From contig CM037587.1 of NCBI GenBank assembly GCA_021018995.1, forward strand, positions 15,005,366 to 15,069,365: a stretch of 64,000 bases of DNA. Reading direction: 5' to 3'. Source of the stretch: Chloranthus sessilifolius (lineage: Eukaryota > Streptophyta > Magnoliopsida > Chloranthales > Chloranthaceae). The position numbers and the translations under genes were made by a program. Under the pieces are notes generated by a model, which was not told the origin of the DNA, ran no database searches, and saw only the letters and a program-made list of their open reading frames with translations. Shown in pieces: positions 1 to 64,000 of the stretch (position 1 is the stretch's first letter; each line of letters opens with the position of its first letter).

Positions 1-1233
1 ATGCACTATGATCGTATGATATGTACTATAATGTTTATGCACCATGATTGTATACACTTCAATGTTTATGTACCATGATTAAATGCAATTAAATGCATAT
101 CATACGATCATGATTATACATTATGATATGTTTATGTACCATGATTAAATGCAATTAAATGCTTATACATTATGGTATTACTCTTATGCACCTTACATGT
201 TTTATGATTATCTATATAACACAATCAAGATATGTAAAATATGATAAAATGTTAAGTCATGATCAATGAGCATTAGACTCAATATTTTGTTCATGATGGA
301 GTCTAAGAAGGTATTAGACCCAACATCTTGTGCTTGATGGAGTCTAACTAAACATGATTAAGAAGCATTAGACTGAACATCTTATGCATGATGGAATCTA
401 AGAAGGTATTAGACCCAACATCTCATTCATGATGGAGTCTAAGTAAACAAAAACATGATGAGTATGATTAAACTCAACGTCTTGAGCGGGACGGAGCTTG
501 ACATGCAATAAATGATATGATTCATTATACCCAACGTCTTGAGCATGACGGAGTCTAACTAAACAAGTGATAAGCATGATTACGACCAAACGTCTTGAGC
601 GGGACGGCGTCTAACGTGCATTAAATGATAAGAAAGATGAAATCAAAAGAAATGATGCATTCAAGTAATACTGATATATATGTTTATGCTTAGTTTATTT
701 CAGCTTATTGATATCATACATACACACACACTTGAATTATATACCGAAATATTTATATGGCTATGACTGATATTTTATGCTTCAATGAATTGCATGTCTG
801 GTCCATACAAGTATAAACTTACACCCCTTGTTGATGTGGATGACCAGATGAGACAGGTGTTGCCAATGACAATGTATGGGTCTATGGCGATGAGACAACA
901 CGTGATGCTCAGGAAGATGGACTGAATGGCCATGATAACTTCGTGGCCTAATTATCTATTTTCATTTCTAGTTATTATTAGTGGTTTTAAATAAATGAGA
1001 CATTGATCAGTTAATCTTTTATCAAAACTATTTAAGCTTTAATCATGTTGGACTTGTTATTGGAATAAGAATATTATCATGAGTTTCATTTTGATTAATT
1101 AATGTTTTAAAGAAATTTTATCTTCCGTTGTTTAAGGTGCTTTTATCGCCTTAATATGTTTCTATGGTTCACAATACGAAAGTACGATCTAAGATTTTAT
1201 AATCAAGAGGTTGTGAGGTCTAGGGTCGCTACA
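1..1233 (-). mobile_element. Tekay/Del-like LTR, cut by the window edge
   Basis: The stretch ends in ...CTAGGGTCGCTACA, which on the minus strand reads TGTAGCGACCC, a start typical of Tekay/Del chromovirus LTRs. There is no coding capacity. The left end lies outside the window, so LTR length, target duplication and solo or paired status are unknown. It abuts the Tat LTR fragment that starts at 1234, so it probably inserted into that LTR. Confidence 0.5.
258..620. repeat. imperfect tandem repeats in the left-edge LTR
   Basis: About six units of roughly 60 bp share a core like TTAGACCCAACATCTTG followed by GATGGAGTCTAA. The rightmost units drift to AACGTCTTGAGCGGGACGG. Unit length varies because of small indels. 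The array sits in the presumed U3 part of the LTR, a position similar to the palindrome arrays of the other LTRs in this window. Confidence 0.6.
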
Positions 1234-1664
1234 TTACACATGAGCAAAATTTACACAAAATTGCCTATGCATATATTGGTTGTACGCATAGCCAAATTCT
1301 AGCCAAAAATTGCCTGTGCATACGTACGTCCAATGTACGCATCAGTAATTCCTACATTTCTGCCCATTTTTTCAAATCATCATAACTTTCGATGTACAAC
1401 TTAGAATTAGATGATTCTTGGCTCATTGGAAAGCTTGGAACATCCTCCTTCCAATGTTATAGACCTCAACTCCAATAGATATCTCTATAAACTTTGGAAC
1501 TACTCTTTCCATCGCTATTTTGGTTGGCTCAAAACAAGTACGAGAAGGGTTCTAAGGGTTAGGATTGATTCCAAAGCGTTTAAGAGGTGCTTTCAAAAGC
1601 TTGAGAGTACACCTTTCTCAAAGTACGTGTCGATCAAGCCTTGGGTCAATTTTAGGTGTCTACA
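1234..1664 (-). mobile_element. 3' LTR fragment of the Tat-type gypsy element
   Basis: The right end GGTGTCTACA reads TGTAGACACC on the minus strand, the usual LTR start of Tat/Ogre-type elements. Directly to the right, 1665..1677 is AATGCCCCTCTTT, which reads as a purine-rich tract (AAAGAGGGGCATT) on the minus strand and fits a polypurine tract. The left part appears to be cut by the LTR ending at 1233. Confidence 0.6.
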
Positions 1665-2356
1665 AATGCCCCTCTTTGGTATCCGATGACTAATGATCGT
1701 ATGCCAAAGAAAAAGATAGCTGAAGAGGCCGAAGGTAAACGCTATCAGGTCTGTTGCACTCGATACAGAATTCAAACATCAATTGGTGAACATGGAGAGT
1801 GACGGAAGCTCATATCATTGGGAAATCACCCCCCACTTGAAATTATCGGTCCCCAAGCACTTAGTGGCATTACTGTGCATAACCGAATGATGAATGGATT
1901 GACGATGTATGATGCTCGAGTTTTGTATTGAACAGAGTAGCCCCGAGAGCGGGAGGGTGATCAATCCATACTTAAAGATTGGCATAAAGCAATGACACAA
2001 AGATCCAATGACTGTGCCAATCTCATGAGGCATTGATTGCCCCACTTTGATCCACATGGGTGCCCCTACGCAAGGTAGGGTGTGAGATTTTTGAGCGAAC
2101 TCAATGACCGCAATGATAATTTTGCATGACTACCTGAGCAGAGCGAATATTGATGGCAGGCTTCGTTCCGCAGGAGGTTTGACGACGGGTTTCTTTCGGA
2201 TTTGTGCACCGAGGTAGCGGAGTGGGCTCATATTTCTACCGAGGTGGTTAGAGTACCCCCTCTCGAGCCAACCCCAGGGATGAGTTTTGCTTTTAAGAGA
2301 TGTATCAGTCTTTTCTGCTTCTTTTCTTTTCATTTCCTGATTTCATTCCTTTATAG

Positions 2357-2555
2357 AACTATGAGTTTGCGGCCCAACAGGCGGAGTATTACGATAACAT
2401 TGCTGCCCTTCGGGAAGTTGAGATGGTAAGTGTGTCATTGGTTGAGCTCTTGCATTTGGTTGGCCCATACTCCCCTTCTCTGATCTTTTTTGGTGGGGCA
2501 TTCTTAGGAGGCTCGTGAGAAAGAATCGCGTTCATTGCACAGTCGGCTAACTTAG
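2357..2555 (+). pseudogene. possible two-exon fragment in the Tat antisense region
   Basis: Positions 2357..2425 (23 codons, including YEFAAQQAEYYDNIAALREV) are bounded by an acceptor-like TTATAG and a donor-like GTAAGT. The next segment from 2508 follows CTTAG and reads EAREKESRSLHSRL before a stop at 2553. Both are charged and helix-prone, as in coiled-coil tails of plant mobile-domain proteins. An in-frame stretch near 2190..2270 could be a further exon. They lie upstream of the DUF7745-like ORF instead of downstream, so they may be remnants of a second copy. No function is assigned. Confidence 0.3.
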
Positions 2556-3316
2556 GTGAGGTCTTGTATCAGAAGCATCAGTTGTCTTATGTATCAAAGG
2601 ATCCAGCGGGAATAAAAGAAGAAGGATACTTGATAGACAGCTGATTTTCTCCTTCTCTGAGTTTGTACTTCTTATGAGAAACCCTTTTTTGAAAACTCTG
2701 TAAATGGCAAAAATGATGTATTTGAATTTGTTTGAGAATGGGTATTTTTAGTTCATCTTCCTGTCTCTGCTATTTCTGGAGATTTCTTTTCTTTTCTCTT
2801 TTTGCCAAGATTGTATTTGAAGCTTTTGTAGGATGGGTTCCAATTTGAAAAGAAAATAAGGGAGTGATTCCTGGCTATGCACTCGTTCCCATAATCGAGA
2901 CCATGTATTTCGTTCTTCTTTTTTGCAGTGGAGTGGTACCTGTAAAAAGGAAGCAGTTAGATGATGAGTTTTAGGTATTCCGATTTTGAAATCGGGGGTG
3001 CTTTTGTAGGATTAAAGAGTGACTCCCCTTTTGCAGGCGGGGCTTGTCCAATAATTCTAAGCACAGGTTACCTAAAAGAAAAAAATTTCTTCTCCCCCTC
3101 TTCTCCTCTCTCATTTCTTTCTGGGTTTTTGTTCATGCGTACATCAGATGTATGCATGGCTTAAATATAAAACAGTGGTTGTTAAAGCCCGAGAATTGTT
3201 ATTTTTCACTTTATTTTCACTTGGGTATTGTTTTTGCTTCAATTTTCTCTCTCCTTTTTTTTGGAGGATGAATCCATCGTTTTACATTGATTTGTGATCC
3301 CTCGGGGTGCCTTTGT

Positions 3317-4227
3317 ATGACAATGGACCCACTTTATGACCCTAGTCTTTCGGGGGAAGATGGGGTTTTCATACTTCCCTCTTTGGGTATCGGGCCCAGA
3401 TTTCTTAAACAATGGTTCGGTAGATTAAATGCAGGCGAGCTTGTAGGCTTGAGTCAGCTTGGGCTTGCTTGTCTCCCCTCCTTTCTTGATGTGCCACCTT
3501 TTTGGGGCGTTGTTCATGCGGCGGTCTCGTATTGGGATGCGGTTCAATTTGGTGCTTGGGAATTGACGCCGACCCTTGAAGAGATGGCTACTTTGTCGGG
3601 ATTGAGGCTCCATCTCGGCCTCGCCAAGGTGGTATCGAAACTGGGCTATGCCAAGGTTGTTCATACGACCCTAGGCTTGAACAAAAATGAATATGAGAAA
3701 AGCCTTGTCGGAGGGCCCACCATGTGTTTGGTGAATTTCCTTAGAGAGATTTTTGGTGATGAAATTCTACGAAAACTGCCAATTCAGAATATTCACAATG
3801 TGAACGCTTTTGCCCTTTGTCTTCTTTCGGAGGTCCAATTCTATATAGGGGGAGAGAGTTTCTCTCTTTCATTATGTGATGTGCTAACAGAGCTTGAAAA
3901 GGGTCGATCCATTGTGCACTTTGTGTTGGCCGAGCTATATCGAGGCTTAGATGCCTTTGCTTCGAGAACGGTGGAAAGCTTTCGGGGGTGCCCAATTCTT
4001 CTTCAGATCTGACTGGGTGAGCACCTTGCCATATTGGGTGTCGTGCCTCGCTTTGATGTGGTCCGAGGGGAAGTAGCTCGTTACTTTTTAGGCCAATGTT
4101 TCAAGTTGCCTCAGGGGAATACACACGAGATGCGCCTTTGGCTAACTGAGGTTGAGCTGGTATGGAGGCTTCTATGGCTTGACAGGACCTTTCCAATAGT
4201 GCGATATCAAGATCATGAGGGTATTAC
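3317..4227 (+). pseudogene. DUF7745-like antisense ORF, first part (split by the Tekay insertion)
   Basis: This ORF runs antisense to the Tat pol. It resembles the plant DUF7745 / mobile-domain family, recognised from memory: VSYWDAVQFGAWELTPTLEE, then VNAFALCLLSEV, then ILAE-like helices ending FRGCPILLQ. The first in-frame ATG is at 3317, with a second at 3323; the open frame extends a few codons further up without an ATG. An in-frame TGA at 4010..4012 breaks it, but the same frame continues to 4227. There the Tekay LTR begins, and the remainder is at 16409..16655. Family members have no established biochemical role; they are common passengers of plant transposons. Confidence 0.7.
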
Positions 4228-6638
4228 TGTAACAGCCCGGATTTCTGCACCCAGAAACCCGTGCCATTAGGATCATACTCTGGATGATCCCGGATCGATC
4301 ACACGTGTCCGCGCATATAGCGGAAGCTAGGTGGACACATCCGAGCAGCGGTAGTCTGAGTCAAACAATTTCTACACTAAATACACGTCAACAATATTTA
4401 AATGTAAAGAAAAACATACACATTTCCAAAAAGGAACCAAGAAGAACCATCGGTGATGGACGTACATCACCCAAACAATGGTTCCCGATAGTGGTTCCGA
4501 AATGGAATGTGGACTAACATAAAATAAGTAAATGTAGAACTATATTTGTTTATACAAAGGTGGCCACCAGGCACACAGTAATCCAAAAGATCAAAAGTAC
4601 AAAATGTCGGGCATCAATACCCAGACTACGGGTAAAACTCGTCCGCCTGGACGTCCGTCTCCTCGTCCTCTGCCTCGGCCTCGGGATCCGCCGATGAAAG
4701 TCCGGGTCACTCTCGTCTTCGCAGCTCGTCTCGAACCTAAAAGATTTGAAAGCGGGGTGAGCTACATCCTAGCTCGAGAAGAATTTCAATTAATTTACAT
4801 CTAAATTATTAAACATGATTGAACATATCTTAGATCGATAAGTGAAACAAAGCTGAGCAGATATAGATTGATGCTCAAACATGCAGAAATCGAATGCATA
4901 ATCGGCAAAAGTAAATGAACTTGAATTAGCAAGATGCTTATGCTTATTAGATTTAAATGACTTAAATCATACATATCTCTAACTTAAGTAACTCCCGTGT
5001 ATATATATCAGTGGTAGCGATTGTCGATAGGAAACCCAACCAATCGTCGTTCAATGAACAATTTTCAGGAATGCAATAATGCCCCACATGGAGTGCATAT
5101 TTTGCCGAGGATTTTCAAGCAAGCACATTGTGCAAAGCGGATATACCGAAGTCGGTGGGGATCGTCTGAATATTAAACCTCAAATCAAATACATACTTAT
5201 TACCTCATGAATCAGATTATCAGAGCAGATTATCAGAGCAGATTATCAGAGCATATGCAAAGAACAGAAACAGATATCAGAATACGGGAATTAGAGTTTA
5301 ATGCATATGCAGGCATGCTTTCGAAAATCAGAGATAGAATACAATGTTAAGATATCATGCAATTAAATTTAGATACACTTTAAGTTGAATTTTCCCCTAC
5401 CTCAGATCAGTTTATCTTCTAGGCAAATCCAAAGCTTTTACAACGTGTCAGGGTTTATCCTATACCATATGCACAGTACATTAAGTGTTAGGAACGTCAG
5501 AGAACTACCCGGCACAATATCCGGGGTGTCTACTTCATGAAGTCAAGACAGGCAAAAACAGGGGTGAGTGATCGATCACCACCCACTATAGATCGATCAC
5601 CACCCACTGTAGATCGATCACCACCTTGGTGATCGATCACCAACCTTCCTGTAGATCGATCACCACCTTGGTGATCGATCACCAACCTTCTTGTAGATCG
5701 ATCACCACCTTGGTGATCGATCACCAATAATGATCGATCACCCTCGGCCTCAACTTCTCAACTCTGGGTCTCTGTTCCCCATAAGCTTATACAGATTGAT
5801 CGAACACCAGCCCTTGGTGATCGTTCCTCATCCCACAGTGATCGATCACCACTCTTTGGTGATCGATCAAAAGAAGCTGTCATTAATGGAGTTCACCTTC
5901 CTTCCATTTTTGCTCTCTCTCCATTAATGGTTGTGCAATCACCATTAATACCTCATAAACACACCCTTTAAACTACTCATTTAACCCTATTTAACCTACA
6001 CAACTCACCTTGTTCGAGGGTTTCTTGGGTTTCCGGCAATGACTCGGAAGAGGGTTTTCAAACCTAGATCTCGGAGCTCCTCCTCGATCCGGGTCCGGCG
6101 AGAAGCTCTTCAGCTCTGGTTCGACAGATCAAGGTCTCTCACACCAATCTTAAACCCCAGGTAACTCAATCACTTAGGTCTAGCTCCTCTAGCTTAGAAA
6201 TCCCTCATCTTCTCTCTTGCTAACCCTTTTCTTCTCTCACAAGGGATCTCTTTCAAACTTTCTTAGCACAGATCTCCAGTTAATGGAGCAGTTAGGGCAG
6301 GGGATGAAGGAGAAGAAGAGTGGAAGTCTCTCCTCTCTTGTCTCCCCTTCCTTCCTCTATAAGCTACCTCTCAACTCAGAATCCCTGTTTTGCCCTTGGT
6401 ATCTGTTCCGGTGTGAAGCATGTACACAGTTGCTTCCGCGCAATGTGTTTCACCGACCCTCTACACATCTCAGATCTAGATGAAATTTGACACGTGATCT
6501 CATCTCACCACAGTGCCACATTATTTAAACTAATATAACCCAAAAGTTTTTTTTTTTTTTTGAATAAACCTTGGTTTCCGTGCCGGGCACGTAGATCAAA
6601 GCAGTCAGGCTCGTGTTCTAATTTTCGGGGTCATTACA
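4228..6638 (-). repeat. 3' LTR of the Tekay element
   Basis: The plus strand starts TGTAACAGCCCGG and ends GGGGTCATTACA. It pairs with 13887..16403. It holds a GATCGATCA palindrome array (5570..5869), the hairpin motif GAGCTACATCCTAGCTC (4759..4775) and a poly(T) run near 6546. It is 106 bp shorter than the 5' LTR, largely because array units are missing. Confidence 0.95.
5570..5869. repeat. GATCGATCA palindrome array in the 3' LTR
   Basis: I count eleven exact GATCGATCA cores plus two decayed ones (GATCGAACA, GATCGTTCC). Most occur as TGATCGATCACC or TAGATCGATCACC, spaced about 20 to 24 bp. The 10-bp TGATCGATCA form is a perfect palindrome with a central CG. The array lies on the upstream (U3) side of the LTR. 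Confidence 0.9.
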
Positions 6639-6639
6639 T

Positions 6640-6653
6640 TATCCCCCCCTTAG
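6640..6653 (-). other. polypurine tract of the Tekay element
   Basis: The plus strand reads TATCCCCCCCTTAG right after the LTR end, so the sense strand has a purine run (AAGGGGGGGAT) just upstream of the 3' LTR. This is the expected place and composition for the plus-strand primer of reverse transcription. Confidence 0.8.
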
Positions 6654-6790
6654 GAATTTTCGTCCTCGAAAATGTCTAAGAGGTGTATCCAGGGATTTAG
6701 TAGTTCTAAGACTCAGGTACGGAACTAATGTAGGACTGTCAGACTATACATAATGCAGAGATAATTAAAAATGCTAACAGAGTTTATATA

Positions 6791-8323
6791 TCACGCAGGA
6801 ATAATTAAAGTATTAACAGAATTTATGCGATATGCTATGAAACATAATAGAGATATGTATACATATAAATGGCTAATAAGGTATAGTAGTATGGTAATAC
6901 CTGCGGGGACATGGGATGGGCCGGCCTCATCAGGTGTCGGTCTGCGGGGACGCGGTGGCGGTGAATGATAGTCACGTGGATCCACCCTGTGCAGGCGGGC
7001 GTGTGCGATCATCGGCGTGGACGTCGTGGCATAAAGGTGCTGCATGACTAGCTCATGCATACCCGCGTGATAGTCCAGACGACGATGCATCTGTCTCTGG
7101 AACGCCTCAACGCCATCCAGCCTCTCGTGGATGCGGCGGTTGCTCCCCACCAACTCGCGAAGCATCGCGGTGACATCGTCGGAGGAAGACGGTGGGGGAG
7201 GGGGTGGTGCGTGACGAACTGATGGGCGGGGTGGAACAGGGGCTGGTTGGGCAGATGGGTCTGGCTGGGGTGGTGGGTCCTGTGGTGGCTCGCCCTCTGT
7301 GGTCGCGGGCACATCAGGGACTGAACCCTCTGCTACAGCAGGGGGAACGGGCTCAGCCGCGTCCTCCTCCTCCTCAGGAAGACGCTTAACCAACAAGTTG
7401 TAGCTCTTCGTCCAGTCTTTCAGGTGAAAGACTTTAGTGTTGTTTTCCAAACGAGGCTCGTGGGGAGCCAAGACGTAGGCCTCGCGTAGGGCAGCATACT
7501 GCTCTACGAGCTTGGTGACGAGGCGTGCATAGGGGATCTGTTTCTTTGCTCCAGATCGCCCCTTCTCAGACATCAGGTCATTGGCATTTATGATGCCATC
7601 AATGACCAGATCTGCCATAGAGAACCAACGGTTCTCATAGGCGGAGAATAGTGCTTGTTGCACTACTCCAGTCCGTGAGGACTTGTGCAGGAAAGGGTTG
7701 AGGGCACACTTGATGTAGGTATCAAGCATCCACAACCGATCAGGTAGTTGGGCCCTAGAAATGGATTGGCCCCTACCGTGTTGGCCTTGGGTCATCTTGG
7801 TGACCACATCGGCATAGGGTACCTCCTTAACGTACGGAGGCTCGAGGCCACAGGTCTCGATGTACGCGGACGGGCATTGAAGTGCCGCCGCGACATGAAA
7901 ATGGTTAAATTTATATTCAAGGCCATCGATGGTTGTGACGAGTCGATGGCGACTATCACCCCATTTGAGGTTTTGAAAGAAAAGCCGCACAATACGTGGG
8001 CAATAATGGTCATGGAAGGGCGCGAGCAAGGGTTTAAGCCCTAGCTTTTGTATGTAACCCTTGGCCCAAACCATTTCGGGTCGGTCCTCGTAGAGCGAGG
8101 AAGCAAAAACGTATTCGGGTAAGAAGGTTTTAGAAGCCCACCACGGTTTGGGGACTTCACGCTCAATGGGGAGCGGCGCGGATGCGGGAACGGGTGGGGT
8201 AGAGATCGAAGCCGGTGCCATGGGTGGCATGGACGGCGGGGGAACGGAAACGATGGGCGGTACCGGAGTACGAGCCCGGGATGTGGGTACCTTACGCGAA
8301 GGATTCTTCGTGCGTGGTCCCAT
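6791..8323 (-). CDS. extra ORF of the Tekay element: plant-transposon-protein-like domain
   Basis: This is an intact ORF of 510 codons from the ATG at 8323; an in-frame ATG at 8407 would add 28 residues. The start at 8323 is preferred because it gives MGPRTKNPSRK, similar in character to the MAPTKK start of the SIRE extra ORF. The layout is a Pro/Ser-rich disordered start (about 1..65), a folded domain (about 70..300, with RLWMLDTYIKCALNPFLHKS and a following ENRWFSMADL helix), an acidic Pro-rich linker, a coiled coil (TAMLRELVGSNRRIHERLDG onward), and a hydrophobic tail of about 35 residues. The central domain resembles the 'putative plant transposon protein' family (Pfam PF20167, from memory). 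It lies in sense between pol and the 3' LTR. No enzymatic motif was seen; the role is unknown. Confidence 0.8.
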   Translation of the reverse strand: MGPRTKNPSRKVPTSRARTPVPPIVSVPPPSMPPMAPASISTPPVPASAPLPIEREVPKPWWASKTFLPEYVFASSLYEDRPEMVWAKGYIQKLGLKPLLAPFHDHYCPRIVRLFFQNLKWGDSRHRLVTTIDGLEYKFNHFHVAAALQCPSAYIETCGLEPPYVKEVPYADVVTKMTQGQHGRGQSISRAQLPDRLWMLDTYIKCALNPFLHKSSRTGVVQQALFSAYENRWFSMADLVIDGIINANDLMSEKGRSGAKKQIPYARLVTKLVEQYAALREAYVLAPHEPRLENNTKVFHLKDWTKSYNLLVKRLPEEEEDAAEPVPPAVAEGSVPDVPATTEGEPPQDPPPQPDPSAQPAPVPPRPSVRHAPPPPPPSSSDDVTAMLRELVGSNRRIHERLDGVEAFQRQMHRRLDYHAGMHELVMQHLYATTSTPMIAHARLHRVDPRDYHSPPPRPRRPTPDEAGPSHVPAGITILLYLISHLYVYISLLCFIAYRINSVNTLIIPA

Positions 8324-8536
8324 GGTATAGATTTGGGTTAAAATGCGAAGAAAGGAATCAAAGATCAAGGAAATGGAGGATTTACCGGTGAATGAGGCGA
8401 CGCACACTCAAATCGAGCCGGAGAACGAACGAAATAGCCGGAGAATAGTCGGAAAATGGTTGGGGAAGGTCGGAAGTCGAAAACCCCTTTGGTCTCTTGC
8501 AGTTGCGATGTTGCAATGACCCTTCGGACTCCCCCT

Positions 8537-8546
8537 CTCTTATAAC
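8537..8546 (-). promoter_or_regulatory. putative TATA box of the extra ORF
   Basis: The minus strand reads GTTATAAGAG, 14 bp downstream of the nearest palindrome of the adjacent array and about 215 bp upstream of the ATG at 8323. The stretch between (8324..8536) looks like a 5' leader. It includes a donor-like CACCGGTAAATC on the minus strand near 8384, so a leader intron is possible. This suggests the extra ORF is transcribed from its own internal promoter. Confidence 0.5.
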
Positions 8547-8560
8547 TTAACGCCCATTGG

Positions 8561-8742
8561 TGATCGATCACGGCCTCTTGGTGATCGATCACCAAGGAAT
8601 CTTTAAGTTCCAAACCCGCTTCATTGATCGATCACCAAGTGTGTAGATCGATCACGGGGTCTCTTGTAGATCGATCACCACTGGGTGTAGATCGATCACT
8701 GCCTATTGGTGATCGATCACCAGCTTGGTGTAGATCGATCAC
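8561..8742. repeat. GATCGATCA array upstream of the extra ORF
   Basis: There are eight exact GATCGATCA cores in 182 bp, within TGATCGATCAC or TAGATCGATCAC contexts, the same motif as in both LTRs of this element. The array lies between the chromodomain end (8932) and the putative TATA box of the extra ORF. It is not an LTR fragment, because the sequence between copies differs from the LTR array. Confidence 0.9.
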
Positions 8743-8931
8743 GGCTGACAGGAACACCACATTTCATCTGTTCAATCTCCCTAATATTGACGGTCTGGAT
8801 TTTGAGACTACTGATTCATACACGCCATATAAAGTGTTCCAAAAAGAGAAATTCATCAAGTATATGCTCACACACCAATTTATAATCACGGCAACGAATT
8901 CCTAGATGAAGTACTGAGACTTACCTTCTCA

Positions 8932-9156
8932 TCAGGTGAACAGATGCGGATACTGTTCACGGATTTCGGTTGCTCTCTCCCAAGTAGCTTCGGTGTCGGA
9001 ATGATTTCTCCACCTAACTAGTACCAGAGGGATTAATTTAGTCCGCAGGACTTGATGTCGACGATCTAAAATAGCAATCGGTTCCTCAATCGTCGTCATA
9101 TCCTCCTGAAGCTCTATCGGTTGGAAATCCAAGACGTGAGTCGTAATGGCGCGCAA
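8932..9156 (-). pseudogene. integrase tail with chromodomain (Tekay)
   Basis: The translation contains PIAILDRRHQVLRTK followed by VLVRWRNHSDTEATWE and a C-terminal helix ending at a stop at 8932. The V-RW--H---E-TWE pattern is the chromodomain core found at the end of chromovirus integrases, where it is thought to steer insertion toward marked chromatin. It is out of frame with the preceding integrase segment, so this copy is broken. It overlaps the end of the upstream segment. Confidence 0.8.
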
Positions 9157-10180
9157 AGATGGATACGTGGAATATGTTATGCATGCTTGCTAACTGTGGT
9201 GGTAAGGCGATCCGATATGCTACCTCGCCAACTCGTCCAAGTACTTCAAATGGTCCAATGTACCGAGGACTTAGCTTCCCGTGTTTCCCAAAACGCATGA
9301 CGCCCTTGATTGGCGAAATTTTCACAAACACCTTGTCTCCAACCTGAAAACAAGGGTCAATTCCTTCGTAGTTAAATTTTAACCATGGTCATATCATTAA
9401 TGTAATTGATTATACCTGAAATTCTACTTGTGTTCGGTGAAGATCGGCATAGCTCTTTTGGCGACTTTGGGCCATCTTCAACCTTTCACGACATTTCATC
9501 GCTTGGGTACTATCTACCATTTCTGGTCCCAAGACAAGCTTCTCGCCGATTTCTTCCCAGTTCAATGGAGATTTGCATCGACGTCCATATAAGGCTTCAT
9601 AAGGTGCCATCCCAATGCTCGACTGATAGCTGTTATTATACGCGAACTCAATCAGAGGTAAGTGCTGATCCCATGAGCCATGAAAGTCTAACATACATGC
9701 TCGCAACATATCCTCTATTATCTGGTTCACTCTCTCAGTCTGCCCATCTGTCTGAGGATGAAACGCTGAGCTGAACTCTAATTTTGTACCCATGCCTTCT
9801 TGGAACCGTCGCCAAAACTGCGACGTATACAGAGGATCTCTATCACACACGATACTGACGGGTATTCCATGTAATCGAACTATTTCTTTCAAATATAACT
9901 CGGCTAGTTTATTGGCTGTGATTGTAGTCCGATATGGTAGGAAGTGTGCAGATTTCGTCAAACGATCAACAATAACCCAAATTGCATTGTTCTTTCCCAG
10001 TGTACTCGGTAATCCTAAAATAAAGTCCATAGAGATGGCTTCCCATTTCCATTCTGGTACTGGCAAGGGTTGTAACAAACTCTTTGGATTCCGATGATCT
10101 ACTTTCACCGCGCATCAAACACCGAGAAACATACTCCGCCACATCCTTCTTTAATCCTCTCCACCAAAAACTTCGTTTGA
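9086..10180 (-). pseudogene. integrase (Tekay), broken
   Basis: The core (about 9410..10108) has WKWEAISMDFILGLP, then VCDRDPLYTSQFWRRF and FHPQTDGQTERVNQ, so the first two Asp of the DDE triad are visible with the expected context. The third acidic residue follows in the QTDGQTERVNQ region. The C-terminal segment (9086..9331) has KLSPRYIGPFEVL and VSIFARH. The N-terminal zinc region near 10108..10240 and the join near 9340..9410 carry frameshifts or stops. It would insert the cDNA copy. Confidence 0.85.
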
Positions 10181-10184
10181 GATC

Positions 10185-11700
10185 TTAGTACATCTTGGTG
10201 CTACCCGGATGTATAGCATACGTAGATTTATGCGCTTCTTCCAAAATTGTGTCCTTTAGATCTTTTGTATCCGGTATGCATGTCCGATCTCGAAATAGCA
10301 AGGTGCCATCATCCTTAATAGAAAAATCAGGCCTTATCCCATTGATCACATCTCTTCTAATCGTCATGAGCTCGTCATCGACCATTTGGAGTTTACGTAT
10401 ATTATCAAACAACGTGGGCCGTATCACAATGGTGGCCATCAAAGTACCTGAACCCTTAACATCAATCAACGTATCACATAAGGCCAGGTCTTCCAATAAA
10501 TGCCACCTTTGCACTCTGGTGATCAAATGTGCCAATTGAGCTGAAGACTTCCTGCTCAAAGCATCCGCCACCACATTGGCTTTTCCAGGGTGATACTGGA
10601 TGGAACAATCGTAGTCTTTTAAGAACTCCATCCACCTGCGCTGTCGCATGTTCAGGTCCTTTTGTGTAAACAAGTACTTTAGGCTTTTGTGGTCGGTGTA
10701 GATGTCAAATGTCTCACCGAATAAGTAGTGCCTCCAAATCTTCAAGGCAAAGATTACCGCAGCCAACTCTAAGTCATGAGTCGGATAATTCTTTTCATGC
10801 TCCTTCAGTTGTCTAGAGCCATATGCGATAACCTTCTTGTGCTGGTTGAGGACGCAACCTAACCCACTATACGATGCGTCGCTGTAGATAGCAAAGCCTC
10901 CTCTGCCAGAAGGTATAGCTAGCACTGGTGCTGTAGTTAGACGCGTCTTCAATTCCTGGAAACTCTTCTCGCATTGTTCCGTCCAATCAAACTTAGCACT
11001 TTTCTTTGTGAGCTGAGTAAGCGGACTCGATAGTTTAGAGAATCCTTCTACAAACCGCCTGTAGTACCCTGCCAAACCAAGAAAACTACGGACCTCTGTC
11101 ACTGTCTTAGGCTGTTCCCAATTCACAACCGCCTCGATCTTTGTGGGATCTACCGTTATACCTTTTGCGGAGACAATATGGCCTAAGAAACTCACTTGGT
11201 TCAACCAAAACTCGCACTTGCCGAGCTTTGCGTATAATTTGTGTTCTCTAAGGGTCCGCAAAACCACATGTAGATGTTCTTCGTGCTCCTCCTTTGTCTT
11301 GGAATAGACAAGAATGTCGTCTACGAAAACCACCACCGACTTGTCCAAGTGTGGTTTAAATATACGGTTCATCAGGTCCATAAATGATGCGGGTGCGTTC
11401 GTCAATCCAAATGGCATAACTAAGAACTCATAGTGCCCATATCTGGTTCTGAACGCCGTCTTCTCCACATCTTCAGCCTTGACCCGTAATTGATGGTAAC
11501 CTGATCTCAAGTCAATCTTCGTAAAGAACCTCGCTCAATTGATCAAATAGATCATCGATCCTAGGAAGCGGGTAACGATTCTTAATCGTCAACTTATTCA
11601 ATTGCCGATAATCAATGCATAAGCGCATTGAACCATCTTTCTTCTCGACAACAAAACCGGTGCTCCCCAAGGAGACACACTTGGCGGATAAATCTTTGTC
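10185..11700 (-). pseudogene. reverse transcriptase and RNase H (Tekay), broken at the N-terminus
   Basis: The long frame 10185..11510 encodes RT motifs [19 protein letters not shown] and [12 protein letters not shown], so the catalytic FVDD is intact. Next comes RNase H with [27 protein letters not shown] and VVADALSRK, then the start of the integrase zinc region. The N-terminal RT part (11510..11700) is present but disrupted by frameshifts and a stop. RT copies element RNA into DNA and RNase H degrades the template. Confidence 0.9.
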
Positions 11701-12372
11701 AAGCGCTTCTGCGTTGCTCTTTCAACTCTTGCAATTTCGTTGGAGCCATCCGACACGGAGCCCTAGATACCGGTTCGTTCGGAGCTAAATTGATTGCAAA
11801 CTCAACCTCTCTAATCGGTGGTAATCCAGGCAATTCCTCAGGAAATACATCGGGATACTCACACACGACGTGAATATCGGATAGCACATTTGTTTCTTCC
11901 CGTTGTTCTTGTAGAAAAGCCACATATCCGCTGCATCCATTCTTCATCATCTTTTCCGCCCGAATCGCGGATATTAACGGGGCCACCTTAGATTTTTCCC
12001 CAAGGAATCTAAATGATCGTCGCTTAGGTGGACGAAAAACCACTATCTTTCGAAGGCAATCCACACTTGCGCGGTACGCGGATAGCCAGTCCATTCCCAT
12101 AATGACGTCAAATCCTTTCATATCCAACAGAATCAAATCTGCCTGTGTTTCGTGTTCTTCCACTGCCACTATCACTGACTTGCACACGGTGAGTGCGTTC
12201 ACAGTATTACCCGTGGGAACTGACACCGTCAAAATAAAGTCTAACTGTTCTGGAGTGGCACCCAATTTCTTAGTAAATTGAGGTCGGATGAAAGAGTGCG
12301 TAGAGCCTGGATCTATCAAGGCTCGTGCTCTGTGAAAGTAAATGTCGCAACTCCTATACAATTTCAGTTCAC
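11699..12372 (-). pseudogene. aspartic protease region (Tekay)
   Basis: RALIDPGSTHSFI is the retroviral-type protease active-site segment in the variant (DPGS) common in plant gypsy elements. It is followed by FDVIMGMDWLSAY, the second conserved segment, and by the linker to RT (EFAINLAPNEPVSRAPCRMA). The protease would cut the Gag-Pol polyprotein. The frame can be entered from a plausible splice acceptor at 12372. Confidence 0.8.
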
Positions 12373-12522
12373 CTATACGCCAATTTCAATGTTATCTCAA
12401 CGTCTTAACTATGCATGCATACATATACTATTTTCATCATAATTACTCAATTAATTTCCTTATTTTCAAAATTCCTAATTCATCATGTCAATAAACCACA
12501 TTCATTGAATTTCAATTCATAC
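12373..12522 (-). other. candidate 150-nt intron between gag and protease
   Basis: On the minus strand the sequence reads CCAAG|GTATGAATTG ... GGCGTATAG|GTGAACTG. It is strongly A+T-rich, full of stops and without protein similarity. Joining 12523 to 12372 keeps the frame (VIQ-G-ELKLYRSCD) between the zinc-knuckle segment and the protease active site. A 150-bp insertion without splice function would look similar, so this stays a candidate. Confidence 0.5.
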
Positions 12523-12790
12523 CTTGGATGACATCATGTCGGAGCATCGATTCTTGATGGACGGCATAAGCTCGACCGTGGACTATTGGTCGAGATGATC
12601 TCTGTGTTGATACCGATCCTGCCCGCTCCTTACTCTCCTCAGGGCAATTCCTAACCAAGTGGCCCATCTTGCCACACCTGAAGCATGCCCCGGTATCTCT
12701 CCTACAATCCTCCGTCTTGTGTGGTTTCCCACACTTTGCACAAATCACGGCCGGAGTAAAGGATGAGATCCTCGAAGGTCCCTGTGTCAC
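12523..12790 (-). pseudogene. Gag zinc knuckles (Tekay)
   Basis: Two Cys/His zinc knuckles are visible: CAKCGKPHKTEDC (CX2CX3HX4C, shortened) and CFRCGKMGHLVRNC (classic CX2CX4HX4C). They bind the RNA genome in the particle. A one-base shift near 12800 puts this out of frame with the gag domain at 12825..13793. Confidence 0.85.
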
Positions 12791-12824
12791 TGAGGCCCCG
12801 CTACCAGAAGATCCTATGAATGAT

Positions 12825-13793
12825 CTAGAAGGTCGCCGCCCTCTGGTAGGAACTAGGACCCGAAGATATCGCCGGTCGAGAGTGTGTAGGGTATCTCGGA
12901 GGTCTAGAAAACCTAGCCCTCTTGCTCTGTTCTGTGTCCTGAGATTGCCCTTGAAACGGTCTCTCTCTCGCCTGCTTGTCTCTCCAAGAAAACTGCTTTT
13001 GATTCTCCTCTTCGGCTATGAGAGCCTTGGCCATGACTCCCTCATACGTCTCCATTTCCCACATGGCGACGTCCTTTTGTAGATTCTGTCTAAGGCCAAG
13101 TTGAAACTTTCTGGCTCTCATCAACTCTGTGGCTACATGCTGAGGAGCAAACCTAGCCAACCTGTCAAACTCCGCTCCATAGTCTCTCACCGACATGGCG
13201 CCTTGCTTCAACTCTATAAACTTCACTTCCCATTGATGCCTCACAATTTTCGGGAAGTATTTGTGGTAAAACACCTCCGTGAACTCCTCCCATGTCCAAG
13301 GAGTGTGAGGGAATTCTCTTTGTCGATTTTGTGACACCGACTTCCACCATGGTCCGGCGTCACCATCAAGTTTGAAAGTGGCCCAACGCACTTTCTCCTC
13401 ATCACTACATTGTAGTACCTCGAAGAGCTTTTCCATCTCTTCAATCCATCCTTCCGCCTCTATGGGATCCGTTTGACCCGAGAAGTTAGGAGGTCTCATT
13501 CTCCTAAACTCCGCAAACCCACTAGGCTGATGGGGTGGTCTAGTTGCCTGTTGAGCCAACGCAGCTATTTGTTGAGCGACGTTGGTAGCTAATGCTTCCA
13601 ACACCTGCTCCATCCTCTCCTCATTTCTTCTTCTTCCTCCTCTTGGTCCCACCGGAACCACATTTGGCTGTGAGAGAAACTCTAAACCCCGCGACGTGAC
13701 CTCTGGCACATCCCTCAGGGGAATCTCTCTCTGTCCTGCTCTACCTCCACTATGCCCTCCTCTGAACTTAGGGCCCATCTTTGATGTCATCAT
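12825..13793 (-). CDS. Gag capsid domain (Tekay)
   Basis: The 322-residue frame starts at an ATG about 80 bases inside the 5' LTR edge. The retrotransposon gag core includes RMRPPNFSGQTDPIEAEGWI, then VRWATFKLDGDAGPWW and the YHKYFPK segment, all typical of plant gypsy Gag. The C-terminal part is rich in Arg, Ser and Pro. The frame ends at a stop at 12825 caused by a frameshift before the zinc knuckles. It forms the particle shell in the cytoplasm. Confidence 0.85.
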   Translation of the reverse strand: MMTSKMGPKFRGGHSGGRAGQREIPLRDVPEVTSRGLEFLSQPNVVPVGPRGGRRRNEERMEQVLEALATNVAQQIAALAQQATRPPHQPSGFAEFRRMRPPNFSGQTDPIEAEGWIEEMEKLFEVLQCSDEEKVRWATFKLDGDAGPWWKSVSQNRQREFPHTPWTWEEFTEVFYHKYFPKIVRHQWEVKFIELKQGAMSVRDYGAEFDRLARFAPQHVATELMRARKFQLGLRQNLQKDVAMWEMETYEGVMAKALIAEEENQKQFSWRDKQARERPFQGQSQDTEQSKRARFSRPPRYPTHSRPAISSGPSSYQRAATF

Positions 13794-13871
13794 TGTAAAA
13801 ACAACAACATTGATCAGTACATAGATTGTGAAAACAATCCTTTCTAAACCCGTAGTTCAACCTACAGTCTA

Positions 13872-13884
13872 GGCTCTGATACCA
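13872..13884 (-). other. primer binding site (Tekay)
   Basis: The minus strand reads TGGTATCAGAGCC two bases from the 5' LTR, complementary to the 3' end of initiator methionine tRNA, the usual minus-strand primer for these elements. Confidence 0.9.
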
Positions 13885-13886
13885 AC

Positions 13887-16403
13887 TGTAACAGCCCGGA
13901 TTTCTGCACCCAGAAACCCGTGCCATTAGGATCATACTCTGGATGATCCCGGATCGATCACACGTGTCCGCGCATATAGCGGAAGCTAGGTGGACACATC
14001 CGAGCAGCGGTAGTCTGAGTCAAACAATTTCTACACTAAATACACGTCAACAATATTTAAATGTAAAGAAAAACATACACATTTCCAAAAAGGAACCAAG
14101 AAGAACCATCGGTGATGGACGTACATCACCCAAACAATGGTTCCCGATAGTGGTTCCGAAATGGAATGTGGACTAACATAAAATAAGTAAATGTAGAACT
14201 ATATTTGTTTATACAAAGGTGGCCACCAGGCACACAGTAATCCAAAAGATCAAAAGTACAAAATGTCGGGCATCAATACCCAGGCTACGGGTAAAACTCG
14301 TCCGCCTGGACGTCCGTCTCCTCGTCCTCTGCCTCGGCCTCGGGATCCGGCTGATAGTCCGGGTCACTCGGTCTGCTGCACGCGACCTCGAACCTAAAAG
14401 ATTTCGAGCGGTGAGCTACATCCTAGCTCAGTAGAAGAATTTCAATTAATTTACATCTAAATTATTAAACATGATTGCAGAACATATCTTAGATCGATAA
14501 GTGAAACAAAACTGAACAGATATAGATTGATGCTCAAACATGCAGGAAATCAGAATGCATAACTGGCAAAAGTAACTGAACTTCGGAATTAGCAAGATGC
14601 TATGCTTATTAGATTTAAATGACTTAAATCATACATATCTCTAACTTAAGTAACTCCCGTGTATATATATCACGTGGTAGCCAGATTTGTGCCGATAGGA
14701 AACCCCAACCAATCGTCGTTCAATGAACAATTTTCAGGAATGCAATAATGCCCCACACATGGAGTGCATATTTTGCCGAGGATTTTCAAGCAACTGCACA
14801 TTGTGCAAGAAACGGATATACCGCCGAGTCGGTGGGGATCATCTGAATATTAAACATCAAATCAAATACATACTTATTACCTCATGAATCAGATTATCAG
14901 AGCAGATTATCAGAGCATATGCAAAGAATGTAAATGTATATCGAATACGGGAATCAGAGTTTAATGCATATGCAGGCATGCTTTCGAAAATCAGAGATAG
15001 AATACAATGTTAAGATATCATGCAATTAAATTTAGATACACTTTAAGTTGAATTTTCCCCTACCTCAGATCAGTTTATCTTCTAGGCAAATCCAAAGCTT
15101 TTACGACGTGTCAGGGTTTATCCTATACCATATGCACAGTACATTAAGTGTTAGGAACGTCAGAGAACTACCCGGCACAATATCCGGGGTGTCTACTTCA
15201 TGAAGTCAAGACAGGCAAAAACAGGGGTGAGTGATCGATCACCACCCACTGTAGATCGATCACCACCCACTGTAGATCGATCACCACCTTGGTGATCGAT
15301 CACCAACCTTCCTGTAGATCGATCACCACCTTGGTGATCGATCACCAACCTTCCTGTAGATCGATCACCACCTTGGTGATCGATCACCAATGAAATTTCA
15401 AAAACTCCCCCCTCTGTCCACATCACTTACTTATACAGATTGATCGATCACCACCTTGGTGATCGATCACCAGACTCATTGTAGATCGATCACCACCTTG
15501 GTGATCGATCACCACCTCGGGCCTCAACTTCTCAACTCTCTGGGGTCTCTGTTCCCCATAAGCTTATACAGATTGATCGATCACCAGCCCTTGGTGATCG
15601 ATCACCAACCCTCAGTGATCGATCACCACTCTTTGGTGATCGATCACCAATGACAGCAAAGCTGTCATTAATGGAGTTCACCTTCCTTCCATTTTTGCTC
15701 TCTCTCCATTAATGGTTGTGCAATCACCATTAATACCTCATAAACACACCCTTTAAACTACTCATTTAACCCTATTTAACCTACACAACTCACCTTGTTC
15801 GAGGGTTTCTTGGGTTTCCGGCAATGACTCGGAAGAGGGTTTTCAAACCTAGATCTCGGAGCTCCTCCTCGATCCGGGTCCGGCGAGAAGCTCTTCACTG
15901 ATTCATCAAGTCTCTCACCAATCTTAAACCCGTAACTCAATCACTTAGGTCTAGCTCCTCTAGCTTAGAAATCCCTCATCTTCTCTCTTGCTAACCCTTT
16001 TCTTCTCACAAGGGATCTCTTTCAAACTTTCTTAGCAGATCTCCGTTAATGGAGCATTAGAGCGAGGATGAAGGAGAAGAAGAGTGGAAGTCTCTCCTCT
16101 CTTGTCTCCCCTTCCTTCCTCTATAAGCTACCTCTCAACTCAGAATCCCTGTTTTGCCCTTGGTATCTGTTCCGGTGTGAAGCATGTACACAGTTGCTTC
16201 CGCGCAATGTGTTTCACCGACCCTCTACACATCTCAGATCTAGATGAAATTTGACACGTGATCTCATCTCACCACAGTGCCACATTATTTAAACTAATAT
16301 AACCCAAAAGTTTTTTTTTTTTTTTTGAATAAACCTTGGTTTCCGTGCCGGGCACGTAGATCAAAGCAGTCAGGCTCGTGTTCTAATTTTCGGGGTCGTT
16401 ACA
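13887..16403 (-). repeat. 5' LTR of the Tekay element
   Basis: It is 2517 bp with the same ends as the 3' LTR. The first about 390 bp (plus strand) are identical to 4228..4617. It carries the fuller palindrome array (15233..15646) and the hairpin motif at 14413..14429. It should hold the promoter for leftward transcription. Confidence 0.95.
15233..15646. repeat. GATCGATCA palindrome array in the 5' LTR
   Basis: I count sixteen exact GATCGATCA cores, nearly all as (T/A)GATCGATCACCA, in three blocks. It is the intact form of the array at 5570..5869. On the sense (minus) strand it lies upstream of the presumed transcription start side of the LTR. Confidence 0.9.
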
Positions 16404-16408
16404 ATTAC

Positions 16409-16655
16409 CCTTCTGGGTTTAACTTGTAGTACATATTATTTCCCGTCTCGGATGTTGCGCCAGTTTTGCTATGTTCAGCAGGTGCCTTGTGTAATAAGAC
16501 CTCCCCTATGTGGCTTAATTTTCTCTCGAGGGTCTTCTGGGGACTTGGATAGGATAGCTGCTCTTTGGGAATGCGTCAGTCGACGCGGAAATTTTCTTTT
16601 GACTTCTCCAGAGTATGAGGCTTGGTTACGATCCGAGAGACCTTCTGTACGTTGA
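16409..16655 (+). pseudogene. DUF7745-like antisense ORF, second part
   Basis: This is the continuation of the ORF that ends at 4227. If the Tekay element and one ATTAC copy are ignored, the frame runs through without a shift and reaches a stop at 16653..16655. The sequence has the family's C-terminal pattern: LRQFCYVQQVP, then a proline-containing loop, then PEYEAWL. With the first part the coding length is about 396 codons counted from the open-frame start near 3287. Downstream, 16740..16880 still shows broken helix-like coding (GLHERLEKDQVRTDV), probably a decayed coiled-coil tail. Confidence 0.65.
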
Positions 16656-18333
16656 CTAGATCAGGTAGAGAACAACGATTCAAAGGGACCTTGATTGAAG
16701 AAAGAAGCGACACATTAGACCCGGACCGAGCTACTGGTAGATGAGAAATGGGTTTGCACGAGCGTTTAGAGAAAGATCAAGTTAGAACCGATGTTGTGTA
16801 AATGAGAGCCGATGTTGCAGAGTGTGCGGTCCTTCACTTGGAAGGAGCCCTGAGTGATGTGATGTTCTTGGTCCTACTAATGCATCCTGAAAGTGATATA
16901 AGAGCCTCCACGGTTGATGGATGACTAATCGAAATGCTCGTGAAGATGCTTTATGTGCACATATTCGTGCCTTGAAGTGCGAGCTAGGTCGATGACCTGG
17001 TCCTGCACATACTTTTCGCCTAGATCAAATACCATAGGAAGGGGTGCAAGAACCCCTGACAGATATCTTTTCGGTATATATTTTTGATGTTTTGTCTCTT
17101 TTTCAATTTTTGTAAAGGTAAAGAGCTGGGTTCCACTCTGATTATCTTTTTAAGATGTGGTATAAGCAAAACAGAAAATGACAAAAGTTGAACTCTTCAT
17201 ACGTACACATTTTTTCTTTTTGTTTATTTTTTGTTTGATGCCTTAATAATGAGATGAAGTAACAGGTCCCATTTTGAGCATAGTCGAACCGGTTTCATGT
17301 AGTTAGACCTTAGTGAGGTTCATAATTTTTTACCAAGATTAGACTGTTCATCCCCTTAGATTGAATCAACCCTTTATCTTAACCTCGGGTCATACGTTTG
17401 ACAGGGTGGCCTAAAAATATAGTTGATCAAGACTAACATGAGTTAATCAACTACTAGATAACCCGAATGAGCAGTTGGCCATGTTTTCTCTCTCTCTCTT
17501 TTTCTCACCACTTTTACAACCCTTTTTGCTCACAGCACCCACGATGGGTTTTGACCTTTCCCATTGTTTCCCTCTTTTTTACCCGTAGCGCCCTTTTGAG
17601 TTTTTACTATGTCCATGAGTATGCATCTTTACCCCAATCGCCTTTGCAAGTTTTCACTTTGTCTGCACAAATTTGCTCTTTTTAGCCGTGACGCTCTTTC
17701 AAGTTTTCACCATGTCCATTTTGCTCTGAGCTTGTATATTTTCTTTTTATTCATTTTCTCAAAGACCACGACTTGGACATCGATTCTGTCATAGCCGGCT
17801 AGATGGAGTTTTTTGTTGTCTCTCAGCATGGCTTGTGTTGACTCAATGAATGCTGTGACTACTTGTGGGCCTTAAAGAGGGCTTTCTTCAAGGATGTATC
17901 TTGGCCATGGGATAGGTAAGGAATTTTGACGGTATTCTTGAGTTTTTGAAAGGTTTCCTCGATTGAGTTCCAGTTGTCGTAATACTTTTCTTCCTTAGGG
18001 ATTTTGGCTGTACATGCCATTTTTTCTTCTCTATATTTTTTGTTCTTTTTACTTTCTTTTCAGACATCCTCTTTTTGGGATTTTACTTTTCTTATTTTTT
18101 TGGATTTTGCTGATGACTGTTTTCTCTCTTTTTTTTTGTTGGTATATACACACACTTTTTCTTTTTTGGGAGGGGTTAAAGAAGGAAAGGCCATTGGTTC
18201 AACGGGTGTAGCAAAGGATATGAGTATTCAGGGACGCTTTCTAGCTACTTGGATTTGAAATGATGGTCTCTTTTAAGTGGCCCTTAAGCAGTCACGTATC
18301 TATTTTTATCAATACTTACCATACTGTGGGAGA
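16656..18333. other. non-coding spacer of the Tat element
   Basis: No supportable gene. The first 250 bp show decayed coding from the DUF7745-like tail. Then T-rich, pyrimidine-rich plus-strand sequence follows, common between pol and the antisense ORF in Tat elements. Confidence 0.5.
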
Positions 18334-19247
18334 CTAAGAGTAGAATTGTCGTATGTATCTAGTGTTGATGGGCATGAGAAAATGTTCTCCATCTATGGTG
18401 GCGAGGCGAAGTGCATACACAGAGAGTACTTCACTGATGACGTAGGGCCCTTCCCAGTTGGGCTTGAATTTTCTTCTCAGATTAGCGTGGAGAGAAGGGA
18501 AAATTTTCTTGAGTATAGTGACACCCACCTCTAATGCTCGAACACGAAAATGTTTCTTGTAAGGACGTGCGATTCGACCTTGATAGACTTGGGTATGACA
18601 CAAAGCTTGATGCCTCTTTTCATCAATTAGGCTCAATTGTTTGAAACGGACCCTTTCACTTTTAGCCTTCGGTAGACTGAATTTGGTAAGGATATGAAGT
18701 GAAGGTACTTCCACTTCAACTGGTAGCGCAGTCTCAGTTCTGTATACAAGGGAGAACAGTGTTGCCCTTATAGCGGTACGGATCGATGTTCAGTAGGCCT
18801 ATAGTGCGAAAGGTAGCTTTTTACTCCAATCTCGATACGTGACAACCATCTTCTCGAGGATGCAGACGACCGTCTTATTGGAAACTTCTACGGCTCCGTT
18901 GGTTTGCGATCAATATGGTGACGAGCGGTGATGTTTGATTTTGTACGCTCGCATAAGGCTCTAATGTGCTTGTTTGCAAAGTTGGTGCCCTTATCTGTGA
19001 TAATATCCTTGGGCAAGCCGAATCGACAAATGATGTTCTTCTTGATAAACTTATCAACAAGACTGGCTGTAATGTTCATATAGGATGTTGCCTCTACCCA
19101 TTTTGTGAAGTTCTTAATGGCGACGAGGATGAACTGATGTCCATTAGAAGCTTTCAGATTGACCTTTCCGACGACGTAGAGGCCCCATGTGGCGAATGGC
19201 CATGGGGCTATCATGCTGTGTAGATCTATGGCTGGCGCATGTATCAT
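18334..19247 (-). pseudogene. integrase (Tat-type), broken
   Basis: The core segment shows PFATWGLYVVGKV, where the usual first catalytic Asp (WG-D) is Tyr, then ASNGHQFILVAIKNFTKWVE and FGLPKDIITDKGTNF. The C-terminal part (18334..18714) has KRHQALCHTQVYQGRIAR and FKPNWEGPYVISE. Several frameshifts and stops separate the parts. The loss of the first Asp alone would abolish integration. Confidence 0.8.
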
Positions 19248-19637
19248 ACTGGAGTGTTCTTGGCACTTTTAGCACTTTTGAATGAGTTTATAACTGTCAG
19301 TTTTCATGGTGGTCCAGAAATACCCTTGCCGTAAGATCTTCTCAGCAAGCATGTGCCCATTGACATGAGCCCCGCATACTCTTTCATGGATATCTTTCAT
19401 AATGTTGGTTGCCTCGCTTTTAGTTAGGCATCTGAGTAGGAGATTGTTATATGATCACTTGTAGATGCACTCATCACAGATGATGTAGTTTGCTGCCAAA
19501 CATTGGATGGCCTTCCTGTCCATCTTGAATGTACCTTCAGGGAAAACTCAAGTTTCGAGGAAGTTCTTGATGTCTGAGAATCAGGGTGGCTCATCATCTA
19601 ACTCTGTGGATCTCTCAATCTAGAGGAAGAAGGCCGC

Positions 19638-20196
19638 TTAGTTTCTCTGCCCGACCATGATGGGCTTCATCTCGACTCCATATAGAATTTCAACCATTGA
19701 TGCCAATGTTTTCAATGCATCGGCAAACTGATTTCTTACTCGTGGGACATAGGAGAAGGTAACATCGTTGAAGCATGCTCTCAGATCTTCGAGGAGTTCA
19801 TGGTATGGGATTAGTTTTTCATCCTTCATCTTCCAGTCTCCGTTGGTCTGACGTATGATTAGCTGTGAATCGCCAAAGATGAGTTACATTTAGGTCGAGA
19901 GTTGCTTATAGGCTAGCTACGCAGGCTTCATACTCAACCATATTATTGGTGTAAGGGATATTGAGTTTGATGGAGACCAGAACATGAGATCCTTTTGGTG
20001 AGATTAGAACAACGTCAACTCCTTGGCCCTCAGCATTTGATGTCCCGTCAAAGTGCATTACCGAAGAATCTTCTACCTCTTCTATGTCATCTTCTATCAT
20101 GAACAAGATGTCCTCGTCAAGGAATTCAGTTCTCAGAGGCTTGTAGTTAGATAAAGGATTTTCGGTAAGATGATCAGCAAGTGCTTTTCCCTTCAT
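19638..20196 (-). pseudogene. second RNase H-like domain (Tat-type), broken
   Basis: VMHFDGTSNAEGQGVDVVLI and NNMVEYEACVASL give the acidic positions of the RNase H-like fold, followed downstream by VRNQFADALKTLASM. A domain of this type between RT/RNase H and integrase is a mark of the Tat lineage. Stops separate the segments at 19830..19905. Confidence 0.7.
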
Positions 20197-20697
20197 TGAC
20201 TTCTGGGTGACATATGTAATGTTGAACTCCGATAAGAGAAGTTATCAGTGCACAGTTTGTCTAGTGAGAGCCGGTCTTTTGAATATATATTTCACGGATT
20301 GTATCCTAGCTAGAGGCAGAACTGCTTAAGAATACAAGTAGTGGCGAAGCCTCTGTGTAGCCCATACGAGAGTGAGGCATGCTTTCTCCAAATGAGAATA
20401 GCATGTCTCATAATTAGTGAACTTCTTGCTCAGATAGTAAATGGCTTTCTCTCTTCTTTCGATCTCATTATGCTACCCAAGGACACATCCCATCGAGAAT
20501 TCCATCATTGAGAGATACATTAGGAGTGGTCTCCTGGGTGCTGGTGGTACCAATACTGGGGGGTTGAGAAGGTAGCCTTTGATTTTATCGAATGCAACTT
20601 GACAATCATCGTTCCATTCAACAGGTAAATTTTTCTTTAGTAGCTTGAAGATCTGCGTGCAGATAGGATTTAACTATGTAATGAACCAACTACTATA

Positions 20698-21477
20698 CTA
20701 TATTCTGCCCAGGAAGCCTCTAACTTCTTTCTTAGTAGATGGTGGTGACATTTCGACAATGGCTTTCACCTTGACTGGGTCAACTTTGATACCTCTTCTG
20801 ATGACGATGAAGCCCAACAATTTTCCTGACCTGGCGCCAAATGTGCATTTATAAGGGTTTAGGCGTAGCCTGTATTTCCTCAGTCTTTCAAACAACTTTT
20901 GGAGGTTTATCTGATGGTCACCTCTCTCTGGTGACTTGGCGATCATGTTGTCGATGTACACCTCAATTTCTTGGTGGATCATGTAGTGGAATAGTGCTGT
21001 CATCGCTCTTTGATATTTTGCCCAGGCATTCATTAACCCAAATGACATGACTCGATAGCAAAAGGTGCCCCATGGAGTGATGAACGCTGTCTTTTCTTAG
21101 TCGATCCTTTCTATTCTGATCTAATTGTAACGGGAGAACCTATCCATGAATGAGAGCATCCCGTGCTTGGTAGTATTATCGACCAAGATATTGATATATG
21201 GCAAAGGGAAGTCATCTTTTGGGCTCGCCTTATTGAGGTTTCTGAAATCGATGCACATGCAAACCTTTCCATCTTTCTTTAGTACCGATACAATGTTGGC
21301 TAACCACTGCGGGTATTTGGAGACCATGAGAAATCCTGCATTGTACTGCTTGATGATCTCATCCTTCACTTTCAGCATCCATTCTGGCCGGAGACTTCTC
21401 AACTTCTGCTTGACTGGCTTAATGTCGAGATACAATGCTAACTCATGCTCCACCAAATTGGAGTCCAAACCAGGCAT
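20698..21477 (-). pseudogene. reverse transcriptase (Tat-type), broken
   Basis: The N-terminal part reads LVSVLKKDG-type (NIVSVLKKDGKVCMCIDFRN) and KDDFPLPYINILVDNT. The C-terminal part has MSFGLMNAWAKYQRAM and EVYIDNMIAKS. The catalytic YVDD is altered to YIDN, and a stop interrupts the frame between 21048 and 21121, so the enzyme is dead. Confidence 0.8.
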
Positions 21478-22073
21478 GTCCTCGTATGACCATGCAAAGA
21501 CGTCTTGGTATGACTGAAGGAAATCAATTGTGGCTCTTCCTTCCTTGGGAGATAGTGATGTTTCGATCTTAGTGATTCTAGGAACCTCCTCGATTCCCAG
21601 ATTGACATCTTCAGTCTCTTCAAAAATTGGGGTAGGGCCATGCTCAAAATCGGCATATTATTCAAGGAGCTCATTGGGAAGCTCCTTGATTAAGTCCATG
21701 CCTTCCAGATCCGTGACTCTTACTTCTCCTTTTATTTCTATAGGAAAGAGGTCAACTTCACGTGGGCGGGCTCTTCAATTAAGGCATTATTTTTCTTGAT
21801 TTTGTTGAGAATTTTAAAAGACAATATTTTTTATTTTTTTTTCTAATTTTTTATGATTTTTCTTTTCTTTGGAGATGGGTACTTGGCAAGGTGGGTTCTT
21901 ATATACACATGGTATTGCCCGCCAAGGGCTAACCTCACTTTTTAGGAGTGTTTTTTTTTTAAGAAACTGGTGCCCTATTTATGACCATTTGATGCTTCTA
22001 GAGTTAGAGGCATTGGCGCCCAATTCCTCACCTAAGACGCCACACCTTTACCTGGTCTAGTAGAGGAAGCTGA

Positions 22074-23465
22074 CTAAGATAGATTTTGAGGGTCAACCTC
22101 CATCATGTTTACTATTGGTTCGTCTGGGACCTGGTCCTCAAACGTTAACACGGGCTTGGGGTGGGCTAAGACAAGTGGTCGTATAGGCGCAGGTACGTCC
22201 TCCTCAAAAAGGGATAACAAGGCGAGGTCTATTTTGATATCAGGGGGAATGATTATGGGGTTGGTTTTATGGATAGCCACTGGTTTATACAAGGTCAACT
22301 GTGTAGCCCCATTTTTGTCAATTTTGATGACCCCTGCGCTCACGAATGTGCTTCGGATGTGAGGCCGCGATCGAGGTTCATCTTTCAGGTCTATCCCCCT
22401 GGATTTCGCGACAGTGATGGTTCAGACCTTCTCTTTGGCTTCTTGGATCTCCTCATCGGTAGGCTTGTAGCCTAAGCCGACCTGATTCAATGTCTATCTT
22501 TAGCTTTGATCGGGTCTTTTCTTCCTTGTAAGTGAGGACCCAATCCTTTGCCCTTTTGATATCCCCATTTTTGGAGTATGGCTACTGCTGTGACCATTCC
22601 TCCACCAATTTTCGTGGTGACTTTTCCGAGAGGTTCAGGTGCCACTATCGATACGTCGTACTAAAAAATGTGGAGATCCGAGTCTTCAGTCGTGTGCGGT
22701 ACGCCCAGGGTTTTTTGGTTCTCTATGCTGTGAACCTCCTCTCACCCCTCTCCCATGATAGTTATGACTTTTTGCTCTAATATGAACTTGAGTTATTGAT
22801 GTAGGGTGGAGGGTACTGTTCCGATTTCATGCAGCCAAGGGCGTCCTAGTAATAGATTGAAAGTGGACTTAATGTCCATGACTTTGAATGGGATGGAGAA
22901 GGTCATTGGCCCTATGGTGAGTTCAAGATCGACTTCTCCCATCACTTCCCTTCTTGTGTTATTGAAACCTCGAGCTCCTGTTCTGGCTGGTTGGAACATT
23001 GATGGGTTGACGCCGATCTTGGTAGCAGTCCGCAATGGTTATACACTTAAGGCAGACACATTGTCTATTAGTACCAGCGGTATTACCAAGTCCCCGGTTC
23101 GATTGTGATGTTGAGGGACCTGGAGTGGTTGCTCCCTTCGACCAGGAGGTCAGTATCTGAGAATGAGATGGCATTAGGAGCTAATACCTATCCAATCATC
23201 TGTCCCACCACATCTAGGGAGACCTTACTTGATACATGGGCGTCTTTTAGTGCCCCCATTAAACCTTGGAAGTGAAGTGGGGACGTCATCAATAAGTCCC
23301 AAATGGTGATGTGAGTCGGCATTCTTTTGAGCTGCATTTCTAATGCATGTTCTCGGCTCATTTTTTCCAATGGATGCACCACTGTAGATTCTCTTCTTTC
23401 TTTTGGTCGGGCTATTTCGAGATCCTTCTCGATCTTATGATGAATTCAACCGTCCCTTCATTGTT
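22074..23465 (-). pseudogene. protease region and gag-pol linker (Tat-type), broken
   Basis: 22793..23035 reads LRTATKIGVNPS-like and GARGFNNTRREVMGEVDLEL then FNLLLGRPWLHEIG, the protease domain of Tat elements without a clean active-site frame. 23188..23382 has MQLKRMPTHITIWDLLMTSP, the helix region that precedes it. 22074..22343 is the linker toward RT. Frameshifts are frequent. Gag itself is absent. Confidence 0.65.
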
Positions 23466-23566
23466 TCTACTAGCATTAACATCCGTTTGATCATAATTGA
23501 GCGGGACCTGATTGGGGTAATAACTTAGCCTCGGGATTTGGAACGGAGTAGATGCAGGTATCATAG

Positions 23567-23853
23567 ATCTTTAGGTCATGGCCACCTATCAGACGATCAA
23601 TTTTTATTCCATGTGTCACAAATCCCAAAAAAATGGCCTTGAATCATATGACACACATCACGCTCAAATATGATTTTATGGCTATTTTTTGGGATCTATG
23701 ACACGTTGAATCACAAGCTGACTGATTGATAGGTGCACCATAATCTCAAGGTCTATTGAGTGAAAGATATGGGTGAAAAACGATCTCCATCATATGATTC
23801 GAAGGATTCAATGGTTTTCAAGGGGTCTAGGATGTGGACGCGTTTAGGGGTAC

Positions 23854-23858
<5 letters not shown>
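23567..23858. mobile_element. inverted-repeat DNA element (copy 1 of a family)
   Basis: Arms CTTTAGGTCATGG...CACCTATCAG and, inverted at the right, GGTGCACCATAATCTCAAG enclose a palindrome-like core with CAAATCCCAAAAAAATGGCC opposed to GGCTATTTTTTGGGATC. The right side extends to GGGGTACCC at 23858, matching the end of the copy at 56753..57090. The left arm lacks this extension. No coding. Confidence 0.6.

Positions 23859-23860
<2 letters not shown>

Positions 23861-23928
<68 letters not shown>
23861..23928. repeat. (TA)n microsatellite
   Basis: A run of about 34 TA units starts directly after the end of the inverted-repeat element. Confidence 0.95.
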
Positions 23929-23930
<2 letters not shown>

Positions 23931-26004
23931 AATTTTTCTTATTAAATAACCCTAACTTAAAATAGTGATTTCAAGCTCGTTAAAGTTTGATTTTTTGCAA
24001 ATGACATGTCAATTTTGATCCATTCAATGAGACTTATCCAATGAACCTAATTTTTGAATTTTTTAGGACTGTTAAAGTGCTAAAAAATGACAGTGAAAAA
24101 TTCAATGAAAGTTAAAGTAATAAAAAATGTTTAAATGTTATTGGCTGGGTTACTCGATCCGTCAAGTGTGTTCTGCTATTTAGCTTTTCTCTTCTAGTGT
24201 TGCATTTTTTTTTATATATATAGACTTTCGTTAATTTGTTAGTTGCATTTTCAAATTATAAACAATAGATGGATTATGGAGATATTTGTAATCTAAAAGT
24301 AATGAGTATTGTTTTATTTGTTAAAAAAAAAAAATTTATGGTGATTTTTTTTTTTTTTTTTTTTTTTTTTCAGATTAATATGAAAGAGAGGCCCCATTTT
24401 AAAAACTCGCCTGGGCCTCCCAAAATCTCAAGGCAGGCTCTGATTAATCCAAACTCAAAAATTGGAAGACCCTGTGTATAAAAAGAAAAAAAAAATGATG
24501 TTTTAACCGGGCACTACTTATAATATATATATAACACCTTATTAAGCCGCCAAAGTTGGCAATGAATAAAAAAACTTTGACCAAGATTATTCTTTCAGGG
24601 AGGAGGCATATTGGACTAATTTTGTTGAATAGTTGAGAGCTCAACTGAGTTTGTCTCTATGGTTTTGATTTTTGTGAGTATGGGAACACAGAAGCTGCGT
24701 GAAGAGAATCAACAATCATTCAAACTTTATCAAAAGAGAATCCATTGTATCGGTCGCTTTTTCTTACTGCTAGTGTAGTTTTTTCTTCATTTTCACGTAG
24801 ATACCTTAGAGACTATGTCATGGTTCAGGAATAAATCAGCTTGGGTAAAATTTAGAAAAATTGAGCAAATGCGAGTAAAAACCAGTAAAATTCAGGAAAA
24901 CAACAAAAAAATATTAAAAATTTTCAAAATGATTAATAAAAAATTAAAAAGTAAAAAAAATAGAAAAGAAAATGATGATGGTTTGATTAAAGTCTGCATG
25001 CAATTAGCTGTTTGAGGTGTTAGTAGGTCTTAGATGCATACATATTTGGGAGTTAGTGTGCATTCATTCGAATTGCATCCTAGCCTTTGGATCATTATAG
25101 ATCGACTTGAATCGTACATGTGATACAATTAATGGGTGGAAGTAGCTATCTCTATATAGAGGATAAAAGACGTGGTGAAAGACGGAAATACTAAGAGTTA
25201 TTAAATTTCATTTCTTACTTAAAATCTTATACTTTTAATTACGCATCTATTTTTTACTAAATGTGATTCGACTTGCGATCATATGATGCAGAATCCGACT
25301 CGCACTACCAGCGATCTTGGCTTCGTTATATCAGGAGAACAAATTTCATATTAAGGAAATCATGTTCGAGCCTTGAAGCCTAAAGATATTTATTTAGATT
25401 CTTATTATTTTTTATCTCCATATTTGCAATAAACGTGTGTGAAATCCTCCTTAATAATATTCAATTAATTTTGGTCAAAGTTTTCTCCTTTAGTCTAATA
25501 TTGGCAACTACGCAAGTATACTTTATTCCTTTGCCAATGGGTGAAACTTGACAGAGATATAATTGTTTTGGAATATTTTGAATTGAAGAGTTTTGTGTCT
25601 TCCTAGTAGCTGCCGTAAGGGAAAATCAAACGCACTATTATTTATTTATGCATTTTTTTTATAACAATCGAATTTAAATGATGGCTTGATGCACCACATG
25701 ATGCCAAGTGGTGCCAAGATTTCTCACGTCGCTACAAAAAATAAGACTATTAGCACAGTCAAAATCTACCGTTATTAGTCCTGTCGCTACCAAAGACTGC
25801 CACTACGGCACTTATCAGCATATGTTAGTGCATGCGTGTATAAAATTCTTTACTCCATAATTAGAAGACTTTAATTCTATTCAAAAAGAGTTGGCAATAG
25901 GTGAACTACAAGCACCTTAAAGGTATGACTAGGTTTGTTCTTAATTTATAGGTTCCTTAAATGCCTTTGGTTGCGTTGACCGGATGACTCACTCGATTAT
26001 TATT
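23929..26004. other. A+T-rich intergenic DNA
   Basis: No gene is supportable. It includes a long poly(T) tract near 24341..24370 and, at 25731..25800, a fragment resembling the CACTA-type MITE of 40572..40679 (CTACAAAAAATAAGACTATTAGC). Confidence 0.5.
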
Positions 26005-26342
26005 TGTTGAAGTTTTGCCTCACATCGAATAAATTATAGCCTTGTCTCTCTCTTATAATGTTCATCGGGTCCTCCACTTATAACTAATTTATCGATTGGG
26101 TAAATTGGTTTTCAGATGGATATCCAAAATTTATCATGGTATCAGAGCATGCCTTTGATCTCCACTCCACACCACCCAGTTTAATTGTTCATGTGATTTG
26201 GCTCAATCCCACCAACACGTGTCGGGCGCGTTGAAGTTTAGTCTCACAACGGGTAAAATATAGCCTAGTCTCTCCCTTATAATATTCATGGGCCCCTCCA
26301 TTCATAGCCAATTGGTTTTGACATGGATGCCCACATTTATCA
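26005..26342 (+). mobile_element. complete TRIM (miniature LTR retrotransposon)
   Basis: LTR1 is 26005..26136 (TGTTGAAG...ATTTATCA), immediately followed by the primer site TGGTATCAGAGC at 26137..26148. LTR2 is 26229..26342 and ends in ATTTATCA; its first base has changed (CGTTGAAG). Both flanks show the duplication TTATT (26000..26004 and 26343..26347). The internal part is about 90 bp and non-coding. It depends on enzymes of other elements. Confidence 0.9.
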
Positions 26343-26585
26343 TTATTTATGTTTTCTACTCTGTTCATTCACTTAGCGAGTCTTCAATTGGTTACAATGA
26401 ATCAATCCTCTATCCAATTCAATCGGATTTAGAGTGGCAAACGAATTGACTAGTTAATGCAAATTATTTTGTTTGAAAACAAAATTAAAATATAAAGCGA
26501 GGATCTAAGCCTAAGATTTTATCGAATTTAAGTTTTATAACTAACCAAGTAGTCATTTGCATTTTTATTTTTATTTTATAAGAAC

Positions 26586-27008
26586 GGAGAAATTTCATTA
26601 AGGTGGAAAATTTGACATAATAATATCATAGATCTGAAGAGGAGCATCTTCCGTCCAGATCTCCTTACAATCGCTAACTAAACCAATCTTAGCTAAAGCA
26701 ACAACCACACTATTGGCCGAGCGCTTGACATTAGAGCACCCTCTCTGTTATCTTCAAAAATAAGCATGAGGTCCGAATCATCCAGTTGATCTGCTACACC
26801 ATTGATGACATGAAGTGAATCTCCTTCAAATAGGACATTATGGAATTCACATTGATGAGCAACCCAGGTAGCCTAGAGAAAAGCTTGAGCCTCACATTAA
26901 TCCGCAAAAGATAAGCATTTTAAGTTCTTGGCCATAGACACCATGACTTGTCCATCTTGATCACGAATGATTACATCGATTCCAGCTGCCTTAGAAGAGG
27001 GAAACCAC
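26586..27008 (-). pseudogene. LINE RNase H domain, C-terminal part
   Basis: The minus strand encodes FPSSKAAGIDVIIRDQDGQV, MVSMAKNLKCLSFAD, then CEAQAFL and FEGDSLHVINGVADQLDDSD. These give the acidic residues of an RNase H fused to the end of a plant L1 RT. Two stops are visible. The N-terminal part (NFDGAW) lies at 33808 onward, beyond the Athila-like insertion. Confidence 0.75.
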
Positions 27009-28315
27009 TGACAGTTCTATGAATTATGCTCTGTGTTTATATATTGCAAGCGCACAACAAAAATTATAGCACTAGTATATGATGGTTCCCACGAGGAAGG
27101 TTGAATTCTTAAAAACTTATATTTGCCTTTAAAAAATAAAGAATGGTTATTTAAACTAAAGTGCATAAAATAAATTACAGAAAATAAATCTAAATCATCT
27201 TCCTTCTAGATTCTAGTTATCAATTAGTCTCCTTCAAAAACTCAGATGTTTACAAATTTAAAAACCATTACACTAATCTGCAGTCCCCCAGAATTTAGGC
27301 GTCAATTAAAAACTAGATTTCTCTAGATATTTATGAAAATAAAAATATCATTATACTAATTATATCCTCCAATTCTCAATTTTAGTCGTCAATTAAAATC
27401 AAGAAAATTTGGATGTTTACAAAGCAGAAAAAATACATAAAAATAAATCTAAACTAGAAAGCAAGTAAATTGATCTTCTAGTTCTCAATCGTAGTCATTA
27501 ATTGCTGTTGAGAAACTTTAGATACTCTATACTAGAAAGAAAATAAAAATTATCCTAAGGGTGATCTTTCATATTTCTCTCTTAATTGTCAATTAAGATC
27601 GAAAATCCTTGGATGGTTATTCTGGGTACCAAGCCCTCATATTTATAGATTCATAATGGGTCGGTTTACATTATTCGAATCCTAATAAAAGTAAACTACT
27701 AAAAGTAAAAGTTTCCAAAAATTATAAACTTCCTAATCCTAATCTTCCTTGCTTCGAATAGTAGATGCGCGCTGGACTTTTTCTCCTTAATTCCAGCAAC
27801 ATAGATCTTCGAGAATTTCTCCAATCTTTGCACGTTCGTAGGGTGCAAGATTTCAAATTTAAGAGTACTTTCTATTTTGTTCATAGCGGTGAAATTCTCA
27901 AGTGATCTTTAGCAACAGCATAAGCTTTATATTATAAAATTGCAATTACGATTTTGCTCTTCCTTTAAACGATTCCTTGCTCTCGATCGATCGTAATCCA
28001 CCTCGTTCTCCCTAGTTTGTGAGCTCTCTTCTATAGAATCGTAAATACAATTCTCTTAATTATTCATTAGCTTCGCCCAGTCTTCATTTACGATTTGGAT
28101 TGTCATTATCAGGTGACTCTTCTATTACGATTTGGATCATAATTTCGAACGATCTTCTTTTTACTACTTTAAGTGTATTTTGGTGAATATTAATATTTTG
28201 ACTATTTTCTACTTACTGATCTAAATATCTGCATATGAGCATCTCATTAGTAACAAATTGGGGTTTAGTACCTCTCAGTTAAGGGTATTTAGATAGTAAA
28301 TTATGTGACTGATCA
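27009..28315 (-). repeat. 3' LTR of the Athila-like element
   Basis: It is 1307 bp with TGACAG at the left and CTGATCA at the right end. It is clearly similar to 32510..33807 throughout but with many substitutions and small indels, so the insertion is old. It holds repeated ACGATTTGGATC-like motifs near 27950..28155. Confidence 0.9.
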
Positions 28316-28328
28316 CACCCCCAAACTT

Positions 28329-30144
28329 AAGTTTTGCTAGTCCCTAGCAAACAAGGAAAAATAGACTAACTAGAAATTTAAATGTCACTATTGTAGGGAG
28401 CACAATTACATTTAACAAATACAACAAGCCTTTAAACTCCTAGGTGATGCCTAGTGGAGGAGTTGTGTCTCCTGAAGGTTTCCTATGAAATTACCTACAA
28501 ACTTTAAGAAAATATTTTTTTGTTTTTTCAAAATTTTCAAAACAAAGAAAAACAGAATTTGAAAATTGTAAACTACTTTTGGTACACTAATCAGTCAATC
28601 AACATATGATTGTTACGATTTTTAAAAATATCCATCAACCATGACTTCCCATCCTAGCAGCTATCTGTCACGGCGTAACTTTTTCGGCGCCCGTGCGGCG
28701 CTTCGCTGCCACTACAGCAAGGCCAGCCTAACTCAGATACTAATTTTTTCGTTATGCACTAGGGTCGTGACCACATCACATATCCTTGATCAGAAACTCA
28801 GCAATTTCAATTCATATAAAGCGTAGAGTGTGTGTGCATCAGTGAAGAATCTATTCATTATAATTTTTTTTTAACTGCATATTTAGAAAACATTATCATT
28901 GAAATCCTCACTGAAGCATACTCACAAAAGAAATATTGAAATATTTGGTTTCTCACAATGATATATATGATGAATAATTTCAAGGATAAGTGACAAAAAT
29001 AAATTTCATTGAAAAAAATAATCAATTCTATTTGTTATGCTTCCTGATTCTCCATAGTAATTATCATACACATCTCTACGAGGCTCATGCTATTGCAAAT
29101 CATGAATAAAAAAGGTCCTTGTTTGGCTTGTAATGGGGCTTTGGGTAAAAAGGTTCCAAAGAAAGGTAAAGCAGATTCAAAAGTTCTGAAAATACAGCTT
29201 ATTTCTTACCTAATCGTCTTCATCTTTTTTTTTTAGTAAGTATCTAAAAAGTTAGATAACTTCTTCCCATATATATTTATCTTTCTTTTCTTTTTTTGTA
29301 AATCCCTTTTTCTTGATTCTTTTTCAGCTTTCCTCTTGAAATTTTATCAATTTTGGAAGCTTCTTTGCTTCTCTTTTTCATTATTTTTTCTCCCACATCT
29401 TTAAATTTTTTTTTCTTTATCAGTTGTACCCTATTTCAGTATTCTCCTTATCTATTTTTTCATACTCCTTCCACTCTCCTATTTCTCCCTCTATTCTAAA
29501 TTCTCATAAGTACAAGGGTTAAAGACCGAAAGATTTGGGTAGTACATATGGTCAAGGGTTTATAAAATTTTGGTACAAAGAAATTCAGTTTAGGCTCTAA
29601 TATGGGTTCAAGAAATAAATTATTTTGGGATTTTGGCATTTTGGCTCAAACGAATAAAAAGAAGGGCTTTAATCCTTTTCAGATTCACTAGCAAGAATGC
29701 CATATTATTTCGATGAATATAATAAACATTTCTACAAAAATAGTTAACACAAACATAGAATATTGATTCAAAGAAAAATAGCAATATGAGATTTCATTGA
29801 CACACAGTCATGAAGTTCAAGAAAATTGCAATTCGGATAGATATAGCAGTCTCTCTCAAAGAAAGGAAATAAGTCCAAAAGCTCACTGGTTATATGATTT
29901 TGAAACTATAACCTAAATTCTGCAATTTAAAGCAAAGTATAGTTCCAAAAATTCTTTATAATACAAACAAATGGGTTAAACATGAATCTCAACTGCTTCC
30001 TAAATTTGATGTTTGAACTTCTACTAAGATGATGGTAAAGCGTATGGAATCGTATTTTATCTAATGATTACTTGCATGTGATGGTTAACTAGAAAGAAAT
30101 TTTTAAAAATAAAAACAAACAAACCTCAAAATAGAAAAAATAAA

Positions 30145-30187
<43 letters not shown>

Positions 30188-31640
30188 AAGTATGTACTCC
30201 CAAACTTAAATAGGACAATGTCCTCATTGTGCACAGAATAGGGGATACCCAAAAAAATTCGTGGTGCCAAAATGGTGTCGGTCACATAATCTGCAAAAAT
30301 AATCAGCAATCTCTTTCAAACTTGGGAGAAATCACTTCCGGCATAATCATTAATTACAGCACCAAAGCAAAATTAGTAGACAAAAAGAATATAAACAAAA
30401 AAAAAATTCTATTAATATGAAACAAAATATTTACAAGAATTGCAAGAAAAGAAAATGACTACATAAAAGAAATCCTAGGAAAATCCTAAACAAAGACTGA
30501 CACAGACACCGGCAGCGACTACCGAGGCGCTAAAGTTTGCAATGGAGATTGGCCTCGAGGTCTTCAACATTTGTTCGGCCTCGGAGTCGTATCCCCTATC
30601 TTCCAAATATCCCATACTACTCCCCTGTGAAGAGAATGCAATGCAATTAGGGTGAAAACAAGGAGGAGATGGGGGGAATTTCCATCCCATCATCCCCGTA
30701 GAGGAACTCGCATGCAAGTGGGGTTGTGAGGGTAAGATTGTTAAGAAGTGGAAGAGGATGAGGTCATGAAAAAAGGTGTCAGTTTAGGCTTAGGTTTATG
30801 GTGACGAGGGGTAGTGGTAGACGATTCAGCATCTAGGATGGGTCATTGGCGCTTTAACTTTTCTAATTTCTATATTGCAGCCAGAAGTTTGGCCCTTTGT
30901 ATCTCGATAATTCGGTCAAGTCTTCTACTGAGATTGTCTTGGTTAGGCTCTTTCGTCATGGGGTTATGGTATGAAATGGAGGAAGGTGAAAGAGATGGAT
31001 TTGGAATGGGAAAGGTCTGTGAAAGGACATGGTTATATAGGGAAATGGCTAGGGCTCTGAACCATCACTTTGAAATAAATTGTGAGGTATAGGCATTTAA
31101 GGTTGGGTAGGTGGCGGGTGGCGGTCATGAATGCGATGCGTGTTCATTTCTTATGTGGTTTTAATGGGTTCGAATTCTAAGGTAACCGATAGGACTGGTC
31201 ACCCAACCCGCCTATTCCTTAGAATTGTAGGTTACAATTCTAGATAACAGTTCTCTGACAGAGTAGACTCTCACACGATTCAAATCGTTATCGTTACGAT
31301 TTGATCGTCTGAAATACTAGACAAGATTTGGACTGTTCGGAACTCCATACGACTACTCAAAACTAAATATATTACATCAGAGAGGGCCTTACGATCGATT
31401 GTGTTTCAGCACGATTTAGATCGTAGTGTACTTTCTACCAAAACTTTCTACTTTAAACAAAAGAAATAATGCACATATATTACAAGATTTTGCTACGAAT
31501 GAGTCAATAGCTCGACAGATCCTTGAGGATGTCAATTTTGATTAGTGGGGGCGGATGTCTCCCCCAGAAAAACTTGTCCTCTCGGGCTGCTTACTGGTTG
31601 CGCTGACAGTTAGCCACTTTCTCTCTTTTCCATCTGCGAA
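28329..31640. other. internal non-coding region of the Athila-like element
   Basis: No convincing gene. It has a T/C-rich tract (29220..29480) and a (TA)n run (about 30148..30182). On the minus strand a TATA-like TATATAACC (31032..31040) precedes an ATG at 30959 whose short frame starts MTKEPNQDNLSRRLDRI and stops after 29 codons. Clustered ACGAT/ATCGT motifs lie at 31274..31427. Confidence 0.45.
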
Positions 31641-32475
31641 GCTAGTTGACTAATCTGGCCCTCCAACTTTATGATGGACTGGGTATGTGAGTGTAGTACT
31701 TGAGAGAACTAAGCAAGCTGAGATAAGTCTCAAGAATACTGATGAGATTGTTATTGTAAATCCTGAAGGATCTGGACAACCGTGGCATCGGGTCCCTTGC
31801 TCAATGGCACATACTGTGACTACACAGTAGGCAATGGTGGTCTTTGGTGGAAAGCTTGGGCAAGGTATATCGTGGTTGCACAACAGTTGGTGCCTGTTGT
31901 ACTCCACTTGTGGAGCCATAATTAAATCTTGGGTGGTTCCTCCGCGACTGGTTATACGCCTTCCCATAATCTCTCCTTTGGAACGCATAAACTTATTCCT
32001 TTCCCACCACATCCGGGTATAATGGCACAGCTGGACACTCAACTATGGCATGGGTTAAGCTCTAGCAAATTGCACAGGCTGTTATTGGTCTTTCCTAGGT
32101 ACTAGGTTTAGAAGTCATTAATGATGCAAGTTTCTGTTTCAAGACTTCTACCTTGGAATTAATGTAACTTTCCTTCTTTACTTTGTCATTACTGATATCG
32201 TAAAGACCACCCTTCATGACAGGGGTGTGGCGAATCACATCAGGGTCAGACCTAAGTTGGGCCTGTTTCTATTTTAAATTATCGGCTAATTTCTCAAACA
32301 AATTTTAGGACTACTGTCCATTCTGAGCCATGAAGGCCTCTCCACTCACAGCATCAACCGTAGACCGGTTGGTCTCAGTCAGCCCTTGATAGAAACTCTA
32401 CGCAATAGACTAGTTTGGCACGTCATGATGAGGATATTTTCTCAATAAATCCTTCCCGCCTGTCACGCAGGTGAC
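31640..32475 (-). pseudogene. Athila-type gag remnant
   Basis: The minus strand shows KYPHHDVPN, SFYQGLTETNRSTVDAVSGE and FMAQNG, then after many stops HTQSIIKLEGQISQLASQME. Both blocks are recognisable pieces of the Athila Gag (core end and the coiled 'KLEGQIGQLA' segment). It starts directly at the primer site, so the N-terminal half of gag has been deleted. Non-functional. Confidence 0.7.
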
Positions 32476-32483
32476 CCAGGTTT

Positions 32484-32503
32484 GATCCCTGACAATGACG
32501 CCA
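32484..32503 (-). other. primer binding site, aspartate-tRNA type
   Basis: The minus strand reads TGGCGTCATTGTCAGGGATC a few bases from the right LTR, close to the Athila consensus TGGCGCCGTTG-CGGGGA (from memory), with several substitutions. Confidence 0.75.
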
Positions 32504-32509
32504 AAAACT

Positions 32510-33807
32510 TGACAACTCTATGAATTATGTTGTCTTAACTCATTAAAAGCGCACAACGGAAATTGCAGCACTAGTATAAGATCATTCCCATGAGGAAGGT
32601 TCTTAAAAACTTCTATTTGCCTTAAAAAAAATAAAGAATGATTGTTTAAACTAAAGTGCAGAAAATAAACTACAAAAAATAAATCTAAATCCTCGTCCTT
32701 CCAGATTCTAATCGTCAATTAGTCTCCTTCAGAAACTCAGATGTTTACAAATTTAAAAACCATTACACTAATTTGCAATCCTTCGGAATTTACGTGTCAA
32801 TTAAAAACTAGATTTTCGTAGATATTTATGAAAATAAAAATATCATTATACTAATATCCTCCAATTCTGAACTTTAGTCGTCAATTAAATCAAGAAATTT
32901 TGGATGTTTACAAAGCAGGAAAAATGCATAAAAATAAATCTAAACTAGAAAGCAAGTAAATTTATCCTTCGGTTCCTAATCGCAGTGGTCAATTTCTCTT
33001 GAGAAACTTCAGATACTCTACACTAGAAAGCAAATAAAAATTATCCTAAGGGTGATCTCCAGATTTATCTCTTAGTTTGCAGTTAAGATCGAAAATTCTT
33101 GGATGGTTATTCTGGGTACCGACCCTCTTATTTATAGATTTTTAAGGGGTCAATTTATATTATTCGAATCCTAATAAAAGTAAACTACTAAAAAAAAAAG
33201 TTTCATAAAATTATAAACTTTCTAATCCTAATTTTCCTTGCTTCGAATAGTAGATGCACACAGGGCTTTTCCTCCTTAATTCCAACAGCAGAGATCTTCA
33301 AAATTTTCGTCAATCTTTTCACGTCCGTAGGGTGCAAGACTTCTAATTTAGGTGTTATTTCTATTTTGTGCATAGCGGTACAATTCTCACGTGATCTTTA
33401 GCAGCAACATAGGCTTTATATTACAAAATCGCAATTACGATTTTGCTCTTCCTTTGGTACGATTCCTTGCTCTCGATCGATTGTAATTCACCACTTTCTC
33501 TCTAGTTTGTGAGCTCTCTTCTGTAGAATCATAAATACAATTCTCTTAATTCTTCTTTGGCTTCGCTTAGTCTTCATTTACTATTTGGATCGTCATTATC
33601 AGGTGACTCTTCTATTACGATTTGGATCGTAATTTTAAACGGTCTACTTTTTACTGCTTTAGAAGTGTATTTTGGCGAATATTAATATTTTGACTCTTTT
33701 TGGCTTACTGATCTAAATATTTGCACATGAACATATCATTAGTAACAAACCGGGGTCTTGCATCACTCAGTTAAGGGTATTAAGATGGTAAATTTTGTGA
33801 CTGATCA
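32510..33807 (-). repeat. 5' LTR of the Athila-like element
   Basis: It is 1298 bp and pairs with 27009..28315. Ends are TGACAACTC and ACTGATCA (plus strand). Near 33605..33635 it has TTACGATTTGGATCGTAA, a near-perfect palindrome. Confidence 0.9.
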
Positions 33808-36800
33808 ACCACGCACCATCAAAATTCACTTTAAATGCATTAGGCGGAGGCAGAGACCAATTCCCAATAGAGGATGTGTGATCATATATAGGGATCAGAG
33901 ACTTCTCATTAGCAAAATAGAATTCCATCAGGTAATTTCATGCTTCTGCTAAGATAGATAGGGGTTCCCGTGGTTTAGCACCATGTGTAATTCGATTCCT
34001 TTCGTTCAAGATTTCCCAAGCTATAATGAAGGAACGATCTAATTATGATCTTCCTCATTCTTGGTAGAACACCATAGCCTAATCCTTAAGACAGATGTTG
34101 ATAAACGGTTCCACGCTCACCCAAATAAGATAGAAACCAACAGTTGTCCATGTGACAATCACGTAGAGCATGGGCTGTGTTTTCAATTTTATCACCACAC
34201 ATATCACAAACTGAGGATATAGAGCCCATTTTTTTATGTAGAGTAGATCGAACAGGTAAAATATTTTGGCAAGCTCTCCAAGCAAATATCTTTACCTTGT
34301 TAGTTATCCATGAGCCACGCAGATCCTTTTAGAAATTTTGATCAATCGAAGAACGTGGAGAGCTTGCTAAAAATGTCATTACTAGTAGCTAAGAGTTGTG
34401 TAGAAAGTATAATCTCAGCATCCTTCTCCAGAAAGTAATTTCTGATCAAACCTTCATTCCAACAATTTTGGTTTTCCAATATTAAATCGGACACCATGGT
34501 TGGGCCATCTTGCCCTATTGGAGAGAACACCTGAAATGTCGATGCTCTTGGGATCCTTCTGTCATTCCAAACATTGATAGATGACCCATTCCCCACTCTC
34601 CAAATCAGACCATTAGCAATGACATTTTTGGCCGACATAACACTTTTCCACGTGAACGAAGCATTTTCAGGAATTCTAGCCTCAAAAATGGAAGAATTTG
34701 GGAAATATTTAGCTTTGAGTAGCCTACTCGAGAGTGACAATGGGCAAGTGAGAATTCTCCAAATCTGTTTTGCCAACATGGCCGAATTAAATGTGGTGAG
34801 ATCTTTAAACCACATCACCCGATAGGGTATTGGAATGCAAATATCCTTCCATCTTTTCCAATGAATGCCCCTATCCAATCCCTTTTTGCCCCACCAAAAA
34901 CGAGCAATAATAGGCGCTCTATTATGAATGATTAAGGATGGTAATTTGAAGCAACTCATGGTATAAATCCGGGTTGCTTTTGCCACAACTTGATTAAGAC
35001 CTCCTTGCCACCCTTAGATAATAAATTCCTTTCCAGCTTTTCAATTTGTGCCACTCATTTTCTTTAATGTGCTAAAAGACATTTTTCTTAGTTCTACCCA
35101 CTACAAGTGGAAGACCTAAATATTTTTCATGAGGCATTGAATTCTTTATCCGAAGGCAATTATGAATTTTACATCGGAGGCTATTTTGAACATTACTACT
35201 AAAGGACACCAACGATTTATCAAAATTTAGAATTTGACCTGACGCGTCCGCTTAGAGTTTCAAAATGTTCACAATTTCCCCACATTCTATTTCGTCCGCA
35301 TTATGATTAATTATGCTATCATCGGCGAAGAACAAATGGGATATAATCAGGGCTCCTCTACATACACAAATATCATAAATTTTTTGGTTTTGGACTGCAA
35401 GACTTAGGAGATTGGAAAAGACTTTCGCACACACAATGAAGAGGTAAGGAGATAAAGGGTCTCCTTGCCTAGGGACCCTACTAGGTATAATATTACCCAA
35501 AACTTGCCCGTTAATCAAGAACTCAAAGGACATAGAACGGATACAACCCATAATAAGACCAACCCATCTATCACAAAAACCCAATTTTTCCAAAGTTGTT
35601 TCAGGGAAAACCCACTCGACAAGATCATAAGCCTTACTCATATGAGGTTTTAACAAGCACCAACCCTCTTTTCCTTTGCATTTATTTTTTAAAAAATAAG
35701 AAATATCAAAGGCAACAAGAGAGTTGTTGGTGATCAACCTACTTGGAATAAAAGCACTTTGAGTTTTGGATATAGTCAAAGAAGGATGAGTTTAAAATGG
35801 TTTGCCAACACTTTGGAGACAATTTTATAAATAACATTACAGAGAATAATCGGGCGAAAATCAGATAGATGTTTAGAATTTTTAACTTTTGGGATAAGGA
35901 CTAGATGGGTTTTGTTAATCTCAGTCAGATCAAGGTGACCATTTAAATAATCAAGGGCAAAATTTCTCACCGAATTTCCAACTATGTTCCAATATTTTTG
36001 AAAGCATAAAGGGGCATACCATGAGGGCCAGGGGATTTTGTAGGATGCATTTGAAACAGTGCCTTCCTCACTTCCGAAGCAGTGAACTCTTTCACCAATC
36101 CGACATTTTGTTCTTAGGATAGTTTTAGAGATAAATCAGCCAACACCTCATCAATCCGGGTGGGATTTGTCGATCGGAAGAGTTTTGAGTAATGAAATGA
36201 CACCACCCTTTCAATATCATTTGTGATGTTTTCTGTTGCCCCTCTTCATCAGAAAGTACCTCGACCTGGTTCACCTTTTTCCTATAGGTAGCATTGGAAT
36301 GGAAGAACTTTGAATTTTTATCTCCATGCTTTAACCACGTATCTTTCGATCTCTGAAGTAAAAACATTTGTTCCTCTTCTAGTAAATCATCAATAGAGTT
36401 CTTTAGCCTAGTTTCTTCTTGTCTAGTTTGATCAACAGCCCCATTATTAGAAATAATCAAAAGCCAATTGAAAGCTTGTCTAATCAGCTTGTGGATATTA
36501 CCGAATGATTGTTTATTCCAGAATTTAAGTTTGTGGTATTCGAGATTTTGTAACACACATCAATCAATTTGTTTTGAGTCCCAAAAGTCTCCCAGCCAAG
36601 GATCAAAAAATCAGATTTCATTTCAGTTTCGATGGGGACCAAAATCGAAATTTTAGCAGAAATCTTCTCCACAATACATTAAATACCGAAATTTTGAGTT
36701 TTCGTTTCGGTTTCGGTAGAGAATAGAAACAATTCGGCCGAAATCTGAAGATTTCGGCCAAAATTTTGAACCATGCTCCCAACCATCACAAATAACCCCT

Positions 36801-36955
36801 TCACATTGCTTTGAGGTCGTCCACATAGATTCGAATCGGAATGGCCTATGATTGTTCTTCCACTCTTCATTGGTGACCACATCTGAAACACAAATAGGCC
36901 TGTGATCAGATCTTGAGGAGTTAAGGTGGTTTACTTTAACATTTTTTAATGTCAT
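33808..36955 (-). pseudogene. LINE ORF2: endonuclease end, reverse transcriptase, zinc region, RNase H start
   Basis: From the right: SSRSDHRPICVSDV (end of the endonuclease, about 36890), a helix-rich linker with LKHGDKNSKFFHSNATYRKK, RT blocks LVLIPKVKNSKHLSDFRPI and VIYKIVSKVLANH, then VPRQGDPLSPYLF and LFFADDSI (intact FADD). Next are ARFWWGKKG, IWRVGNGSSINVWND, a zinc segment with VCDMCGDKIENTAHALRDC, and NFDGAW of RNase H. Stops and frameshifts break it into about six pieces. It would nick target DNA and copy its RNA there. Confidence 0.85.
36597..36775. mobile_element. hAT-type MITE inside the LINE
   Basis: Ends CAAGGATCAAAA and, inverted, CATGGTTCAAAA form imperfect terminal inverted repeats. 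Flanks are CTCCCAGC (36589..36596) and CTCCCAAC (36776..36783), an 8-bp duplication with one mismatch. The interior is rich in TTTCGG and CCGAAA runs. It is a second copy of the family at 55715..55874. Confidence 0.8.
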
Positions 36956-38472
36956 TCAAGGATGCAATCAATAGTATATGTGCACGGGAATCGAGCACCG
37001 CAATAGGTGAAGAGATGGATTCTCTTTATAAGAATCAAACTTGAGAACTGACAAAGTTACTTAAGGGAAAGAGAGCGATTGGGTCCAAGTGGTTTTATAA
37101 GAAAAAAGAGTGTTCTCCGAAAAGTGGTGGTGTAAGGTACAAAGCACGGTTAGTAGCAAAAAGCTATGCGTAAAATAAAGGCATTGATTACAATGAGGTA
37201 TTTTCATCGGTTGTGAAACACACTTCAATTCAGATTTTATTGTCAATTGTAGCACAGTTAGACTTAGAGTTGGAGTAACTCGATGTGAAAACAATGTTTC
37301 TATACGGTGATCTAGAGGAGGAGATCTATATAAACCAACCTGAAAGGTTCAAGTCTCCTGGAGAAGAGAGGTTAGTGTGCAAACTGAAAAAGTCTTTATA
37401 CGGGTTGAAACTGTCGCCGAGACAGTGGTATAAACGGTTTGACACATTCATGGTAGGCTAAAATTATATTCAAAATGAATACAATAACTATATTTACTTC
37501 AAGAGACTAACAAATGAATCATTTATTTACCTTCTCTTATATGTTGATGACATGCTCATAGTTGTAAAGAGCATGGTAGAGATCAACAAGTTAAAATCTC
37601 AACTTGGCATGGAGTTTGAGATGAAAGATCTTGATGCAGTGAGAAAGATTCTTAGGATAGATATTCAGATAGATAAAAAGAAAAGGCAGTTGTGGCTGAC
37701 ACAGAAGAGTTATCTAGAAAAGGTACTCTCACGGTTTGAGATGGAGAACTCAAAGGCTATGAGTACTCCATTAGCAGCTCACTTCCGTCTTTCGGCTAGC
37801 ATATCTCCTACTACAAATGAGAAGCATGAGTTCATGACTCGTGTTCGCTATGCGAATGTGGTTGGTAGTTTTATGTACGCTATGGTATGCACTCGACAGG
37901 ATATTTCATAGGCTGTTAACGTGGTTAGCAGGTATATGGCTAATCTAGGCAAGGAGCATTGGATGACAGTGAAATGGATTATGAGATACATATGTAGTAC
38001 CAAGGATGTCGGTTTAGTTTTTTATAATGGTACAAGTCATCAGTTATGCAGATACGTAGATTCAGATTATGCGGGTGATTTGGATAAGCGTAGGTCTACA
38101 ACAGGATATGTGTTTATGCTATCAAGTAGTCTGATTAGCTGGAGGTCGATGTTACAAGATACAATGGCTTTGTCTACTACAGAGACAGAGTATATGATAG
38201 TAACAGAGGTAGTGAAAGAAGCATTGTGGCTTCATAAATTAGTTGGTGATTTAGGGATCGCACAAGAAAGTGTTAATGTGTTCTGCGATAATCAGAATGC
38301 TATTCACTTAGCAAATAATCACGTATATCATACTCGTACCAAATACATTGATATACAGTGTCACTTCGTACGGGACGCAATTGAAGATGACGAGATATCT
38401 TTGAGTACAAAGGACAATCCTATAGATATGATGACAAAGGTAGCATCGATGGACAAGACTAAACTTGTTTAG
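36948..38472 (+). pseudogene. copia reverse transcriptase and RNase H, broken
   Basis: The frame begins FKDAINSICARESS and GEEMDSLYKNQT, then KGKRAIGSKWFYKKK, YKARLVAKSYA and DVKTMFLYGDLEEEIYINQP. LLYVDDMLIVV keeps the catalytic YVDD. RNase H shows CRYVDSDYAGDLDKRRSTTG and STTETEYMIVTEVVKEALW and ends at 38472. At least five in-frame stops (for example near 37049, 37171, 37276, 37459, 37909) inactivate it. Gag, protease and integrase are missing because the left part was lost at the LINE junction. Confidence 0.88.
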
Positions 38473-38590
38473 ATTTGATCAATGTTTAGGAGGTTTGAGT
38501 GTCCTCGGGGCACTGGTCGTAGCGGTGATACGAGCATAGCGATGATCGGAAGAAAGATTATATGGTCAAGCTTAGAGCCAGGTGGAGAAT

Positions 38591-39028
38591 TGTTGTTTGA
38601 CTAACTTTGAGGTTAAATTGTAGTTTGACTCTAACTTGGAGGCTGAATTGTAGTTTGACTCCAACTTGTGAGGGCCCAGTTACATTGAGACTCTATATAA
38701 GGCTAGTTTATCTTAGATTGGAAGTAGGATTTGTGTCTTCTATATAAAGGGAAAGCTCTTGGCCAAATTATAGAGTTGAGATATCATTGTAAAACTTTGG
38801 AAAACTTATCTAGGGTTTTGAGAAGAGCTTTGGTGAGGCTTGAGTATTCGTGTAGTTTTGTGTTATTATCAATATAGTGAATCATCATTGCTCATGGATG
38901 TAGGCATATTGCCAAACCGCGTAAATATTGTCTCTTGTGTGTTTGTGATTGATTTTCTTCTATTTTTCTATTCTTATTTGATCGTTCGTCGTAAGATCAT
39001 TGATTAATTTGAAAGCTTCTGCACAACA
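38591..39028 (+). repeat. copia 3' LTR
   Basis: It starts TGTTGTTTGAC after the purine tract GGTGGAGAAT and ends GCACAACA, so the tips are TGTTG...CAACA. It contains TATATAAAG at 38741..38749. LINE ORF1 sequence resumes directly after it. Confidence 0.75.
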
Positions 39029-39269
39029 AGATATTCTCCGCAATTTCATTAACTTTTAGCTTTTTTTTCATATTCCACATTTTTTTGAGAGCCTCTTTGA
39101 ATGCCTCTGAATTGATTCTCCGAGAGCTAATAACTTTTGCAATGAGACAACATACATTAGCCGATAGTATCTCCTCTGAAGTAGCAATGAATTCAATTTT
39201 TTAATTCGGTGTGAGGATGAGTTTCTTCCGAAGATCACATAGTACTACATCCATATTATTATCATCCAT
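39029..39269 (-). pseudogene. LINE ORF1 (Gag-like, DUF4283-type) N-terminus
   Basis: On the minus strand an ATG at 39269 starts MDDNNMDVVLCDLRKKLIL. After a stop comes EFIATSEEILSANVCCLIAK, then RRINSEAFKEALKKMWNMKK and LKVNEIAEN. The pattern K(V)-SRR-N--AF---L---W fits the DUF4283 domain of plant LINE ORF1. It is cut by the copia LTR at 39028. Confidence 0.65.
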
Positions 39270-39415
39270 GATAACAAAACGAAAAAGGAAAATAGACAGT
39301 GGAAAACAAGGACATTCACTCTCCCCAGAAGGAGAGAAAGGATTGAACTCTTACACCAGAGACAGCCAGAGAAGAGAGGAAACTCTCACAGGAGGAGAGT
39401 AAAAAACTAAATACT

Positions 39416-40571
39416 CCCCTCAGATATTCAAGTATATTAGTCTTAAGATAAAGAGATTTGGTTGCATTTGTTTCAGTAAAAGAGTGCCAATTTATATTAC
39501 CAAATTCACAAATGCCATTAAAATTGATCAGCCAATTTATATTACCAAATTCACAAATGCTTTTAAAACTTATCTACCCATAGCGAATCAAGATTGCTTG
39601 AAACTAGTAAATTGTGAACCCGAATTCGAATTGAGTGATCCAAAGAACTAATTAACTTTGATTATTGTTTGGGTAAGTACCATAGAGCCCTATAGTTAAT
39701 AAGAGCCTTCATCAAAACCCTCATCAGTTAGGAAGAATTCGTTCAAAACCTGAATTGTTAAACTTTTCTTTCGACTAAACCCTCTTATCACCCATTCTAT
39801 TTTGCCTTACAAGTACTTGCACTATTTTTTAATTGACTAACTAAAAGTTTTAAGTCGCAGCTATTAAAAAAATAAATTGCGATTGTGATCTAGGGTGTTG
39901 GAATGGGTGAGAAGAAAATCAAAATTCAGATAGATATAGTGATTGATCTTTGACTGTGATCGAGACAGGAATAGACAGTCCTTAAATTACTATTCATCTC
40001 CACACAGCGATCAACAATCAGGCCCAACAAATGTGATTCCGGGATATCACAATCAAAGTTGAATGGCGGTGAACAACTTGTGTTGAAACACTGCTCATAA
40101 CAGGTAATCTCAAAATATGCTCAGTAATAACAAATGAAAAAACAAAAAGAAGATGTATTTATCTCGGTTAAAAAGAAGTCATTAAATAGACTTGAAGTGT
40201 AACTGATACGGCTATTGACCCTACGGACTTCAAGTGATTTTGCATAGTCTAATTCAAAGGGTACGGTGATGGCGAACATAAATTTTTGATGCCCCCGCAA
40301 GAGGGCGGGCTACAAGCCTCGATCGAAAAAGGTGTAGTGACACACTTGGGCCTAAAAATAATGCCCACCAATATGGGACTAAGTTAAAAAGCAAAAAACC
40401 AACAAAAAGTATTTTAAATACTTCAACATAGGGGTTGTCTTTTCATCACTGTTGCAGAACCAAAAGAAAGGACAGTGATCTACTGGTTGTTTTTCATTAC
40501 AGCCGCAAACAAATCGTGCGGCTTTGATACCTTGAAAAACTAGTTTAATCCTTTAAGTTTATGAAAACTTT
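39416..40571. other. intergenic, no gene seen
   Basis: A+T-rich. A near-perfect tandem duplication of about 48 bp (CCAATTTATATTACCAAATT...) lies at 39489..39570. Nothing else could be supported. Confidence 0.5.
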
Positions 40572-40679
40572 CACTACAAAAAAATAGATTATTAGCAGCA
40601 ATTTTTTGCTATTAACAAAAAACTATTAAAGACTATTAGCGACAATTTTTTTGTAATAGTCTTATTTTTTGTAGTAGTG
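40572..40679. mobile_element. CACTA-type MITE
   Basis: The 108-bp element starts CACTACAAAAAAATAG and ends TTTTTTGTAGTAGTG. It is flanked by a 3-bp TTT duplication, the size expected for CACTA transposons. The TTT lies in a T-rich context, so its weight is limited. Confidence 0.75.
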
Positions 40680-40849
40680 TTTCTAAATAATAAAGTGCTT
40701 GAAAAAAGTCTCTTGTTTGATTAGGTGGTTTTATTTATACTTGCCCTCTTTAACATAATATCAAAGAGAGTGAGAAATTTGGAATTGCTTTATTATTAGT
40801 AAGTAAAAGGCAGTTTTTTTTTATGGATAAAAATCATTTACTGATTTGA

Positions 40850-40973
40850 ATCGGAGGATGGAGATTGATTTCCTCCAATCTTCCTCAAGATAGATTTTAA
40901 GATCATGGTGCACCTAATAGGCGGTCAAATGTTGATTTCACATGGCACACATCCCCAAAAGTGACTTAGATCA
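40850..40973. mobile_element. partial inverted-repeat element (copy 2 of the family at 56753)
   Basis: GATCATGGTGCACCTAATAG, ACATGGCACACATCCCCAAA and the preceding TCCAATCTTCC segment match the left arm of 56753..57090. It is cut off at 40973 by the start of the copia-like element. The right arm is not found on the far side of that element. Confidence 0.55.
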
Positions 40974-41351
40974 TGTTCGTACATGTGGTCATGTGACCTC
41001 ATCATTAGAGATTAAAAATCTCATTATGTATTAGTCGGTTACAATTATGTGTTTAATTGTGATTAATCACCGATCATTACGTGATTAAAGAGGGTCGTTT
41101 CTCCTTAAACATTGATGGTATATCCGAGCAGTATATATATGTGGGCTTAACATCCTATTTATGTGTAGAAAAATAATATGTGGTGATAGCACTGCAATGG
41201 ATCCAAGGGCACTAAAGCCAAGGATTGAATAATAGATGCTCGTAAAAAGTCCGCAATGAATCAAGGCAATCAGTAGCCTAGCGGCGCTTCTCTCGGAGAT
41301 CATATGACAGTAGGCAATTGATCAACGATCCAAATTTCACGGGACCTAACA
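40974..41351 (+). repeat. 5' LTR of the copia-like element
   Basis: It is 378 bp, TG...CA, alignable along its whole length with the split 3' LTR (385 bp including one GTTTC copy). Divergence is visible in every line, so the element is old. Confidence 0.85.
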
Positions 41352-42856
41352 ACAGTATCAGATCTTGGTCTCATCATCATCAAGCCCCATCGTTGCCATC
41401 AGCAATGATCATCTTTGGTGACATCCTGATCGTCCGATCATTATCAAGTGAGCATCTTTAATTCACATCTGTTGTTGATAGCTTATAAACTGCATCACCA
41501 TTGATCACCAATCAAGGGCAAACCATCCACTTTGGTTGATAGATTCACTGATTGATTGAGCAATCCATAGCTTCCATCATCACCAAAGACAGAGCAACAT
41601 CACTGACTAGCCGTTGTTGTTGATCATCACCATCTTCTTGTTATCATAAATTACGTGTTGATGATCATCATGTAAATCTTCTTTGGTTGATCATCTTGAA
41701 AGAAAGCAAAATTAGAAGAGGATGAAAGGAGCTTCTAAAAAAAATGTCAGTTTTATTTTATTTTTTCCAAATAATAGAAGATTGTAGAATCTGGTGTTTG
41801 TCATTAATATTAATATTGATATTTGAGATTTAGCATTTCATTAATATTTTTGTTGTTACAATTCTAAATTTCAATCTGTCTGAACCTGTGGTATCCGGAG
41901 AACGAGAGGTACGCTGTTGTACTCTCCAATCAACGATTAGAATTGGTCTCACTGTCAGATTTAAAAAAAAAATGAGAACGGTATATTTTTCGAACCTTAA
42001 TCCCACAAATTTTTTATAGTAAATATATGATGAAATGTCTAGAATAGTGGGAGAATACCAATATTAGTTGATTGGTTTATCGTATGGTGTTTGATTTAAT
42101 TTTTTGAAACGTCCAAATGGACTTATGCAATCGGGTATTGGACATGTTCATGACGGGAAAATCTCTTTTGCGTGTAAAACCTCATGACATGTGAGATTTA
42201 AATGAGGTAAGTCAATAGCCCTCTTCAAATAATTTTTAAATAGGTAGGATACCATGATTGGTTAAAATGTTTGAGAGACTAATTTCTTTAAATGAATTTT
42301 TCAATATAAATTACTGTGCCTAGTATCATAAGTTGACTAGTGAGGCTTGGGTAATATTTTGGCAACCTTATTGGATCAAGTTAGGTCCAACCTGGATTAA
42401 AATGACTGGGTTTCAAGTTGTGTATGGGCAAATTTTAGTAGTGTATGACATGTATCTATTCAAGTCTTTGCCTTATTTCAACAGACTAGTTGAGTCCAAT
42501 CCAATTTACTAATTGGAGCTATCGGGTCAGTCAGGTACAATTTACTTTAATTAAACGAGCTCATCGGCCCATTTGACCAAGTGGGAGATGTAAGTGTGAA
42601 TGTGACCATGCGGACCTTGCACATCTCTTAGGTTGAATATCCATGGTGTTGATAGATAAATCGGCGCAATGCGCATACCCTCATGCCATGTGTAAATTTG
42701 ATTTAATTCTCATTGATTTGAAAATTATATTATTTACTTTTTCCATTAAAGTATATTTCTATATATGTAATTATTTATGTTTCAAATTTCATAAAAACTT
42801 TGGGAATTAAATATTATTATTAATTATGGATAAATAACCCAACTAGTCATTGGGAT

Positions 42857-43136
42857 CATAGTGACAAATTTCATTTTCGGGAATTTTTTGGGGGGGGGTC
42901 ATTTCAATACATTTCGGATTAATTTTGATACTTTTCGAAAAAATTTCAAGAAAGTTTTGGGGATTAAAAATATATATTTAATATTTTTTTAAAATTTTTT
43001 TAAATATTTTAAAAAAATTTACTGAAATTTACCGAAAAATACCGAAAATCGAAATTTTCTCAAAATTTTCCTGAAATTTTCGTTTGACCCCCATTTCGCG
43101 AAATTTCAGCGAATTTCAGCGAAATTTGTCACTATG
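42857..43136. mobile_element. hAT-type MITE with a perfect 16-bp inverted repeat
   Basis: It starts CATAGTGACAAATTTC and ends with the exact reverse complement GAAATTTGTCACTATG. Flanks are ATTGGGAT (42849..42856) and ATTGGGAC (43137..43144), an 8-bp duplication with one mismatch. The interior has TTTTCGG and GAAATTTTC runs. It is related to 50539..50785. Confidence 0.88.
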
Positions 43137-43382
43137 ATTGGGACGAGCATATATACTTAATTGAGACTAAATAACCTAATTAGAAAATAATTGAAATAGA
43201 AAATCTATTTCTTACAAGAAAATATATTTTATTGGCTAATTGTTATTATGTGTGTGATTTATTAGAGGATTAATCGCCTCTAAATGTTTGCATGCTTTTA
43301 TAGCATGTGAGGTAACAGATATATTTTCACGATATTTCAACCGTTGGATTTCCAAAGTTTGATTTGGATCATTAGATGTATA

Positions 43383-43462
43383 ACCCACAAATTAATTGTG
43401 AGGCCAAAGATCATCTATAAAACTCACAAATTAATTGTGAGGCTAAAGATCATCTATAAATT
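43383..43462. repeat. tandem duplication of 39 bp
   Basis: CACAAATTAATTGTGAGG and the following AAAGATCATCTATAAA occur twice, offset by 39 bp, with two differences. Confidence 0.8.
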
Positions 43463-44398
43463 GGATATGTCTTGTGTGTTACTTTATTGATTATATCATG
43501 ATTATAATTTTTTATTATGTCAATGCATGTATTAATTATTTGATATGATTGAACATCTCAGAGATTAAATACTTATAAATAGTGTTAGAAGTAGCACAAT
43601 GAAACACATATAATGTGTACGTAACATGTGCTATGAGCATGTATTGATAGGTATAAAATATTGCTGCTAATTAATAGATAGCTTGGACGCATGATATATG
43701 TCATTAAAGACATGTGAATAAGTGGAGTGCCCATAGAAAAGTGTAATTAATGGATAACTTGTTTTGATCAACTATAGCCATTAATTTGATTTGGCTAAAT
43801 GATCATTATTTTAGCATGATATAAAATCTACAATAGTGAAAATCTCATTGCTAATTGAACTTAAGTTATTATCATGTTGAGAATAAGGATATGAAAAAAA
43901 ATAAAAAATTAACATCAAATTATGTTCTCCTATTTGGAGTTGTTAGGATTTTATTTACCCAAATACTCATATTTAGTAAGCAAAATATTGCGTAATGTGG
44001 ATTTTTTGGGTCATCTAAAACACTTCAGAAAGATTTGAAGTTGACATAACCGATAGGCCTGTGTGCATACTTTGCGAATAGTACAATTAATGTTTGATCA
44101 ATCAATTGTGTAGAATTGATGATACCGCATCTTGGATGTAGTTTAGAAGGGTGAAGTGACTATACGTCATATACCTTCTATGAACTATTGATCCTTTGTT
44201 CCCTCAAAAATAAAAATAAAAATAAACTATTGATCCTTTGTTAAAAGGTATAAGTGTGAAATTTTATTCAAGCATTATATATAGCTTGTTGGACTTTGGG
44301 ATGCTTAAGTCAGTTAATTCCAAAGCACTTAAAATTTTATCATGATTGATTAAATCTACTTCTAGCATGTAAATATCTATGATCAAAGATATTTTTTT

Positions 44399-46907
44399 TG
44401 TGACAGCCCAGATTTTCATGCTCGGAAATCCGTGCCATCAGGATTATACTCTGGATGATCTCCAAGACAAATCACGAAGTGTCTGCTCATATAGCGGAAA
44501 TCAAGCAGACACTGTCCAGCAGTGGTAGATCGAGTCATCATAAGGCACTTTAAAAATAGAAAGAAACAATAAACAAAACTTGTATTTAACTACATCAAAA
44601 GAATATACATTCCCAAAAAGGAACCAAGAAGAACCAATAGTGATGGACATCCATCACCCAAACAATGGTTCCTAATAGTGGTTCCTATAGAATGTATAAT
44701 AATATAATAAAAGAAAAATATCTACAGATATAAATACAGAAAGTGGCCACCAGGCACACAATAATCCAAAGTTTATACAAAATCTCTAAAATGAATAGAC
44801 TCGTATACCCAAACTAAGGATAAAAGTCGTCCGCCTGGACGTTAGTCTCCTCGTCCTCTGCCTCAGCCTCTAGATCCGGCTGATAGTCAGGGCCGCTCTC
44901 AGCACCTAAAACTCTCGCCTCAGAACCTAAAATGTTAATGAAAACGAGGTGAGCTACATCATAGCTCAATAGAAGAATTCCAACTAAAATGAATTGAATA
45001 TGCAGATCATGATATCTCAAAACAGGAAGTCAAATCAGAACATGCAAACAGGACGAATCAATCTAATACCGAGCTTTTAAACAGAAGTCGATGTTATGCA
45101 AGTACATGATTAGTGACTTAGATTGTGTATGTTTTCTAACTTAAGAAACTCCCATGAATATATAACACGAAATAAACAGGAATTTACCGATAGGAAACCC
45201 TAACCAATCGTCGTTCACATGAACAATTTTATATTGCAATAATGCCTCATCTATGGAGTGCAATTGTGTCGAGGGATTACAAGTAGATGCACAAGTGTGC
45301 CAGGCTCGGATATACCGTCGGGTCGGTGGGGATCATCTGGTTAAATCATCAAATCATATACACACATAGACCTCACAGATCGAATAGCAGAAATCAGGAG
45401 CAGGTTTCAGAAACAAATCAGAAAACAGAAATCAGAGATAGCAGGAATTTATGATATGCTTACATGCTTGTTAAAACAGAAATCAGGGCACAGATATGAA
45501 ATAAACATGAAATCATACTCAAAAATAGTTTAGGTTGGTTTTCCCCTACCTCATATCAGATCTCTTTCTAAGAAAATTCAAAGCTTTTTAAAGCGTCATG
45601 GTTCGATCCTAGACCATAAACATTGTATACTAAGTGTTAGGCAGGTCAAATGGTTAACTAGTACGGTGTTCAGTATCATTCAACTCACACAACCAAAACA
45701 GGATAAAAACAGGGGTAATTGATCGATCAACACCCTTAGTGATCGATCAATCCTCCTTGTTGATTGATCAATGTCTTCATTGATCGATCAATAACCTAAA
45801 CCTTCTCAAAAGTAACAGAGGTAGTTGATCGATCAATGACCTTTATTGATCGATCAACACCCATCATTGATCAATCAATACCTTAATTGATCGATCAATA
45901 ACTCCCTTTTCTTCATACTTGGGCCTAGCCAAATTAATCGATCACCAGCTTGGTTGATCGATCAATGTGCCCTATTGATCGATCAATAGCCTAAATTTTC
46001 AAATTTCTCACCTTCTGTTCACATTTGTAATTTATACAGATTGATCGATCAATGCCTTCATTGATCGATCACTACACACAAGTGATCGATCAATGCCTTC
46101 ATTAATCGATCAATACCAGTCATTGATCGATCACCCTCTCTATGATCGGTCAATACTCAAGATTGATCGATCAATCCACTAATTGATCGATCAACACCCT
46201 TCGAGCATTGAACATCTAAGAATTTCAGGGTTTCTGTTCCCTTGATACATACACCAACACATATTCAAAGGCTTTCTTTTGCCCAAATTTAAACACATAA
46301 TCTCACCTTTACTTGGGCTCTTTCAGGGTGCCGGCAAAACGATTCGGAAGGGGGTTTTGGATCCGGAACTTGGCTGTATTGCAGGTGTGACCCCACTACG
46401 TAACGTATCGACTCCGATTCAGCACGCGAAGGTCTCACACACACTTAGACTGTACTTGAGCTCATCATATTGAACTCTACATACCCTAACTAAGATTTAC
46501 GCACGATCTCGGTACCTCTAACCCTCTTTCGTCATAGAGCACACTCAAATCTAACCTAGCTACAGATTCTTAGCTCAAGAGTAAGGGGAAGAAGAAGAAG
46601 AATACCTCTCCAGGTCTTTCCCTTCCCTTATAAGCTACCTAAACTGAAATATCTTTGATATTTCAGTTTAGACCCTAATTTGTACTCCGGTGTTAAGCGC
46701 GAACACGGTCGCTACGGTGTAACATGCCGTCTCGATGTCCTACACGACTCGGACCTAAGCGAGAATTCATACGTGAATTCATCTATACAAGGAGTAATAC
46801 TACTTCTTATAATATTATTTTCAAAATTTTAAATATGTCTCGATTTCCATGTCGGACACGCATATCGAAACTGTTAGGTTCTTGTTCAGAATTTTTGGGT
46901 CGTTACA
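44399..46907 (-). mobile_element. solo LTR, sister family of the Tekay element
   Basis: The 2509-bp LTR starts TGTGACAGCCCAGATTTT and ends TTGGGTCGTTACA, with TTTTT on both sides (44394..44398, 46908..46912). It aligns with the Tekay LTR at 4228..6638 in many blocks (AAAAGGAACCAAGAAGAACC, GTGGCCACCAGGCACACA, the GAGCTACATCATAGCTC hairpin) but is clearly diverged. No internal domain remains, so it arose by LTR-LTR recombination. Confidence 0.85.
45720..46194. repeat. TTGATCGATCAA palindrome array
   Basis: I count fourteen exact GATCGATCA cores and about five variants (TGATTGATCA, AATCGATCA, TGATCGGTCA). Most are TTGATCGATCAA, a perfect 12-bp palindrome; the Tekay LTR uses TGATCGATCACC. Position in the LTR matches the Tekay array. 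Confidence 0.9.
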
Positions 46908-47030
46908 TTTTTATTCCAAATTATTGTATAAGTTTGTATATTGGTGGAAGATAGTGTACAGAAATGATTCGATAATATACAAACTACATAGTAATATAGT
47001 ATGTAGGATCCCATAATAAGAAAATTTTGT

Positions 47031-47215
47031 CATGATGGGTAAATCTGCTTTTGGCGTGCAAAACCTCATGATTGGGATCATTTTTATCGTGATGGGAAAA
47101 TTCGTTTGGGCGTGCAAAACCTCACGATTGAGATAAGTTTTATCATGACGGGTAAATCCACTTTGGCGTGCAAAACCTCATGATGGGTAAATCTGCTTTT
47201 GGAGTATAAAACCTT
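47031..47215 (+). repeat. tandem repeats before the polypurine tract
   Basis: Four imperfect units of about 37 to 57 bp share CATGATGGGTAAATCTGCTT and GGCGTGCAAAACCTCATGA. A single related unit occurs at 42148..42190. Non-coding. Confidence 0.75.
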
Positions 47216-47424
47216 ATGACCGATGAAACATGATAAATCCTACAATGACAAAGATATCATAAAATATTGATTCGGCCTCCATGGCCAAGTGGGAGATGTT
47301 GGTACATGTGGTTATACGACCTTATCAATAGAGATTAAGAATCTCATTATGCATTAGTCAGTTACAACTATATATTTAATTGTGATTAATCACCAACTGT
47401 TATGTGATTAAAGAAGGCCGTTTC

Positions 47425-49622
47425 TGTAATAACCCCAGATTTTGGGAACCGTACACGTCATGTGCCAACCACGTGTATGTGTGGTTCACAAGGAAACCAA
47501 GTTAACATATATACACTGGGTGTATATGTGTGAAACACACTAAAATTTCTTTCACGATATAAGTGAAAGTGGGGGAGAAGTCTCTCCCATACGTAACCTA
47601 ATTTAATCTTAGAAGGAGAGAAGGAAAAATAGAGAGAAAGGAGAGAAGGTTTTGTAAAGAGGAGTAGGGGGGGCTTGTTGGATCAGGCCACAGAGAATCA
47701 GGAAAGGAATTGGGAGAGGAACCAGGAATTTCCTCCATTCGTTTTAGAAGATCGGATTAAGTTATAGAAGATACATCGATTGAGGTATGTTAAATGCATG
47801 TAATACTTAGGTGTGTTTCTTTTTGTATATATAAAGCATTGGTTGAATGATTTTGATACTAAAAAATGACCTTAAATGGAGTAAGAAGTTGCTTTTCGAA
47901 CAGATCGAGGTGTAAAAATCATCGCTCCTCGCTCAAGCGGTCTAAAGGGCTCGCTCGAGCGAGGACAAACTATAAAAATATAGCTCTGGGCTCGCTCGAG
48001 CGGTCCCCAAAATAAAAGGGAAGCTCGCTCGAGCGAGGTCCCCAGTAAAGCTTCAGGCGGCTCGATTTAACCGCTCGAACGACCTCGATTTAACTGCTCG
48101 AGCGACCTCGATTTAACCGCTCGAGCGAGATCAAGTGACCGCTCGAGCGAGGTCTAGTGACCGCTCGAGCGAGGAATTGTGCTCGCTCGCGCGAGGCACC
48201 ACTCAGTTCTTGAAATTATTGGTACAGAAACATGGAGGTTATGCGCTCCAATGATTCTAGTAACCTTTCTAAGCATATTCTAAATACATGAAATATAGGT
48301 TTGACGTAGGATCGTGAAGTGTAAACCTTTACGAGAAAGCGTGCTTTGAAATTCGTTGAGGTAGGGAATATTTTTGAAACATGTACTTTATTTTGTCAAC
48401 TCATATATGCGGTATATTTCAATTTAAAAGTTGAGTATTGTATGATCCTTCAAAAAGGGGTGTGTGCGTAAGCTTCAAGGTGAAATCATGAAGTCCCCAG
48501 GGGACGAAATATTATAATGTGGGCATCTAAAGGATGTATTAAAGTAGCAGTATCCCAGGGATACAGATGAAAACAAATCGTGAAACTAAAGCATAAGAAT
48601 AAGGCCTAATGTACTAAGAATTAGCACAAGTCACGGTGAATAACTATATATAAAGCACATCGATATTTTTGTTATTTGAGGTTTGATTAGAATACCCCAC
48701 CGACGTGGCAGGATACCCACGACTGACGCGGCAGGATATTCGTGACCGGTACAGCGGCCAATCCGTATACTTATAGCACATCCCAGGGATGTAGATTTAA
48801 TAATAGACCTCGCCACCTATGAGAAATGGGCTTGGGCAGTATTCCCAGGGAATACGGGTAACAATTGTCTAGTAGACGACGATGGTGGGTATTCCATCGG
48901 GACTCGATGCTATATTGCTCGAGGATTAGTTAAGTTAAAGGTTTAAGTGATTAGGCCGAATTCATAGCTAAACCAATAAGATGAGAACAAACAACACCAT
49001 GAAAGGAAATCAGCTGTATCCATTTTAGATATTTCAGTTATATCATCTGTTCTGTTTAAAAATGATATTTAGTAAATTGTGCCTTCAAAACTGCTAACAT
49101 ATATGTGAGATTTAATCTATATGTTCACTTTGCTTCCCTATTGAGCTAGGATGTAGCTCACCCCCTTAGACTATACGTCGCAGGTTCAGGACTAGCGGCA
49201 GCAAGGACTTCTAGAGACTTTGATCCAGGGGATTCAGACTACGTACTCACTGAGGAATCAGAGCCTCCTCCTGAGAAATTCTTCTAGGAGACCCACTGCG
49301 TACTTTGAGAGTGAGTTGAGAGTATTAGGCACGGCTTGGTATATCAAGCCTCTTTATTAAATGTAATTAAATACGGTATGCTTTTGATAAAACTTTTGGG
49401 ATGCACATTCATATAACGGTTTGGGTAAGTTCTTATGCCCATGAATTGGCATGGGACAAGGACTGCCTTTAGGGACCATAACTATATTTTTTTATATGAG
49501 AACTCGTTAGAGTAAAATTTTGGCTTGCATATACCAAATGTACCTTAAAGGTTTCATGGGCACGGCCTTGAGGGTCGTGCTGATGGCACGGATTTCGGAA
49601 CACCGAAATTCGGGTTGTCACA
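47425..49622 (+). mobile_element. solo LTR of a third Tekay-like family
   Basis: The 2198-bp LTR runs TGTAATAACCCCAG...GGGTTGTCACA with GTTTC on both sides (47420..47424, 49623..49627). It interrupts the 3' LTR of the copia-like element, whose halves join exactly when it and one GTTTC are ignored. The motif GAGCTAGGATGTAGCTC at 49143..49159 is on the opposite strand relative to the other Tekay-like LTRs, so this LTR is plus-oriented. Confidence 0.9.
47931..48196. repeat. CTCGCTCGAGCGAG palindrome array
   Basis: There are seven exact GCTCGAGCG cores and at least three variants (GCTCAAGCG, GCTCGAACG, GCTCGCGCG). The fullest form CTCGCTCGAGCGAG is a perfect 14-bp palindrome. The array is G+C-rich inside an A+T-rich LTR and spaced about 21 to 70 bp. 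Confidence 0.9.
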
Positions 49623-49879
49623 GTTTCTCCTTGAACATTAATGGTATATCCGAGCAGTATATATATATATGGGCTTAACATCCCATTTGTGTGTAAAAAA
49701 ACAATGTATGGTGATAGCACTGCAATGGATCTAAGGGCACTAAAGCCAAAGATAAAGTAGTAGATGCTCGTAGAAAATCCACAATAAATCAAGGCGATGA
49801 CTAGCCTAGCAGCGCTTCTCTCGACGATCATGCGGCATTTGACGATTAATCAACAATCCAGATTTCACGGGATCTAACA

Positions 49880-50538
49880 GATCTTGGGCAAGGGAGTTGA
49901 CCTTCACTTTTACTGTACATTAAACCTTATTAAGTTTATAGTTGGCCATCCCAAAAGATGATGAATAATAAGGAAGTTTAGTGTAGGCTAACAGAACACG
50001 AATTTATCAACAAATATTTTATTCTTTGTCATTAATACGGTAAAATCCAAATACATTTCCATTCTCCATGTGAATGGAGAATGAGAAGAATTATTTGGGA
50101 AGATAAAAGACAAAAACTTGTTCTTCCTCTGTAAGGATTTCTTCCAATAATTTCGAACCTTAATTACACTAATTTTGAAATTCTCGGTCGCAAAAAAATC
50201 CCTACGAAAAAGGTCGAACATGAACATCAGGTTGGCGGCTGATTGTAAAAATATTTCATATATTTTGGTGAATCATAATGATACTATGACCATTTAAATT
50301 CTTAGTTTTCCATTAAATTAATAGGCAGCTAAAAAAATGCCGCTATATCTCCGCAATGAATTGTAGTGCCGCCTGCAAATATATAGGATGAGGCTATGAT
50401 GAATTGAAGTAATGCTTGCCATTAATGGTTGCTGTTGATAGTAATGCTTGCCATTAATGGTTGCTGTTGATGGAGGGCTGAATGAATGTTTCATCTACTC
50501 TCGACAAGAAAATAGGACTCCATAGGGAGTATCTAAAG
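49880..50538. other. intergenic with a 32-bp tandem duplication
   Basis: No gene. AGTAATGCTTGCCATTAATG... occurs twice, 50408..50439 and 50440..50471, exactly identical, which means a recent duplication. Confidence 0.7.
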
Positions 50539-50785
50539 CATAATGACAAATTTGGGTGAATTTTTCCGAAATCCCCCAAAATAGGGGTCAAACGAAAGTT
50601 AGTTTCGTTAGGTGTTAGGTGATTTTTGCTGAAAATTTTGAAATTATTGTCTTTTTAAATATAAAATGATATTTTTTATAATATTAAATATATATTTTTT
50701 TAATTCTTACTTAATTCTTGAAACTCTGCCGAAACTTTTTCAAATTTGTTCCAAAACATGCCTGAAAACTAAATTTATTCTTATG
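50539..50785. mobile_element. diverged hAT-type MITE
   Basis: CATAATGACAAATTTG at the left and, inverted, CATAAGAATAAATTTAG at the right resemble the ends of 42857..43136. Flanks ATCTAAAG and ATCGATAG agree in six of eight positions. The interior has the family's AATAGGGGTCAAACGAAAG segment (reverse complement of CTTTCGTTTGACC-like sequence). Confidence 0.6.
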
Positions 50786-51176
50786 ATCGATAGGGGGTTT
50801 AACAGCTTTTCTTTCATTCATCACCAAATAAAATAAGACCTACATCTGCATCACAAATTTTCATCATTTTTAGCTAAGAGAATTTTCAATTGGCAGATAT
50901 AGAGCAATGGATCTGTTCTCAATCTAGATTGTGAATTGGTCACTTTTGGATATACGTGGCACTATTTTTTATATGTTTTTATATAGGAAAGAACACACGA
51001 AATTATAACTTTTGCGTAAACTAATGGTTAAATGCTTGTAATAGGAGCAATAACCATACTTTTTAAAGGTGTTTGACTGTTTTAAATTAATTTTTCTTTT
51101 ATTATAATTTCATATAATTTTTTTTTTATTGCAATCGCACATCAAATCTTCACATTGCATCCTCATTTGGTGGCAT

Positions 51177-51645
51177 TAAGATATCAAGTATGGGCTGATA
51201 TCGATACGTATCGGTATTTTGGCAAGCCACTACCGATACCACCCTGATACCAACATTGGGGTGGTATCTGTATCGGCTAATACTGCACTGTATCTAGTAT
51301 TGGCCCATGCTTGCCAATTTTGAAATTTTTTTATTTTTTGTTTAAAATATTTTTCTTTTTATTAAAAAAAAACAACTAATACATTAGACAATAAGTTTAG
51401 ACTATAATGTTTTTTTTTTTTTTATTATTATTATTTTTTTTTTTATTTTATTTTTACGTAAAGGAAGTTTAAACTATAATTTTGAGACTATAAATATATA
51501 AAGTTTGTTATAAATAAATAAACAAATAATAAAAAAAACAACTTTATCGACATATTAGCTGGGACTAATACGTATTGGTGATACTTATCAGTCTTTCATA
51601 GACTGATATATGGTGCCGACTGCCGAGCCCTCATTTGATACCTTG
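51177..51645. mobile_element. hAT-type MITE upstream of HMGR
   Basis: It starts TAAGATATCAAGTATGGGCT and ends with the inverse of CAAGGTATCAAATGAGGGCT. It is flanked by exact 8-bp duplications GGTGGCAT (51169..51176, 51646..51653). The interior carries repeated GATACGTATCGG-like palindromic motifs and a T-rich middle. It ends about 465 bp upstream of the putative HMGR TATA box. Confidence 0.85.
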
Positions 51646-52110
51646 GGTGGCATGCTATCTTAGAAAATAGAGCTACGTGTTCAAAATCAATGAAAATTTC
51701 ACAATTTAGATTTAGAATGGGTCAATTAGTCGGGTCGGTCAATTTAACCTGGCCAGCCATGGGTTGGATTTGGGTTCAAAGTTTTAAACTTAAAGTGTTG
51801 GATCGGGTAACGTCGAGAGGCGTGCATTAAACGGGTTTGTGAATTTACATCACGTATTTGACCCGATTGGACCCGACCGGATTCTCCCCATTACCTTGAT
51901 GGACCTAAGTTGGCCGAACCTCACCCTACAGATCTGGTCAATTACGCTACAAACCAGTCAAGTCAGTCAAGCGGACATTAAGATCCGCTAAACCTCCAAA
52001 AGTCCTCATCTCACCAGAGTAACGGCTGATACTAGCCCGCGTATCTATAACAAATTCAAATCCACTTCTACCATCCGTACACTTGTCACCTGTCCCGTCG
52101 CTCCTCCTCT

Positions 52111-52118
52111 TATAAATT
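52111..52118 (+). promoter_or_regulatory. putative HMGR TATA box
   Basis: TATAAATT lies 109 bp upstream of the ATG. A transcription start about 30 bp downstream would give a leader of about 75 nt rich in CT (TCTTCTCTTCTGCATCTC), common in plant housekeeping and HMGR genes. Confidence 0.65.
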
Positions 52119-52219
52119 CTCCGAGAGCCTGCACTCAAAAATCAAAAATCCCCCAACCGGCATCTTCTTCTCTTCTGCATCTCTGCTACTTCTGCTCCCC
52201 AACACCTCTCGCATCTCCG

Positions 52220-55200
52220 ATGGAATCTAGCCGGAGATTCCCCGTCACACCTTCCCGTCCGGCACTCAACAAAGGCAGCTATTCCATTTCGCACGTGCCA
52301 ACCCCACGTGCCTCCGACGCCCTCCCACTCCCCATCCGTCTCACCAACTTTTTCTTCTTTTCCCTCTTTTTCCTCGCCTCCTCATTTCTAATGCGCCGTT
52401 GGCGCGAAAAGATCCGTACAACCACCCCACTCCACGTCATCACTATCTCCGAGTTATCGGCGATCATTTCACTCATCGCCTCATTCATCTACCTCCTCGG
52501 CTTCTTCGGCATCGACTATGTCCAGACCTTCATCTCCCGTCCATCATCAGACGGTTGGGATTTGATCGAAGACGAAGAAGATGAAATGGTTAAAGAAACC
52601 TCCCCTTGCATTGTTGAAAAGTCCGACGTTAAATGCATCGATCGAATCCCCATCCCCGCTGCTGATATCAAATCAAACACATCGGATGAGGACTTGATCG
52701 ACGCGGTGGTGATGGGATCGCTGCCGTCGTATGCACTGGAATCGAAATTGGGGGATTGCCAGCGGGCGGCCGGGGTGCGGCGGGCAGCAGTGAGTAGGAT
52801 TACTGGCCGGGAGCTAGAGGGTATGCCGTTGGAGGGATTCAATTATGACTCGATATTGGGGCAGTGTTGCGAAATGCCAATTGGGTACGTGCAGTTGCCG
52901 GTGGGGGTGGCTGGGCCATTGGTGTTGGACGGTCGGGATTACATGGTGCCAATGGCGACAACGGAGGGGTGTTTGGTGGCGAGCACGAACAGAGGGTGTA
53001 AGGCCATAGCGGAGTCGGGTGGAGCAATGAGTTGCGTGATGAGAGATGGGATGACGAGAGCCCCAGTGGTGAGATTTGGCACGGCCAAAAGGGGGGCAGA
53101 GGTTAAGTTTTATGTTGAGGATCCTATTAATTTTGAGTCACTGGCACTTATTTTTAATCGGTAAGTCATTTTTTTTGGGGGTTTTATTGGTATGATTGAA
53201 TTGGGTGTTTTTGTTTTTGTTTTTAATTGGTATTAGTTGTTAGAATTGTATTTTTATTTTTTATTTTCCCTTTTTCTGGTATTTTTGTTTGTGGGTCGAT
53301 CATATTTTCTATCAGAACTTTCTAAATTTATTTTTACTGGTTTGTAAAGTGATGGCTAATCTTGTCTGCATAACCTTTTTTTTTAATTGGTGTATTGAAC
53401 AATTTTCATTTTTTCTGTGTTTCTTTAGTTTTTTTTATTAAGTTATGAGTTTTTTCTGAGTTTGGGAAGATTTCATTGTTCATAGTATTAGTCTTTGAAT
53501 CTATAACTTAAGTATTTATTTCGGTATATATGTTGGTTGCAGATCTAGCAGATTTGCGAGGCTTCAAGGGATTCAATGTGCAATGGCAGGAAGGAATCTC
53601 TACATGAGATTCAGCTGCAGCACTGGAGACGCGATGGGGATGAACATGGTATCAAAGGGCGTCCAAAACGTTTTGGATTTTCTTCAAAACGAATTCCCCG
53701 ACATGGATGTGATAAGCATTTCAGGTAGAGTCCGTGTTTGTAGGAATCTTAATTCCACTCTTGTACGAATTCATATATGTAGGAGTTCATGATCAATCCG
53801 TATTCAAAATTATGCATCATGTTTGGAATATGCTAATGAGGATTGGCTGGATAATATACTTCTGATAATTCACTGATCACCGCCAATTTCGGCCGTGTCA
53901 CTTGAGACTGAATTATACTAAATTTAAGATTTTAAAATTTTTATGATTATATTTTATGAATGACATCTTTATTTATTTAGTTATACTTTTTTAGTGAATA
54001 TCCTGTTGTTAATCCAGATCTGTGTTTTGTTTAAGTTCTCTGACGCTTTTTCATTCAATTTTTGTATATATTTCAAATCGAGCAGGCAATTTCTGTTCCG
54101 ACAAGAAACCGGCTGCTGTGAATTGGATTGAAGGGCGGGGTAAATCGGTTGTTTGTGAGGCGATTATTAATGAAGAAGTGGTGAGGAAGGTTCTAAAGAC
54201 CAGTGTCTCCGCTCTGGTTGAGCTCAACATGATTAAGAACCTGGCTGGGTCAGCAGTTGCTGGAGCGCTTGGGGGTTTCAATGCCCACGCTAGCAATATT
54301 GTCTCTGCTGTTTTTTTAGCCACAGGCCAAGATCCGGCTCAGAATGTTGAGAGCTCTCATTGCATCACAATGATGGAAGCTGTTAATGATGGAAAGGATC
54401 TCCACATCTCCGTAACCATGCCTTCCATTGAGGTAACCTGATCTCCTCGTTCTCTAAAATCATTTATTTTGAATTTTCTTTGTGTTCTAGTTTAAATTTG
54501 TTTTATTTGTTGGGAATACATTATCTTTTTATTACCAAGATATGATTTCTTATATGAAAATTTTGCATTGTTGTTTGATCATATTCATAGCTGAGATGGG
54601 TTTTCATTTCCATTGGTTGTTACATATAAAATATCATAAATCTGGAAGTTTCTCTTTGTTTTCTATTTAAATATCAGGTTTCTTTTTCTTTGGAAAATTC
54701 AGTAGTTTTTGCATTAGTGATTAAGATAATTTTTAGAGATTGACACTCCTTAGAGCCATCAAAGGTTAAGAGAAAGCTTTTAGCCAACTAATTCCCATCA
54801 AAAGTTGACGTCTTTGGATTTCAAGGTTCCATAAATCTGTGACAGTCACATTGTAATGGAATTTGGTAGCTAAAAGGGTATTTCATTAGTGGTGATGCCT
54901 CTAAAACTCCATTAAGCAGATTGTTTTTATCGTCGACCAACACAAACTTCAGTTGTTTCTTCACTGAAATTCTTGTATTGATGTTTCACTTTCATCTACC
55001 TTTTGCTTTTCATGTGCATAAATTATTCTAATGGTTCTGTTTGTTAGTACTTTTGTGTTTGTTTTTCCTCTTCCCTATGAGGATGGGGTGTCAAAACAAG
55101 AAGACTTCCATGGATGGATCTCTCCCATTGATTCCATACACATAAAAGACATAGAGCCCATCACCCTTGGACCACCTCCCATTCCCTAAAAAATGTATAT

Positions 55201-56373
55201 TTTACTGATCTCTGAATCAGTGTTATCTCTCATTTTGTGTGTTTTACTAATCTCTGACTCAATATTAGATGTCATTTTCCCAAATTAATAAAAAGTGGTT
55301 TATCTGTTAGAAGACACTATTTCTAAACTACTCTAAATGTGAATCGAACGCCATTAATCAATGCTCAGATAGTGCTGCAATATCCGTCCAATATGTCGAG
55401 ATCGAATGGCCGTGACGTACTCATTTATATATCTAGCTTATATTTAAGTTTTTTATTTCTAACTTTTTTTCAATAACTATATAGAAGTCTTCCTTCGTAG
55501 GTTTGCCATTTTCTTAAAGTAATGGTCTAGAGATTGAATATTTTGAAAATATCAATTGCTTGTCATCTAACATATTTCTTTCCCAATAACAACTTATTCT
55601 CTGAACTCTCAGAGAGTCAGTCAATTTTAGTTTACCTCCCTTTACCAAAGAAATGAATACTATATTTACTTTGTCATCGTTCATATATTTCTAAATTCTA
55701 TTAAATAAACAAATCATGGTTCAAAATTTCAGCCAAAATGTGTTGGTTTCGGTCCCCACCGAAACCGAAAACCAAAATTTTTGGTATTTAATGTACTGTG
55801 GGGAAGATTTCGGTTAAAATTTTTGGCTTCAGTCCCCACCGAAACCGAAACGAAATTCGATTTTTTGATCCTTGAAACAAATAGAAGTCTGGCTTGGTAG
55901 GTTTGTCATTTTCTTAAAGTATGCTCTGGAGATCAAATATTTTGATCAAAAATACATTTCTTTTTCCCAATAAAACCTTATTCTATCAACTTTTGAAAGA
56001 GTCAGTCAATTCTAGTTACCTGCCTTTACCGAAGAAATAAATATTATATTTACTCTCGTCTTTCATATATTTTACAGTTCATCAAATTCGTACTCATTGG
56101 CTGTTTTCTTGCTTTATTTTATTTTTTCAGGTGGGCACTGTTGGGGGTGGAACCCAACTTGCTTCTCAGTCAGCTTGTTTGAATCTGCTTGGTGTGAAAG
56201 GTGCAAATAGGGAATCACCTGGTTCAAATTCCAGACTTTTGGCCACCGTCATTGCTGGTTCTGTTCTAGCCGGAGAGCTCTCTTTAATGTCTGCTCTCGC
56301 AGCAGGACAACTTGTAAACAGCCATATGAAGTACAACAGAGCACCCAAAGATGTATGTAAAACTGCCTCCTGA
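52220..56373 (+). CDS. HMGR: 3-hydroxy-3-methylglutaryl-CoA reductase (HMGR)
   Basis: It reduces HMG-CoA to mevalonate with two NADPH, the committed step of the cytosolic isoprenoid pathway; the enzyme sits in the ER membrane with the catalytic part in the cytosol. Exons are 52220..53160, 53543..53724, 54086..54432 and 56131..56373, all with GT-AG introns, giving 570 residues, a normal plant length, and the classic four-exon structure. There are two membrane segments (about 41..58, 79..103), an acidic linker, then [20 protein letters not shown] (Glu249), DAMGMNM (343..349), SDKKP (Lys381), GQDPAQN (Asp457), GTVGGGT (492..498) and SHMKYNR (His555). All catalytic residues are present. The position that carries the regulatory Ser in Arabidopsis HMGR1 is Ala561 (NRAPKD). 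The start has MESSRRF, with an Arg pair as in other plant HMGRs. The gene appears intact. Confidence 0.97.
53161..53542 (+). other. HMGR intron 1
   Basis: 382 bp, GTAAGT...TTGCAG, T-rich. It splits an Arg codon (CG|A). The position between the IFNR and SSRF residues is a conserved plant HMGR intron site. Confidence 0.9.
53725..54085 (+). other. HMGR intron 2
   Basis: 361 bp, GTAGAG...GAGCAG. It splits the Gly codon of SIS-G-NFC (G|GC). Confidence 0.9.
54433..56130 (+). other. HMGR intron 3
   Basis: 1698 bp, GTAACC...TTTCAG, between Glu490 and Val491 (phase 0). It is much longer than the other two and contains the 160-bp MITE at 55715..55874. Flanking parts (55480..55560, 55880..55940) share wording such as ATAGAAGTCTTCCTTCGTAG / ATAGAAGTCTGGCTTGGTAG, so an internal duplication of about 400 bp spans the MITE. 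Confidence 0.85.
55715..55874. mobile_element. hAT-type MITE in HMGR intron 3
   Basis: It runs CATGGTTCAAAA...TTTTGATCCTTG with exact 8-bp duplications AAACAAAT (55707..55714, 55875..55882). It is the same family as 36597..36775, in opposite orientation. It has the internal palindromic segment TTTCGGTCCCCACCGAAA twice. Confidence 0.85.
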
Positions 56374-56752
56374 GCAAAATCCCGTGTGGGCAATAAACCA
56401 TGAACACCAAAAAAAAGGGTGAAAATAAAAATTAATATCCCATATAGAAAGAGGGTTCGGGAAACAAGCCAATTTCCTTTTGGACTCTCATGAAATTATA
56501 CCTGCCATTTGTCAGAAGCATGGGCTCTTACATTGCTGGCCTGCCTTGCTCTCTTTTGTACATGGGTTATTTCTTCTGTTTTACTTGTTCTGTTTGTTAG
56601 CCTGTACAAGTAGTAGGGCATTTTAATCTGATGTCTCTACTGTTAGTCCTTTTGTAAAGGAAAGACCACCTACCTGCTGTAGTGTTGTAATATTTTTGGC
56701 CCTTGGGTCAATGTCTGTTCTAATATGTATGGCATTTGTACTATGTTTTTTA
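56374..56752 (+). other. HMGR 3' untranslated region (approximate)
   Basis: AATAAA occurs at 56392 and near 56424. T-rich sequence with TTGTAATATTTTTGG near 56685 could hold the polyadenylation site. The exact end is unresolved. Confidence 0.5.
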
Positions 56753-57090
56753 GGATACCACAATTCGTGCCTACCAGATTACTGGTGGGCGCCTAGACTG
56801 AAAACCGTTGAGTGCATTGAATCAGATGTTGGTTATCTTGAATCTCGTTTTTCATTCCAATCTTCCAAACAATGAATCTTGAGACCATGGGTGTGTCATC
56901 ACATGGTCAAACTTTTAATTCAATGTGTTATAGATCCCAAAAAATGGCCCTAAATTTATGTCGGGCGTCACGTGTGTCATGTGATTTAAGTGTCATTATT
57001 TTGGGACTTGTATCACATGGAACAAAAAATTGACAATATGATAGCATGCCTATGGTCTCAGTAATTGGGTAGGCGTGAATAGAGGTACCC
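56753..57090. mobile_element. inverted-repeat DNA element downstream of HMGR
   Basis: The left end GGATACCACAATTCGTGCCT and the inverted right end GGGTACCTCTATTCACGCCT give arms of more than 30 bp. The whole element folds back, with ATAGATCCCAAAAAATGG opposed to ATTATTTTGGGAC. TA on both sides may be the duplication. Related copies are 23567..23858 and 40850..40973. No coding. Confidence 0.75.
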
Positions 57091-57752
57091 TATTCTTTAT
57101 TACACTTTAGCTTTATGTTGTGTTAATTTCTCTTGGGGGTTTTAATGGGCCAGTCTGGGCCAAGTCATAATCAGCCTATAATATTTGGTCTAAATGGCTA
57201 AACAGGCCGTCCTAACCCCTTACCTAGTTTTGGGGTCCAAATGAGCTTGATTGGACCGGGTTTATTCAATATCAGCCTGAATAACTAATCGGGCTGTACC
57301 AGGTGAGGCATTAAACTGGCCTACTCTAGTTCTCCTGCATTCGGATCATGGCAGGTTGGGCCCTAGCGTTGTCCATTGAGCCCCCTAATTTGTGTTACTA
57401 TTACAATTTCATTGATTTGCTTAAGATGGCTGTGGAAATTAACAGGGAGCGTGTTGTTCGAAACTTATTCGTATCGGTTTTAGAGCTGAATGATTGGTAA
57501 TGGTGGTAGTAGTTGCCCTAACGTTTGAAAGTGCCTATACTTATGAAAAAAATAAAACGAAAGTGCCTATATTTAGGTTTCGTGTGGCACTCCATTTAAA
57601 ATGAAAAGTTACGTATGGGTTTGATCTTTTCACTGGGATCACGAAGTGAATTGAGTATATACATGTCGCTGAGTATACACATGTCGCGCGAACATGACAT
57701 GTATAATGTACAGCCTCGAGATTTAGTCAACAGTACTCAAGTTATATACCAT

Positions 57753-57801
<49 letters not shown>
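57091..57801. other. intergenic, no gene seen
   Basis: Mixed sequence ending in a (TA)n run (57757..57802). The left boundary of the SIRE LTR probably lies within or near this run and could not be fixed. Confidence 0.5.
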
Positions 57802-57807
<6 letters not shown>

Positions 57808-58819
57808 AGATATTCAAATAATTTTGATTAATCTAGAGATTATATAATATTATGCCAACAATCACTACAATACCAAGAAATACGTGAAAACCCAATCTCT
57901 GGAAAAAATCACAGGACTTAAGTCCGCAAGTCAAATATATATTATCGGATATTCAAATAATTTTGATTAATCTAGAGATTACATAATATTATGCCAACAA
58001 TCACTACAATACCAAGAAATACGTGAAAACTCAATCTCTGGGAAAAATCACGGGACTTAAGTCCACAAGCCAAATCTATTATGAAAACGAAAGTTTACAT
58101 TGAATTCGAATGATATATCGACAAATGCGCATGCCCTATCAAACCCTAATACAAAACCATAACCTTTCTCGGGTCACCTCCATAACTTCTGATTCCAACG
58201 TTTTTCTTTTCCGTTGATGATCACACAACGAACCGCATTAAGACACACAAGGTTATCAAGCACACACCCTAATCTTTAGGGATGACCAACACTCAAAACA
58301 CTTGAGTCAAATGAGTTAAAATGAGGGTGAAGAAGAATAGAGCTTTTTGAGTAAAAATCATTTTTGCATATACACCAAGAGATTCAAAGAGTGAAGAAGA
58401 ATAAATCTAGAATTTTTGCTCAAGGAGGAAGAAGCACTTGCTTGCTTACTTAAACCCTAATTTTTTAAAATAATCTTTTATATTAAAACATCAAAAATCC
58501 TAAAAATCATAAAATAGAAAAAAACACCTTTGGGCAAAAGACTAGCTAGCTTGTCGAAATGCTGTCCCGATACCCACGACGGGCTGTGATACATGTCATG
58601 ACGCGCTGTGATACCTATAACAGTGCGCTGTCAGTGTAGGATAGCGCAAAACACAATCTTGTATTTAGAAGGTTTTTCAACTCAGTTTTAAGGGCAGGTC
58701 AGAATTAAGGACAAATAATCTTGATCCAATCAAGTTAGAATACCTCCATCTTGACATGCACATATCTTAAGGAGATCGACACGGAGTTTGGAGTAGAGTG
58801 TGACAAACAGGTTCTTACA
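57802..58819 (-). repeat. 3' LTR of the SIRE-type copia element (left end unresolved)
   Basis: The right end TTCTTACA reads TGTAAGAACC on the minus strand and abuts a polypurine tract (58820..58838, minus strand GAGAAAGGGGGAGAT). It includes a 139-bp tandem duplication (57802..57940, 57941..58079). Three copies of the (A)CGCGCTGTGATA-type motif lie at 58576..58643, and AATATAAAAG (minus strand, 58475..58484) is a possible TATA box. Confidence 0.75.
58576..58643. repeat. GCGCTGT motif cluster in the SIRE LTR
   Basis: GACGGGCTGTGATAC, GACGCGCTGTGATAC and ACAGTGCGCTGTCAG follow one another. They are variants of ACAGCGCGCTGT, the palindrome found upstream of the extra ORF of the same element. 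They lie about 95 bp upstream (sense) of the possible LTR TATA box. Confidence 0.7.
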
Positions 58820-59392
58820 ATCTCCCCCTTTCTCACATTCTACGACAAAACGTGTTTACATCAAAATAAATTACAATTCATCAATTAAGCCCTACTAACC
58901 TATACATTGATCTATATGAGATAAAAGAAAATGTACAAGGATATATGGACTCATGATCTCCCCCTAAATTTATGCCTATCTTAAGCCAAGATGGGTCATA
59001 AATAATCACCTGCAAAACAAATAAAAAATAAGACCATGCAAACAACAATAACATATCACATTAGATGTAAACCAATTCTCTCTCCCTTTTTGTCAGAGGG
59101 GACAAAGAGAGACAACAACACCAATCACTATGGCACGACATGGCCCACCAAATCAATAGGGAAAAGATAATTAACAGATTACATGCACCAAGTGTCCAAT
59201 CGACCAATGACAATGATAACAGAAATAACGGTATCATCAATAAAGTCGAATACATGCCAAAATATCCAAGCAGAGAAAAAATAATAACAAACCCAATCAT
59301 GCGGGACCAGTACATGCCGTAATATCCAAGTCGAATACATGCTGAAATATCCAAAATACCCAACTGTCAAGAGTGAAGAAATACTTCCCTGA
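58820..59392. other. region between the SIRE polypurine tract and extra ORF
   Basis: Non-coding. Short direct repeats of ACATGCCAAAATATCCAAG type occur at 59250..59360. Confidence 0.5.
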
Positions 59393-60513
59393 TCATGCGG
59401 GACCACCGGTACCATCTCCGCCGCCAGCATCATCCGAATCCTCCGAAGCGCGCCACTCGTCAAACCGCTCTGACAAAGTGATCACGTGAGAATCAACCAA
59501 GGCCACCTTCTCACGCACACCTTCAATAGCACGATCAACAACATCAAAACGAAACAAAAACAAGTCGAGACGCCCAATGACCAAATTCTGAAACTCAAGG
59601 GAAGAAAGAGCACGATCTTGAGTCAGAGCCGATGACGAGGCACCTACAGCAGAAGAGGGTGCTTTGGAAGGATCATTGTGATTATTCCAGGTAGTCTCAA
59701 GAGTGGTCAGGTGGGTCTTAAGAAAATCGGTACCTTGAAGAACAATGGGAGAATGAGCAAGCACATTGATATATGAATTAATGATTTAGGAAAGAATGAT
59801 GGGGAACGGAAGAGCCGACTGGTCGCGTGATTTGAGGCACCGAGCCCGAATCAACTGCCAAATGGTGGTGCAAGCACAAATGGGATGATTAGTGTCGATG
59901 AGCCACATAAGATACACTTCCGGAAGACGAACCTCATTAAGGTTCCCGATCTTCTGCCAGAGGGTGCCAAAGATCAGGATACGAAGGACGTAGAAATGAC
60001 ACTTGAGAAACTTTGCTGGAATAGCCGTTTGAGGGTTCACCCCAGGGGAGACACACACATAATCTACAAGATCCTGCCAAACGAAATCAGGCGAGTCATC
60101 GGTGGACATCGAATCACAAGGATAAAAAACCCCATTGAGATTAAGAGGAATCTCGAGGATCTTCGAAATGGTAGCAGGGGTGACAGAGATTTTCACACTG
60201 GCAACAAAACACACGAGACGTTTCTCTTCATCGAAAGAGACACTCAAGGCTGCATCGTAGTTGGCATAAAATACGGAACCAACTCCTTATACGTCGAACT
60301 ACGAATGGAGAACAGAGACTCCCAACCCCGAGAGAAGATCTTACCAAAAAATGAGTAATCCTCGAGACAACTGAGATCGAAGTGCTGCTTCATTGCGAAC
60401 GACCGAGATTGAAGAAAAGAGAACTTTTTCTCCGCCTCTTCCGAACGAAAAAGAGGTGATGCCACAACACCGGAAGATGAAGCACCGGTATTTTGCTTCT
60501 TGGTTGGAGCCAT
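59393..60513 (-). pseudogene. extra ORF of the SIRE element: plant-transposon-protein-like, broken
   Basis: From the ATG at 60513: MAPTKKQNTGASSSGVVAS (disordered), AEKKFSFLQSRSFAMKQHFD, FFGKIFSRGWESLFSI, then, after a one-base frameshift near 60265, DEEKRLVCFVASVKI and SKILEIPLNLNGVFY, then ILIFGTLWQKIGNLNEVRLP and IWQLIRARCLKS. A stop at 59786 interrupts the same frame, which continues into a coiled coil (LEFQNLVIGRLDLFLFRFDV) and an acidic Gly-rich end. The domain pattern fits the 'putative plant transposon protein' family better than the Tekay ORF does. It lies in sense between pol and the 3' LTR, where SIRE elements otherwise carry an env-like ORF. Confidence 0.75.
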
Positions 60514-60611
60514 GAGAGACATAAGGAAGAGACAGAAACGAACAAAGACAGAAGATAGAGGAGGAAGATAGGAGGAAAGGAAGGAAGAAGAACGAAAGAA
60601 AAAAAAACAAA

Positions 60612-60621
60612 CTTTTAAAAA
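60612..60621 (-). promoter_or_regulatory. TATA-like box upstream of the SIRE extra ORF
   Basis: The minus strand reads TTTTTAAAAG, 19 bp downstream of the perfect palindrome at 60641..60652 and about 100 bp upstream of the ATG at 60513. A pyrimidine-rich leader (TTCCTTCCTTTCCTCC type) follows. Confidence 0.4.
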
Positions 60622-60640
60622 CAAAATTGAGGCCCATATC

Positions 60641-61292
60641 ACAGCGCGCTGTCATGAAGGAAGTAACTATTCCCCTTGAAAAAAAAGTTCTAAAACGGCG
60701 TTGGAAATAGAAACCGCTAATGGCGGTGCGCCGTTAATATCACCATAGCGTGTTGCCAAGCTGGCAACGTCAAATCGCCAGACGAAACGTCTCGAGCACG
60801 TAAAGAGGAGACAAGACATACATGATGGCGTGCTATGGACTAACCGCGGCGTGCTGTCACAGTGAGAGCAGGAAGACAGAGAAAAAGAACTAGCCACATT
60901 GGCGGTGTCGTTGACATTTACATTCCGGACGCCGAAGAGTAGAAAAGAACGTCGAGGTCGCAACGCATTGTCGATCCACAAACAGTCGCCACAGTGAATA
61001 ACAAAGGAAAAAATATTAGTCACAAAACCCACGCAGCGCGCTGTTGGATGTCGGCGGCATGCCGTCAAACAAAGAAAACCTTAAGCGAAATTGCCGTCAC
61101 GGCGCGCTGTGGCAGTATCACAGCGCCCTGCTAATGTAGACAGCAGAAGAGGCAGCCAAAACATTGAAACAATGGCGGCGTGCTACTAAAACTCTGCGGC
61201 ACGCCGTTAGGTGGAAGAGAACCAAGATGCAGCATATGCAGACAAAAAAAAACAATGGCAACGCGCTGTTGAATATCCACGGTGCACTGTCA
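60641..61292. repeat. ACAGCGCGCTGT-type motif array
   Basis: The perfect 12-bp palindrome is at 60641..60652. Then come about thirteen variants spread over 650 bp, for example GGCGGTGCGCCG, GGCGTGCTGTCACAG, GCAGCGCGCTGTTGG, CACGGCGCGCTGTGG, GCGGCACGCCGTTA and CAACGCGCTGTTG. The sequence between them is unrelated and A+T-richer. Confidence 0.75.
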
Positions 61293-62351
61293 ATTCAAAT
61301 ATATATATATATTTAAAACACAAAAAATGCCCATATAGAGCTGAAAAACAAACACAGACCGAACTAAAAACAAAGGTTATGCCACTAGTACACCACCTAT
61401 TCACAAACATGGAGCATCAATGTTAGAACAGAGCAATATCAATAAGAAGGTCACAGAGCTATAAGAATGATTGGAGAAATAAAAAAAAATATCCCATGAA
61501 GAACCAACAAACTCCCATTGTCACACATGCAAGTTTAGCCGTAGACACACTAAGAAGGGAGACCCTAACCGAAGCATTGCTCAGAGATAGATTAAGGACA
61601 AAAAAAATATAACAACCAAATATATGTGACCTTTGCCTCTCCTATGAGACACGAATATAGGCACAGTGCTTACGTGGGTAAGACGCTCGGCAAGGCCATC
61701 CATCGGGCTCGCAGTGGGTAGCTCTCACAATATAAAAACCGACACTCATGAAGAGTACCCCTGAAATTTTCTTTACCACTTGACATAGTCCAAAAGTGTC
61801 AAAACTTGAAGAGCACACATGGGGCAAGAGAATAAAATACACAACACACTTCCTTATAATTTTTAATTCGTCGAGATCAATAGAAGCTATCTCACACAAC
61901 CTGCAGAGCGATACGCCAACTTACACTAATTAGGTGCGTATTGTGACCACCACACAGTAAGGAGAGCTTCACATATCCACATGAGATATAAGGACCAAAA
62001 GGTCATCCGAAGTGCACACCAACAAATAAACTGAACAAAAAATAGACAATGGGAGAGTAAGACTTCATGAGACAACAATATATCAAGAACACAATCATGT
62101 GCAGTAGTAGAAAGACCAAATACGTCAACAGCTAGGTTCAGATACACAAAGACAACTCACAAGTCATTAAAGATAATGTAATAAGAGCATAATATCAATC
62201 ACAAATTTTATTAGAAGCAAGTAAGAATATAGGCAGCATCAAGAAAACTGATCGATAAAATAATAAAAATTAGCTAAAGCAGATAGTAGGAAACAGAAGA
62301 ACATGCAACTATCAACAAAGCAGTAACAAAAAATAGAAAGGACAAAAAATC
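61293..62351. other. SIRE region between pol and the motif array
   Basis: No supportable ORF. The sequence is A-rich on the plus strand and includes a short (TA)n at 61300..61310. Confidence 0.5.
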
Positions 62352-64000
62352 CTACTCAATACAACACAGACCAATATATTTGCGAAGATACTCAAATTGG
62401 ACAACATCTAGAGGTTTGGTAAGAATATCGGCTAGTTGACGTTCAGTGTCAATATGAGTCAAAGAGATCACCTTGTCCTTAACAAGCTCACGAATGAAAT
62501 GAAACCGAATGTCTATGTGCTTAGTGCGAGAGTGTTGAACCGGATTTTCAGAAATGCAAATTGCACTAATATTATCACAATGGAGAGTAATCACATCCTT
62601 ATCAATCCCATAATCTTGAAGCATGAGTACAACAACTCCCAGCAGCAATGTACTCAGCCTCAGCAGTAGATAGAGAGATGGAGGATTGTTTCTTGCTACA
62701 CGAGAAAATTTCTAATATAAAAGAAACTACTACTGGTGCTCTTACGATCATCCGCATTACCAGCCCAATCGGCATCAGAAAATAAGCAACAGAAGATGAA
62801 GTATCAAATGGGTACCGAAGACCCAAATCAGAAGAGCTATTCACATAACGGATGACACGCTTAACACACTTCAAATGAGATTCACGAGGTGAAGCTTGAT
62901 AACGCACACACAACCCAACACTAAAGGCAATATCAGGACGAGTGGCAATCAGATAAAGCAAACTACCGATCATACTACGATACAAAGTGTTGTTCACTTC
63001 TATTCCTACAACATCTTTAGAGAGTTTAGAGGTAGTGCTCATAGGAGTCCGAGCATGCTTACAGTGCATAAGCCCAAATTTCTTAACTAGCTCACATACA
63101 TACTTGGATTGAGAGATGAAAATGCCAGAAGAGCATTGCTTAATTTGCAATCCAAGAAAGCATGTGAGCTCTCCAAAAAGACTCATTTCAAACTCAGATT
63201 TCATCAGATCAGAAAACCATTCAGTTTTAGGCTCATGTGTGAATCCAAACACAATATCATCCACATAAATTTGTGCCATAGTTAAGACACCATCCTCTCT
63301 TAAGATGAAGAGAGTTTTGTCAACCCATCCTCTATCAAAACCATTTGATACAAGGAACGTCGTCAGACATTCGTATCAAGCACGATGAGCTTGCTTTAAC
63401 CCATAGAGAGCCTTCTTCAACTTATAGACATAAAGGGGAAAGTGAGGGTCTTCGAAACCTTTCGGTTGCTCAACGTGCACTTCCTCCTTTAACAAATCAT
63501 TTAGAAAGGCACTTTTAACATCCATTTGAAAAAGTTTAAAATCAAGATTGCAAGCAATTGACAATATCATTCTAATGGATTTCAATCTAGCAATCGAGAT
63601 AAATGTTTTATGAAAATTAATACCCTCAACTTGGGTATATCCTTGGGGAACCAACATAGATTTATTTTTAATGACACTCCCTTTTTCATCCATCTTGTTC
63701 TTAAAGACCCACTTTTTCAAATAATACGAGTGTTAGATAGACGAAGAACAAGATCCCATACATCATTTCTAACAAATTGAAGTAACTCATCTTGCATGGC
63801 CAAAATTCATTTTTCATCAAGAAGAGCTTCCTTCACGTTTTTTGGCTCAATTTGGGAAGTGTAGCAAACATTGCAAATGACATTAGTTGCTTACTTCAAA
63901 CTACGATGGGTTTGAACACCGACACTTGGATCGCCCAAAATATCACTTGAGGAGTGACTTTTCATGTCCCTAGCATAAGAAGGGTGCTTCTTCCTAACAC
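62352..64000 (-). pseudogene. SIRE-type copia pol (integrase end, RT, RNase H), partial and broken
   Basis: From the right edge: GDPSVGVQTHRSL and SQIEPKNVKEALLDEK (linker after integrase), KKWVFKNKMDEKGSVIKNKS, DFKLFQMDVKSAFLNDLLKE and LKKALYGLKQAHRA. At about 63370 the conserved Trp codon after this is a TGA. Then follow FDRGWVDKTLF, MAQIYVDDIVFG (YVDD intact), CELVKKFGLMHCKHARTPMS and RNase H (SISLSTAEAEYIAAGSCC, then HCDNISAICISENPVQHSRT). Frameshifts at about 62610 and 63730 and several stops inactivate it. Upstream parts lie beyond the window. Confidence 0.88.

Follow-up and report, generated by a model that had tools for sequence, protein, structure and literature searches.

Arrays of one palindrome in the LTRs and upstream of a conserved extra ORF in a chromodomain Ty3/gypsy retrotransposon of Chloranthus sessilifolius

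A chromodomain Ty3/gypsy retrotransposon of Chloranthus sessilifolius carries arrays of one and the same palindrome in its LTRs and upstream of an extra open reading frame (ORF) that is maintained by selection. The element was found in a stretch of 64,000 nucleotides (contig CM037587.1, positions 15,005,366 to 15,069,365), hereafter the window. This arrangement suggests, with slightly better than an even chance, that two co-regulated promoters of the element share one factor; the product of the extra ORF is a plausible candidate for this factor, and a host transcription factor would be about equally likely.

The element lies on the minus strand and spans positions 4228-16403 of the window, flanked by the 5-bp target-site duplication ATTAC (4223..4227 on the left, 16404..16408 on the right). 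Its 5' LTR (13887..16403, 2517 bp) is adjoined by the primer binding site TGGTATCAGAGC (13873..13884), which we take to be of the tRNA-Met type, and its 3' LTR (4228..6638, 2411 bp) by a polypurine tract (PPT, 6639..6651). In between, and on the same strand, are gag (12825..13793; PF03732), a protease (11699..12361; PF08284), RT-RNase H (10185..11510; PF00078 and PF17917), an integrase core (9410..10108; PF00665, under the curated cut-off) and a chromodomain (8935..9117; PF00385, E 3e-7) that closes pol. A chromodomain following the integrase is the mark of a chromovirus; the name of the clade, Tekay, comes from the initial annotation and is presumably the right one. The pol region is interrupted, the matches to gag, protease, RT-RNase H and integrase being located in separate, broken frames. 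Between the two LTRs there are 76 substitutions and 27 gap events, in clusters; two of the gaps measure 64 and 47 bp, and no region has a larger share of the gap columns than that of the palindrome array. Such clustered differences with many small indels between 4228-6638 and 13887-16403 may be caused by assembly errors, which would bear also on the broken pol frames. Directly beside the insertion, an ORF on the plus strand (3287-4012) matches the Plant mobile domain (E 1.2e-6). Elsewhere in the window there is an open frame at 51992-53164 that may represent the first exon of a plant HMG-CoA reductase.

The palindrome TGATCGATCA has 36 occurrences in the window, where 0.09 would be expected. 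Upstream of the extra ORF, an internal array of eight GATCGATC cores extends over 8562..8740 (minus strand) with a spacing of 20-23 bp and one gap of 43; half of its units show TGATCGATCA in full, and the other four have AGATCGATCA as their plus-strand sequence. As the initial annotation had described, these cores start 14 bp upstream of the TATA-like GTTATAAGAG, counted from this 10-mer, which occupies 8546..8537 on the minus strand. The sixteen and eleven palindromes that it had reported for the LTRs were recovered as well, as the exact cores counted in the arrays, with one isolated core in addition beyond each array: the 5' LTR holds 17 exact GATCGATC cores, 16 of them in its array (15233..15645, minus strand) and one at 13952, and the 3' LTR holds 12, of which 11 are in its array (5570..5868, minus strand) and one at 4293. 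TATAAG is present inside both LTR arrays, at 15568 and 15435 in the first and at 5791 in the second, every time 6 nt past a core and followed by further cores downstream. The internal array as a plain fragment of the LTR was ruled out, since the similarity of the internal region to the LTR is confined to the repeats. A solo LTR of a related subfamily (44399..46907, minus strand) carries TTGATCGATCAA arrays in which 14 sites are perfect and 5 near-perfect; a TATAAA stands 6 nt past a core. TTTTT flanks both of its ends, which is weak as a target duplication because it is located in a run of T.

When the 2.17-Gb genome was searched with the ORF protein as the query, at least 85 matches were obtained, the window included, a lower bound because 84 candidates were scored of 55,336; at least 83 of them (again with the window) span at least 430 of the 510 residues at 77-100% identity, and one more copy was split into two matches (82% and 70%). 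We examined 33 loci, 30 from this search, one of them the window, and three fetched by their place after a pattern search. All 33 ORF-carrying loci have the internal array and also LTR arrays, with 6-15 internal sites per locus, one-mismatch sites counted, and lower numbers in L023 (1) and L018 (3). They split into two subfamilies, A (17 copies, the window among them) and B (16 copies). A second sample, meant to offset the choice by ORF or motif, was taken by the chromodomain. With 4434 candidates and 40 matches listed, the first 15 comprised three loci already examined and 12 new copies, and these 12 made up the sample. Each of these 12 has 7-10 exact cores followed by the ORF start at the DNA level, although L061 is without the first 67 bases of the ORF and L066 matches by DNA only; in most of the 12 the ORF frame appears broken. 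Thus array and ORF co-occur in 45 of the 45 copies examined (33 plus 12), and members with the one and without the other in similar number, which the initial annotation had named as refuting, did not turn up in these samples, picked for their similarity and of modest size next to the family. Since copies were picked by their resemblance to the window, deletion derivatives are under-sampled.

The position of the internal array is also conserved. Counted from the ATG, internal sites stand at about -268/-247 in the majority of A copies and at -265/-245 in B, despite diverged leaders, and an extra site near -173 is present in 16/16 B copies and absent from A. All 14 of the genomic array loci sampled are part of this LTR group or of its internal region. 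Eight were cut out of 17 places found with a pattern that favours A-type flanks; the other six, each at a different place, come from the matches listed within the initial 23 Mb of contig C1. At four places arrays were also found in LTRs with no match to the element proteins within 10 to 13 kb. One LTR (L042, 1500-2623) has a 355-base R-U5 stretch that is 93% identical to the solo LTR of the window, and upstream of R-U5 the two match in the palindrome array only, that is, a different U3 with the same sites. At L054 (2090-7537) two such LTRs lie in inverted orientation with their arrays about 1.5 kb apart.

The conservation of the palindrome points to a site in DNA. Between the units of the four arrays of the window, the 10-bp core is 91-95% identical, a figure somewhat inflated because units were chosen by their core, whereas the spacers are 48-63% identical. 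Of the 998 units in the 33 copies that deviate by one mismatch or none, 955 show an exact core. With L018, L023 and L032 excluded, the CpG of the core is kept in 99.1% of the comparisons in A (14 copies) and 94.5% in B (16 copies), against 79.6% and 70.0%, respectively, for CpGs outside the cores. Neighbouring sites are mostly 19-23 bp apart, about two helical turns. A pair of TGATCGATCA sites at 21-bp spacing is found at 22,243 places of the genome and the reversed control at none, while a looser pair of cores at 26 bp was found at 316 places (control 1), many of those listed being runs of GATC. Taken at the level of sequence, these data indicate that the palindrome is a constrained DNA site.

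The extra ORF (6791..8323, minus strand) is a conserved sense ORF located between pol and the PPT and 3' LTR; its 510 codons are open, as initially annotated, and it is conserved to about residue 472, with a variable tail after this point. Selection was estimated on 18 open copies, four from A and 14 from B; the remainder of the 33 either have a frame closed at an earlier point or lack the exact start motif. In this set, which the use of open copies alone biases towards functional ones, the median dN/dS was 0.15 for 56 A-B pairs, 0.30 for 6 A-A pairs and 0.14 for 91 B-B pairs. Along the protein, the A-B values were 0.46 for residues 1-60, 0.07 for 61-330, 0.32 for the proline-rich stretch 331-400 and 0.10 for 401-472. 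A dN/dS of 0.07 at a dS of about 0.7 would not be expected for an unused frame, and these values led us to reject a chance ORF; they indicate that the ORF is under purifying selection between the subfamilies, whose proteins are about 84% identical. The protein, being maintained by selection, thus serves the element in some way.

Past about residue 474 the tail varies in sequence and in length among the 18 open copies. It starts at a donor-like AGGTATTRC in 17 of the 33 copies (6894-6903 in the window), with a GGTAT variant in 8 more, and may be an intron read-through. For this reason the hydrophobic end of the window copy is not taken as a membrane anchor, and an env-like membrane protein is a possible but not the favoured reading, the hydrophobic tail being variable among those copies. 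Pfam gave no recognised DNA-binding domain in the ORF, the weak match to Transposase_32 (PF20167) standing alone in this respect: 12.4-14.6 bits for the window ORF, under the Pfam cut-off of 45 bits, and, at E up to 1, matches in 16 of the 18 ORF members (best 4.4e-4), a weak resemblance in the central domain. The sole other Pfam family listed for the members was UPF0184 (3/18, best 0.11), and neither DUF1985 nor DUF287 was matched at E up to 1. Outside the genome, neither the whole ORF nor residues 55-340 had a homologue at E up to 0.001 among the public proteins searched; viral contigs contained neither a homologue of the ORF nor the exact 18-base palindrome; matches to PDB were at chance level, and a single-sequence fold of the central domain was uninformative (pLDDT 38). 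The window has another Transposase_32-like open frame on the minus strand (59786-60286, E 9.1e-7), and no palindrome array was among the repeats found near it.

The TATA-like sequence upstream of the ORF is lineage-specific. It was found in 6/17 A copies, in 12/12 further A copies that are close to the window by their chromodomain and in 0/16 B copies, and is absent from 11 of the 29 A copies and all 16 B copies; of the three copies in the chromodomain list that had been examined before, only L017 has it, L018 and L041 being without it. The internal TATA thus characterises some members of subfamily A and not the whole system, so the co-conserved TATA spacing looked for by the initial annotation did not hold. 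In the LTRs, a module GATCAATC is followed within a few bases by TATAAR in 29/33 copies, and in 29/29 of these the TATA is flanked on either side by cores of the array that contains it. The LTR is thus laid out differently from the internal region, and a simple reading of the sites as upstream activators would leave those downstream of the LTR TATA unexplained.

The presumed leader of the extra ORF (8324..8514, minus strand), its start inferred from the position of the TATA, contains no ATG and is 64% pyrimidine. This pyrimidine content is reached by 0.6% of 1713 element windows, and an ATG-free stretch turned up also in 24% of the shuffles and in 4.8% of those element windows, so that the absence of ATG alone is weak evidence and the pyrimidine content is the more unusual of the two. 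The leader has a donor-like CGGTAA in 32/33 copies (8380-8387 in the window). The donor-like sites here and at the conserved end of the ORF may point to introns in the mRNA of the extra gene.

The letters at -3, -2 and +8 to +10 around the core distinguish A from B sites. Over seven columns, the divergence of the flanks between LTR and internal sites was 0.475 bits within A and 0.229 bits within B, and between the subfamilies it was 1.14-1.70 bits. Such an in-step change of the flanks at both arrays fits a shared binder, and an exchange of sequence between the arrays could produce it too. The control of LTR and internal promoter by one factor, as put forward by the initial annotation, is thus backed by the common site, by the co-occurrence of array and ORF and by the co-change of the flanks, and is weakened by the lineage-specific internal TATA. 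In the mechanism that we propose, a single sequence-specific factor would drive two transcription units of the element. The sites of TGATCGATCA type in the LTR lie on one helix face around a TATAAG/A located 6 nt past one of them, which would be the core promoter of the LTR. The second array, whose distance to the extra ORF is about 245 bp, would most likely be the upstream portion of a second promoter, dedicated to this ORF, to which the pyrimidine-rich, ATG-free leader would belong. A factor bound to the palindromic core would then switch on both units together, or shield both from silencing.

Who provides such a factor can be explained in more than one way. One explanation, an appreciable possibility that still falls short of even, is that both promoters are bound at TGATCGATCA by a transcription factor of the host alone, while the extra protein takes part in another step, be it the particle, movement or the suppression of silencing. 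A similar layout in Sireviruses has been discussed as host regulatory sites in the available text of the report (PMC2829016), and the arrays persist in the four LTRs lacking matches to the element proteins, an observation that fits a self-encoded factor alike. Against a host factor alone are the confinement of the arrays to this LTR group in the 14 sampled loci and the different flanks of the sites in coexisting subfamilies. A literature text search for the site named no binder.

The second explanation, which we hold as a tentative one, is that the product of the extra ORF binds the palindromes of the LTR and the internal region and activates or de-silences its own family, in the manner of the VANC proteins though unrelated to them in sequence. 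This idea is favoured by the purifying selection on the ORF, strongest in the central domain and in the C-terminal residues 401-472 in the A-B pairs, by the constant association of array and ORF, by the restriction of the sampled arrays to this group, by site flanks that differ between subfamilies whose proteins also differ, and by the retention of CpG in the sites. VANC targets, too, are described as tandem arrays of short motifs in noncoding regions in the available text of two reports (PMC5735166, PMC10398659). The lack of a recognised DNA-binding domain beyond the weak Transposase_32 match, the chance-level PDB matches and the uninformative fold speak against it, and the co-change of flanks and protein is a single contrast. 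The fuller proposal, in which a chromovirus would encode its own regulator, with the extra protein binding phased TGATCGATCA arrays in the LTRs and before its own gene, a positive loop relieving silencing, and site and protein diverging together between subfamilies, is rather doubtful on present evidence.

An unlikely explanation is that the arrays are passive, spread by slippage and by exchange between LTR and internal region, the ORF being expressed by splicing or read-through from the LTR with no internal promoter. The copy number of the palindrome differs even between the two LTRs of this insertion, the internal TATA is not conserved and the donor-like CGGTAA is nearly constant in the leader, which speaks for such an origin; however, the cores and their CpGs are kept while the spacers drift, the sites are phased at two turns, their distance to the ATG is nearly fixed in both subfamilies, and the internal region is unlike the LTR beyond the repeats. 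Finally, palindromes acting as transcript hairpins, for instance as sources of small RNAs, are very improbable: each unit is self-complementary and some LTR units lie downstream of the TATA, but the complementarity of the site flanks was not meaningfully higher than in shuffles in any of four classes, and was often lower, and helical phasing is a property of DNA.

The architecture that would place two promoters under one factor is known in kind from the Sireviruses, for which the available text of Bousios et al. 2010 (PMC2829016) describes palindromic boxes before the LTR TATA and more of them before the env-like gene, and proposes an internal promoter; among the literature examined, in the portions available, this was the one case of palindromes before an extra gene. 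As in these Ty1/copia elements, the same palindrome is clustered at the LTR TATA and upstream of a 3' extra gene, here with both arrays in 33/33 copies and the TATA module of the LTR in 29/33. In contrast to them, the present element is Ty3/gypsy, with the integrase after RT and followed by a chromodomain, which is not the pol order of Ty1/copia; the motif is GATCGATC and not a CGG-CCG core, one of the 13 Sirevirus motifs in that text, Tnd-1, having ACAATCGATTGT; and the LTR TATA is inside the array, whereas the Sirevirus boxes are described upstream of it. The estimates of dN/dS, the co-change of the site flanks, the helical phasing and the CpG retention go beyond what the available text gives for that case. 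What the present case adds is the occurrence of this layout, built from an unrelated motif, in a Ty3/gypsy element that has a chromodomain, together with the TATA inside the LTR array and the evidence of selection and co-change. In text searches, GATCGATCA together with retrotransposon matched human tumour work only, and the matches listed for TGATCGATCA included no plant retrotransposon by title.

With the VANDAL DNA transposons, as far as the available text of the reports goes, the element shares short element-specific motifs in noncoding tandem arrays whose copy number changes fast (PMC5735166, PMC10398659) and an extra protein in the same element. It differs from them in being an LTR retrotransposon, in its palindromic motif and in the absence of the DUF1985/DUF287 domains reported for VANC (PMC5735166). 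The likeness to VANC, including any binding of the motif or hypomethylation through the extra protein, would therefore be one of functional analogy only. Extra ORFs of plant LTR retrotransposons, according to the available text of two accounts, are common and of unknown function, and include sense ORFs between pol and the 3' LTR, as here; these accounts cover position, orientation and domains, and their available text ties no LTR-shared cis-site to the ORFs (PMC7264820, PMC6317226). The group 2 Tekay elements of sunflower likewise have a conserved extra protein, but their aORF is placed on the 5' side of gag and has no similarity to a known domain, and Transposase_32, the domain weakly resembled by our ORF, is reported for an Athila extra ORF in the available text of the same work (PMC11728184).

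In summary, position, selection and co-change tie an extra ORF to a precise cis-site that it has in common with the LTR, in an LTR group whose site pairs number in the tens of thousands within a single genome. The vague question of what extra ORFs do becomes a direct test, that of the binding of the protein to the site and of its effect on the expression and methylation of its own family. The similar layout of the Ty1/copia Sireviruses, as described in the available text, suggests that elements with a 3' extra gene make convergent use of paired palindrome arrays. If the self-encoded regulator proves true, it would represent an anti-silencing system in an LTR retrotransposon that evolved separately from VANC.
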